A stretch of DNA of 64,000 nucleotides from Daucus carota subsp. sativus (taxonomy: Eukaryota; Streptophyta; Magnoliopsida; Apiales; Apiaceae), in assembly GCF_001625215.2 (NCBI RefSeq), contig NC_030389.2, positions 43,761,454-43,825,453 on the forward strand, given 5' to 3'. Position numbers and translations under genes: made by a program. Of the stretch, positions 1 to 64,000 are shown piece by piece. The notes below the pieces were generated by a model, which ran no database searches, was not told the DNA's origin, and was given only the letters and a program-made list of their open reading frames with translations. Each line of letters starts with the position of its first letter. Positions within the stretch are counted from its first letter, which is position 1.

Positions 1-547
1 CTATTGTATTTCCTGTGTCTTGGAGTTTCTTTGGTTATGATACTCTTAGGTCTTATACCTATAGGATGGACAAAGAGAGGTACAGTGAAGAGAGTATAAG
101 TGAAACAGGAGGGACGCAGAAATGCTAAGATCTAGTTTATGAGAAATTCTGAAAAGAATATGGCTCGCTTTACTAATTAAACTTTAAAACCTGTTCTTAA
201 ATGTATGATCTGGGTCTTTAAGTCATATTGGTATATTACTAATATGTTATTAGTTTTCTGTCAAGACTTATTTAGCACATGTTTGGATTAGGTTACCAAT
301 TATCATATATCATATGTTAATTTTCCGTGTTCTAAGTTTGTTAGGGATGTTTTTCTTTTTTATGTATTTTTTTTGCTGCACATTAACCTTTTTATGGATG
401 CTCCCTGTATTGTTAAGACTTTGTACAACCAGCATTTTTCTGATTAGCAGGATGCTTTCTGTTTCTTGAGATTTTTACCTAATCTGGATAAGTGGATATT
501 TTAATTAATTGATACTGTTCTTTTTACTAAAAAATAATGCTCCTCAG

Positions 548-3500
548 GAAGCAGAAGACACAAACTATCAGGAAGAAGGAGAAGCTGCAGATGTTTTTGA
601 CAGTGACTTTGATGAAGATGTAAGTTCTTGCAATTGTGGTTCTTTTCTGTTTCACTTCTTTAATTCTTTGTAATACCTTTTACAAGTGCCCCTTTATCTT
701 AATACAAACAGGTCTCAGATACGCACTCAATTCTTCTCTATTGCCTTCTTAACAGGAACCTGATCAAGATGAAGCAGTAGAAAATGAACCAGATGATAGG
801 TCAACTTTCCCACCCTTTCTTTAGTTTAAGTTCATATTATTTGTGGGTGTCATTATAATAGTTTTTATTAACAGGGTGCGATCAAGAAAGCGATTAGTGT
901 ATCCAGGACATCCAGCGTCCAAAAAGAAACAGAAAAAGAAAGTTATCTCTGCTCCACAAAGAGATCCCAACGATGAACAAGCGCATGGTAGATCTACTGA
1001 TTATAAACCTGATGATATGACTGAAGACTTGGAAGTTGAGAGAAGTGTTAGAAAATCTACAAGAACCTCAGTCATTGTAAGGCAAGCTGAAAGGGATGCA
1101 ATACGTGCAGCAGTGCAAGCAACTATGAAGGTCTGTTTGAATCATGTTATGTATTTCAGTCTATATAACATGAATTTTCTTAGGTCTTTTTGAGCAAATA
1201 AGATGGTCTTTGGCATGTGATATTCTTGGGTGTTCTGTTCTCATGGTATATCTTCCGACAGACTCTAGCTTGAGTCTTAGCTCATTTTGTATTTATATGT
1301 GGTGGTCATCTTTTTAATTACTTCTTTAGTAAATGGGTGGTTAATATATTTGTCATCACTTGCAAATTGAATGTTGCAGTATGCTGATGACTTCCAGTTA
1401 AAATGCAGTTTCAGTGCAGATCTATTTATGTATTTGTCATCGATTTTCAATACGAATTGATTTTTGACATGTCTGCTGATCTGTATGTGTGTCATATACT
1501 GTGAATTGTGTTAGATATAACCGCATAGGCTATAGGTTGAATTGACACTTTATCTTTTGGTCAGCCAATAAAGAGGAAAAAGGAAGGTGAGGAAAAGAGG
1601 ATGACCCAAGAAGAGATGCTTCTGGAAGCTGCTCAGACAGGTATAACCTGAGTAAGATATATAATGAGATAGTAATATGATAGGATCTTTCACTAGATGA
1701 TATGATCGTGTTGTTGACTGGTTGCTTGAACAATTTATAAATGGGAATCCTTCAAATTGCTTAGAATGATATTTTATGTTGCAGAAATCATGAACTTGAG
1801 GAATTTGGAACGTGTGTTAGCAAGGGAAGAAGAAGTTAAAAAAAGAGCAGTTGTGCATAAAGCAGTTTATAGTGGTCCTCAGATACGATATCTTTCTAAA
1901 GAGGGCAAGAATTTCTTATGACTTGTCAATTTTTATTTCAATTTTAACTACAGAGTCGTATTTCCTACCTTTATTATTTTCTTTGTTGTATAATAAGTAT
2001 GCCATATTTGTAAATGATCAGAAACCAGTGTTGACCGTGCTGTTGGATTTGAAAATAATAAGCTATTACTTATGCAAGTCACAATTTTGTTTCTCCTTGC
2101 TGATCTGAAGTTCTTGAAATTTTGCAGGATGTTCATATTTAGAATTCAGGAATGGGGCGTCCTTTCACTCAAAGGTTCCTGCAACACCTGTCCCTTGTAA
2201 GCTCTAGGTTTTAGCTTATTAATAAAATACTTAAAAAATAGTTAAGGTATTTATATTTTAAGTTAGCTCAGCCCTGACTGCAAATAAAACAACATATTTT
2301 TTACCGTGTATGGTAAGCCTCTGTTCATATAAAGTGCTAATGAATCAAGATTCTATCTCAGAAATGCTTAAAAAGTTGTGCATGCTTTTGTGTCAAGAAC
2401 ACTCCTGTTGTCCACTGGATAAGCAATTAGTCCCTTATTGCAAAGTGGTCTTACAAGGAGGTAGAACTGCTTATTTAGATAATAATTTCCCTAATATAAA
2501 TACTCATACGCTGAGGACTCGACTGAAGGCAGGAGAAGGCTATCACTATGCTTGAGGCCTTAAGTCGAGGGATGAGATAATGAACTTGTAACTGAAAACT
2601 ATTCCGTTTTTTGTCTGGATACCTTATATAATTATAAATATATACTATGTACCCACACTGCGAGAGCATCATCCCGTGTTTTTCCCCGCCAAAGCCCTTG
2701 AACTTGGCAAGTAGCAGCTCTTCAACTTTTACTGGGAAACCCCAACATTCACCAATAAGCGGAACAATGCACATGACTTAAATCCTTTAGACATTAGTGA
2801 ACAGAAAAGATATTCCTGCTATCCTGTATACTGATCGAAGAAACACTTGAGTGTTCAATAATAAAGATATTAAACAAAACATCTTCTAATTTTGTTGCGG
2901 TTCAGATTTATCTTTGAACCAAATCATCTTTCAGATATTCTGTGGTTCAGATATATTAGCTGCCCACAATTTGTGTCTTGTGATCAATATTAACCTCAAG
3001 TTCATTATGTTCTGTTTTGCAGATTCACAGAAGTCTGTCTGTGCAGTTACTGGACTACCCGCAAAGTAAGTACTTTGGCTTTTATTTCAGAGTTTAAGTA
3101 TCATTCTCATCAATTTTTTATACGGTTGAATGAATGACTATACTTTTCTTGATTTTAGTTTGGAATATTGTCGCAAATAAGTACTGTATAAATTTCCTTA
3201 ATATTGGTGTTTTATGGGTGGCTGACACATTTCATCCCTTGTCTCTCCTTCATTTGTGTGAAAATTTTCATTCCATCTTTACCTAACTCTTTTTGTCCAA
3301 CGTTTTACCAAGCCCAGTTGACTGACGGACTGTTTTTTTAACAATCAGTATATATTTAAGTATATAGGCAGCAGTAGGGGCACCTTTAGTACTTCCCTTG
3401 GGCATTACTTGATTCTCCTTGACTGATGCGTTAGGTATTATGATCTAATGCAGGTACCGTGATCCAAAAACAGGGCTACCTTATGCAACAAAAGAAGCCT

Positions 3501-4830
3501 TTAAGATCATTCGTGAAAGGTAGATTCTTGTAGTCTTTACTTGATCCTAAGAAGAGGCAAACATTTCCTTTAAATTGATCTGGGTTCTGTTACTTTGTTT
3601 CTTTTTGGTCTCCTGCTTTACTTGTTTCTTAATTTGAACATGTGTGCGACAAGGGATGGGATGGGTCAGTGGGAGAGAAGGAATTAAAAACACCAATTGA
3701 CCAATCATTGCATAAACCTGTACTACTTTGTAGGGCTGGTAATTTCGGGTATCAGGTCGGGTTAGACATACTAAGATCAAAAAATTGATAAAACCCAAAC
3801 TCGACCCAAACCAGACCTGCACAATTCACTGGTAACCCGAACCCGCCCCGCCCTGCCCCACAGTAATTCATTAATAAATCTACATTTTAAATAATAAATA
3901 AATGTCATTTGAATCTTACAAATTCATTGATATTATATTAAAATAAGTATTTATGAAATTTACATCATAGATAATACAAAAAATATATAGAATATATGTA
4001 TTTTTATAAAAATATAACATTTAGTATCATATATATAATTTCGGGTAATTTCATGTAACCCGAATTCAACCCGAAAATGACCCACTTTTTCAGGTTGATT
4101 TTGGGTCAACCCGAAATCAACCCAAACCCAAAAACCTCTAACCCAAATTCGTGTCGGTTGTCGGGTTGTGTTTGATTTGCCACCCCTACTACTTTGAACT
4201 TTCAGCTTACAAATTATTAGGATAAATGATCCTTCGTATTACCCTACATATCACCCTTATTAAATATTTGTCATTGTGAATTATATAAATCCAATAATGA
4301 ATCAGTAAATCTTACAAGTGAAAAAAAGCTTCACATTAGTATAATCTCATCTTTAGTTGCTTCGAAGGTGGCGTAAATGATATAATTTTGACGATATATC
4401 CACCTGAAATCAATATAAGCTGTTAATATCAGTTATATATAGTTAAAATTTCGAAGATGTATTACTGTATGGAGAGCTACCTAATTCCTAATATTTTATA
4501 TTGTATTTAGGGCTTGAACTAGGGCATTGGTTGGACTTGTTCTAAGCCCATCTATATATTGCCATCTGGAGCAAAAATTATTTTTTTACTTTTTTCTTAT
4601 GTTGCCATTGTTGTCTTGACATTTTATTGTTATCTTGCAGGGCTTCACATGAAAATAAAAACTTTGGGCGGAAAAACGGCGAAGGGGACCTTTGTGACTT
4701 ACTATCTAACCAAGGTTTCTCAAGACAAGGAAAGAGATCAGTGATTCCAAATAGCAAGGACACGTCAAGCTTTCGCTTGGTGGCACGTTTCCGTAGATTT
4801 GCGACTCCAGATAGCCAAGATTCAGAGTAG
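548..4830 (+). CDS. SWC2: SWR1 complex subunit 2 (SWC2/YL1/VPS72 family), 5' part outside window
   Basis: Subunit of the nuclear SWR1 remodeller, which exchanges H2A for H2A.Z; YL1 proteins bind the H2A.Z-H2B dimer. Exons read as 548-619, 756-799, 875-1130, 1565-1640, 1785-1904, 2128-2196, 3023-3065, 3454-3519 and 4641-4830, with matching phases. Visible in order: an acidic stretch (VFDSDFDEDEPDQDEAVENE), a basic patch (KKKQKKK), a helical charged region (MTQEEMLLEAA...NLERVLAREEEVKKRA), then the YL1 C-terminal domain with CAVTGLPAKYRDPKTGLPYA and FKIIRER. Stop at 4828-4830. The initiator exon is not in the window; the family normally has about 45 more N-terminal residues. The intron after 1904 has a GC donor. 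The last intron is enlarged by a MITE. Family assignment is firm; exact junctions are inferred. Confidence 0.93.
3731..4188. mobile_element. hAT-type MITE in the last SWC2 intron
   Basis: 458 bp with imperfect terminal inverted repeats (TAGGGCTGG at the left end, CCACCCCTA at the right) and an 8-bp target duplication CTACTTTG at 3723-3730 and 4189-4196. The sub-terminal sequence is rich in GGGTTGGGTT-like motifs in inverted orientation, and the centre is AT-rich. No open reading frame. TAGGGGTGGCA-type ends and 8-bp duplications are known for non-autonomous hAT elements in plants. Confidence 0.85.
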
Positions 4831-5508
4831 CAGGCTTATCGATGAACTTTTTGTAAATTAGAAACTTCTAGGTCCAACCTCTGTTCTGTATGTGATAGTC
4901 TGATACATGTCATATGACAAATCATTTATTTCATATTAACTTAACAAAATTAATAAAAATCTTTGTAGTAAATCATATTATCATCAAAATTGGCGCATGA
5001 ATTTATTTTAAGAGATCAAGTATGACATAGGTTGAATCAAGTAACAAATATAATTTTAATATTTTATTATTGTATTTTATATTATATTTAACGTAATATT
5101 TGTATCTTCAATGATACTATTGAATCATATTTTCAGCCTTTTTATTTGAGAGAGTCATACCTTTTATTCTATTCTTGACAAACAAATTATTTTATTAAAA
5201 TAAAACACCCAAACAAATATCGAAACTTGGAACCCAGCTTGCAAAAGACCCTCAACCCTTGACAACATGTGTATGAAAAAAACGAACTAAAAACAGGTAT
5301 TTTATTTTGAATCACTTAACACATAAAATATTTAAATTATTTAATCTAAAAAATATTATAATAGCATCCGGAACAATCCAATATACATCATCGGTGAAAC
5401 TAGTAAGATCGTAATTGTTCGTAGAAGAAGTAAACCCACTGATATTGGATAAATATCTCAAAATATAAACAACTTTTTGTTTTTAAAGTCTTACAGTATT
5501 TCTTTAAA
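4831..5508. other. SWC2 3' flank, no gene seen
   Basis: AT-rich sequence after the SWC2 stop codon. Its first part should be the 3' UTR. I see no conserved reading frame or repeat boundary before the foldback element at 5509. Confidence 0.5.
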
Positions 5509-5808
5509 GGGACCAGGTCCCTGGCAGCCGTATGCCAGTGACTGGTTAACCAACACCCACGTCCTGGGCCGTTGGATGCATATCCAGCAGCCAGGATCAT
5601 ATTAAAATTTTAATATGATCCAGCGTTTTTTTAGCGCTGGACGGGGATTTAATTTTAATATGTCGGGGGATCCCCGTCCACCGCTAAAAAAGCGCTGGAC
5701 ATATTAAAAGTTTAGTATGATCCTGGCCGCTGGATATGCATCCAACGGTCCAGAAACTGATTGTTATTTAACAAGTCCACAGTAGCCGGTTGCTGTGGAC
5801 CGCTACCC
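5509..5808. mobile_element. Mutator-type foldback MITE
   Basis: 300 bp, almost entirely palindromic. Arms share GGATGCATATCCAGC and CCAGGATCATA blocks, and a central pair of TTTAGCGCTGGAC / GTCCACCGCTAAA arms closes a GC-rich hairpin. Ends are GGGACC...GGTCC and GGACCGCTACCC. A perfect 9-bp target duplication TTCTTTAAA flanks it at 5500-5508 and 5809-5817; 9 bp is the usual length for Mutator-like elements. No coding capacity. Confidence 0.85.
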
Positions 5809-5956
5809 TTCTTTAAATAAGATTATAAGTAAAATATATAGATTCAAAATTTAGAAAGAAAAAAAAGTGATTTTAATGTTTAACCAAAAAATTTGGAAGA
5901 CTTAGAAAGAACAATAAAGATAGTTTGGATAATAATTTAATTCAATGAAAACAATA

Positions 5957-6179
5957 CTCCTCCGGATCAAAAAAGATGAACTATGTTACGCACCTTTCAA
6001 TATGATCCGTAGAGATAAATATAAATAATATTTTTTAAATTTTTTATTTTGTATAAAGTATAGGGTCCGTATTTTTAGAAAAAATAAAAAAATTGAAAAA
6101 TAATATTTACACGTGTCTCTTCCACAGTACATTAAACCGTGTGAAAAATTTAATGGGTCATTTTTGTGAGTACGGGGAG
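5957..6179. mobile_element. Stowaway-like MITE
   Basis: About 223 bp between TA dinucleotides, with ends CTCCTCCGGATC and, reverse complemented, CTCCCCGTACTC. The arms are partly complementary. It ends three bases before the start of the tandem duplication at 6183. The terminal repeat is less perfect than in the other Stowaway-like elements here. Confidence 0.55.
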
Positions 6180-7164
6180 TATAACTCATTTTTATAAAAT
6201 TCGTATACGAAAGAAGCTTTCTTTGAGCCCTAGAAGTGTTGATTGCATTTCAAGTGAAATCGACCTGCCCCATTTCGGTGAGTACCCTTTATTCTTTGCT
6301 TGCTAAATTGCCCAAATTTCAATTTTTCTATGTAGAATTTGGCTTTGCGTTGGTAATATATATGCTCTGTATGTCTGTTGTTTCCAATTGAATGTGATGA
6401 AATTGCATGTCTGGTGATGCATTACTAGCTTTAATTGTACTATTTATTAGCATTTCAAATGAAATTGATCTGACCCATTTGCGTGATTGTTTCACAAATA
6501 GTTTCCTTCTCTAAGAGTTGAGATAGGCTTGTCTGTCGTTTGTTGATGGTGCTACTTGTAGACATTTCAGTACCCATTTAAGTTCAGGCATTTGCTTTTT
6601 CTCCATGTTGGATATTCGAGATTGGGTTCCCGCGTTGGTAATATTATCTAATATCTGTGAATTACTGATGGTTCCGGAAAAATCATAAACTTTGAATCTG
6701 TGTTAAGGGGGTGTGCATGAGAAAGGGATGGTTTTCTTGGGTTTCGGTTTAGAGATATTGTCATCCTCCCACGAGGAGATTGTGGCAGGTGAGGTGAACA
6801 AGTCATGTATGTGGGTAAAGCTAACTTGAGCATTATATTTGCACAAGCAAATTGCTTATCAAGAGTAGGCAAAATGATTCCAATAGGTATACACATAAAG
6901 CAAATGTGAATAAGGCACAAATTCTATTCTTATATCTTATGTTTCCAGTGTTGAGTATTATTTTATCCACACAGTACTCATAAATTCTCGTGCTAAGAAA
7001 TAAAGAAGAGTCAGTCTTATGATTAGTGTTTTAAGAAAATTTAGCTTTTATTCTTCATAAGCAAAAATTGAACTACTACTAACAGTAATTCAGTTTCTAT
7101 TGGACTACAGAATAAGTTTTCGAATTCAGAAATTCCTGGAGCCAAGGTGAATTGTGCTTTGCAG

Positions 7165-7173
7165 ATGCGATAA
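7165..7173 (+). promoter_or_regulatory. Two-codon upstream ORF (ATG CGA TAA), copy A
   Basis: The second 5' UTR exon appears to begin at 7165, right after the acceptor TTTGCAG, with ATGCGATAA, six bases upstream of the proposed main ATG at 7179. The same nine bases are kept in copy B (11579-11587). Such a minimal uORF could depress or tune translation; the effect is inference. Confidence 0.55.
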
Positions 7174-7178
7174 AAAAG

Positions 7179-8766
7179 ATGGTTAGTTATCACTACACAC
7201 AAACTCTTTTACCATATTTTCAGGAAGACTTTGCTTTAATTAGTAAATCTAATAGAATCTTGTAGACCTTTGCTTTCTGTTGTGTATTTTCACACTATAA
7301 TCTTTAAACTTTTTACTGAGTGTGTTTGTTTTTGGTTTCTTATCATGTAGAAATAATTTTTTATTCAGTCAACTTGTTAAAATAACTGCTTGACCTGCAC
7401 TTTTTGACTGTTCACTTGTTGCTACTCCAAATAACTGTCTAAAAACTTTGATGGCTCTCCTGATTCAAAATGGCAAGACCAACATCACTGTTATCATTTA
7501 TTTGAATGCTTTGACTATACATGTGGTTATACTCTTATAAACTGGCTTTCTTTCAGTATTTCAGAAAATTGCTGGATGCTCTGCATATTTGTATTTGAAC
7601 TTGCCCCCCTGGTCTTAAAAGCTATGTCTAAACAGTTAATTTGGTTCTTAGTCCTGTATTTGTTGTATCATATAGCTGAATCCTTCCCTTTTATACATTT
7701 TTTGTAGGAAAAAGAAGCAAAGAAGGAAGCTTTTAGGAAGTATTTAGAGTCTAGGGGAGTTGCTGATTCTTTGACAAAAGGTTTCATCTTCCTGACTGTT
7801 CCCTTTTGCTTGTAACTTAGTTATAATGAGTAGGTCGCTTCTGTCTAGGTAATCTTTTTGTTGTGCCTTATATCTCATGGCATTTTCATTGATTCTATTA
7901 CTATATTTTATTTATTATTTTTATATGGTTTTTATTTCTTTTTTTACTTGTAGTTCTTGTGGCACTTTATGAGCCGAATGTAGAGCCTTCCTCGGCCATT
8001 GAGTAAGCTTGCATTTTTTTCTCAGCATAACTTCTTCATTTCCTTTTCGTTTTGTACATTAACCTGGAAAACAAGGCCAATTTCTGCAGCTCATTAAAAT
8101 TGGCTATGTTCAATAGTCAGACCTATAAATATGAATTTGGGATTCTTGCAATTTTGATAATTTGTCTATTAGATTTACATTTTTGGTGTTCAAATGTGTT
8201 GTGATATAATGACCTTCATCCTGGTTTTCCAGGATCATCCAGCAAAGAATGGGTGGTCTAAGTTTATCCGACTATGACAAGCTACTAGCTGATATGTCTG
8301 TTTTGAGAATTAAGCATAAAGAGCTTTTGGCAGCACATGAAGTGAAGCGCAGGGAGGTAGGCCTTGAGTTCATCATTGTTTCATGAATAAGTTTGGATTC
8401 ATTGTCTCCCATGCTTGTTTCTCCATCCCTTTGTTTCTAATACAGCGAATTGTTTTAGAATAATAAGCTCTGTTACAAAGTATAATGACATGCCTAGTAC
8501 CAAGATGTCCAGGGGTCTTATAATGTAAACTTGTAAAAAGCATGTGAGCCGCAACCAAAAGGTTGTCTTGTGGCCTTGTATCAATAATAATTGTTTTCTG
8601 TAGGGTATTTGATGGTGTGAATATGCTATTTAATTTAGCCACTCTCTGCCGAGTGACGTGATCACTGACGTTCTTTCTCTATGGATTGCAGATTGAGGAA
8701 TTATTAAGCTCTATCATCATGTCATCAGCCAAGGAGACAAATGATATGGAAGGTTCTGGAGCATAA
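7179..8766 (+). CDS. MYCBP/AMY-1-like small coiled-coil protein, copy A
   Basis: Plant homologue of the c-Myc-binding protein MYCBP, a small helical protein; its plant role is little known. Exons: 7179-7181 (ATG alone), 7708-7780, 7954-8002, 8233-8356, 8692-8766, giving 107 residues. Signature blocks: MEKEAKKEAFRKYLES, DSLTKVLVALYE, SDYDKLLADMS and the C-terminal heptad-like helix IKHKELLAAHE. Compared with copy B, GGPS has become GGLS and E-Q-N is E-P-N. One extra base in the last exon (GAAGG against GAGG) shifts the frame, so the tail is MEGSGA instead of MEVLDHNVL. The start is chosen because the ATG abuts a GTTAGT donor and joins in frame to GAAAAAGAA. Confidence 0.85.
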
Positions 8767-9232
8767 TGTTCTTTGAGAGGATTGCTCAAATATTTGATAG
8801 AATTGTCTTTGGTCATCTGTCTTTTTACACCTCTTGGTGTTACACTTATCTGCCCAGACTTTATGTTTTGGTTGGCAGTCATCATATTTCTAATCTGTAA
8901 TATTCTCGTATAAATCACTCAGTACCTCTGTAAAATTGTTTCAATTGGGTGTGCTATGCAACTTGGAATTAAACTCATCTGTCAAAGGAAAATGCAGTTT
9001 CAATCTGTGAAGATAATTCATAGGTAAGATTTAACATCCCAGGACGGAATCTGCACTTCTATCAGATATAACTTTGATCATGAATTATAGAAATTATAAT
9101 TGAAAAAAATTATAAAATTTATGCTGTTAGAAAGTATGTGTATTCTACTTGAAGGTATTTAATTGGCAAGACTTCAACAAATTATAGTCAATGTTTAATC
9201 AATTTAAGTGAAAGTCAAACAAGTCAAAAATT

Positions 9233-9595
9233 ATACCCATGTAGTATATGGAGAATTTGAAATGAATAATTCATTTATGTTGAAATGCTCATTTTTATAA
9301 GAGCATAGAGTTGAAAAATAACAAAAAATATTTCGACGACAGGAGAAAAATATATTAACTGAAATTTAGCTACAACAAATTCTCGAACTACAACAAATTC
9401 TCGAACTGTTAATTACAACATGATCCAAAAATAAAAAACGAGCTAATAACAATTTTTTTTGATAATACATATTTATATGTCTTTCTGATTCGTTTTTGAC
9501 TATTTTTTTTTATAATATATACTTATATGTCTTACAAATCAGTAGACGAGTGTAAATTGAACACGGGCCCGGGGATGACATATGAAAACAATATA
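9233..9595. other. Spacer between duplication copies
   Basis: 363 bp of AT-rich sequence with a short direct repeat CTCGAACTACAACAAATT near 9375-9405. No gene and no clear element ends seen. Confidence 0.5.
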
Positions 9596-10384
9596 AACTC
9601 ATTTTTATGAAATTCTTATACGAAGGATTTATTTGAGCCCAGAAGTGTTGATTACTAGCATTTCAAGTGAAATCGTTCTGCCCCATTTCTGTGAGTACCC
9701 TTTATTCTTTGTTTGTTAAATTGCCCAAATTTCACTTTTTCTATGTAGAATTTGGTTTTTGATTGGTATATATATGCTCTGTACGTCTGTTGTTTCCAAT
9801 TGAATGTGATGAAATTGTATGTCCAGTGATGCATTACTAGCTTTAATTGTACTATTTATTAGCATTTCATATGAAATTGATCTGCCCCGTTTGTGTGATT
9901 GTTTTACCAATATGTTCCTTCTCTTAGAGTTGAGATCTGCTTGTCTTTCGATTCTTGATGATGCTACTTGTAGAAATTTAAGTATTTTACTACCCATTTA
10001 AGTTCAGGCATCTGCTTTTTCTTTATGTTGGATATTCGAGATCAGGTTCTCGCATTGGTATAATTATCTAATATCTGTGAATTATTGATGGTTCCGAAAA
10101 AAATGATAAACTATGAATCTGTGTTAAAGGGGTGTGCAGGAGAGAGGGAGGCAGGAGCAGCCGTTTTTTTTTCTTTTTTCTTTTTTAGCTTTATAAGATA
10201 TTATATAGAATTAGAAAAGAATATGAGAGAAAGGGGTATTTTCGGGTCTAAAAGATGAACAAGTCGTGTATGTGGGTAAAGCTAACTTGAGCATGATATT
10301 CGTACAAGCAAATTGCTTATCAAGAGTAGGCAAAATGATTCCAATAGGTATACACATAAAGCAAATTGTGAATAAGGCACAAAT

Positions 10385-11335
10385 CCAAACAATATCTAAA
10401 ACAAGATTAAAAAGGATATTAAAAAAAGGTGATATATGTTAAAGCCTCAAGGTGAACTTGAAATCTTTGGTTGTATTGGTTCATTAGGTCAGATCACGAT
10501 AATGAGGGATTGGTTGAATATACAAAAAAATGTGTTTAAAAAGATGTATGTTAAAAGCAAAAAAGGATCCTGCATTAGTATGTAATATGAGTTAGACCAG
10601 GTCAAACATGAAATGGGTTAAAAACGATGGATTTTTATAAACTTGTTTAAATAGTACTCCCTCCGTCCCCCTGAGTTGTATACATTGGGGGACGGGTACG
10701 CGGCACGGACTTTAATGCTCCTGTTTTACATAGTTCTATAACTTATTTTTAAGAATTTTCTTTTCTGAATAAAAGTTTGAATGTTATATTTTTATTCAGA
10801 AAAAGAAAATTTTAAAAATAAGTTATAGAACTATATTTTACAAGAGCATTGAAGTGCGTGTTGAGCAGTGAAAAAGAAACGTATAGAATTAAATGGGACA
10901 GAGGGAGTACTGAACAAAAATAATAATTGGAGAGCTAAAGAAAAAGATGGCTTTGTATAGAAGAGGATTCTAAATTGTTCATAACTTTTTTCGGTAGTTT
11001 GTTCCAGAAAAGGAAAAAGAACTTTTTGGTATGTATTAACATATATTTCAGTATATGATAAAATATTTATTTTTTAATGATATACAGTTTGCATGGTGTG
11101 TGCGATGCTTGTAAAGATCAACTGAGAAACAATTAGTGAAATAATTAAACTCGAATAAATTATTGTCTTTTAAAACAAATAAATAAATCCAACTACTACT
11201 AGAACTAACTCCAGTTTCCAATAAAAATACTAATGAAACTAATAGTTGAGCGGGGCTATAGGCTATAGCCTCCAATAGTCCCCAAGTGCATTGTCTAATA
11301 TATGATTTTCACATGCAACCCCCAGTTTTTTCAAA
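10385..11335. other. Extra sequence in the 5' UTR intron of copy B
   Basis: Copy A reads AAGGCACAAATTC directly into TATTCTTATATC. Copy B has about 950 bp between the equivalent points. The extra block contains the Stowaway-like element at 10657-10907 and otherwise AT-rich sequence without a recognisable reading frame. I could not define clean ends or a target duplication for the whole block. Confidence 0.7.
10657..10907. mobile_element. Stowaway-like MITE, family 1
   Basis: 251 bp with ends CTCCCTCCGTCCCCC and GGGACAGAGGGAG, flanked by TA on both sides (10655-10656, 10908-10909). The two arms fold over their full length. The same family occurs at 35922-36171 and 36365-36613, and in degraded form at 17009-17211; they share TTGTATACATTGGGG and GCACGGACTTTAATGCTCC. 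Confidence 0.85.
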
Positions 11336-11578
11336 TTTCATTCTTATATCTTATGTTTCCAGTGTTGAGTATTATTTTATCCACACAGTACTCATAAATT
11401 CTCATGCTAAGAAATAAAGAAGAGTCAGTCTTATGATTAGTGTTTTAAGAAAATTTAGCTTTTATTCTTCATAAGCAAAAATTGAACTACTACTAACAGT
11501 AATTCAGTTTCTATCAGACTACAGAACAAGTATTTGAATTCAGAAATTCCTGGAGCAAAGGTGAATTGTGCTTTGCAG

Positions 11579-11587
11579 ATGCGATAA
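11579..11587 (+). promoter_or_regulatory. Two-codon upstream ORF (ATG CGA TAA), copy B
   Basis: Identical to the uORF of copy A, immediately after a TTTGCAG acceptor and six bases before the main ATG at 11593. Confidence 0.55.
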
Positions 11588-11592
11588 AAAAG

Positions 11593-13200
11593 ATGGTTAG
11601 TTATCACTACACACAAACTCTTCTTCTACCATATTGTCAGGAAGACTTTGCTTTAATTAGTAAATCTAATAGAATCTTGTAGACCTTTGCTTTCTGTTTT
11701 GTATTTTCACACTATAATCTTTAAACTTTTTACTGAGTGTTGTTTGTTTTTGGTTTCTTATCATGTAGAAATAATTTTTTATTCAGTCAACTTGTTAAAA
11801 TAACTGCTTGACCTGCACTTTTTGACTGTTCACTTGTTGCTACTCCAAATAACTGTCTAAAAACTTTGATGGCTCTCATGATTCAAAATGGCAAGACCAA
11901 CAGCACTGCTTTGACTATACATATGGTTATACTTTTATAAACTGGCTTTCTTTCAGTATATCAGAAAGTTACTAGAAGCTCTCCATATTTGTACTTGAAC
12001 TTGCCCCCCTTGGTCTTAAAAGCTATGTCTGAATCGTTAATTTGGTTCTTAGTCCTGTATTTGTTGTATCCTATATAGCTGAATCCTTCCCTTTTATACA
12101 TTCTTTGTAGGAAAAAGAAGCAAAGAAGGAAGCTTTTAGGAAGTATTTAGAGTCTAGTGGAGTTGTTGATTCTTTGACAAAAGGTTTCATCTTCTTAACT
12201 GTTCCCTTTTACTTGTAACTTAGTTATAATGTAGTAGGTCCCTCCTGTCTAGGTAATCTTTTTGTTGTGCCTTATATCTCATGGCATTTTCATTGATTCT
12301 ATTACTATATTTTATTTATTATTTTTATATAGTTTTTATTTCTTTTTTTACTTGTAGTACTTGTGGCACTTTATGAGCAGAATGTAAAGCCTTCCTCGGC
12401 CATTGAGTAAGCTTGCATTTTTTTCTCAGCATAACTTCTTCATTTCATTTTCGTTTTGTACATTAACCTGGAAAACAAGGCCATTTTCTGCAGCTCATCA
12501 AAATTGGCTATGTTCAATAGTCAGACATAAATATGAATTTGGGATTCTTGCAATTTTGATAATTTGTCTATTAGATTTACATTTTTTGTGTTGTGTGGTT
12601 GTGACAGTAAACAAATGTCTTGTGATATAATGACCTTCATCCTGGTTTTCCAGGTTCATCCAGCAAAAAATGGGTGGTCCAAGTTTATCCGACTATGAGA
12701 AGCTACAAGCTGAAATGTCTGATTTGAAAATTAAGCATAAAGAGCTTTTGGCATCACATGAAGAGAAGTGCAGGGAGGTAGGCCTTGAGTTCATCATTGT
12801 TTCAGGAATAAGTTTGGATTCATTGTCTTCCATGCTTGTTTATCCATCCCTTTGTTTCTAATACAGCTAATTGTTTTAGAATAATAAGCTCTGTTACAAA
12901 GTATAATGACATGCCTAGTACCAAGATGTCCAGAGGTCTTATGATGTAAACTTGTAAAAATCATGTGAGCTGCAACCAAAAGGTTGTCTTGTGGCCTTGT
13001 ATCAACAATAATCGTTTTCTGTAGTGTATTTGATGGTGTGAATAAGCTGTTTATTTAGCCACTCTCTGCCGAGTGACGTGATTCATCTGACATTCTTTCT
13101 CTATGGATTGCAGCTTGAGGAATTAAAAAGCTCTTTAACCATGTCATCATCAGCCAAGGAGACAGATGATATGGAGGTTCTGGATCATAACGTGCTTTGA
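11593..13200 (+). CDS. MYCBP/AMY-1-like small coiled-coil protein, copy B
   Basis: Exons 11593-11595 (ATG alone), 12111-12183, 12358-12406, 12654-12777 and 13114-13200 encode 111 residues. The protein reads MEKEAKKEAFRKYLES, DSLTKVLVALYEQNVKPSS, then GGPSLSDYEKLQAEMSDL, IKHKELLASHEEKCRE and LEELKSSL. This is closer to the family pattern as I know it than copy A, so copy B probably keeps the ancestral sequence. Splice positions and phases are identical in both copies. The function in plants is not established; human MYCBP binds the Myc N-terminus and AKAP proteins. Confidence 0.88.
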
Positions 13201-14059
13201 AAGGATTGCTCAAATATTTGATAGAATTGTCTTTGGTCATCTGTCTTTTTACACCTCTTGGCCGTACAATTATCTGCACGGACTTTAAGTTTTGGTCGGC
13301 AGCCATCATATTTCTAATCTGTAATATTCTCGTATAAATCACTCAGTACCTCTGTAAAATTGTTTCAATTGGATGTGCTATGTGTATTGTTCTTTATATG
13401 TCTTGCAAATACACAATGTTTGTGCTATGTAACTTGGAATTAAACTCATCTCTGTCAAAGTAAAATGCAGTTTCAATCTGTGAAGATAATTCTCAGGTAC
13501 AAGATTCAACATCCCATGGTGGAATCTGCACTTCTATCATATATAAGTCCAAAATTATACTCCTGTACAATTTGTTTTTGGTTGTTTTGATTTTTTATGA
13601 TGAAATTAACCTAACTTTGATCATAATTTATAAAATTGAAAAAAATTATAAAATTTATATTGTTAGAAAATATGCGTATTCTACTTGAAGGTATTTAATT
13701 GGCAGAACACCAGCAAATTATGGTCAACGTCTAACCAATTTGATCGGGAAAGTCAAACAAGTCAAAAATTAATCAATTTGATCGGAAAAGTTAAACAAGT
13801 CAAAAATGAAGGGGTAGAGCGAGTAAAAGATAGTAACAAGATTCATATAGGATGGACTAGCTCATTGCAGAATCAAATGCAAATGCCACTGAGTTCCACA
13901 TCAATGTTGTTAAATAGCATCACACATAGTACGTGTAGAGAATTGTGTGAACAGAAATCAGAACCATGGAGCTAGAAGTTTTCGTTCGTTAACTAACATT
14001 TTCCTAAATCTTCACATTTTAAAGAAACTGAAGGCACAAGATTGCTGTTCCAGCTGCAA

Positions 14060-15960
14060 TCAGACAATGGCCGCATTGCCGCCGCCTCCAGCATATATCA
14101 TGGCCTCAACTTCGTCGCCATCTCTCATGTTAAGCTATCATCAAAGAAAAAAATTGAATGTACATGTGAAAATCAAACTAGAAAGGAGCATGACATCAAA
14201 GGTGAAGCAAATGTACTAGACTGAATGCCAAAATATTACAATGAAAATGAAGATAGCCCCTACTCTGAGAAATCATCGAAAACTTGGTAACCTGTTCAAT
14301 AACCTGCTCTCTACCAAAATAATTGCAACTTTATTCAAAAGGCGAGGAGTTCACTGGCAAATAAATTTGTTAGATGACCAACTCTATCAAAACCGGGGGG
14401 TTGTACACATTTTTATTATTTAAATATGTAATAGTCAAAATTAGCATTTTGACGCTGTTATAATTAACTCTCTAAACCAGATTCCAAATTTCTTTAAACT
14501 TTTATCTGCAATAACCTGGAGTGCTGGCTACGCCCATAATCAAAACCTTAACGAATGATCCCCAGCTGGATCATATTTCGAGCACTCTGCTAATTGCAGA
14601 GCGGATCATCATAACAATATAATACCATGTTCGAACCAACTTTACCAAAAACATAGTTTAGCAGAAGTCGTTGTATAGATCTTACAACTCAAAAAAAAAA
14701 GTATAAATCTTACAATTTTATTATCAAAGTAAGAGAAACTATATAGTTTTCAGAGGGTTCCACAAAGGAGTTTAATTATAAATCATCGTTAAATATATCT
14801 AAGCAAGTTACTTATGAACATCATTTATCATAAAAAGATTAATTTTCACAAAAATGATACAATTACTGTTCAAATTTTGGATGTTTCTACAGATTATGGC
14901 ATTGAACAGAACGGATACAAGTTAAACTAGATTGCTGGAAGATAATATACCTCTTCAGGGGTTGCAGTAGGCGAAACTCGAGCGCCATCGATGAGGAATC
15001 GCATAGACCTGTATTCTACTTGAGCTTTGTCGCAGAACATCTTAAAGATCTTTTGCAACTTAGTGTTGCGTTTAACACTGAAATGGACCTCTTTTACCTT
15101 TCAACAAAACATTATGGGAAAGCGGTAAGTAGATCAGATACATGAGAACGAGAAGGAATCAATGGTTTTTGTTTACGCGAAAACCATAATAGATGTTAGA
15201 CTAGGTTCTGTAATGGAACATCTGAGGAACACAGTTAATCTGTTATAAACTCATTTACAACTTACAAGAATACCGTTACTAATGTTACTAAATCCCCAAT
15301 TCGCATTAACAGGCACACAAGAAATTAGACCTAATAAAAATAATCTTAAACATGAGTTCGTGCAATAAATAGATAAATTACCTGACTCTTGACCTTGATC
15401 GTCATAATATCATGAGATTCTTCCATCGGTCCCAAGGCTCGTTTCTTGCCTTCATTCTCTAGGGCCGTCGATGCTGGCCTCTTGCCCAGTTGTGCTCCTT
15501 CAGATGATGATGATTCAAACATTATATCCTGCACACAATTTTTTTGTTAATAGCTTCTTAAAGCATCCCTTCTGGTAAAATCTCTCTCTCTCACTCTCTC
15601 CCTCCCTCTCGCCCTCTCTCTCTCTCTTTCTCTCTCTCACTCTCCCTCTCCCTCGCTCTCCCACTCTCTCTCTCCCTCCCTCCCTCTCCCTCTGTCTCTC
15701 TATCCATCCCTCCCTCTCAGCCCTCTCTCTCTCACTCTCTCCCTCTCCGTCCCTCTCTCTCTTCCCCTCTCTCTCCCTCTCCCTCCCCCCATCCCCCCTT
15801 CTCTCTCTTTCACACACACAAGCAACATAAAAAAAAAAGCACACACAAATTGAGCAGAAAAAAAAAAAAAGAATCATACCATGATCTCTCTCTCTCTCAA
15901 ACACACGCACACACAATCAAAAACAGCACACAAAAATTTGAGCTGAAAGATTCATACCAT
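14060..15960 (-). CDS. SUMO-like precursor (small ubiquitin-like modifier)
   Basis: Minus-strand exons 15958-15960 (ATG only), 15382-15528, 14951-15097 and 14060-14134 give 123 residues. A basic, Ser-rich N-terminal tail of about 40 residues precedes the ubiquitin-like fold: MTIKVKSQ, EVHFSVKRNTKLQKIFKMFC, MRFLIDGARVSPTATPEE, then MRDGDEVEAM. The C-terminus is GGGGNAAIV, so a SUMO protease could expose a diglycine after removing a short tail. SUMO is conjugated to lysines of nuclear proteins via E1, UBC9 and E3. The sequence departs from canonical plant SUMO1/2 (LIDG for LFDG, longer N-tail), so it is a divergent isoform. A second ATG-plus-donor at 15880-15882 is an alternative first exon. 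The 5' end of the third exon is uncertain by a few bases. Confidence 0.85.
15579..15810. repeat. Imperfect (TC)n tract in SUMO intron 1
   Basis: About 230 bp of almost pure pyrimidine on the + strand, mostly TCTC and CCCTC units, within the first intron of the SUMO-like gene (purine-rich on the sense strand). It is followed by CACACA and A-rich runs to about 15870. Confidence 0.95.
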
Positions 15961-16285
15961 GAGCTTGTTTCTCGGAAAAGCTTCAGTTATTACAAAGTAT
16001 TTCTTGAAATACAGAGAAAGCTAAAGAGATGAAATGTGTATAAATGAATGTGGGTTTGGTTTGGTCAAGAAATTAAAGAAAGCTAAGGTGCTGGTGGACT
16101 TGTAATATAGGACTGCCATGACTGACAAGGAGCTAGGTATTTAAGATTACAAGCTCAAGCCTTTGTCCAGAAATGGTGTTTAGAGTAGCATAGAAGCACA
16201 CTCTGACAGACTGACACACACACTCTACAAGAAACCAGTGTTTCCTCTAATGATGCTATTCTTGGTTATTGCCTTGTTGGTGATA

Positions 16286-16491
16286 CTCCCTCTGGTTCTT
16301 TAAACTTTTCCCGTTTACTGTTCATGTGACAAATTATTTATTTACATGGATGTTATTACATTCGTATTTACTAGTACTTTAATACGATAAAATTTATTTA
16401 ATATTAATATTAAATTAAAGATATTAATGATAAAAAGTGTGTTGGCAACATGATAAAGACAAACGGGATTAGTATTTAGGGACGGAGGGAG
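16286..16491. mobile_element. Stowaway-like MITE
   Basis: 206 bp between TA dinucleotides; ends CTCCCTCTGGTTC and, at the right, GGGACGGAGGGAG. The arms are partly complementary (AAACTTTTCCCGTTTA near the left, AAACGGGATTAGTATTTAG near the right). Confidence 0.75.
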
Positions 16492-16503
16492 TACTAAATT
16501 TTA

Positions 16504-16735
16504 CTCCCTCCCTTTCTTTATCTTAGTCGCTCTGATTTATTTCAAGTATTCTTAGGTGTAATAAAAAAATATTCTACACGTTATTTTTCAAAAAATTAGT
16601 TTTGAATAAAAATATAAATGTTAAATTTTTATTTAGAAAAAGAAATTTGAAAAAATAATACGTAGAAGGATTTTTTTATACACCTCAAATTACGTGTCCA
16701 AACTCAAAGCGACTAACATTTTGGAACGGAGGGAG
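16504..16735. mobile_element. Stowaway-like MITE
   Basis: 232 bp between TA dinucleotides, 12 bases after the previous one. Ends CTCCCTCCCTTTC and GGAACGGAGGGAG; inner arms TTAGTCGCTCTGA and AAAGCGACTAA pair. Confidence 0.8.
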
Positions 16736-17008
16736 TATTACAAACTCAAGTCTAGGTTTTTCGCAGGGTGCTGAAAAATGAAAAATATTTTTATATTTTC
16801 TAAAAATAAATTATTATAATACTATAAGAAGATTATAAAAGTGATGACCAGAGTATGTTGTCGAAACGGTTTTTCATTTATATTTTTATTGAGACTCCAA
16901 TAAATTATATTTTATAATGTTTTTTTAATTATAATTTTTTTAATAAAGTGTAAACGTCAAATTTGTATCGAGGGAAAAAATGTTTTAGATTTTTTTTATA
17001 AAATTATA

Positions 17009-17211
17009 CTCTTCTGGTCCCCTGAGTTGTATACGCAAGGGAAGTCGCACACTCACTTGCACACACTTTAATGCTCCTCTAAAATATTTTTTTATAATTT
17101 ATTTTAGATTACTTTTTTCTAAATAAAATTTTAATTATCAAATTTTTATTCAAAAAAAAACTTAAGAAAATAAGTTATAAGATCTTATAAAATTAAATGA
17201 GACGGAAAATG
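17009..17211. mobile_element. Degraded Stowaway-like MITE, family 1
   Basis: Shares CCCTGAGTTGTATAC and CACTTTAATGCTCC with the intact copies at 10657 and 35922, but both terminal repeats are eroded and an internal part is missing. TA flanks remain. Confidence 0.65.
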
Positions 17212-18138
17212 TATTTTATAGAAATCTAAAAATGATAAAAAAAACAAAAACAAACAACCTAATTTTGAGTAGAGTATGGACCGGCACTATCTTCTTTATC
17301 AACATGGGTCTCTTTATATAAGAAAGGTAAAAAACAATCCTGGATGTAATAATTTTTCTCTTAAAATATATAATAATAAAAAGAAAATCTTGACAAGAGA
17401 TATGTATAATATCTAAATATCTGTGTAGATTTCGGCTATTAAATTATCATGAAAATATATCACAGAAGTTCTGCGGGATGCAATCTTTATCTTTAATGCT
17501 GGAAATCCAAATTTAGAAGTGGTGCTCAACAGGTGTCTTATGCATGTTTTGTGTTGTTCCTCACAAGCCCACCTGGCTGTGACTCTGTGAATGTGAGTGA
17601 ATACCTCCAAATTCATCTCTACTTGGTGGGGTTATTCTAGTATCATGAGTTCTGTTTTCTAAATCTTTCAGCTTGTCTGGCTGGCTGTGTATTCAAAGGT
17701 AAGCAAGTCTTTTAAGTTGGGTTTCTTACTTTCTTGTAATTATGCTAACTTGTATCATATGTGTCTAATTATTGTCCAAAGGGGTCCATTTGATTTTTAT
17801 TGTTTTTATTTCCTATGTTTCTTTGGGTGCACTTCAAATGATTGGTCTTTTTCTGCCCATGTATCCTTAAAATCCTTTTGTTTTTGTGTGTTGGAACTTT
17901 TTTAAGTAGATTTTAATTATGTGGGTGCAGTTAGGAAGATGTTGGACCACCAAATTACAGAAGACAAGTAGTTTTGAGAATGTGAGTCACTCATTTCCTT
18001 ATTCTTACACTTGTGGTTTGAGGGGGGTTGAGTTTGTGTCTGAAAAAGAAGTGTTTCATGTGATTTTACTTGATTGTTGGTTAGAAGACTAGGTTCACTC
18101 TACTGGTGCCTGCTTTTATTTGGTTGTGTTTTGGGGGC

Positions 18139-21100
18139 ATGGCAACTTCTGCCAAAGAAGACTTGGAGGCTCAAAATAATCAGAAGCCTCTTGATAGAGC
18201 TGTGTCACACAGAAATTCTACAATCAAGAACCAGAAATCACTTGAAAGAGTCGTTTCACAGCGAGCTTTTCAGATGAGTAATTCATACCCGTGTCAGCTA
18301 TGTGTGTTGGGTTTTCTTTGTGGGGTTTGTATCACCACTGTGTTTCTGGCTGCTCTTACCTCTTTTGGTACTCTCGAATTTGGTTCAGTCTCCATTTCCA
18401 CATTCACTACTGGCCCTCTGTCATCAGATTTTGGCTCAAGAGTTGGGGGTAAGTGAAACTTCTCTTTTACTTAATTGCATTTTAGGTATTCCTTTGTTTC
18501 TTTTTTACCTCTAATCTCTGATATTTTATGGGAGTTTAAATATTTTTCTCAAGTACGAGGATAGAGGATAGGGATGGATATTTACTGCAATAGTTTTGAT
18601 TGTACTTCAAAAATGTGATTGTTCTTAATACTAGTGCAACGATTTACTTTTCAGACGACACTAAATGATCTTATTAACAATAAGGTAGGGAAGAAGCTCT
18701 AAGATTTTAAAAATAAACTAAAGGGTCATCAGAATTATCAAAATGTCCTGCTAGATATGTCGGAGTTACTGACAAGGTTCACTTGCCTGATATATATGAA
18801 AATTGTGCCATGTTTGAGATTCATATATTTGGTAATAATGTAATATGTTTTCCTTGTTTCAAGCATATCAGGAATTATCTAGAAAATTTAGAAGGAGATT
18901 CTTTTAGTCAGAATTGAAGCAGAAGCTTTGTACAAAAGTCCACAACAGTGTCCCAAGAGGACTAGTAGATGGAACATAAAAGTTAACCTTAACTTGTCTC
19001 ACAAATTTCATTTCTTATTCATTTTTATATTCCATGATTGAATTATACTCAAAGTTGCCAACTGATGATATATTTAACACCTTGAACTTCTATTATCGTA
19101 TTTCTTCTCTTCCTTCAATATAGTCAACTACAGCCACCTTGCTAAATGAATTTTATCAACTTGTTTTAATTTGTTTTTGTTGTACTCCCTTAATTCAGTA
19201 TGCAGGGAATAACACTTGTCTAGAAGTATTAACTATATGCCGGTAAAAATTGATACTCGAAGACAGTGTTACAGATCATATATGTTTGTTGCTGTAAAGT
19301 TAATTTTGTTTCTGAAACAGCATTGAGTTTATATTATTATTTTCTTTGCAAAAGTAACTGAGGTGAATACTTTCTGGATTCCCCTAAGTAAGTTCTGTTC
19401 ATGGATCGTTAATGACCCTTTAAACTACTTAAAGTCTCTAATAATAATTTGTTTCGATTTCGATTGGAAAATTAAGATATTTTTGATACTTTGTAGATGT
19501 TGCGCAGAAGGTATCAGCACTGGATGTAGAAGAAAAGTTTTACTCTGAGAAGAATAGTGAACTTTCAATTGATGAAAGAGTGACCTTTATGTACTCAAGT
19601 TGGAGTACTTTTCTAAATAAATCACTTGAGGACTTCAAACTTCTAAATAGTAATGGATTAGGCTTACCTGATCCCCCCAATCCCAAAGCTCCTCATTTAG
19701 AAAATTGCAAACTGAATGCGGAGGTAAATCAGCAACTTGATGAACGCATGAAAAATAAGCTGCTACCACCATGGACAATATGGAAGGGGACGTTAAACAA
19801 TTACCTTCTCTCGTCTGCAGAAGAGCAACTGAGGAATTACAACTATCGGCCAATACCTGGAGCTTCTTATCCTCCATGGGTACGTTACCAGTTTATTGTG
19901 CTAAAGTAATATGCTTTTTCTTTTTCTTATATGCAAATTCGGGTGAATATACTACAAGCAAACAGGCCAGTAATTACGTAGATATTTACTGAGGGAATAG
20001 ATGTGTACTGATCTCCTAAATCCTAACTATAGCTACTTTTCAATGAGGTTATGGTTTGGGAACTGTTATGTCCTCGGTTTATGTAGATAATCTCCTGTTT
20101 TGACCTTTATGTTACGAGGCTCCACTTATTGGTATATACAAATTTGTGGGTTTGGCAGATCACAGGATCAGATGAAGAAAATTATCCTCTAACTAGGAAA
20201 GTGCAAAGTGACATTTGGTTCCGCCAACATCCCTCAAACTGCAGTGATCCTAGCGTAAAGTTTCTTGTAGCTGACTGGGAAAGACTTCCTGGATTTGGGA
20301 TTGGAGCTCAGTTCGCTGGCATGTGTGGGCTTCTCGCTATTGCAATTAATGAAAGAAGGGTACTTGTCACAAATTACTATAATCGTGCTGACCATGATGG
20401 CTGTAGAGGTATAATTTCAGTGTGATTTTATTATTTCCTGAACAATATGAGCAAGAATTTATTTTTCAAGTCACCAACAAGATCAGTAGTAACTTACCAA
20501 CATCCATATCTTCAACATGTTTTTAATTGTGGTTTACAACATTTCTAAAATATTTATATCAATACTATTTTTCAGTACTGCTGACTGTTTAGTAATATAA
20601 TAATGATGGACATGTCAAAAACTTGGTAGTAAAGAGACTTTGAAGATTGTAATATATACTAACAATGTTTTATCCTAATATAGGATCATCACGCTCGAGC
20701 TGGTCATGCTACTTCTTTCCCGAGACATCCCAGGAATGTCGGGATCGTGCATTTCAGCTCATGGGAGAGAAGAAAGCATGGGAAAAAGGAACGATAACTA
20801 CAAAAGAAAATTATACCTCGAAGGATATATGGACTGGACGTATTCCCAGGCAAGCTGTCCTACATCTTAGAATTGTATACTTCAACAATTTAAGCATGTG
20901 GATGATACGATTACTTATTTTTCATTCCTGACCTATGTGCATCATGTATGATTTTATTCCTTAATTTACTCACACTGGAATCCAAATTCGAGAAGCAAAT
21001 CGTAATATTCCTTTATCATCTTTCCGAGTCTGAAGTTCTTCTCCAGACAAACTTTCTCTTTCGTTCATAAGCATATACTCCTGACATCTTCTAATCTTCT

Positions 21101-23052
21101 CTATCAACTCAGGTTGAAACATCATTGTAGAAACTTTCTGGCTTCTATCCTCAGAAACACATACCTCTATTTCTAATCTTTCAAATACTTTTTTAAGTTC
21201 TTCTACTGAAGTCAATAGATCTAGTCTCTCCTTTCCGCTTAAAGCATCTGCTACGACATTTAAGCATGTGGATGATAAGATTACTTATTTTACAGGGTAT
21301 GGGGTTATCCTTGGAGTTATATGCAGCCAACAACAGAAATTAATGGTAGCCTGCTTTCACATCATAGGAAAATGGACAGAAGATGGTGGAGAGCACAGGT
21401 ACAACTATCATACACAGCAGAAAAAGAATATTCTTCTGGCAATGTGAAAAGTCACAACTTTATCTGATATCGACATTTCTCAAACAAGTGATCAAGTATT
21501 TATATGAATCAGTATATAATTCTAATCTCCAAGTTCATTTCCTTTAAAGCAGTATAAACACTTATTGGGCAGAATGAGGACTATAATTCTTTTAAATACA
21601 GTTGAACATCAACCAAGAATCTAGCAGAAGTATTTTCCCAACCATGGGTGACAAATTTAGGACCCAGACAGTTTGTGTATCTACGTGTAATCATAAATGT
21701 TGGCTTCTAAGTTTATAACCCCTTTCGAAATTTTCATCTACCATGTTTTGCAAACCAATATAGCTAGAATGATTCCGATCTTCTGCAACAGAATCTTCAT
21801 AGCGTGTACCTAATATTTGTCCACAGGTCATCCCTGCCTTATACTTCATATATGGACAAATTTACTTGAATGATGTATATATGTAATTGTTCATGTTTGG
21901 TAGATAAAGTGTTGCATGTCTTTACATAATTATCTTTCATGTTATTATGAAGGCCATTCGCTATCTTATGAGGTTTAAGTCGGAGTACACATGCAACTTA
22001 CTGAATGCAGCGCGGCATGCAGCATTCGGATTGGAAGCTGCCAAACTGGTTCTATCATCACGGTCTGAAAATTATTCAACGGTATGTCCTGTTGATAGAT
22101 AAACCTCGTTTATAATAGTACAATAGCCACAAAGTATATAGATATAGCCGCCACCTATGTCACGTGGACTTGGTGCAGATAACAAGGAGTAAAATGCAAA
22201 GCGGTGGCCGAACTTTATCCGCTTTTGCATTTGAGTGGCTAGATTTGCCAATGGGTGGCCAGACATTGTTTTTATGTTTCAAAAAAATGGCGAAGGGCCA
22301 CTTTTCTGAGAAAACACTAATATTTTTTTTCTCAAAAAAGTGGCCCTTAGCCACCTTTTTGATGAATTAAAACAATTTAAGGTTCCGCATAGGGATATTG
22401 TCCAGGATTAGATTAGAAACTAGTATAAATAATTTTAAATGATAATGCCTTCTAAGAAGTGTCTATGTACAGAGCACTTCTGTTTCAGATAGGCATAAGG
22501 CTGACATAGAAGATTATGTATGGTCAAATCATAAGCCATGGATGCCACGACCATTGCTGAGTATGCATGTAAGAATGGGCGACAAGGCATGTGAAATGAA
22601 GGTTGTCGAATTTGAGGAATACATGCGTCTTGCGCATCGCATCAGAAATCGCTTTCCCCATCTCAATAGTATCTGGTTGTCCACCGAAATGCAGGTATAA
22701 TTTTAGCATTTTTATTAATTTCGTTGTAAATTCTAGTACATTAGCTTACTTGATATTCATCCAAAAACTCCAGGAAGTTGTTGACAAGTCCAGGTCATAT
22801 CCTCACTGGAAGTTTTACTACACAAACGTTACGCGGCAAGTAGGAAACATGACAATGGCAACATATGAAGCAAGTCTTGGCCGACAAATCAGCACCAACT
22901 ACCCTTTAGTTAATTTCTTGATGGCTGCAGAATCCGACTTTTTCATTGGCGCATTAGGTTCCACATGGTGCTTCCTCATTGACGGCATGCGGAATACAGG
23001 AGGGAAAGTAATGGCCGGTTACCTGAGTGTCAACAAGGACCGTTTCTGGTAG
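18139..23052 (+). CDS. GT23/NodZ-FUT8-like fucosyltransferase family protein, type II membrane
   Basis: Eight exons: 18139-18448, 19497-19879, 20159-20408, 20684-20849, 21296-21398, 21953-22081, 22500-22694, 22774-23052; 604 residues. A hydrophilic N-tail is followed by one membrane anchor (residues about 53-76, LGFLCGVCITTVFLAAL), as in Golgi glycosyltransferases. The lumenal part has FLVADWERLPGFGIGAQF, a Trp/Pro-rich VWGYPWSYMQP block and HVRMGDKA near residue 470, the counterpart of the HVRxxDK donor-binding motif of FUT8/NodZ proteins. It ends in FIGALGSTWCFLIDGMR. The likely role is fucose transfer to a glycan; acceptor unknown. An in-frame ATG at 18106 would add 11 residues. The donor at 20850 is GC. 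The acceptor for exon 7 is unusual (AAG at 22499). Confidence 0.82.
20888..20921 (+). repeat. Direct repeat flanking a retroelement fragment, left
   Basis: 34 bp beginning ATTTAAGCATGTGGATGAT, repeated at 21258-21291 with two mismatches or fewer. Both lie in the intron between exons 4 and 5 of the fucosyltransferase gene. Confidence 0.85.
20922..21257 (-). pseudogene. Ty3-gypsy pol fragment inside an intron
   Basis: On the minus strand the frame reads NVVADALSGKERLDLLTSVE, then about 75 further codons to SRIWIPV and a stop. NVVADALSRK-type sequence is the end of the retroelement RNase H domain, and IPxV lies in the linker towards integrase. Only about 100 codons are present; there are no LTRs, and reverse transcriptase and the integrase core are missing. 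It is therefore a pol scrap, opposite in orientation to the host gene, bounded by the 34-bp direct repeats. Confidence 0.82.
21258..21291 (+). repeat. Direct repeat flanking a retroelement fragment, right
   Basis: Second copy of the 34-bp repeat. It runs into the TTTTACAG acceptor of exon 5, so this copy supplies the polypyrimidine tract and splice site. Confidence 0.85.
22288..22350. repeat. Perfect-stem hairpin in a fucosyltransferase intron
   Basis: Left arm TGGCGAAGGGCCACTTTTCT at 22288 continues as GAGAAAA; the right arm matches it in reverse complement with about two mismatches in 27, leaving a loop of roughly 12 bases. It is probably the core of a foldback element; no flanking duplication was identified. 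Confidence 0.7.
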
Positions 23053-23305
23053 ATCTCAGGTAGCTGCTGGTTATTGTCTGTATATAATAAGTATAACTGT
23101 ATAAGCACATGTATAGAAAATAGGCTGATGTAATATAATTCAAAGTTTATACTACATGCTTCTGTTTCTAGTTCTGTTAGCTTGAATGGAGTAGTCAGCA
23201 TGCAATGGAGCTCAATATTATAAAGCATGTCCAATGGAGTTTAATCTATTTTCATCTTATATTCTCTGTGCCATTATGCACATGGTATGACGAGATTGTT
23301 ATCGG

Positions 23306-23515
23306 AAAGGTGAAGAAAGTTTCATGGTCACAATTTTTCCTGAAAAATAGTATAAAAATCAAGCCTCGAAAATCAAAGGTGAAGGAAGCTTCATAGTCAC
23401 AGTTTTTCCTGAAAAATAGTATTAGAAAATCAAGCCTTGAAAATCAAAAGTGAAGGAAGTTTCATATATTCACAGTTTTTCTGGAAAATAGTATAAAAAA
23501 TCAAGCCTTAATAAT
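23306..23515. repeat. Three tandem copies of a ~70-bp unit
   Basis: Units at 23306-23374, 23375-23445 and 23446-23515 share AGTTTCAT, CACAGTTTTTCCTGAAAAAT and AATCAAGCCTTGAAAATC. They lie between the fucosyltransferase stop codon and the start of the receptor-like protein, so they may form part of the latter's promoter. Confidence 0.88.
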
Positions 23516-23692
23516 CAAAGTGGGAGCCCTCTAACGCGGTTATGAGTGTGCATAGTCAAGCATTGCTAACCAAAAATTAACAATTAATAACTTTATCAGT
23601 AATTGCCATACAATTACTAGACCAGTCATAAAAGCAATTCCATTTACTTTAAAAGGTGAACTCCACTGCACAATATTTAGTTAAACACAACA

Positions 23693-26350
23693 ATGGCCAA
23701 ACCACTAAGCCTAATCAAACTTCTTCTTGTGCATTGCTTCTTCATGTTCATGTTCATGTTCATGCAATGCTTATCTTGTCCTGCTCATCAAAAACAATCC
23801 CTTCTCCACTTGAAATCCTCCTTACTCGAATTATACGAAACTACAAACTCAACCATATTTGGCTTGGAGTCATGGAACTCTAGTTCTGATTGTTGTGCAT
23901 GGAACAGAGTTGTTTGTAGTTTGCATTCGCGTGACATCACAGCTTTACACCTTAACATACTTCTTCCTCTCGACGACTATAATTATGATGTTCCTTTCGT
24001 TGATGTAACAATCTTAGACCCCATTTATAGCATTAGATCTTTAATGCTACTTGACATCTCGGAAAATTATATGGTGGGGGAAATTTCAGACACAGGTTTG
24101 GTGAATCTCACCAGACTAGTTCACCTTAGCATGAGCTCTAATGACTTTGAAGGCTCGATTCCAGCACAACTTTTCCACTTGAGGTCTTTGCAGTTTCTTG
24201 ACATCTCTGGGAATTTGTTAGAGGGGGGAATTTCGGGCAAAGGGTTGGCTAATCTCACCAAAATAATTCACCTTGACATCAGTCAAAATCGATTTTATGG
24301 CTCAATCCCATCACAACTTTTCGACTTGAGGTATCTGCAGTTTCTTGGTTTAAGTGCTAATTCTTTAACGGGGGGTTTAAGCAGTGAAGTTGGCAAGCTT
24401 GGAAATCTGAGGACATTAAAGTTGGGAAATAATTTTCTTGATGGGAATATTCCTATGCAGATTGGAAATCTGACAGAGTTGCAGCAATTTGTTGTCAATG
24501 ACAACAAATTTTGGGGTCAGATTCCAGATACAATTGGAAAGTTGAAGGGGTTGGAAATTTTGGATTTGGGTAATAATCATTTCCATAAGCAAATTCCGAG
24601 TGCAATTGGAAACCTGCTCAACATTTCTACTTTGTCATTGCAGAATAACAGTTTCAATGGTGTAATCCCACCATCAATACGAAACTTGAGCAAATTAGAA
24701 ACACTTCACCTGGAAGATAATTTGCTTTCTGGGGAAATCCCATTGTGGTTATTTGACAGAGAAAGTCTTAAAATTTTGTATCTTGGAGGAAACAGATTGA
24801 TTTGGGATAGCAATGTCAAATTAGTTCCCAAGTGTGTGCTCTCTAAACTCTCTCTCAGATCGTGTCAAGTTTACGGAGACATTCCAAAATGGATTTTCAC
24901 TCAAAAGAATCTTGATGTTCTTGAACTGAGTGACAATCACATGACAGGAGAATTCCCACTATGGCTTGCTGAGATGAAGATTGAAATTTTACTACTGTCA
25001 CGGAACAAGCTTACTGGTTCAATACCGTCTAGCCTTTTCCGATCTACAAGGTTATCACTTTTGGCACTTTCAGAAAACAATTTTTCAGGAGAGTTGCCAA
25101 AAAACGTAGGTGATGCTACTAACATCAAGGCACTTATGCTTTCTGCGAACAATTTTTCAGGGGCCATTCCAAAATCCATTGCAGATATACGTCCACTATT
25201 GCTACTGGACTTGTCAAGAAACAGATTCTCTGGCAACACACTCCCAGCCCTGAATTCTGCACCCTTGCTTCATTATGTTGATCTCTCCTCAAATGAACTA
25301 TCAGGTGACGTTCCTGTGTCATTTAGTCATGGAATCAGTATTCTTGCCCTCGGAGAAAATAAGTTCTCTGGCAAGTTGCCAAAGAAGCTGGCAGACATGA
25401 AACAGCTTGTCCATCTTGATCTCCATGACAACAACATTACCGGTGTTTTCCCAGAATTTCTCTCTTGTATACCCACTCTTCAAGTCCTCATTCTACGTAA
25501 CAACTCTCTCCACGGTTCATTGCCACCTAACTTATTCGTGAACCAAAGCAAAATCCTAATTCTTGATCTTTCAAGTAACAATCTTGTTGGAAATATCCCG
25601 TCAGGGTTGGGAAATCTAATGGCGACGTTTACCACACTGTACGGTTATCCATATGGGACAGGTGATACCGGACTATGGGTGAATTGGGTTGCCGGTACTG
25701 TTACAATGGTTAGTGACATGTTGAGCTATACAATTGAAATCAATGACTTAATGGTGACATGGAAAAAGTCTGTACGAGGTATTTCAAGTCATAACCGCGG
25801 AATCTACTCATTGTTGGACTTGTCAAATAATAAGCTGTCAGGTGATATTCCAGCTTCATTAGGAAATCTCAGGAATCTGAAACAACTCAACATCTCCAAC
25901 AACAGACTCTCCGGACACATACCAGGAAGTCTCGGGGACTTGGAGAGTATAGAGAGCATGGACTTATCAACGAACAAACTCTCTGGTACAATTCCACAAT
26001 CATTTGGAAAGCTAGAGCAACTCTCTGTACTAGATGTCAGTAACAACAAACTAAGTGGTAAAATTCCGCGAGGTAGACAGATGGACAGAATAAACAATCC
26101 AAGTTATTTCGCTAATAATAGTGGACTATGTGGGATGCAAATCACGGTGAAATGTTCAGGAGACGAGCCAAAACCAGGTGATAATGATGACGACGACGAC
26201 GTTGATGAAAAAGAGCCCTGGTTCTTGTGGACAGGGCTGTGGATCGGATTCCCACTCGGCTTGATTTCATCAGTATTAACAGCATTTCTTGGTGGGTATT
26301 TTGTTATACCAACAACAAAGTACCACTCTATTCATTTCAGGCACAGATGA
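23693..26350 (+). CDS. LRR receptor-like protein (RLP46-like), no kinase
   Basis: Single-exon 885-residue cell-surface receptor-like protein. A signal peptide (about 1-28) contains a FMFMFMFM run from a TTCATG microsatellite. The LRRNT region has the paired-Cys motif SDCCAWNRVVC at 65-75. About 25 extracellular plant-type LRRs (LxxLxLxxNxxSGxIP) follow, broken by a non-LRR island (about 650-705, with YGYPYGTGDTGLW and VTWKKSVRG). The C-terminal cap is NNSGLCGMQI, followed by an acidic strip (DNDDDDDVDEKE), a membrane span (about 844-870) and a 15-residue tail. RLPs signal through partners such as SOBIR1/BAK1 in immunity or development. Layout and wording resemble Arabidopsis RLP46 as I remember it. 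Ligand unknown. Confidence 0.95.
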   Translation: MAKPLSLIKLLLVHCFFMFMFMFMQCLSCPAHQKQSLLHLKSSLLELYETTNSTIFGLESWNSSSDCCAWNRVVCSLHSRDITALHLNILLPLDDYNYDVPFVDVTILDPIYSIRSLMLLDISENYMVGEISDTGLVNLTRLVHLSMSSNDFEGSIPAQLFHLRSLQFLDISGNLLEGGISGKGLANLTKIIHLDISQNRFYGSIPSQLFDLRYLQFLGLSANSLTGGLSSEVGKLGNLRTLKLGNNFLDGNIPMQIGNLTELQQFVVNDNKFWGQIPDTIGKLKGLEILDLGNNHFHKQIPSAIGNLLNISTLSLQNNSFNGVIPPSIRNLSKLETLHLEDNLLSGEIPLWLFDRESLKILYLGGNRLIWDSNVKLVPKCVLSKLSLRSCQVYGDIPKWIFTQKNLDVLELSDNHMTGEFPLWLAEMKIEILLLSRNKLTGSIPSSLFRSTRLSLLALSENNFSGELPKNVGDATNIKALMLSANNFSGAIPKSIADIRPLLLLDLSRNRFSGNTLPALNSAPLLHYVDLSSNELSGDVPVSFSHGISILALGENKFSGKLPKKLADMKQLVHLDLHDNNITGVFPEFLSCIPTLQVLILRNNSLHGSLPPNLFVNQSKILILDLSSNNLVGNIPSGLGNLMATFTTLYGYPYGTGDTGLWVNWVAGTVTMVSDMLSYTIEINDLMVTWKKSVRGISSHNRGIYSLLDLSNNKLSGDIPASLGNLRNLKQLNISNNRLSGHIPGSLGDLESIESMDLSTNKLSGTIPQSFGKLEQLSVLDVSNNKLSGKIPRGRQMDRINNPSYFANNSGLCGMQITVKCSGDEPKPGDNDDDDDVDEKEPWFLWTGLWIGFPLGLISSVLTAFLGGYFVIPTTKYHSIHFRHR

Positions 26351-28262
26351 ATGCAGTGTATTGTCTAGCACTTCAAGCCCCTGGATCACTTCAAATATTT
26401 AGCGCGGTTAATACATTGCATTGGCTCAGCCAATTTGGCTGTTATCTTTTATATAATTGCTATATAAAAGCAATTATATGATTTTATGATTGGCTTCTTT
26501 CAGTTAGGTTTTTTCCTGAGTAGAACCAAAAGTTTTATGTGGATTCCTGTTTCCTATATTTTTTTAAATTGATTATGGCGATGATTAATCTGTGTTGAGT
26601 TTGTAAATTTCGGTTTAAAAACCGAACCGAAAAAGAAAAAACCGAAGTATTTCGGTTTGGTTTGAAAAGCAAGTTCGTTTTAGTTCGGTTAGGTTATTAA
26701 AAATATAAATCTTCGGTTTTCGGTTATTTCGATACGGTGACCGAACCGACCGTTTGCTCAGCCGTACATGGGCTGGTCAACCCGCCTAAACAAATCCAAT
26801 CCGACTTTATTTTGACCAATCCGAACCGCATTTTTCCAACCCGATATATACTTGGGGTGAAAATACATCAACTCGATTTTAATGATTTGGATTTGAGTTT
26901 TGATTTTTTCAACCCGACCTGATACATAAAATTAGGGGAGTTAAATAAATATACATTTTTGACCCAACCTAATACATAAAGGGATTATCCCATTGATTTA
27001 ACTATTTTTACTTATCATGTTAATTTATATGATCATTTCTGTTATATGTATGTGTTTGGTATGATCCCTGATACTCAGAGTAACATCTGATTATTGTGCA
27101 TGGGTTGAAACTCATGACAACGTCACTTGATCAATTTAAAATTATAGATGATGCATATGTTTGATACAAAAATCACTTTATGATTTTTACAACTCTCATA
27201 TGAATTACTGTTATAATATCTTCTTTTCTTAACGTTATAGCTTACAATTTATGCATTGCTAATTTATTTTTGAACTTCATTTGTTTTCTGATATCCATTA
27301 AACCGATTAATCCGATCCAAACTGATCCAAACCAAAATATATTTTACGGATTGGGTTTTGAATAATTTTTCTACGAGTTGGGTTGAAAATTTACGAGCCT
27401 CGCTTAATTGAGTTAGGTTATTAAAATCTATCAACTCGCCCGACCCAATCCGTGTATACCCGTAAAAGTAACATACATTATAATTCAATTGAGAAGTTAG
27501 CAACACATATATCATAATAGCACACAGCAAACTAACCTTGTTCCATGAAAACGATAGTTGTTTAAGCTGAGAAGAAAACCCCGATTGGGCATTCAAACGA
27601 TGAAGATATGAATCTCCTGAAGTAGTGTCAACAAGTGAGGGAACACTAATGTCAGTACTGATATATGGAGCTCGATTTGCATCTATAACCCAGTGAACCA
27701 AGTAAACAAATTCATCTTATTGAGGTTGAGTAAAGTAGTACTAGTATTGATCAGATCATCAGGTACTGGTTGAGGAACGGTTGGATCAATATGATACGGA
27801 GTATATAATGATCCTGAGCAACGTTTCGAAAATGAGTAGCCCAACAAGTGTATTGGACATTGTAAAGATCAAGAAAGAAAGGTATGAACTTCCTGATGTC
27901 CATGTAGTCGGGAGAACTAATCTATTTACTATGTCTCAGCCATGATGGAGAACGTTTGTTAGGGTTTCAGCGCCTGTGGGATTAGCTATACATTTTTATG
28001 AATCAAAATACAAGAATTCCGAGGTCTTCACCTAAAAACATTCATGTTAATTGCTTTTGTTTAGCACCTAGGTTTGGCAGAAATTTATGTCCTTCATTGT
28101 CATTTGCATGGGATTATGGGAGTATTATACGAAGGAAAACGGTGGAAAGCAATCAAACTGCATTCGAGGACAATGTCAATTCTCCAATAACCAAATGTTT
28201 TTACCTGTAGAAACTTTCTCTGTAAAGGCATGAACATAAAGTAAGATATTCTGAACTCAAAA
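26351..28262. other. Intergenic; degraded repeat sequence, no gene supported
   Basis: From about 26610 to 26960, and again from about 27290 to 27470, the sequence is rich in CGGTTCGGTT, AACCCGA and CCGATCC words, like the sub-terminal parts of the hAT-type elements elsewhere in this window. I found no matching ends or target duplication. A 145-codon minus-strand frame (27264-27701) overlaps these words and resembles no protein I know. The rest is AT-rich. Confidence 0.5.
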
Positions 28263-31200
28263 TTATGTCATTGCAACTGCCGGATTGTTAGTTGCAGCAC
28301 TTCTTTGCCGTCGTGGACGTCTAGTTGTTTTTCCCCACCCAGTTAAGCTCACATCCTCTACTCTAGCTTCAATACCATTAAAGTTAGGCAATAGTGGATT
28401 GCAGACTGGAGCCACAACAACGGAAGGGGAGGGATCAACAATGCATCTTCTCCTTCCTCTAGTGCCGTTCCTTCTTGTTGTTCCTCCATTCCATTGATGT
28501 CCAGTAGCTCTCATTAGTCCTCCAAATGTCTGAAGATCTTCTGTCACCTCATGTCTTGACAAAGAGACGAGACCTGGAAGGACATCCCTTTGGAAGTCCT
28601 TCCGTATCCTCCCTCTCCTTGCAGGGCCCTTTCGTGTTCGACTAGGTACTGAAGTGGCCCCTACTTCCAAGTTGGGGATTTCAGGTACAAAAGGCTCAGG
28701 CATGTAGTCTTCTTCCCGGGTCTCTGTTAGTTGCAGTGTCATGACCTCGTAATCATCCAATTCCCTGGGCGCCTCAATTTCTCTACAATTTCTGCCTTCA
28801 TAATCTTTGCAAAGCTTCCTTTCAAGTTCTTCAGCCGAAGAAGAAATTACATCTGCAAACCATGTGAGGGAGTCCGGCAATTCAGAACGGTCTAACTTAG
28901 TACATTCAATATGAGGATCTCGACTGTAAGAGGAGATGGCAACTATTGTTTCCGCTGCATATTTTACAGCTTGATCCTTTTGCTGCTCAGTTTTGTGAAG
29001 TTTTGATTGCAGGGACCCCTCAGGTAGTTTTTGTTCTTCTACAGGGAAAAGAGCATCTGCAGTGTTCTGAACAGCAGGCGCTTCCAGATCTATCTCAAAT
29101 GCAATCTTGACCTTCCCACTGGTGCTCGCGTGAGAAGACACTAATATATCTTCATCTTCGCTTACACAAGAGTTCAAATCAATGTTCCTGAAGTTGTTGA
29201 CTTTTGTATCATTTCCCTTTTCTGATAAAATAGCTTCTTCACCAATCTGTTTATTGAACTCCTCGTCCACCAAATTACAAGCTACATTAATATCAAATCC
29301 TCTATAATTTCCTTTAGTTTTTGTGCTGACATTATTACAGGAACTTTGAACTGATGCAGAGTCATTCTTTAAGGTACAAAAGTTTCCGAATACGGGGAAT
29401 CCAAGTAATTTACCATTGTTTACAGCAGCTGAAGCAGAGCCCCTGTCCACCCTAACATGACAACTATTCGAAGCAGCAATTGGTAGAGAATTAGAGTCTT
29501 TCACTGTTTCATCTTTAAGCAATTGATTATATGAAGCCTCCGGTAAACCCGAATCTAATTTGTTCCTTGTTATGGTGGACACAACGTTACACATCGGCTT
29601 CCCTCGTAACCATGGCAAATCCGGATTAGGGTCTCTATACTTCCTTTTTCCATCTAAAATTTCATTACTTTGAGGTAAAGTTTCCTCGTCAGATGATTCA
29701 ATTGGGAGGACGGCATTTAAGTCCAAACCCTTCACAGGCTTCAAATTTTTGATATCTGATTCTCTCAAGACATTTTTTAAACCATGGCCTGTCAAGTGCT
29801 TTGATGGTACAGCATCAATCTCATTGCATTTCAGACTAGCATAACCAAATGATGATGCTTTTGTTGATAGGCCCGTGGAAACCAATGAGGAGCCTAGGCA
29901 CATTTCATTCTGCATAGGAAGTTTGCTTCCCAGACTAGGGTTCAACCTCGAACTACCATTTATATCCCCATTTGAGGTTTTAGATGGCCTGGCATATGGT
30001 GAAGTCACCTTCTCAGTCGAGATAGATTTAGGTTTTTCCCAAGATGTGACAGAGTGTGACCAAGAATTGGCAACATTAGAAGAATTATGCCACTGATGGG
30101 ATTTGGAGATATGGGAGGTCACAACTGATTCTGAAGGGTTGTAATTAGAGCGGCCGCAACTTCTATTAGATAACTCGTAACTAAGATTTCTCTCTGTCCT
30201 TGTTTCTTCCTTCGCATGATCAGTTGGAAGAATTCCCTGATGTAGATTAGGCTGGCCAGGCATAAACGGCATTTGCGGGGAAGGTGTAGGCAACTGCTCT
30301 GATTGGTAAAATGTGGGCACAAAATTCGCATCAGCTCCACGGTTCCCTGTAAAGTTTGCATATCCACATGTAATGATAAGCAACAAAAATACGAGATAAG
30401 AATACATTCTATTAATGTGGCTACAACTTAATAGTTAATACTATAGACTCTTTCCTGATAGAAACTGCTTTGTCAGGTACTGAGTAATGAGGTAGCTTTA
30501 AAGGTATTTATAAGGGCACTGTCAAGGAGATTTATAACCCGTTATACTCTATAGATGTTCAATTATTTATGATTGTAGCAAACATGACACAAGCATATGA
30601 AAATAGTTGAAGTTTGAAAATTTTGTCCAATTACAAAGAATGAATAAGATATCTCTGCATAGAACTTGCACACATAAAAACAAAATCCATGTATCGTTAG
30701 CAGTCTGGGGCGAACATTCCAAGTTTAAAGCAATACACTAGAGACATCAAGGAAAAGATTAATATTGTAAAAATTATAATTAAAAAAGGATAAAGAATTT
30801 TACCTGCTTCATACATACAGGATAACCACCCTCTCCTGGTGCCTTTATTTGTTTCAGATAAATCAACAAAATTCCCATTACTTCTCCCACCCTTGGAATT
30901 GTGTGAAAGGTCTCGGGATAAATCAATAAATTGTGACTTCGATTTAGCAGTGAAATTGAGGCCTTTAATATCTCCATAGCTCGCAGAACGACCAGAAACA
31001 TCGACAATTTCAGGTAAATTGTTTCCCTCAACCTGAACTGGTTCATTAAGGTCAGCTAACATAGGGATCTTCGGACTTAAATCAGATAAAGTATCTCCCA
31101 GGTCATTAGTCTTCCCACCACCAGTATATTTTCCTGTACTATTTCCCTGTGAGAGTCTATGATCGCTACTGGTAGGATAAATTCTAGCACTTGACATCTC

Positions 31201-32048
31201 AATATCCTGGAAATGCTCTTCTCTTTCTGTTGCATATTTGTCAGCTGAGATTTGATGATTAAACAAACTTTTCTTAACCTTTAATGACCTAGAGTCTAAA
31301 CAAACAAGATCCTTTTGATCACATTTGTTGCGGTATGGAACTAGATCAGCTTCACTGTTATGTCCTTTCAATTTCATGCAACTCGAAGGTAATTCAATGA
31401 CTTCAGATCCCAGTATGGAGGGTCTGGCGCAACTAGGTTTAGCTAATGGAAAGCTAGGCGTTTGCCAATTCCTGACTTCATCGAATGGCCTTTGAGATGG
31501 TAAGATGCTGGATGATAACGAGGTCTCAACTGATCGATGGTGATTATATAGTTCCTTCCTTCGGGCTTCTTCCATCATTTCCCTCTGCACTCTATAAATG
31601 CGATGAAGTTCATATACCTGGACGACAACAAGATCCTATTTAATCAAGAAATCTAAAATAAAATGTTGGAACAATAAAGAATATAGAAGAGCAACTACGC
31701 ATGACAATGCCAAATAAAAACCTTTTTAGTGTCAAATATGAGAGAGCCCATCCTATGTATAAACTATAGATACTGAGAACAGGGAAGACCACGGATATAT
31801 GACAAAGTATATACCTGGTTTTTGAATACCGTATCATGCTCAATCATCTTCACTTTTAGAACATCCTTCTCATTTTCTGGATATCTGTCTCTTACCGTCC
31901 TCTGCATGAAGCCTTCACAGTAATGTCCATTAAGCAAGTTCTTATCTCCGTGAAATGGAGACCAAATACTAGTACTTAAATCCTCATTCATATCCCTAAT
32001 GGAGTAATACCCGGGCGTGTAGCTTTCACAGTGCACTTTAGTTCCCAT
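28263..32048 (-). CDS. DUF863 family protein
   Basis: Minus-strand exons 31815-32048, 30804-31617 and 28263-30346 give 1043 residues. The N-terminus MGTKVHCESYTPGYYSIRDM, with KMIEHDTVFKNQVYELHRIY, matches the start of plant DUF863 proteins, and the middle and C-terminal parts have the family's GLDLNAVLP, LPWLRGKP, FDINVAC and FEIDLEAP motifs. ADLNEP and LDLN stretches fit EAR-type repression motifs, so a nuclear transcriptional role is plausible but unproven. A basic KGPARRGRIRKDF tract precedes the C-terminus. A 5' UTR intron is likely from 33204 to 32051 (acceptor TTCAG two bases before the ATG). The three exons join without frame breaks. Confidence 0.88.
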
Positions 32049-33204
32049 TCCTGAAGCAAAATATACATATTAAAGCCTGAACACTCTAGGATGAACTATA
32101 CTTATTACCACAACTTTACAAAAGCACAATAAAAATGCTGAAAATTAAAAATCTAACATTAGTTTTAGAGCATGTGAAAGTAAATATTCTACTATGACCA
32201 GGATACAATATTCAATGTACTTAGCTAAAAAAATTCATAATTAGTATCTAGTGGCGCTACCAACCCTCATATCCATGATATAAAGCCAATATTACTTCAA
32301 ATTTATTCATTTTTCCCAAGCATCTAGAAGGTCGAGTTTTTGAAACTCCAATAATAACATCAAACTCCGATACTTTTAGCTGAGCAAACATGGCACCCGG
32401 CAGTTCCAATTGTCCAGATGCACACAACAACAATAATTTCATGTGAAATCTACAACTTCAAAATTTTCATCTACAATTTGTTTGATAGAGAATCCAAATT
32501 TGAGCATTCAGAATTGGGAATGCAGACTATCAATTCAAATCGTACATAGAATCTGAAACATGATGGAAGAAAGAACATGGTAACAAGTAATTCATTCTTT
32601 TAGGCCTAGCAATTTGTTAATACATAAAATCCCGACATACATAAGAACATACGCAGAAGACTTGAATAGCAACAACTCAGTCTCGCAAAATATCCAATCT
32701 TAATAGGCACCTAATATGGCATCTAAATCTCAGCCAAATGAAAATTATAGAGTTAACAGAACTTAAACTTACATTCTGCCATATATACTCATTCCAATTT
32801 GAAGTCCTTGACAACCAAGAACATAATCAATAGCATGCCGAATATAATTAGATGTCGAAAAATCTAGATTACATAGTAAAATTATGAGAGATAAACCCTT
32901 CCAATCTCGAAATCAATACAGAATTACAGATACAAGTACTCCAATAACAACAGTAAGAGGAAAGTCATTACTGAAAAAATAAAATAATATCTACAATCAC
33001 CAAACAAACAAGAATCTAACTCAAAAGGGAAAGTACAACAGTATACTGATCAACTATCAAATCCAACATTTCATCAAGTAAGCTACTAGACAAAAGTCAC
33101 AAAACACAAATGCATAAAATTAATTATCACCTAACACAACCCAATATAAAACAAATTAAAAAACTTGAAAATCTCATCAGACATGAAATGAAATGAAATT
33201 TTAC

Positions 33205-33420
33205 CTCAGACCCACATCATAAAACACCCTCTTTTTCAAGAATCAACCATAAAAATTGAATCTTTACACAATCCAAGAACCCAAGAATTTCCAAGAAACT
33301 CTAAAAAAATATTAAAAAATTAATAATAATTTAGAAGAATCTGAGAGAGAGAATAAAGTGGGTGGATTGAAACACCATTTATGGAGACTTGGATGATGGT
33401 CAGATGGAGAAAAAAATAAG
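33205..33420 (-). promoter_or_regulatory. Probable 5' UTR exon and upstream region of the DUF863 gene
   Basis: The minus-strand donor GGTCTGAG|GTAAAATT at 33203-33204 fits the acceptor two bases before the DUF863 ATG. The leader upstream is AG-rich (GAGAGAGA near 33340-33355), as in many plant 5' UTRs. The transcription start was not located. Confidence 0.5.
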
Positions 33421-33716
33421 TAGATTTTGATCAGCTGGGCCAGTGTGTGTGATGAAAGAAAGGTAAAGAAGTTAGAGATACAGAGAGAATGTAAGTATAT
33501 GTAGGAGTATTTGTTTTAATAATAATTATATGAGAGAGAGTGTGTGAGAGGGAGGGGCTAGATCCCAGATAAGAAATCTTGACACAAACAAACGAGAGAA
33601 ACAGTGACACGTTACTTGTCAACATCTTGTCTTTATTTTCTTGCATTGAGTTTCCTTGTACAAATTTCTGAGATCTTGAGGTAATGAAAAATTGAAAATA
33701 CTTATTTCTACTGCTC

Positions 33717-33862
33717 GGGCACATGTTAAGCATCAAATTCAATAAATTTGGTGGATTTTGATTGGCTTCTACTCTTTTATAATGGTGGACTCCCTACAAA
33801 TTCACCAACCACACCAATAAAAATCCACCAAATTTATGGAATTTGATGCTTAGCATGTGCCC
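33717..33862. mobile_element. Short MITE with ~48-bp terminal inverted repeats
   Basis: 146 bp. Ends GGGCACATGTTAAGCATC and, reverse complemented, GGGCACATGCTAAGCATC; the inverted arms extend about 48 bases through AAATTTGGTGGATTTT. Target duplication not clear. Confidence 0.8.
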
Positions 33863-34788
33863 ATGGGACAAACCCTTAAAAATATTATTCTGGACTTTCT
33901 TTTACTCCCTCCGTCTCAATTTATAGGTCCATTTTGGAATATTTAAAATATAGTTTATGATTATCAATAGAAATTATAAATTATAGATTATATTCTAATT
34001 TATAATAAATATGCTACATCTTGTGAAATATAGTTCTCTTCGATGAGGGACTTTTTTTAAATTTATTTAAAACAAGTAGAAGCTGGTACAAAGTCGTTGA
34101 AGTGCGGTTTTACTTGGTTCACGTGATTTGCAGGCTATTGCGTGAGTTTGTGGGTACACCCAGTGAGCATGCGAAGGATAGTGACTATTGCGTGAGCTAT
34201 TGGATTTACCGGTGCGCACCCAAAAGGATAGCGGTTGTGGATTCTACGTTAAAAAAAATATTTTATAATATTAATAATACATGCTCGCTCGACAGATCGA
34301 TTTAAATAATATAATATATTATAACATACACGCACGAATATATAAGAAAAGATTACTCGCGCATATAAATTAATATATATAAACATAAATTAATAATTTA
34401 TCTCACATGCGAATAAAAAATAGTTGATGGACAAACTGAAAATAAATTATTAATTTATATTTACATATAATTCACATATCAAATAAAAAAAGTAATAAGA
34501 GACGGAAATATTTATTGAATTATTGCACATGACAGGACAGTAGTAGATGGAACAGCTGCAAAAAATTCCTGCGCACCATTCTCGTACAGGCCCATAGGAT
34601 ATACTTACGCACGTAGGAGTAGTTTCAAGAGGGTAAGACAGTAATTTAATCATTGTCACAGATCCTCCGTACATGTATTTTTATTGAGCCGGAAAGTTGG
34701 GCTTTTCTCGCCTCAAATCCCGATGTCGGTCCATCAAGGAGTTCATTCATGGCAAACAAGATTAACATGACCTGAATTTTATTTTATA

Positions 34789-35019
34789 TTCCTCCCATTT
34801 CAAAATAATAGTCGCTTTGACTTTTTGCACATATTTTGAGGTGCATAAAAAACATATTTCTAAATATTATTTTTTAAATTTTTTTTTGAATAAAAATAGG
34901 GATGTTAAACTTTTATTCAGAAAAATAAAAATTCAAAAATAATATATAGAAGCATATTTTTTTACACCTTAAACTACGTGCACAAAGTCAAAGCGACTAT
35001 TATTTTAGAATGGAGGGAG
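34789..35019. mobile_element. Stowaway-like MITE
   Basis: 231 bp flanked by TA. Both arms contain AAAATAATAGTCGCTTTGAC and its complement, followed by TTTTGCAC and GTGCACAAAG. The left end has drifted to TTCCTCCC. Confidence 0.8.
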
Positions 35020-35921
35020 TAGGTATTTTCACTTTGTCCATCAACTATTTTTTTTTATTCACATAGAAATTTTTTGTTGATAAATTTTTTCGGATAGGGT
35101 TTATAATTATTAACGAGATTGTTGCCGGTATAAATCTATCATCTCCTCATGAGTGGTTGTTAGTGTGTTCATGAATATGCATCAGAAAATTTGTTATTTT
35201 TATTGACAACATGCACTTTGATTTATGAACTCCTTTAGATGGATTGATTATATAATAATTATTATTATTTTGAGTTGAGTTTTCTTGGTAAATTAAAATT
35301 TTGATTAGACATTTTTATTTAAAATAATTAAAAATAATAATCTCTTCTATATATAATAGCAGAACAGGGAGTTCGAAATAATTTGAAATACAGGAAGTAT
35401 TATATTGTTATATTACTTCAAATTTATTATGATGAATTTATTTGCTCATAATATGAGTACATAATTATTTTCACAAAACAAAAGTCTTTATCTCAAATTC
35501 TAAATTCTAAATTAATAAGCTAACATAATACAAGAGTTCATGCTAGCGGTGAAGTTGAGTTGATTCTCCCACAGTTCTCCGACTCTCTGCCTCAATATTT
35601 ACTTAATATTTCGAGACTTTACCTACATCTTTGCTATATACTCCCTCTCTCTCAATAAGTTTTTTATGTTATTTTTCATAACATACTCTGAGATTTTTAT
35701 AAAATATAAATAATGAAGATAAACGATCACATGAAACGAGAGTTAAAAAAGATATTTCGCCATAACGATTATTCCCTCGGTCTCGGTCATTTATATACAA
35801 ATGGTTCAGATGAGGATATCGCCCTCCTCTAGTCTATGTGGTCCTTGACGCACATGAAGAAGGAATCTACTGTAATAATCACGGCACAGTTATCAAAGTA
35901 TGTCGTTTGTTTTATCTTTTA

Positions 35922-36171
35922 CTCCCTCCGTCCCCTGAGTAGTATACATTGGGGGACGGGGACGCGGCACGGACTTTAATGCTCCTGTAAAGTATAGTTG
36001 TGTAATTTATTTTTAAAATTTTCTTTTTCTGAATTAAAGTTTGGATGTTATATTTTTATTCAGAAAAAGAAAATCTCAAAAATAAGTTACGGAATTATAT
36101 TTTATAAGAGCATTGAAATGCGTGTCGAACAGTTGAAAAGAAACGTATACAATTAAATAGGACAGAGGGAG
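35922..36171. mobile_element. Stowaway-like MITE, family 1
   Basis: 250 bp between TA dinucleotides, ends CTCCCTCCGTCCCCTGAG and AGGACAGAGGGAG. Very similar to 36365-36613, only 0.2 kb downstream. Confidence 0.88.
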
Positions 36172-36339
36172 TATGCACTCATATGTTTTTAACGAGAAAA
36201 TGAAAAGCAATTCAAAAATGGTGCTTTGTTGTACGAGCTTCAGATTCCTAATTTGTCCATTTACTATAATTTTCTCACATCAAATCGATAGGAAGCTATT
36301 TTCCCAACATCTTCTTAAATAACGTATGCTTTATTTATT

Positions 36340-36770
36340 CCCTAATAGTTGACTTTTACACATACTCCCTCCGTCCCCCTGAATTGTATACATTGGGGAC
36401 GGGGACGCGGCACGGACTTTAATGCTCCTGTAAAGTGTAGTTGTGTAATTTATTTTAAAATTTTTTTTTTCTGAATTAAAGTTTGGATGTTATATTTTTA
36501 TTCAGAAAAAGAAAATCTCAAAAATACGTTACGGAACTATATTTTATAAGAGCATTGAAATGCGTGTCAAGCAGTTGAAAAGAAACGTATACAATTAAAT
36601 GGGACAGAGGGAGTATTTTATTATATTTTAACCGGATTCTTAAAGTTATAATTTTAAACTTTTAATCAAATTAATTTTTTCAATTTTAATTCAGAAAAAG
36701 ATAATTTGAGAATGATAATTTTAAGAGTCCGGTCAAAATATCGACTGTGTGCAAAAAGTTAAGCCTCTTA
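36340..36770. mobile_element. Inverted-repeat element interrupted by a nested MITE
   Basis: Removing 36365-36613 brings together AGTTGACTTTTACACA and TTTTAACCGGATTCTTAAAG. These pair with CTTAAGAGTCCGGTCAAAA and TGTGTGCAAAAAGTTAA downstream, so an older foldback element was hit by a family 1 MITE. Outer boundaries are approximate. Confidence 0.6.
36365..36613. mobile_element. Stowaway-like MITE, family 1 (nested)
   Basis: 249 bp between TA dinucleotides, ends CTCCCTCCGTCCCCCTGAA and GGGACAGAGGGAG. Inserted in the element at 36340-36770. Confidence 0.88.
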
Positions 36771-36862
36771 TAAAAAAATGAAAAAGTAATAACATACAAT
36801 TTGAGTCTAAAATTGTATATTCTATATCTTATATCTTATTATGTGAGTTATGCATGAGTCAA

Positions 36863-37503
36863 TAGGGGTGATCGCGGTTCGGTTTGGTTCGGATTGGAGG
36901 TAGAACTGGAACCAAACCATACATTAGCGGTTTTTTAAAATCTTAAACCAACCCGTGACCCGCAAACCAATTAACCCGGACCATGCGGTGCGGTTTTTTA
37001 TGGTTCGGTTTAGCGGATTGATCGGTCTATGACTAAGACTTTTAACCAGAGATGAGGATTCATGAATAATACTAGAAAATAAGGTTTCATTTTGTCTCCA
37101 TTTGCACAATTTCACATAGTTAAATTAAAATACAAACTTTAGTCTAATAAAATGCATAAACTTGAATCGAAATCTTGGATTACTGAATTAGTGAATTAAT
37201 ATAACTTGTAGTTGGTATTGATAACAACCCAGCAAGTATAAACTAATAAATTAATATATTTATATAAAATTAATATTTTGTATATATATAATATTAAATA
37301 TTTATATTGTATATATATAAATATGCGGTTCGGTTTTATAACGGGTTGGTTTAATATAAAACCTAAACCAACCCACAAACCACGGTTTTTTAAATTAGTC
37401 GAACTGAAACCGTAAACCTCATTTCGGTTTCGGTTTGGATCGGATTAATATCGGATTGATTTATGCGGATTTTGCGGTTTAAACCAGACCATGATCACCC
37501 CTG
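36863..37503. mobile_element. hAT-type non-autonomous element
   Basis: 641 bp. Left end TAGGGGTGATCGCGGTT; right end, reverse complemented, CAGGGGTGATCATGGTC. An 8-bp target duplication TGAGTCAA is present at 36855-36862 and 37504-37511. CGGTTCGGTTT-type words are inverted near both ends, and the centre is AT-rich. No coding capacity seen. Confidence 0.88.
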
Positions 37504-37939
37504 TGAGTCAATACTTAAGCACATGATCTTATAGTTTAAGATTTTGAAAATTAATAATATCATATCATATCATCTCTCCAATATAGATATTAGTGAATGG
37601 CGTTTACAGAGTCTCCAAATATTGAGCAAATTAATTAACTAAATCATACTATTACTATGACAAGAGTTTCATGCACCAGTAGTTTTGTCTAGTGGATACG
37701 ATAAATCGAAATTCGATCATTTTTATTTATTATCACGACTTAGAGATGTGAAGCTGTTTCTCCAATGGTGGTGGGGTACTATACTACTCTACCACTACCA
37801 GTAAGTTAAGCTGTCACACAATATAATTATGATTTTATATTTATAACCAAACCTAACTATCTTCTGTCACTTTCACTTCTCATAGGAAACTATGAAAGGA
37901 ATCATATGCTTATCACTTTTCAGTTTCCATGGAACATTA

Positions 37940-38401
37940 GAGGGGTTTATTGGATTGAGATTTTAAAGCATTTTTTTCATTCATGAAATTTGAGGGTATT
38001 CGATTGAGATTGTTTGAACTCTATTAAAATCTTGAGGTATTTAATTGGGATTTTAAATTATGAAACAAAATCCGGTGGTATTTAATTATGATTTTAAATT
38101 ATGCTTTAAAATCCGATAGTATTCAATTGAGATTGTTTAAAATCCATTAAAATCTAATGGTATTCAAATGCTGGTAGATTTTTTTGGATTTCATAAAATG
38201 ATGGATTTTGTGGCATTCTTCAGTGTATTTTAAGTTTTTTGAAATCCCACCAAAATTAATGAGATTTTGAAGCATTGTGCTTAAATCCTATCAACTCTGC
38301 GACATTTTATTAACAATCCACACAAAATCAAAATCGCATACAATCCATTAAAATCTATAGACTAAAAACAATTTATTAAAATTCCAATTGAATACATCCC
38401 G
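37940..38401. mobile_element. Harbinger/Tourist-like MITE
   Basis: 462 bp flanked by TTA (37937-37939 and 38402-38404). Ends GAGGGGTTTATTGGATTGAG and, reverse complemented, CGGGATGTATTCAATTGGAA. The interior is built of repeated ATTCAATTGAGATTTTAAA-like words. Confidence 0.7.
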
Positions 38402-38404
38402 TTA

Positions 38405-39343
38405 GTTACTTTGGATTTCGAAATAGCCGGTACTTAAAAGATATTCACCGTATTAAATCCAACATATAAAAGTCAGTCGGTGGTTTGCAAACTGATATAA
38501 TCAATTACAGGTTAAAATCATTAGATCTTCTATAGCAAATACATTAAAAGTGTATATCTAATATTAAATAATATTTCCTATCAAAGACAAGTCACATAGT
38601 ATTCCATATTTTGATAATTAAGATATTCTATATTTTACAATATTTAAGATTCGAATTTGACTCTCCACAACTCTTAGTATAATCATAAATGATTATAGAC
38701 ATTAAAGGTGGGGAGAATCAAGTTCGACTCTCCACCACTTCTTCTAATCTTATAGTTTACCATAGACACAAATATAAAAGATAAAACTATAACACGAAAA
38801 ATAAATTTATGATCAGGAAAAGATCCACTCTTACATTTAGGTGCTCTACAAGTTGTTTGACTTTTTCACATATTTTCATGAGAATTTGTTTGATAGTAAA
38901 AAAATAATATTTTTATAAAATCTACTTCTATCTGATTTATAACATCTAAAATATAATTTTTTTTGGTATTAATAATAATATTTAAATATTTTTTATTAAT
39001 ATTTAATTTTAACTATTTATCAAATAACAAAAGTTAACTGTTCATATTTATTCTACGATATCATATCAAACAATCAAATTACTACGATACCATATCAAAC
39101 AATCAAATTAATTTATTTATATTTACTATATATAAGTAATTATACTATATACAAGGATATAATATTGGAGATAATGTCCTAAATAATATATTTTTTAAAT
39201 GTAAATGTTTATAATATCAGATTCTGCATTGCGTGTCCAAAATACCCAATGAAACTCGCATATTCAGCTTGTGTATACTTAATTTAAAGTTTAAACACCA
39301 CAAGCACAGGGCATTCACTTTGTTTTTAAGATCAAGATACTAG
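38405..39343. other. AT-rich intergenic sequence, no gene seen
   Basis: No element ends or protein-like frames recognised. A GAATTTGACTCTCCACAACTC / AAGTTCGACTCTCCACCACTT pair at about 38650 and 38727 is the only visible internal repeat. Confidence 0.45.
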
Positions 39344-40245
39344 TGTGGGACTAGGCCGTAAATGGATCGGATATCCGATCCGACCTGATCCGATCCGTGG
39401 TTAAATAAATGGATATGGATCTTTATTAAAAAAATCCGATCTGCTAATAATCCGATCCGATAATAATCCGGTCCGATAAAGAATGGATATGGATATAGTC
39501 AAATCCGATCTGTTAACGATCCGATCCGATTCATGCTTAACTATATTACATATTTTATATTATATTGTATTATAATATAATATATATTATTAATATATTA
39601 CGTACAAAATAAAAATTCTTAAAGATACAAGACAAAACCCTAAATCATATTTTCTTATAATCGATCAACCGCTCTTAATTCTTGACATGGCTCTCACTCT
39701 TGTTATCCAGTTAATCTAATAATCACTCTTTTTTTTTATGTAGAGTGAGTATAAACACAGGAGCTAACTCTTCCACTTAAAACCTCCTCAATCACCTGGT
39801 TCCGTATTTAAGACATTTTTATCAATTTTAATCCTTATTAATAGAGGAGTAAATCATAATTTGCTTCCTCCAAAAGTATTAAGCAACTTATTTATTATTT
39901 TTCTATTTACTTGATAAATTCTGAAGTTTTTATAGGAACAACCAACAAAGTTCATATTAAATACTGCTTTATTAGTTTTTGGGAAAATGAACTTTTTTAC
40001 CACTTAACTATTTAGCTTTTTAGAAAATTACCACCCAATTATATATTGATATGTTTATGCCACTAACGTTATATGTGGATTTGAATATTAGCAATCCGTT
40101 ACATTCTGCACACTTCCGTTAATTAAGTTGCCAGCCTGGAGTACTGCAATGCCAACGTGTTCACTATTCATCTTATATTTATTAATATTTATATATAACG
40201 CAATTTTCATGTTTTATTAACGGATCCTTCACTCTAATTATATTA

Positions 40246-40481
40246 CTTCCTCCGTTCCTATTTACTTATCACTTTGACTTTTTGCACGTAACTTAAGATG
40301 ATTGAAAAACATAATTCCGCTCATTATTTTTAAAAAAATTTTCTATGAATAAAAATATAAATTATAAACTTTAATTCAGAAAAAGAAAATTTTAAAAATA
40401 ATAAGTAGAAGTATGTTTTTTAATCACCTTAAATTACATGAAAAAATATCAAAAGTGACAAGTAAAAAAGGACGGAGGTAG
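40246..40481. mobile_element. Stowaway-like MITE nested in the 3-kb element
   Basis: 236 bp between TA dinucleotides, ends CTTCCTCCGTTCCTATTTAC and, reverse complemented, CTACCTCCGTCCTTTTTTAC. Arms pair over most of the length. Confidence 0.82.
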
Positions 40482-40686
40482 TATTAGATAGAAAATTATT
40501 AGAATACTAGAAGACGGTCACCTCCAACTTTCTTATGTTTTTAAAAATTTATGAAATTTCTCAAGCTAGTGCATATGACAAAAAATAACAAAAAGAAAAC
40601 CTGCTATAGTGGCATCAGAAGCATCATTCGTAGAACCATGCAACCATTCTGGCCTTTATCAGTTTAAGCTTGAGGTCTTTTTCTTA

Positions 40687-41062
40687 GAGCAAGTCCAACA
40701 GTGTCCTAGTTCAAGCCCTAAATATAATATAAAAAATTATGTCCTAGTAGTTTAGGACATATTCAACTAACTTCAACTCCAACAATGTGCCTTATTTTCT
40801 CTATATGTTTAATATTTTATTATTAAAAGTTCACTTTTATCATTAAAACATAATATAAAGTAAAGAGAGAAGGAGAGTGTTGATAAGAATTTATTATAAA
40901 ATATGAGATAGGGCAAGGAGAGAGAGTGCCCCAAAAATAGGGCTTGAAGGAGTTGTCCTAGTGATATAAGGCATCACTAGGACATTGTTGGAGCAGCCTT
41001 TTTTATCAAATGCCCTAAATTTTAAGTTAGGACATCAATTTGAGGCACTCTTGGACTTGCTC
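40687..41062. mobile_element. Tourist/Harbinger-like MITE nested in the 3-kb element
   Basis: 376 bp with perfect ends GAGCAAGTCCAA(C)...TTGGACTTGCTC and a TTA duplication on each side (40684-40686, 41063-41065). No coding capacity. Confidence 0.85.
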
Positions 41063-41492
41063 TTATATCAAATATGGCATAATGCAGCATATTGTTACTA
41101 GCGAGTATAAACCTGTACAGACCAAACCTATGGTTAGGAACTAGATAACTGCAATGATGAACCAGACTCTTACAGAACTGATCATACCAGCTTTCAATTT
41201 CTGGCCGGGAGAAGTAAATACATCAAAGCATGCATTACTAGTATTTTACTTTGCAAATCCTACCTTCTACCAGCATACTACTTCGAGACCAAATTTGAGG
41301 ATGGAAAGACCCGCAGCTTCAATTAAATAATAAAAAAGGTACATTACAGAAATATCAGTGCAACACTAATACTCAGTAAAACACACAGTAGTAATAATTT
41401 GGAAAAGAAACAATATGAAATGAACAAGAGATAGACAGAAGACAGAGAAATATCAGCAGATATCAAGTCTAATACTCATATTCTTCTAATAA

Positions 41493-41645
41493 TTACTTCT
41501 TTGCTTTTTTTAAGAAACGCTCTAATAAAAGGTCATTAATCTCAACCCCATAGATGGTATCGCATTTACCTCCCTTGTAGTAATATATTCCTTCCCTTGT
41601 TTTGAATTCACCCCCATGATATATCTCAAGCTTGATAGTGTCCAT
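41493..41645 (-). CDS. 50-residue PB1-like (MULE transposase N-terminal type) fragment
   Basis: Minus-strand frame of 50 residues starting MDTIKLEIYHGGEF and continuing KGGKCDTIYGVEIND to KKAKK and a TAA stop. The pattern hGG(E/K)F...Y.GG is that of the PB1-like domain found at the N-terminus of many plant Mutator-like transposases and their host derivatives. Five bases upstream is an acceptor (TGTCACAG), and a donor (AACTAAG|GTATGATC) lies about 100 bp further up at about 41750, so a short transcript with a 5' UTR intron is conceivable. No other transposase domain follows; it is either a decayed MULE exon or a tiny captured gene. Function unknown. Confidence 0.5.
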   Translation of the reverse strand: MDTIKLEIYHGGEFKTREGIYYYKGGKCDTIYGVEINDLLLERFLKKAKK

Positions 41646-42392
41646 TAAACCTGTGACAAAATAAATTAGGGAAATGGTTAAGAAAATAACAGATTGATTT
41701 TGATTCTGTCAAATAGCAACGAGATAGGTATGTGTATGACTTGATCATACCTTAGTTTCCTCTGATCAGTGCTTCGCTGCAGCGGGTTGTTTTAGCAGGA
41801 AGAGCCCTGGACTCCCATGTATGAATATAACAGAGGTTTTTTTGTTGATCGTGGCAGTGAGGGTTACTAACCTTCTTTTATTTTATTTTGTTTTGTTATT
41901 GATATGGATTATAAATATATTATCATTTACACGTAATCAGCCACGTAGTCCACTCTTTAACGTCTGTTAATTGTTTTTAACAGAATGCTTAGTTACTAAT
42001 TATAAAATTAGTTGAATATTAATTTTGAGAAGCTTTTTAGTTAAGTGGTAATTTTCTAAAAAGCTAAATAGTTTAGTGTTAAAAAAATTCATTTTCCCTT
42101 AGTTTTTTTTACCTATTACGCTAAAGTTTATGAATTAATATAACTAGAAAATATCACTTTTTTTATGGAAGTTAAAACATTGTTCACGGTGAAAAAATAT
42201 ATTTCATAATTTTTAGTGGATCGGGGCTCCGATCCGATTATCCATGATCCGAGTGGACCGGATATGGATTGACTTGTAAAATATCCGACTCCTGATCCGA
42301 TCCGATCCGAATCCGATAAATTTAAATGGATTAGGATATGGATTTAGCTAGATCCGATCCAAATCCGATCCGTTTACAGACCTATGTGGGAC

Positions 42393-43921
42393 CTCTATCT
42401 AATTGCTCTTGTGCTTTACTTTAAATATTACTTCTCTGGATATGGATTGTACCAAGCTTTCGCGTCTTCTATATGCGTGTACTAACCTTCGCATCTTTCA
42501 TATGCGTATATTAATGAAAAGAAAAATAAATACGCAATCGCTAGATGCTTGCCTGTGACCGGATGAAGAAGGTATACTGACACTCGCATTTGTCAAATGC
42601 GTATTGCTCTAAGCGCATGTCCACGATGCGTATCCAGTTGGGTATTTAGGACACTTGTTCCGCTCATAGTTATTTCGGACCTTTCTCCTTTAAAATTAGT
42701 TAGAAAAGGCTCTCACCCATAATATTATAAGGTAGAGATAGCATTTGTATGGCTTAAATTTGAGCTCCACTCAATTATAATCAAATCAAAATAAAATTTA
42801 TTACCAGACGAATTCGTTTGCTTCTTGTGCGTGCCTCTAGCAATAACAGTCAAAACAAGTGTTACAAATTTTATAGTACCTTCTAATTTTACAAGTAAGC
42901 AGATGGTGTTTTTTCTTAAGAAAAAACAAAAAATAATAGTTAATGTCAAGTTTCAAAGTTTGGTGGTACCCACAAATTCTAATACTAATTCGAAGTGATG
43001 AATATTTTACACAATTTTAGTGATTCTTAACTTTCCTAGAAAGAGATATGAAAATGAAAATAGGTGACTTCATAATGGGCTACCAAAGTTTCAACTAAAA
43101 CAGGACCACACATGCAAGTGCAACTCTACAAGTCATCCCAGAAACTACTAACAAAAGGAACAGGGAGTTTTAATCTTACGAAAATTTGTCATTCCAGCAA
43201 ACTGATGCAGTAACAAGATCTCGATCTTCATAAGGCGATTGTGCTGTTCAACAAAATGTGATGCCTTCGGAGCAGAAAGAACAATTATTGGTAAATGTGG
43301 AATTGAATCAGGAAAAGACAGAATCAGGGTTCCGATGAAAGTTGCAAAACTGAATTTATAGAGTGGCAAACCGATAGCTCCAACAGAATTAAGTCAACAG
43401 ACACTATAACAGACTACTTCCACACAAAGATTGGGAGAACTACGAGATACAGATCAATAGACATGCATATGTGTACATAGTGTTATGCAAACAGTTCTCT
43501 ATACAGTCACTTGGTTATCGACTCAATCAAGTCATCATGGAAGGGAGATACCACATACATAAACCTGACATTGGCCGAGAAGGAATGAAACTTGAGCAAC
43601 TTTGTTGACATTGGTACTCATCTTCTCACCCAATTTTCTTCACTACTTTAGTTCCACCCCTATCAATCCGACCAACTGAACACAAAAATTTTGCTGTTTC
43701 GATCCAGCAAGGCTATAATGTTGTGCCTCATCATTCGCATTAAGTCTACAGTGCCAAACAATGAAATTACTTGTGCAAAAATATTCATGAATTTCGAAAA
43801 ACATATATGAGCTCAAATCCAGAACATGATGCAATAAAACTAAATTAGTACTTGAATACAGCCTCCAACGGTACTACACCTGATTACATGCAAGGAATAT
43901 GAAACTAAATCCAACATTGCT
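42393..43921. other. Intergenic; no gene supported
   Basis: AT-rich. Around 42460-42630 there are repeated GCGT-containing words (TATGCGT, AAATGCGTATTGC) without clear order. Minus-strand short frames in 42725-43834 are not recognisable as proteins; this could be downstream sequence of the zinc-finger gene. Confidence 0.4.
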
Positions 43922-43986
43922 TCATTGTTCGAGAAGAGTATCCACACAAGCACCAACTTCCCAGTCATCTGCTTTTACATATTGAG
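43922..43986 (-). other. Possible alternative last exon
   Basis: After a good minus-strand acceptor (TTTTATAG at 43987-43988) a short frame reads QYVKADDWEVGACVDTLLEQ and stops. It looks protein-like and lies 1 kb downstream of the zinc-finger exon, but I could not join it in frame to that exon. It may be a 3' UTR exon, an alternative C-terminus or part of another transcript. Confidence 0.25.
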
Positions 43987-44994
43987 CTATAAAAGAAGGA
44001 TAACAGTCAGTTTTAAAATTAATCAGCGGGTTGTACAAATTAAGCTCAAATGTTTCTCAAGTGTCTATGATCTCTTGAATGTCTGTCATATTCCATAAAG
44101 TAGCTAGTAATTCTCCGGGTACATAATTCTTCAGTTAATTCATAGTTCTTAAGGATTTTTATTACCAAAGGGAACTCATAATAGTGTGATAGAAAGCTTG
44201 ATAACGAACATGAACAATATTCTTAATATATTGCCATCTCTACTCCTACTCCTTATCTTCGTAAAAACATCGAATCATAAATTCAATTACAATTTATACA
44301 CATTTTTATCAGCTAACAAGCCAAGAAACTCCCCCCATAAGATACCTAAGTAGTATGCATTCTTCTTGCTTGTTAAAATTCACATATACAAACAATGTTA
44401 TCATTCAAGAACTAAATTGGTTCACAAGTAACTATAAACTTGACAATAAGAACCATAAGCAGTGGATCATTCTTTACATGTCAATTATATTCCATACATG
44501 ATTACAATAACAAAAATAATGACATCATGGCTCTGTGAAGGCTAAACTATAGATGGATATCTGGCTTTAATAAACATATTTATTTTAGCATATCTTGAAC
44601 AAGATCTAGTCGTTTCACATACAAAATAAAGACACATGAAGAAGTCCCGTTAATTAGATGTAACAATTTAAAGTACAACATTCTAGAAAGCCCTCATGTA
44701 TGAAGTGGTTATTATCAAAATAAACCAGCCTTGCTTAGCTTCGTACTCCTAGTTGCAATCACCTTACAGTGTCATATAAGCCTATGGGATTTTCTAGCGA
44801 AATAAGTACTATTCAGTAGTATAATATTCAAGGAGTCTTCTCTTCACCCATTTGTACATGCCTATGAACAAAACACGGTTCCGAGTATTAACAAAATTAA
44901 CCCAAGCCAGGCATAATTTAAAAAGAAAAGCGTACCTGAGTATTAGCAGGGCATCAATATGTTATACTCCAGATTCTGCTCCATATGATAGAAT

Positions 44995-47900
44995 TCACCG
45001 AGCAGATCTCCCGTTCTCATTTACAGTTTGCAGCCAAGCTTGTCCAGCTCTAGCCATCTTCTTATTCTCAAAGGCCATAAGAGACTGAGCATGCTTTAGT
45101 CCATTGAGATGACCTTCTATGACAAGAACACTTGAGCCTGGAGATTTACATAAATCACATGACAGTGGGTTGCTAAAAGCCCTTCCCATCTTCTTGAAAT
45201 CAATCAATTTTTCATGGTGTCTTCGACTGTTGCAATGCTGCCTGAGATGAAACAGTGTAGCAAAGGCCAACGTGCAGGCATGGCAAACAAGTACAGAGGG
45301 ATGGTTTTTGAACACTTGGCAACTTGAAGAAGAAGCCTGTTGTTCAGGAAAGCCTTGGAAAGTACTGGTCGGTTCTTTTCTCTTCAACCCCAGTTGACTT
45401 TGAGGAGGACCCTACAATGTTAAATGGGGGTATGAAACAGAATATTAACAAACACAGTTGAAGAATATAATTTTATAGGAGAATTACAAAAAGGTAAAAA
45501 CTGAAACTTTACAAGATGTCCTGATGTAAACCAAATAAAGCCGCATAAGTGAGTATGTTACTTAACAGAAGCAAAGAATCTTAATTGCAAATATATGTGT
45601 TTATCGACATGCCTATCATATAAGAGGTAGTTCATCTACACCCAGGTACTAAGAATGTAATCAATTGCATAAACGGTAAAACATTGTTGATAGAGGAATT
45701 TGGTAATCAACAAAGATGAGGTTCATGGCCGGAATCAAGATCCGTGACGGTGGTTTTGGTCGCCGGAGAGTGGTGGTTGTTTGTTTTAGGGGGTGGCTGA
45801 GATTAGGGTTTTGAGTTGGTCTCACGTGCTCTCAACTCGTGATCCCCCAATGTGCCTACGTACCCCTATTTATAGGGGATCAAGCCATACGTAGTTCTAT
45901 TGGACCAAGAGTCCTAGTTTGATCAGGACTAGGCCTCTTGGCGATAAGGTCGGAGATAGGCCGAAGGCCCATCTTGGAGAATCCTACTCCTGTTAGAATT
46001 AGTCTTGAGTATGACTACCCCAGACTCCTAATCCAAATAGATCACGGATTCAACGATATCTCCACTACGAGAGATAGCATCTACCACGACTCTTATGGAG
46101 AAGTTATCTGGGAGAGCCATGGCTAACCCCTCGAGGTGCAGGGACATGTCCTCACCTCTCGGTGAGGTCTTCATCTTCAAACAAGGTAGACAAGGAGCCG
46201 AATTACACGATCGTCTCAATCCCCCGATGAGGGCTAACTCACCAGAATACAGGATCCAGACATATGATCGGCCTTCGTGTTACCCCGGAGGGCCTTCAAG
46301 AGCCATGATCACCTCAAGCCCCCACACGAGGGTTAACTCGGCAGATAGCAGGATTGAGGATTGTAGATCATGCCCGGATGAGCCCGGGAACTATCAGATG
46401 AGCTTGATAACTACCAAATGAGCTTGGTAACTACCAAATGAGCTTGGTAACTAGTTTTCATATCCCCCGAAAGGGTCGTCACGGAGACTCACTCATCCTC
46501 TTTCTTTCATCATGTATTTCATAACTATGCCTCTTCTGAGTCAAAGGACGCGCCCTGATAGGGAGGACGTGTCCTTCCCAATTCCCGTCTTCATCCCTGT
46601 TTACTGGACAAGAGACCGCACCTCCCGGGCCATGTCTGGGGAGGGCGCGTCCTCCCCTCCACATGATATACAAAAACGGCTACAACACCTCGGAAGAGTC
46701 GTCGTATCCCCCGGAGGGGTCGTCATATCCCCCCGGAGGGGTAGGTCTTCCTATCCCCGGAGGGACGGTCTTCGTCTCCCTCAGAAGGGTTGTCTCAGCG
46801 AATGTACACTCTCCCATAAGAAGAGCCTTCTTACAACACATCAGACAGGTCCTTCTTTAACATGAGGTCGCGCCCCCGGGGAGGCGAGGACACCCCGTCA
46901 AAGGCACGCCCTTGGTCTTCATCTCATTGTCAACTTCTTACAAGGGACGCGCCCCTCGGTCACCTCCGAAGAGGGCGTGCCCTCCTCCACATATTACAGG
47001 ACGTGGGTGGACGGAGGTCGGTCGCGTCTCTCCATCAACACTCTCAAGTAAGGCGTCCCTCCTTGTGACTCGGAGGACGCGTCCTTTTCAAGCAACACCA
47101 AGGGTCGGTCGCGTCCTCACTTTATAAGCAGGAGGACGCGTCCTTCCTTTATATAGGACTCTTAGCCCAATTCATGTCTTACTTAGTTAAACTAAGTACA
47201 TACTTGGCCCAACAAGGACCTAGCCAAATTTGGCTATAACAAGTACTCCCCAAATTTTCTTGATATTGGAGATATCAGGGAAATTTTTACTCCATACCAC
47301 ACATCCTCTTCCGAGAGGGCGTCCGCCCATAGAGGCGTGACGTAAGCCACTTCTATTCCTCGACATTCCAAGATGCAGGCTGTGCACAAGCCTTGCATGT
47401 ATATAATGTCGGTGTCTTTGATCATTTAGCAAAGTTGCTAAGCATGAGGCTGTCGCGTCTTCTTGATGTGTTCATAAATAATAAGCAATCTTTATGTAGA
47501 CAAAAGAAAACAGGGGGCGCGGCCTATCTGTTGTTGACAGTGGCGCAGCTTCGCTTATTCCTTCCAAAGGACACATTCAACCATAACATTCGCGCCAATG
47601 AACTTCAACAAAAGAAGGGCGCGCCTTCGCTGTGCGAAGGTTTGTGGCTTTTTTTTTTTTTTTTTTTTTTTTTAGCCTTAGTGTATCCATGGTACCTGGG
47701 AATAGTAAATATAAGGCGCGACTTACAGAGTGGCGCTGCCTTGTTATAACATGACCCCTTTTAATTCTTTTTGTTAAAGAATTGCCTAAGCAGAGGGCGC
47801 GGCTGATGGCGCTGCCTTGCAATATTTCTTTTCTTTCAAGGACTGTATAAGCAGAGGGCGCAGCCTTACTTGTAATGTGGGCTCTTTTGATCTTTTCCAA

Positions 47901-50900
47901 GGATTAAGTAGAGGGCGCGGCCTTTGGCGCAACCTTACTTTTTCACGCGTGAATCACTTGCTTAAGAAAATCAAGAGGACCACTCCCCAGTCCATACATC
48001 TTCCCATATGGGGCATCACGAATCTTATCGTGGTTTACATAACTCCGGTGCATCGCACAGGTCCCAGAGCTCATAGCTCAATGGGGAATTAATAGTATAA
48101 AATGTTATCCAGAGCATATCATGGATATGTAAGATCCAGAGCGTATCATGGATGCGCAAGTATAATGTCCAGAGCGTATCATGGATGCGCAAATATAGTA
48201 TCCGGAGCGTATCATGGATATGTAAATAATCATAGCATCCAGAGTAGATCGTGGATGACATCCAGAGCGTATCATGGATGGTTAAAATTCATAGTACCCA
48301 GAGCTGGTCATGGATAATTTGGTAACCTTTGAAAGGCCTTAAGTGTACCTTGATCAAAGACCTTGCAGGTATCATGCTACGTTCCTGTAGAACGGAGGGC
48401 GCGCCCTCATCAAGATGGACAGCTCCTTTAGCATGTTGGACTTGACCTGCACTTTATCATGTATATGACTTAATACTGATGGTCAGTGTTACCTCATGAC
48501 GTGCCCTGTTAGGGGAAGGCGCGTCCTCCCAAATTATCAACCCTGGAAACATGACTTTGGAACTCGGGGTGCGTCCAACTAGGAGGAGGCGCGTCTTTGA
48601 AGCATCTCCCTTCTCAACCTTATTATCCTGGGGGCGCGCCCTCATGCGCTTCCTCAAGTGATGAGTACTTCCGAGAGGGCGCGCCCTAGGGAGGGACGTG
48701 ACCTCTTCAAGACTAGTGAGCTCCTTCCTGAGTATGTTTGTCTTCACAAAATATCATATGAAGCAATTAATGCATCAGACATACCAGAGGGCGCGCCCTG
48801 TCAGAGGGAGGCGTGCAATTCGTTCTTTGATAGAATACTGGTTGGATATGGCGTACCCCTTTAGGAGGGCGCGCCTTGTTGGAGGAAAGTGCGACTAGTC
48901 CTCACGGAGAAGAGGTGTATTCCTCATAAAGGTAACACCATATTACCTGTGAATTTATACATGTAGTAGTCTTAGGGAACCAAATATTGAGGGAGTTTAG
49001 TATTTACCTGAGGGCGCGCCCGGTCAGGGGAAGGCGCGCACCCTTACGACTTTTCGAGCTAGGTTCCATCTGAATAGCTCGCCCCCCGTAACTTTCCCTA
49101 GAGGCGCGCCCTGGCAAGGGAAGGCGCGACTTCTTCGAAAATGTTAAAGGGTGCATCCCTCATGGTGGTGGTCGAACACCACGTTACCTGTAGTTTTCAA
49201 CGTGCCATACTTCTAGAGAATGCAGTAACGAGGAGGTTTAGAGTAGAGTTTACCTGGAGGCGCGCCCTGTTAGGGGGAGGCGCGCTCTTTGAAACTTTTC
49301 AAGCTTCGCTCCATTTGAATAACTCTCCGCTCGTAACTTTCCCTTTCATATCATTATCTGCGGTCAGGCCTTCAACACGTGCCTCTCGCGAACCTCAAAT
49401 TACTTGCTCTGGGGAGGGCGCGCCCCTTCAGAAAACCGTTGAGGCTTCCAGGGAGGCGATCTCCTTCTCGTAAAGACTCAAACCACAACAGACTTGTTAG
49501 CAATAACATGCGAAAGCATTGTGAGAATCTTACCCGGAGGTGCGCCTTCTTCGGAGATGTCAGGGAATTCATTCCTCACGGTGGTAGTCGAGCACCACAT
49601 CACTTGGAGGTGTACCCTGTCAGGGGGAGGTGTACTCTTTCCGGGGGAGGTGTACCCTGTCCGGGGGAGGTGTACTCTGTCCGGGGGAGGTGTACACTGT
49701 CTGGGGGAGGTGTACTCTCTTCGTAGGTGTTAGGTCTCCGAAAATCGCATCCTTCGCTGACTCCCCGGTCCAGAATACCTTGTTCGCATATTAGGTTACC
49801 TCCTAGAATTTCGTTGATGATCGTCCTCCTTCAAACTCCCGATGGAGATATCGTCCTTTTCTGGAGAAGTAGATGAAGGTCTCCTCTTCTCTTGTGTTCT
49901 AGCCATCGCCCTCCCGGAAAATGCTCCGCCTCTACGTGCGAATCTCCGTCATGTGACATCTCTTCCTCCTAAGATGAAGATCTTGAATAGCCCCTCCTTC
50001 TAGCGCCAATTTGTTGATAGAGGAATTTGGTAATCAACAAAGATGAGGTTCATGGCCGGAATCAAGATCCGTGACGGTGGTTTTGGTCGCCGGAGAGTGG
50101 TGGTTGTTTGTTTTAGGGGGTGGCTGAGATTAGGGTTTTGAGTTGGTCTCACGTGCTCTCAACTCGTGATCCCCCAATGTGCCTACGTACCCCTATTTAT
50201 AGGGGATCAAGCCATACGTAGTTCTATTGGACCAAGAGTCCTAGTTTGATCAGGACTAGGCCTCTTGGCGATAAGGTCGGAGATAGGCCGAAGGCCCATC
50301 TTGGAGAATCCTACTCCTGTTAGAATTAGTCTTGAGTATGACTACCCCAGACTTCTAATCCAAATAGATCACGGATTCAACGATATCTCCACTACGAGAG
50401 ATAGCATCTACCACGACTCTTATGGAGAAGTTATCTGGGAGAGCCATGGCTAACCCCTCGAGGTGCAGGGACATGTCCTCACCTCTCGGTGAGGTCTTCA
50501 TCTTCAAACAAGGTAGACAAGGAGCCGAATTACACGATCGTCTCAATCCCCCGATGAGGGCTAACTCACCAGAATACAGGATCCAGACATATGATCGGCC
50601 TTCGTGTTACCCCGGAGGGCCTTCAAGAGCCATGATCACCTCAAGCCCCCACACGAGGGTTAACTCGGCAGATAGCAGGATTGAGGATTGTAGATCATGC
50701 CCGGATGAGCCCGGGAACTATCAGATGAGCTTGATAACTACCAAATGAGCTTGGTAACTACCAAATGAGCTTGGTAACTAGTTTTCATATCCCCCGAAAG
50801 GGTCGTCACGGAGACTCACTCATCCTCTTTCTTTCATCATGTATTTCATAACTATGCCTCTTCTGAGTCAAAGGACGCGCCCTGATAGGGAGGACGTGTC

Positions 50901-51778
50901 CTTCCCAATTCCCGTCTTCATCCCTGTTTACTGGACAAGAGACCGCACCTCCCGGGCCATGTCTGGGGAGGGCGCGTCCTCCCCTCCACATGATATACAA
51001 AAACGGCTACAACACCTCGGAAGAGTCGTCGTATCCCCCGGAGGGGTCGTCATATCCCCCCGGAGGGGTAGGTCTTCCTATCCCCGGAGGGACGGTCTTC
51101 GTCTCCCTCAGAAGGGTTGTCTCAGCGAATGTACACTCTCCCATAAGAAGAGCCTTCTTACAACACATCAGACAGGTCCTTCTTTAACATGAGGTCGCGC
51201 CCCCGGGGAGGCGAGGACACCCCGTCAAAGGCACGCCCTTGGTCTTCATCTCATTGTCAACTTCTTACAAGGGACGCGCCCCTCGGTCACCTCCGAAGAG
51301 GGCGTGCCCTCCTCCACATATTACAGGACGTGGGTGGACGGAGGTCGGTCGCGTCTCTCCATCAACACTCTCAAGTAAGGCGTCCCTCCTTGTGACTCGG
51401 AGGACGCGTCCTTTTCAAGCAACACCAAGGGTCGGTCGCGTCCTCACTTTATAAGCAGGAGGACGCGTCCTTCCTTTATATAGGACTCTTAGCCCAATTC
51501 ATGTCTTACTTAGTTAAACTAAGTACATACTTGGCCCAACAAGGACCTAGCCAAATTTGGCTATAACAAACATCATTCCGAATTATACACCTCCACAACA
51601 AATTTTTAAGCCAACTGCATCAGCTTAATTAACAATTTACCTGTGAAGGAACTAGAGGTTTTAAGGGGTTCAGGTGTTGAAAGTTCAGCAGCTCCATCTT
51701 AGTTCTGTACTCGAACTCCCTTTGAATAGCGAGCTCGGCCGACATTACATTGTTCAAGGTAATCATCTCATCCTCCAT
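44995..51778 (-). CDS. Two-finger U1/matrin-type C2H2 zinc-finger protein
   Basis: Minus-strand exons 51641-51778 and 44995-45411 join in phase 0 to 184 residues. The N-terminus MEDEMITLNNVMSAELAIQR continues as a helical charged segment (EFEYRTKMELLNF). Two fingers follow: VCHACTLAF...HLRQHCNSRRH and SCDLCKSPG...EGHLNGLKH. Both are C-x2-C-x12-H-x5-H, the spacing of U1-like/matrin-type fingers that often bind double-stranded RNA. The intron is about 6.2 kb, nearly all of it an LTR element in the same orientation as the gene. A non-coding first exon probably lies near 52400-52460 (donor AAAAGCAG|GTGACTC). A donor at 44935-44936, 3' of the stop, suggests a 3' UTR intron. Function not known. Confidence 0.75.
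45685..47241 (-). repeat. LTR (3' LTR in element orientation)
   Basis: 1557 bp, nearly identical to 50012-51568. It contains several CGCG words (GGACGCGCCC, AGGACGCGTCC, GGTCGCGTCC) and, on the minus strand, a CTATAAATAG TATA-like box at 45866-45875, placed as a U3/R boundary would require. Confidence 0.95.
47242..47256 (-). other. Polypurine tract
   Basis: On the minus strand AAATTTGGGGAGTAC directly precedes the LTR start TGTTATAGCC, the position where plus-strand DNA synthesis is primed. Confidence 0.75.
48107..48316. repeat. Seven-copy ATCCAGAGCGTATCATGGAT array
   Basis: Imperfect tandem copies, core ATCCAGAGCGTATCATGGAT, with variable spacers of a few to about 17 bases. All seven lie inside the LTR element. 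Confidence 0.9.
48395..49550. repeat. Cluster of GGGCGCGCCC-type palindromes
   Basis: GGCGCGCC or close variants recur about every 80-120 bases (for example near 48399, 48632, 48678, 48789, 48865, 49013, 49103, 49260 and 49417). Several are paired with a second AGGCGCGC 10-20 bases on, spaced by a CCTGTTAGGGGGA-like link. CGCG is also the core of the CAMTA transcription-factor site. Function inferred only. Confidence 0.85.
49606..49723. repeat. Six-copy 20-bp tandem array
   Basis: Unit GGAGGTGTACTCTGTCCGGG with one to three changes per copy. Upstream paired GGCGCGCCCTGTTAGGGGGA units look like a related, CpG-rich version (GGCGCGCC in place of GGTGTACC), so the array may derive from them. Confidence 0.9.
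49990..50011 (-). other. Primer-binding site
   Basis: On the minus strand, right after the LTR end CA, the sequence reads AATTGGCGCTAGAAGGAGGG. TTGGCGC-type primer-binding sites are usual in plant Ty3-gypsy elements; I did not match it to a specific tRNA. Confidence 0.7.
50012..51568 (-). repeat. LTR (5' LTR in element orientation)
   Basis: 1557 bp, the partner of 45685-47241. The corresponding TATA-like CTATAAATAG is at 50193-50202 on the minus strand. It ends at 51568, 72 bp from exon 2 of the host gene. Confidence 0.95.
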
Positions 51779-52470
51779 CTTCTTAGCTAATTGTTCAGTT
51801 GACCTATCACATCAAAATTTCATTCTTTAAACACACTTGTCGAGAAAAACAAAACAACATTAGCAACAACTTATAGACAGCTACCAAGTAACATCTTTTC
51901 AACACAAAATCAATCAAAACTTTGCAGTCCAATCAAAACATTCATAAATTAATTATGCCAAAGGAGTGGAAATTAATCATTCCACAGCATTTTGTACCAA
52001 CATTACCAATTTCTTCCTACCCGTAGGCCGTAGCCCCTCTTCTCTTCGTAACAAAATGTCGATGATTCGAGCTTCAAGCATGCTTGTTTGCCCAATTAAA
52101 TCATGTAATCCATCTCTACCATAAAAATCAAATCTTTTTTCTTTTTTTGCTCAAAAAATCAAATCTTTCCTAATGGGTAATCATTTCAATTTTCACTTTG
52201 ACACTACAATCAAAAGGGGCAGAAAGACCATTTGCAGAATTGAGTAATACAGGACAACCTATGTAAAATGACAGAGAATGGAGAATTAACCCATCAAGTA
52301 CACAAACAAAAGATAATTAATAAGGATCAAAGAAGACAGAATCTAAAGAACTGAACTGGGTTTAAGGTTAAACCCGGTGGCTTAGTTGAGTCACCTGCTT
52401 TTTCTGTTTCTTGTCGCAAATGTAGCAGATCTGGAGGAGAAACACAGTTGGATGTCTTCACTTCCGTACC

Positions 52471-53074
52471 CAGTGTTCTAGAAATCGCTAGGCGTCCCAG
52501 GGCGGTCGGGGTACCTTCTAGCGATTAATCGGTAAAACGGGGATTAATCGGAAAGATTAATCGGAGCATTAATCGGACATATATTATTTTTAAATTATTA
52601 TAATTAAATGTATTTAATAATTTTATCTACTTTTCACTACTAGTAGAGTGAAACCGGTAAACAATATAATATTATATATAAAATAAATACTTAATACATG
52701 TAATACAAAATCGTTGATTAAATAAATATATACCAATCAGTCTCTTATAAATAATGTAAGAAATATTAAATAAAAATATTAGTCATTTTACTTTTTTTAT
52801 AAGATATTAAGTTAAGTACAAGTGAATACTTAATTTCTTATAATATAATTATAATTTAAGATTTTATTTATTAAAAATATTATTTTTTTTGTTATTGGCC
52901 GCCTGGACCGCCTAGGCGGGATTTGGACCGCCTAGGCGGGATGTTGACCGCCTAGGACCGATTTTTGTAAAAAAACATCTAATTCACCGCCTAGGACCGA
53001 ATCGGGGCGTTTCGGGGCCGCCTAGCGCCTAGGCACCGCCTAGGCGGCCGCCTAGACCGATTTTTAGAACACTG
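52471..53074. mobile_element. hAT-type MITE at the 5' end of the zinc-finger gene
   Basis: 604 bp with ends CAGTGTTCTAGAAATCG and CGATTTTTAGAACACTG and a perfect 8-bp target duplication TCCGTACC (52463-52470, 53075-53082). The right part carries several GACCGCCTAGGCGG palindromic words. The target site lies at or just upstream of the likely non-coding first exon of the minus-strand gene. Confidence 0.92.
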
Positions 53075-53189
53075 TCCGTACCATGAGCTGTTGAGTTCAA
53101 GGAGAAATGTCTCAACTCTCAGGTGTGTGTATAGCTTGACCGTTAGGATTTTTTTTTTTTTTTAACGAATGTTTCTCGAAAAGTGAAAT

Positions 53190-53744
53190 GGGTTAATTAT
53201 CAAGTTGGTAACTGAAATGCGCTTAATGTATCAAGTTGATCACTGAACTCAAAATGATATCAAGATGGTCACTAAAATCACCATAAATATCAAAGAAGTG
53301 CCTTCAAATATGAGCTCAAAGTAGTAAAAAAATTATTTATAAAGTTTTACACATTATTTTTGAATATTACCACAACAACCTAAAAGGTTATGACTTCTAG
53401 TATTTAAAATAATATATTTATATTTTATCAAGTTTATTTATTATTTATATTTTATCATATAGTTATTTTCTTTGTTTTAATTAAAAATAAATAATAAATA
53501 AACTTGATAAAATCTAAATATATTATCATTAATATTAGAAGTCATGACTTTTTACTTGGTTTTGGTAACATTCAAAAATAATGTGTAAAATTTTATAAAT
53601 AATATTTTTACTGCTTGAACTTATATTTCAAAGTACTTGTTTGATATTTATGGCCACTTCAGTGACCATCTTGATACCGTTTTGAGTTCAGTTATCAATT
53701 TGATATATTAAACCCACTTTAGTGACCAATTAGATAATTAACCC
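53190..53744. mobile_element. Mutator-type MITE with ~200-bp inverted arms
   Basis: 555 bp, ends GGGTTAATTATC...GATAATTAACCC. Arms of about 200 bp pair, including ATCAAGATGGTCACT and AGTGACCATCTTGAT. Flanks AAAGTGAAAT and AAAGTAAAAT form a 10-bp target duplication with one mismatch, fitting a Mutator-like origin. Confidence 0.82.
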
Positions 53745-53754
53745 AAAGTAAAAT

Positions 53755-54769
53755 AGATACGTAAAACGGATTAAAATGGATACATAAAACGGAATGAGAT
53801 AGGTAAAAAGGGACGGGAGTTGTTATTTTAATAAATCTGATTAATCAATTTTTATCTATTTTAATAATTTAGATTTATGTTTCTTATAATTGAGTATCAT
53901 TGGATAAACCACCACTTGTTTTCAGTCGTGCTTAGGTTAATTAATTTAATAATTTGTTTTCTTAACAATGCAAGCTTGTATGACTTGTAATTAGTATATG
54001 TTCTAATGTTCTAATAATTTACGGAATGAGTCGAATCCAGGTGTCCCGGAATAATAGAGGATAAACCCACCATTTGGACTATCTCAACTTAATAAATTCT
54101 ATATTATACGATTATTCCCTCCGTCATGTCTTGTTTATGATTATTTCCGTTTTATTCTTCTTTTTACAGCTTTCATTCTGTTTACAGTAAGAAAACCGTG
54201 AATTCGAATTTTAAACCTTTGTAGTCATTTAATTTCCAATTAATTTCTACAAAATATCTGATAAATTTAATATTTGAAATATAGTAAATATCAAATTATT
54301 ATATTATATATTAATGTTGTGATATGTTTAATTTTTAATCTATAAATCTTGATATTAAATTAACCATAATCAATAACTCAAATGGCTAGATCTAAATTTT
54401 AATCACCTGAATAATATGTAATTTGAAAAATGAAGTTGCATTCTATATATAATTATAAAATAATGAAATTGAGATTTTTACATAATTTACTTGATCCGAA
54501 TTTTAAAATTTCAGTCACTTTTTTAAATTTGGCCGAATCATCGACAAAATCACACAAAACAAATTTTATATACACCGTTTCCAGGTTAGCGTGCAACTTA
54601 CATGGTTGTGGACTGTGGTACAATAATATGATGCACTTTTTTTTGTTAATTTGTAGAAAAAATAAGTGGAATATGTTAAGTACAGCTGCATCACAATTCA
54701 CAGCCAGCAATATAGGAATTTTTGTTGGGCTATCTCTCTCTATCTCTATACCTTTACTTAAAAGAAGTT
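53755..54769. other. Intergenic region upstream of the DUF538 gene
   Basis: AT-rich. A lone Stowaway-like end (CCCTCCGTCATGTC, about 54118) has no partner. Should contain the DUF538 promoter; no element identified with confidence. Confidence 0.45.
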
Positions 54770-54812
54770 GAGAGAGAGAGTAGGGAGAGAGAGAGAGAGA
54801 GGAGGGAGAGAG
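54770..54812 (+). repeat. (GA)n tract in the DUF538 5' leader
   Basis: GAGAGAGAG runs broken by TAGGG and GGAGG end right before the ATG at 54813. GA repeats in plant leaders can bind BBR/BPC proteins; role here inferred. Confidence 0.85.
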
Positions 54813-57003
54813 ATGGAAAAGGCTTTGGTGAAAGTGGGAAGCATTAAAGCTGGGAGCTTTTGGCTTTCAAAGAAAGCTAAAGAAGAGTACTCTAACATTT
54901 CTCAGGATCTCACTGTATGTGCATTTTTACAGTCTTTCTTTTGTGTATGTGTTTTTTTTTGTGATTGTGCTTGTGTATTGTATGAAATGTGGTTGTGTTG
55001 ATGATTACCCACTTGGAGATTTGAGGTTAAATCATATTAATTGTGAGATCTGTTAGGCTCTGGCCTCATATTTGGATGAACATCAAGTGTGAGAGAGGGA
55101 GGGGGAGAGAGAGAGAGAGAGATGGCTGTAGCATTTTGATATCTACTTCAGTGATGTGTGAATTGGAGATGGGAAAGTGATTTTTTTGTTATTGATATAG
55201 TAGATTGTACTAATTGATTTAGTAATTTTACTAGTATTTTTGTATGTGTTTCTTGATTTACAGGGAATTAAAGAACATTGATAGTTTTCCTTGTAGAAAC
55301 TGTAATAGAGTTTGGATTCGAAATCAGGAGTAGTTGTTATTGGGGGGGGGGGGGGGGGTTTAATTTGTTAATTTGTATTAAGTTTGTAACTGCAGAAAAG
55401 TAGAAAATGTATGATGAAATGGGTGATTTAGTTGAATTTGGATCCACTTCGTCTTTCTTATTTTGTTTACAATATCAGGAATTACCACCCTTTACATCTT
55501 TCTTAATCTAAGATAAGTAATTGATTTACCGATGATGGTGTGATCATTAATTAAGATATTTACTTAATCGCTTATTTGCTTGACAATTTGGTTCGTTACT
55601 TAAGTGTGAGTTTCGACATATTTTACTTTGAGGTATCCAAGGGAAAGTTTGTTGAATTTGTGCTTGAAGTTTAGATGTTACCCTACAAAAAAAATCTCTT
55701 TTTTAACTTAATCATAGAAATTAGAATCACCAAATCTAACATTTTTTTACTTCTATCAATAGTCAAACATATTTGAATATCACCTTAGGAAACGTTGAGA
55801 AGTATATAAACAATACAGGGTAGTAGAAGGATAACCGTGTATATCATCTCAATGTAGTTTTACGTAGCGGCAGCAATCTTTGGCAACAAAAGTTCAGGCT
55901 TTATGCTAATATGTGGGTTTTCAACAGTATTTTGCAACCATGATTTCGAAAAGAAAATTTTCACTGTCATTTTAAACAGATGTCTCAATGTCTTAGACTG
56001 TCACAACCAGGCTTGAGGTTGTCTTGAGTGGCCTCGTGGTAATGTAAATACATCTTCAAAATTTTCATCATTTTCTCTGTTCCGTTCGCACAGATTTGGA
56101 CTGGAGATTAGTGTCTCAGTCCCTCAAATTCAGAAGTGATTCCTTATCACACATCCTCTTTATCTTCTTCACAAGCCTCATCGCTGAAATTTTGGAGTCT
56201 CTCGTTGTTCATCCACTCCTACATTCTTATTTCCTACCTTTAATATTGTTCCCAATTTTTATTCCATTGCAACTACACTGCAGTCGTTCCAACCAACAGA
56301 GCGTTAGTATCACATTTCAGTACATGGTCAACTACATCAGTCCTTGAAAGAAAGATTTTGAATCTTCAATAATTAAGCTACCCCGCTCTAATTTGCTAAA
56401 TGGTTGCTGCTATTAATGATGAAGATAATTTTGTTTAACTAATACAAGTACATACTGCTTGATTCTTTAACCGTGCAGACTTTGTCAAATACTGTTGAGG
56501 AGAAGGCAAAATGGATCTTTGATAAGCTTAAAGGTAACAAGCTTATATGTTAGTTTATTTTGGGTGATTTCGCACATGCAATCCCGGATCTAACGACCTT
56601 TTCTCTTCCTTGACCTGCAGGAAAGCCATTGAAAACCTTACCAGATCTCCTCCGTGAATACAATCTGCCAATAGGCCTCTTCCCTCAGAACATAACATGC
56701 TATGAATTTGACGATACAAAGGCCAGGCTGATAGTACACTTGCCCTCTGCTTGTGAAATTACCTTCAAGGACTCTTCTGTGATCAGGTATGCCACTCGGG
56801 TTAAATGCAACCTGATAAGAGGTAAGCTGACAGGCATAGATGGGATGAAAACAAAGGTCGTCTTGGTGTGGACAAAGGTCACAAGTGTCTCTGTCGAAGG
56901 CTACAAGTCAGATAAGGTCTGGTTTACAGCTGGTTTGGCAAAATCAAGGCCTAGGGAAGCTTATGACATTCCGCGTGATGCTATTAGAATCAAAGAATTT
57001 TAA
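54813..57003 (+). CDS. DUF538 family protein
   Basis: Exons 54813-54914, 56479-56533 and 56621-57003 encode 179 residues, the normal size for plant DUF538 proteins. It starts MEKALVKVGSIKAGSFWLSK and has the family blocks LPDLLREYNLPIGLFPQNIT, YEFDDTKARLIVHLPSACEI, VIRYATRVKCNLIRGKL and GIDGMKTKVVLVWTKV. There is no signal peptide in this member, so it is probably cytosolic. DUF538 proteins have a beta-rich BPI-like fold; their role is unsettled (stress, chlorophyll and lipopolysaccharide binding have been proposed). The first intron is 1.56 kb. Confidence 0.93.
55342..55358 (+). repeat. G17 homopolymer in DUF538 intron 1
   Basis: Seventeen consecutive G. Such runs are error-prone in sequencing and can form G-quadruplex stacks. 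Confidence 0.9.
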
Positions 57004-58045
57004 TTTTACTATCTATATCGAGCCTAAGGATGGGGACCTTCCTAAACATTCTTATTAGTGATACATATTAGCGTTTTTCTTCGTTATTATTCCTCTGTTT
57101 GAAAACCAGCAGAATCTGTCAATGGTTTAAAACTTTTGAGAATGAATGTGCTTCTTGTGCATCTATGGCTATGCAGCATTACCCTATCTAGTAGTCGTGT
57201 TTGGCTCTGAAAATCGCATATTAGGATGTCACATTCGATAGAACTAGCGTGCATGCATCTTAAAACAACCACGCATCTGCAGATTTTATCCATTTTGCGA
57301 CTATACTTATCCCAAAAGTGTTTCCAATTACTTTGCTCATTTTAATTGGGTGATTCGCGTGTATCCTGAAGATCTTGATTGACATGAATAATTTTTGGGA
57401 AATAAATTTTAAGGTATCATGCATTTTGCCTCATCTGTTCAATTTCAAAATTATATGAAGTCGAATTTCAAATTTAAAAGGAACGACGAAATTGAGAATG
57501 AGCTCGACTTACAATCATTTTTATCGGATTCATAATCTGATCTAGTCTGATGAAATTTAAGAATTATTCAGGAATCATCCGATTAACCTTTCAAAATAAA
57601 AAACAATTGAAACTGAAAGTGATCTACTCAGATGAAATGTAGGAATTATTCGGGAATCATCCGATTAACCTTTTAAAATGAAAAAACATTGTAACTGAAA
57701 GTGAGCGCGACTTACAATCATTTTTACCCGGACTCATTAATCTAATCCTTATATAAAATCTGAAAATTATTTGAAAATCATTCGATTGACATGAAATTGA
57801 TGTGATACTAAAAATTCATTAGTAAAAATCTAAATTTCCGATTTTGCTAAGTTTTAAGGGATTTTAGTTTTGATTTAAAATCCACACGTTTGTCGACACA
57901 AACCCAATTTGTTAAACCGAAATTATACCCCTCTGGGCTCTGGCACTCCTAAACGACGACGTCCCAAACATCCTCAGTTCCTCAACTTCCCACATTTCTA
58001 CTGACCACCTGAACAAGCAAAACCAAACCCTAGAGCGACAAAACC
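57004..58045. other. Intergenic DUF538-MinE spacer with degenerate tandem repeats
   Basis: Two copies each of CGACTTACAATCATTTTTA (57507, 57707) and GGAATCATCCGATTAACCTTT (57570, 57653) show a degenerate duplication at about 57480-57790. The remainder is AT-rich and should hold the MinE promoter. No gene seen. Confidence 0.6.
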
Positions 58046-59638
58046 ATGGCGATTTCACCAGATTTTAGGGTTTCTGCAGCACTACGCCCTTTCTCTTGCA
58101 CCCCATTTCGTAACACTCTTCACCGCTCAAAGGTATATACACACACTCATATGTATCTACATGCTATATTTCAATTTTGTGTATTCTTAGATTTGTTGAT
58201 TTTGTCTTAATTCACTGATTTTTAGCTGATGCTTGGGTGTTTTTTTAGCTCAAATGTTGGTCTTTATGCTTTTAATTAGACGGATAGATGTTAGGATTGT
58301 AGAGAATTGAGTTCTGTGGATCAAGATTTATTTTTTCTTCGTGTTTTCGTGATTATATTGATGTAGAAATTAGGAGTATAGGAGATAAGAGTAGGTTGAA
58401 ATTGAGGGTATAGAGTTTCTTTTTATTGTTTTTGTGAATTACAATTAGGTTCTGTAAGTTCGTGTAAGTGATAATTTTGTTGATGTGTTACGGAGTAGTT
58501 TTGATTGAGATGATGATTTGGACGTCTGGTAGTCTGGTTGAGGTCTCGTGTTTATGTTTTATACGTTGTGGCAGCAACATTACGGTTATGATTACTGAAT
58601 GATGGTTGTGCTCTTTTTGGTTTAGTTGGTAGACTTTCATAGGCTGCAAATGGGAAGCTGAATGTTGAACTGCCCGAATGATACCTATCACCAATTTACC
58701 AATACGTAAACTACTTTTTATGATGAAACTGAGATATATAATTTGAGATTCATGGAAAGTTGTAATGCAAAAGATTGTTGTTCTGTGATGGATATATCGA
58801 CAAATTTTTTGTTATAAGAACACCCATAAAGCGAGTTAATCATTACGACATAGTTACACAAGCCCGCGTCTGCTTCCCCATATGTCCACACAGCATTTCT
58901 GTACTAGCCGGCCTTTGGACAACATTCAGCACAGAAGTTTTTTTGATTAGTAATATTTGGCATGTATGTTTGCAGTTTGCACTGCTTCGGATCTTTATGA
59001 TTTTTTATGTTGTATCACAGGTTGATTTTACTGGCTTTCTAGATGGAGGGATGGTTGTTTCTGGGGGCACAGTCAGGTGGCCTCAATCTGTGGTTGGCAG
59101 CCACAGCATCCGTTGCAATTTTAAACGACCTATTGCTGATGATGGTGAATATAAGCTGTCCTCGGGTTCCATAAGCCAAGAAGCTGAGAACTTCCTCATT
59201 AACGCCATAAACATGACTTTTGTTGAGCGTCTAAACCTAGCTTGGAAAATAATCTTCCCTTCACCGGCATCAAAAAGGAAGTCTAATGCGAACATTGCTA
59301 AACAGCGTCTGCAAATGATCCTCTTCTCTGACCGTTGTGCAGTTAGTAATGAGGCTAAGCAAAAGATAGTGAGCAACGTAGTAAGAGCTCTATCAGATTT
59401 TGTGGAGATAGAATCACAAGATAAAGTTCAGCTTAATGTTTCTACTGATGCAGCTGTGGGAACCATTTATTCAGTGACAGTGCCTGTTCGACGAGTAAAA
59501 CCACAATATCAAGAAGATGACGAGACTGGCACAATCACAAATGTCGAGTACAAAGACTACGGTGAAAGTTCTGGTTCTGTTGACGTCAAGTTTGATTTTT
59601 ATGTTCCAGATGAAAAACATAATGAGCTTAGATTCTGA
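58046..59638 (+). CDS. MINE1: Plastid division topological specificity factor MinE
   Basis: Exons 58046-58132 and 59021-59638 give 234 residues. With MinD and ARC3, plant MinE places the FtsZ ring at mid-chloroplast. The N-terminal 60-70 residues (MAISPDFRVSAALRPFSCTP...) are Ser/Arg-rich as expected of a transit peptide. The MinE part has RLQMILFSDR (residues about 125-134, MinD-contact region), SNVVRALSDFVEIE, VQLNVSTD and TIYSVTVPVRRVKP. The tail GTITNVEYKDY...VDVKFDFYVPD is the plant-specific extension. Phase and length agree with Arabidopsis MinE1. An ATG at 58775 is in frame with exon 2, but the intervening sequence is intronic. Confidence 0.95.
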
Positions 59639-60249
59639 AACATGAAAATGGATCGGAAGAGGCTGAAGGACACAATGAAATTATGCAGTGACTACGGATT
59701 ATTCGTGGTGCCATCTTTGGTGAGATGTTTCGGATTCCTTTTGATCTAGACCTGACTTTTAAATTTGTAAATAAATTACTTTTCCTTCTCGGGTGATCTG
59801 TTTTTTCAGCATCAAAGTTCCAGTTTGTAGTTGAAATGAAAAAATATGGTAAACCTTGGTTGGTCATTCGAAAACAGTACATCGTATCAGTTTAATTCAA
59901 GGTTTGTAGCAGTTGACTATAATTTGTATTTTGTTGGTTTATACCAGTGTTAATTACATGGTTGAGAATTGAGATATATCTACATGAAATTAAGGTTACA
60001 ATCTGTGCAAAACATGGCAGAGCATTATTCAGCCGATCTTTTATGTTTTCTGTAGGTTATATAAATGATAATCATTTCTATCTTACAAACTTAAAATCTC
60101 ACTTATAGGTGGATAAGGTAAGAACATATTATTTCGAGTGAACTTTGAATATCACCAAACATATAATCATAATCTCATCTCATGCAGGGGTTTATTTAAC
60201 TAAAAATACTGCATACATTATAAGAGTGTAATGAACTTCTGGATATGAT
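59639..60249. other. Convergent 3' flanks of MinE and the peptide-precursor gene
   Basis: AT-rich; only 3' UTR sequence is expected. No element or frame recognised. Confidence 0.5.
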
Positions 60250-60942
60250 CTAGCCCAAACGAGTTGCACTTAGCACTCCTGGCGGCGGTGTTCCTGGACT
60301 AGTCTCTGGATTGGGTCCGGATGGAACGAGTCTCTTCACTTCACCAGAACTTGGAGGCGGTGTTCCTGGACTAGTCTCTGGATTGGGTCCGGATGGGACG
60401 AGTCTCTTCACTCCACCAACACCTGGAGGCGGTGTTCCTGGACTAGTCTCTGGATTGGGTCCGGATGGGACGAGTCTCTTCACTTCACTAGCACCTGGAG
60501 GCGGTGTTCCTGGACTAGTCTCTGGATTAGGTCCGGATGGGACGAGTCTTTTCGCTTCAGCACCTGGTGGCGGTGTTCCTGGACTAGTCTCTGGATTGGG
60601 TCCGGATGGGACGAGTCTCTTCGCTTCAGCACCTGGAGGCGGTGTTCCTGGACTAGTCTCTGGATTGGGTCCGGATGGGACGAGTCTCTTCGTTTCAGCG
60701 CCTGGAGGCGGTGTTCCTGGACTCGTTTCTGGATTGGGTCCGGATGGCACAAGTCTCTTTGCTGCTCCTGTATCGTGAACAGGCAACTTAAACCCTAACT
60801 TATGAAAAAGAGCCAAGCTGCTTCTTCTATTATGTAACATAAGCCGTGCTTCTGAATTCGCAGAAAAGGTTAAGAAAACGGCTAGGATAATCTGCACAAT
60901 GATTATCAAGCGTTTAGCAGCAACTGAATTATTAGTAGCCAT
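60250..60942 (-). CDS. Secreted precursor with seven identical CLE-like peptide units
   Basis: 230 residues, no intron. The start MATNNSVAAKRLIIIVQ is chosen because a secretion signal follows at once (hydrophobic IIIVQIILAVFLTF, likely cut near NSEA). A propeptide of about 35 residues precedes seven exact copies of RLVPSGPNPETSPGTPPP, each after a lysine, separated by 4-5 variable residues (GAETK, GAEAK, GASEVK, GVGGVK, SSGEVK). RLVPSGPNP equals the core of CLE peptides (RLVPSGPNPLHN class), but the usual HN ending is replaced by ETSPGTPPP, whose SPG recalls CEP peptides. Prolines could be hydroxylated and arabinosylated. Likely role: an apoplastic signal released by cleavage at K-R. Neither receptor nor function is known, and a structural Pro-rich protein is an alternative. 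Confidence 0.8.
   Translation of the reverse strand: MATNNSVAAKRLIIIVQIILAVFLTFSANSEARLMLHNRRSSLALFHKLGFKLPVHDTGAAKRLVPSGPNPETSPGTPPPGAETKRLVPSGPNPETSPGTPPPGAEAKRLVPSGPNPETSPGTPPPGAEAKRLVPSGPNPETSPGTPPPGASEVKRLVPSGPNPETSPGTPPPGVGGVKRLVPSGPNPETSPGTPPPSSGEVKRLVPSGPNPETSPGTPPPGVLSATRLG
60274..60776 (-). repeat. Seven-unit coding tandem repeat (66-72 bp)
   Basis: The repeat region of the CLE-like precursor. Differences between units within the 18-codon core are synonymous as far as I can see, while the spacers differ in sequence and length. Confidence 0.93.
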
Positions 60943-60988
60943 CTTTAGAGTTTTGTAATACAATGCATAGTACTCAAGCATGCAGATT

Positions 60989-60997
60989 CTATTTATA
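60989..60997 (-). promoter_or_regulatory. TATA box of the CLE-like precursor gene
   Basis: TATAAATAG on the minus strand, 47 bases upstream of the ATG at 60942. It predicts a short leader of 15-25 bases and argues against use of the upstream in-frame ATG at 61035. Confidence 0.7.
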
Positions 60998-62549
60998 GCC
61001 GTCACTCGTATAGTTAAGGCAATTGTATAAATCATGGATCCTAATCATATTAAAGCATATCAATTTTTGTGGAATTAAGTTTATATTATAGAATTGATTT
61101 TGTGGGATTAACTTTATTTTGTAGAATTGATTTTGTGGAATTAAGGTTATATTATGGCGTGATATCTGATTCGATCACAAATGTAGGATTCGGGATTGGG
61201 CCACTTTTGGTATAATATTCACAGCCTAATTTCCTTATTTAGTTTTTTTTAGTTCAGCCTACTAGCACAGGGTAGCAATTTCTAAGAGAAGAAATAAGTT
61301 TAAAGATATGCAACTAATTTGTGAAGCTATAAATCAATGTCCTTCAATTAATTGGGGTAATTAAAGATTAGATTGTACGAAAATGATTTGATCTTTTTGA
61401 AATATTTTAATGAGACCAATATTGATGATGCACAAAATAAATTTCCAAGTGATAAGATATAGAGCCTTTCTATTTAGCCTTATTTGATAAAATAAGGATT
61501 TATTTTAAACAATCTTCATATTTATGTAATATTATTTCAGTATATTTAATAAGTGTACAACATTTTTTATTTATCGAAATAAGTCATTTATTTTCAAAAT
61601 ATAAATTCATGATTTATTTAAAAATAATTATTTTTTATTTGAAAATAAGACAAATCAAATCGGATTTAATTTGATAGAATGCATGTCCATCTACTGATCA
61701 AATTATACTAGCAAATCATGCAATATCCACTGCATGAATGTCATCTCAATTCTCAACTGACATATGGAGATATGAAATATATATATCTTATATTTATCAT
61801 AACATTTATGAAGAATAATTATTCGACGATATAAAATATGAATTTTTTTAGTTTAACATTTTAAAAATAATACAAAGAATAGAAAAAAAATTAGATGAAT
61901 CACGGCAAAATTAAAAAAATAACAACGGAGAACATAACACTTCTTACCAAGAAATTAGAAGCACAATTATCCCGACTAAGCATCTTTAACAGATTCGAGG
62001 ATTCCTTCGCTCACTAAAATTAACATAAAAACCAAAAACCAAAGAGAATACAGTGAATTCATAAGAGCACAGCATGGGGAAAAAAATATAGAAGCAATTC
62101 ATACTCTGACAAAACTGGAAAACGCTAGATAAGGAGATACATACCTGAGCTCTGTTGCGAAAGAAAAGAACAAAAAGAAAACCTGAAAAAGACACCGTAA
62201 ATTAAAAAAAATTCCTAGATATTTATATATCATACATTTATGATTTAACACATAACCGCATTATTCAATTGAAAACATAAGTGAATAACATAACTTAAAG
62301 TACAATATTTAATTAAGAAAGACAAGTATTTAATTAAGAATGGCAAGTATTTGCTTAATTGCCATTAATTAATATTTAAGAAAATATTTTATACGTTAAC
62401 ATAACAAAATATATAATCTAATAAATTCTAACAAATTAATAATTGTCTGTCACGAAACTATTCAGGATATTATTGTGTTTAAAAAATACTAAGAAAAGGC
62501 CATTATCTTTGAAAGACGAAAAAAATAGGAAAATTGGAGGAAAAAAGTA
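60998..62549. other. AT-rich intergenic region, no gene seen
   Basis: Imperfect repeats of GAATTGATTTTGTGG(A/G)ATTAA near 61090-61145. Short minus-strand frames around 61986-62195 are not protein-like. Confidence 0.5.
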
Positions 62550-63068
62550 CTCCTTCCGTTTCAAATTAGATGTCCACTTTCAGAAAATCACATAGTTTAA
62601 GAAAAATGGTTGTTCACAAAGTCCACTTTCAGATAATCACACGGTTTAAGAAAAATGGTTGTTCACAAATTAATTGCATTGAATGATCAAAATATGTGGC
62701 GTAAGATTGATCTAGGAAATATAAATAAGAGATATGTGGAGTAGAATTGACTTTGAAAATATGATTTTGCATTGAAAGTTGAAGTGGACAATTAATTTGA
62801 AACAAACTCTTTTTTTTTAAAAGTGGACATGTAAATTGAAACGGAGTGTGGAGTAGAATTGACTTTGGAAATATGATTTTGCATTGAAAGTTGAAGTGGA
62901 CAATTAATTTGAAACAAACCTTTTTTTTTAAAGTGACATGTAAATTGAAACGGAGTGTGGAGTAAAATTGACTTTGGAAATATGATTTTGCATTGAAAGT
63001 TGAAGTGGACAATTAATTTGAAACAAACCTTTTTTTTAAAGTGGACATGTAAATTAAAACGGAAGGAG
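62550..63068. mobile_element. Stowaway-like MITE with internal tandem amplification
   Basis: 519 bp between TA dinucleotides, ends CTCCTTCCGTTTCAAATTAG and, reverse complemented, CTCCTTCCGTTTTAATTTAC. Left half: a 49-bp unit present twice (62572, 62621). Right half: three units of 109-112 bp (62736, 62848, 62957), each ending in a near-copy of the right terminus. Confidence 0.85.
62736..63068. repeat. Three tandem copies of the MITE right arm
   Basis: Each unit starts GTGGAGTA(G/A)AATTGACTTT and contains GCATTGAAAGTTGAAGTGGA and GTGGACATGTAAATT(G/A)AAACGGA. Copies differ at a few positions. Confidence 0.9.
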
Positions 63069-63310
63069 TAAATAAAAGCAAAAAAATCAGATTTTTGTTT
63101 TTTCCGATAAAACCCAATGTTGATGAGCGGGAAAGTTTGATTTTTTTAGGGTCGAAACTCAAAACTGAAGTCATCTACCGTTGTACTTGCTCCCCTTTTG
63201 TTGTTCTGTTCTCCTTCTCACAGCCACTATTTTGACAGCCTTGATTTTCAGTTTATGTTTCTGAATTATATGTGAACTGGGTTTTGTATGTAATCAGACA
63301 GAGTCCAAGA

Positions 63311-63424
63311 ATGAATAGTAATGGAGATTGTTTGAGTTTTGGAGACAACCCAATTGGAGATGCTATTTCAAGAATTCGATTTGCACCCACCTCTGATAAT
63401 CTGCTCATCTCTTCTTGGGATTCT

Positions 63425-63515
<91 letters not shown>

Positions 63516-64000
63516 CCTCTCTCTCCCCCTCTCCCTCCCCCCCCCCCCTCTCTCCCTGTGCGTGTGTAATTCAGAAATGTGTTTTTTTCACAGACTATGT
63601 AACTATTTGTATAATTATTGATTGAAGAAATGTATGTTATGGGTGTAGAATCTTAGGTTGTATGATACAGAGAGCTGTAAGCTGAGGGCACAAGCTCGAA
63701 CCGAAGCTCCGATTCTTGATTGTTGTTTCCAAGATGAGTCTTTTGCTTTAGCTGCTTCTGCTGATTGCTCTATTAAAAGGTCTGGTTTTTGTAATTCAAT
63801 TGACTTCCTATCTTTTTGTTATTGTGTTTTATGTCGATTAGTATGCTTATAGGTGTTTGTCTGTGGATTTCAATAACGCGTTGCACCAAGATTGGGTTTT
63901 TTTATATTTGAATTGCGTTTCAGAATTCTGCATATGGCGGTTAAAATTTGTTTCTCAGAGTTCTAGCTATAAGAAACTAATCTGATTTTTAAAGTTGCTA
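63311..64000 (+). CDS. BUB3.3: BUB3.3-type WD40 spindle-checkpoint protein, 3' part outside window
   Basis: Exon 1 63311-63424 and exon 2 63649-63779 are clear; the gene continues past the window. The product starts MNSNGDCLSFGDNPIGDAIS, followed by RIRFAPTSDNLLISSWDS and NLRLYDTESCKL...APILDCCFQDESFALAASAD. This is the first WD40 blade pair of the BUB3/RAE1 family (family pattern I..(L)RF...S..LL..SWD...RLYD). The N-terminus resembles Arabidopsis BUB3.3 more than BUB3.1/3.2. BUB3 proteins act at kinetochores in the mitotic checkpoint. A third exon might start at 63854 (acceptor CTTATAG), but its reading is not convincing. Confidence 0.82.
63427..63512 (+). repeat. (CT)n microsatellite at the BUB3.3 intron 1 donor
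   Basis: About 43 CT repeats start immediately after the GTAAGT donor, followed by C-rich sequence to about 63556. Confidence 0.95.

Follow-up and report, generated by a model that had tools for sequence, protein, structure and literature searches.

A carrot gene encoding seven copies of a CLE-type unit with a constrained proline-rich tail

The question raised by this carrot locus is what kind of precursor repeats one 18-residue unit, RLVPSGPNPETSPGTPPP, seven times, and where within each unit an active peptide would begin and end. The window referred to below is the whole 64-kb stretch of DNA that was analyzed; the features of the gene and its carrot paralogues are collected in Table 1. On the minus strand the frame reads from an ATG at 60942 to a TAG at 60252–60250, and the gene probably consists of a single exon. 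The frame stays open further upstream, to an ATG at 61035, and the start was taken at 60942 because of the TATAAATA box that precedes it; each of the four carrot paralogues has such a box, at –54 to –74. In the first 32 residues the n-region is basic, the core is hydrophobic (Kyte-Doolittle score of 3.25 across 11 residues) and an S-E-A site is present, features that predict the N-terminal secretion signal expected of a CLE precursor and support the signal proposed in the first-pass annotation. Another carrot record, P0033, shares the start of the window gene but is a shorter model with a different end. Against Pfam and NCBIfam the window protein had no match that passed a curated cut-off (best E 4.8 and 0.23, with unrelated names), and a PDB sequence search gave no sensible match (best E 0.26).

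Table 1. Features of the window gene (positions in the window) and the carrot paralogue set.
Feature	Location	Strand	Remarks
CLE-type multi-unit precursor CDS	60250..60942	-	single open frame, 230 aa + stop
TATA box TATAAATA	60990..60997	-	55 bases 5' of ATG
Predicted signal peptide, residues 1-32	60847..60942	-	putative cut after S-E-A, from hydropathy and the -3,-1 rule
Variable region, residues 33-62 (30 residues)	60757..60846	-	last residue Lys, adjoining unit 1
Unit 1, RLVPSGPNPETSPGTPPP	60703..60756	-	
Unit 2, RLVPSGPNPETSPGTPPP	60634..60687	-	
Unit 3, RLVPSGPNPETSPGTPPP	60565..60618	-	
Unit 4, RLVPSGPNPETSPGTPPP	60496..60549	-	
Unit 5, RLVPSGPNPETSPGTPPP	60424..60477	-	
Unit 6, RLVPSGPNPETSPGTPPP	60352..60405	-	
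Unit 7, RLVPSGPNPETSPGTPPP	60280..60333	-	followed by GVLSATRLG + stop
Poly-A signal AATAAA	60191..60196	-	56 bases past stop-codon start
Window gene	contig C9		7 units
Paralogue	C9:807 kb		8 units
Paralogue	C4:48.434 Mb		12 units
Paralogue	C4:48.440 Mb (L009 2323-2948)		frameshift in unit 4, more unit sequence in another frame

As the first-pass annotation had described, the seven units are identical at the protein level (7/7) and each is preceded by a Lys that forms a K-R junction with the first Arg (7/7). The spacers vary in both residues and length (GAET, GAEA, GAEA, GASEV, GVGGV and SSGEV, each then followed by K), and the array has a Tandem Repeats Finder score of 768. The DNA of the seven copies differs, with 46 synonymous against 0 non-synonymous pairwise differences in the cores; at least eight substitutions were counted there, 8/8 of them synonymous (p ~5e-5 to 8e-5 against a roughly estimated neutral expectation). 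Since the core differences are all synonymous, selection on the repeated peptide is visible within the window itself. A chance origin as low-complexity Pro repeats was ruled out, as the changes within units are synonymous and the unit is kept in relatives. In a six-frame scan of 61043 twelve-mers the seven units were the best CLE-motif matches in the window (18.2 bits, the next scoring 8.9), and pattern and matrix scans of the 64 kb found no further unit or CLE gene.

Several other features were observed in the window. Convergent with the peptide gene lies a frame with a MinE domain (58775-59638, plus strand; PF03776, E 1.1e-12), presumably of the chloroplast-division type, and a DUF538 protein is encoded at 56629-57003 on the plus strand (PF04398, E 7.2e-30). 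The stretch 23693-26350 (plus strand), ~34 kb away from the peptide gene, encodes an 885-residue leucine-rich-repeat protein that, read by eye, has a signal-like start, a C-terminal hydrophobic stretch and no kinase, and that looks like an LRR receptor-like protein. Direct repeats at 45684-47242 and 50011-51569, 1559 bases each, 99.9% identical and with starts 4327 bases apart, are probably the LTRs of a very young retrotransposon whose internal part is short. A direct duplication of ~2 kb (6918-8958 and 11332-13382) has 93% identity.

The two halves of the unit gave opposite results when compared with a CLE position matrix built from 101 published motifs (50 from Populus and 51 from tomato). 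Residues 1-9, which fit R-x-V-P-S/T-G-P-N/D-P and had been assigned to CLE in the first-pass annotation, fall at the 99th percentile of the 101 motifs, a set that itself includes identical heads. Residues 10-12 score –11.8 bits, below the lowest of the 101 (–7.4), and lack the usual L/I-H-N/H or x-S/G-N, which bears out the earlier remark that the second half is unlike CLE; the complete 12-mer falls at the 4th percentile. The precursor also departs from the single C-terminal motif and length of 60-120 aa described for CLE proteins (PMC2254619), having seven units in 230 aa, and multi-CLE exceptions to that description have been published. Because the units fail the C-terminal part that defines the CLE motif, they are termed here a CLE variant and not CLE peptides proper. 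The head is identical to that of CLE9/10-type peptides. A Durio CLE9-like query identified 10 carrot loci, all of which have LHN or LHH immediately before the stop, and three of these 10 single-unit loci contain K-R-L-V-P-S-G-P-N-P; one of them, L011, reads YGVEKRLVPSGPNPLHN-stop, with junction and head as in the window units. The label PF27922.1 is carried by many relatives of the window protein and also by a Durio protein named CLE9-like that has the canonical LHN end.

The search of related sequences suggested in the first-pass annotation was made as three protein searches, with ~7,980 candidates scored in each and E values of up to 1 (one search) or 0.1 (two), and it identified 87 distinct relatives. 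Their named eudicot sources include Heracleum, Cinchona, Sesamum, Solanum, Sarracenia, Euphorbia, Hevea, Manihot, Craigia, Citrus, Mangifera, Acer, Pyrus, Malus, Rubus, Prunus, Acacia, Trifolium, Sesbania, Brassica, Arabidopsis halleri and Macadamia (a chimeric model), and their named monocot sources include Ensete, Vanilla and Eragrostis. Matches with E above about 1e-3, e.g., those of Eragrostis and Vanilla, are the weakest and are uncertain. This distribution over many eudicots and some monocots does not favor the lineage-specific branch that had been suggested. By a simple head score, at least one unit was found in 81 of the 87 relatives, an SP-tailed unit ([SP]P at 12-13) in 69, a canonical-type unit in 16 and both in 10, the rule for mixed precursors being loose enough to count P0014 through its DHN end. 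Among 192 tallied tails, position 13 was Pro in 155, position 12 Ser or Pro in 156, position 16 Pro in 115 and position 14 Gly in 25, frequencies that are biased to SP tails because the queries were the window protein or its kin and were themselves SP-tailed.

Descent from CLE is best supported by the mixed precursors, in which canonical-type and SP-tailed units occur together. In Rubus P0030, PLHN-PGTPPT and PMKS-PGTPPT units share one register (RLVPTGPNPMKSPGTPPT and RRVPTGPDPLHNPGTPPT), and Pyrus P0018 contains RQVPTGPNPLHHF and RLVPSGPNHEESPEELP. The 10 mixed precursors counted by the simple rule among the 87 relatives, together with the Rubus register, point to common ancestry with CLE units, and on this sequence evidence the carrot units are CLE-derived. 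H-start CLE-like units usually occur in single-unit genes; in P0068 and P0087 an SP-tailed or Pro-rich unit was observed beside such a unit (HEVPAGPSPIGN; HDVPAGQNPIHN).

The same relatives bear on the resemblance of the tail to CEP peptides, on which the first-pass annotation had built a hybrid core. A true CLE/CEP fusion would have a tail derived from a CEP peptide, and an N-P before a P-x-x-S-P-G-type stretch does occur in some CEPs. The order and spacing of P-x-x-S-P-G in the carrot unit are those of CEP peptides such as DFRPTTPGHSPGIGH, and multi-domain CEP precursors exist (PMC8920145). CEP positions 7-15, however, are most often [PS]GHSPG[VI]GH, and by this consensus the 15-residue domain ends SPGxGH (PMC4197245), whereas the carrot unit ends SPGTPPP, with no GxGH, and has no F-R-P-T start. 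The Gly after S-P is found in only 25 of the 192 scored units, and Heracleum P0003 and the similar P0004 have SPESP. In Rubus P0030, moreover, PGTPP follows a canonical CLE 12-mer ending in LHN, in the same register, and is a simpler source for the tail. The CLE context thus explains the tail better, and a CEP origin, for which the GxGH end is absent and the relatives disagree, is extremely unlikely.

A genome search placed the window gene in a set of four carrot paralogues. All four resemble one another in leader, TATA box and N-terminal region, the last with gaps in the 12-unit gene, and blastn alignments of the window gene with the other three extend 5' of the ATG by about 700, 770 and 510 bases. 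The frameshifted gene is annotated as DCAR_0418040 (P0002), with an out-of-frame tail at its end. A further record, P0001 (138 aa), has a start like that of the C9:0.8 Mb paralogue, the GVLSATRLG end of the window gene and three units, and is either allelic, recombinant or the product of a collapsed assembly.

When units were picked by K-R alone, with no tail demanded, 31 were recovered, 27 of them in the three intact carrot genes. Residues 12-17 read S-P-G-T-P-P in 27/27 of the latter, pairwise comparison giving 597 synonymous codon differences and no non-synonymous ones, and the sole exception among the 31 was the frameshifted unit 4, in which the tail is lost. Across 30 complete units (the 27 plus three from the frameshifted gene), residues 1, 2, 4, 6-9 and 12-17 are fixed, Val3 is changed once, and residues 5, 10 and 11 are variable, tail invariance being partly built into this set by a pattern that required SPGTPP and so left out the frameshifted unit 4. 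The 17-residue cores of the intact paralogues likewise vary only at positions 3, 5, 10 and 11; residues 10-11 are the L-H site of most CLE peptides. Pairwise pN/pS in the 30 units is 0.14 for the head, 0.53 for positions 10-11 and 0 for the tail (pS 0.31), and 0.26 for the three codons before Arg1, values that are descriptive since the units share ancestry and are not independent. The synonymous changes among units indicate that their identity is not merely the result of recent copying. The N-terminal region outside the units has a pN/pS of 0.32 across the four genes (0.23-0.74 for single pairs), so constraint is not limited to the units; the whole protein is constrained, and the tail most of all.

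Composition suggests another possibility, that the product is an unprocessed proline-rich cell-wall protein. Pro accounts for 50 of the 230 residues of the window precursor, which is probably disordered, and its S-P and P-P-P motifs are of the kind that becomes hydroxylated and glycosylated. Tyr or Cys cross-linking motifs are typical, if not universal, in cell-wall proline-rich proteins, but the 230 residues include no Tyr, Cys or Trp. Every unit is preceded by K-R, the head is common to single-unit CLE genes, and in some relatives canonical-type CLE units lie within the same precursors. A cell-wall protein is quite improbable on these observations.

The best explanation of the locus is likely a secreted CLE-type prepropeptide with seven copies of one ligand. 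That it is a CLE-derived signalling precursor is highly probable, and the chances are about even that the extended tail belongs to the active ligand. What the array and its paralogues display is an architecture and a pattern of constraint, with a second constrained block, S-P-G-T-P-P, past the usual CLE end, L-H-N/H. During maturation the signal peptide would be removed and the K-R junctions cut by subtilase-type proteases; Pro4 and Pro7 may be hydroxylated, and Hyp7 may carry arabinose, in the manner of CLE peptides. One mRNA would then yield several identical ligands, and copy number may thereby set the dose. The mature ligand probably extends to about residue 16-18, since a cut between residue 12 and Pro13 would be difficult and residues 12-17 are the most constrained part in carrot. 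The putative receptor is of the CLV1/BAM class (LRR-RLK XI), with a C-terminal pocket that would not need the usual free His or Asn.

A different reading, which is rather unlikely, would limit the active ligand to residues 1-12, RLVPSGPNPETS, and make the Pro-rich remainder a conserved linker or processing signal between units. Cutting before Pro13 is unfavourable for most proteases, which counts against a 12-mer; in addition, Ser12 lies within the invariant block while residues 10-11 vary, and Ser would sit at the usual C-terminal anchor position. Consistent with a linker, similar Pro-rich stretches follow canonical-type LHN or KHH 12-mers in P0029 and P0030 (Rubus) and in P0023 and P0026, and poly-Pro linkers between CLE domains have been reported for OsCLE502 (PMC4197245). 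CLE peptides would need their C-terminal residue to anchor to the receptor. For TDIF, C-terminal anchoring is the conserved part of receptor binding and an N-terminal site sets specificity (PMC6749341). By this scheme a CLE head with another end would make a different C-terminal contact, act as a 12-mer ending in Ser, or be a competitor. As a competitor, or decoy, the unit would occupy CLV1/BAM receptors through its CLE head with no activation, its C-terminal His/Asn anchor having been replaced. Loss of the anchor would, however, be expected to weaken binding itself, and retention of the tail in 27/27 units of the intact carrot genes suggests a positive role, so a decoy or antagonist is improbable.

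More tentatively, SP-tailed CLE units could be a separate and widespread multi-copy hormone class in flowering plants, in which the CLE head is retained, a second constrained block, S-P-x-x-P, replaces the L-H-N anchor, the receptors or mode of binding dispense with the canonical C-terminal carboxylate pocket, and dose is set by unit number. Although carrot is not alone in having such copies, a question about the C-terminal recognition of CLE peptides becomes testable through the two-block unit and the mixed precursors: precursors with a CLE head and a swapped end, sometimes beside canonical-type units, offer a direct test of the roles of both ends, and intact carrot paralogues with 7, 8 and 12 copies allow the relation of unit number to hormone dose to be asked.

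Among known systems, the CLE9/10-type single-unit genes (carrot L011 and Durio P0077) share the K-R junction and the head RLVPSGPNP with the carrot unit and differ from the window gene in having one C-terminal unit that ends LHN-stop. Hydroxyproline-rich systemin precursors contain several Pro/Ser/Thr-rich peptides of about 18 residues in one secreted precursor, but those peptides are without a CLE head. A wholly new peptide type, as had been proposed, is not in keeping with multi-CLE precursors known at least since 2008 (PMC2254619). Legume examples are MtCLE14, MtCLE22, MtCLE26/27, GmCLE37a/b and LjCLE32/33/46/47, which like the carrot gene have repeated domains, 3 to 9 putative CLE domains each, the Medicago and Lotus repeat motifs being 24-35 residues long (PMC4526924, PMC5570945). 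The four units of MtCLE14 are identical, as are those of carrot, but are followed by Asn and not Pro, and MtCLE26/27 may be the same kind of precursor as the relative P0028. A 2025 wheat paper excluded multi-CLE genes, including OsCLE502/504/506, from its analysis (PMC12677920), and the accessible text of the tomato (PMC4195864) and Populus (PMC4776436) surveys reports no multi-CLE protein. Of eight papers matched on carrot together with CLE peptides, none concerned these genes by title or opening abstract text, and a search of the main text of open-access papers for 17 unit strings found none except that of rice CLE76. Rice CLE76, with four VP[ST]GPDPITSDPPP units in the 2008 table (Table 2 of Oelkers 2008, PMC2254619), resembles the carrot gene in its regularly spaced units, CLE head and non-LHN Pro-rich tail; it differs in that its four units are non-identical, start 25-29 residues apart, come from a monocot and have Leu, not Lys, before the first Arg.
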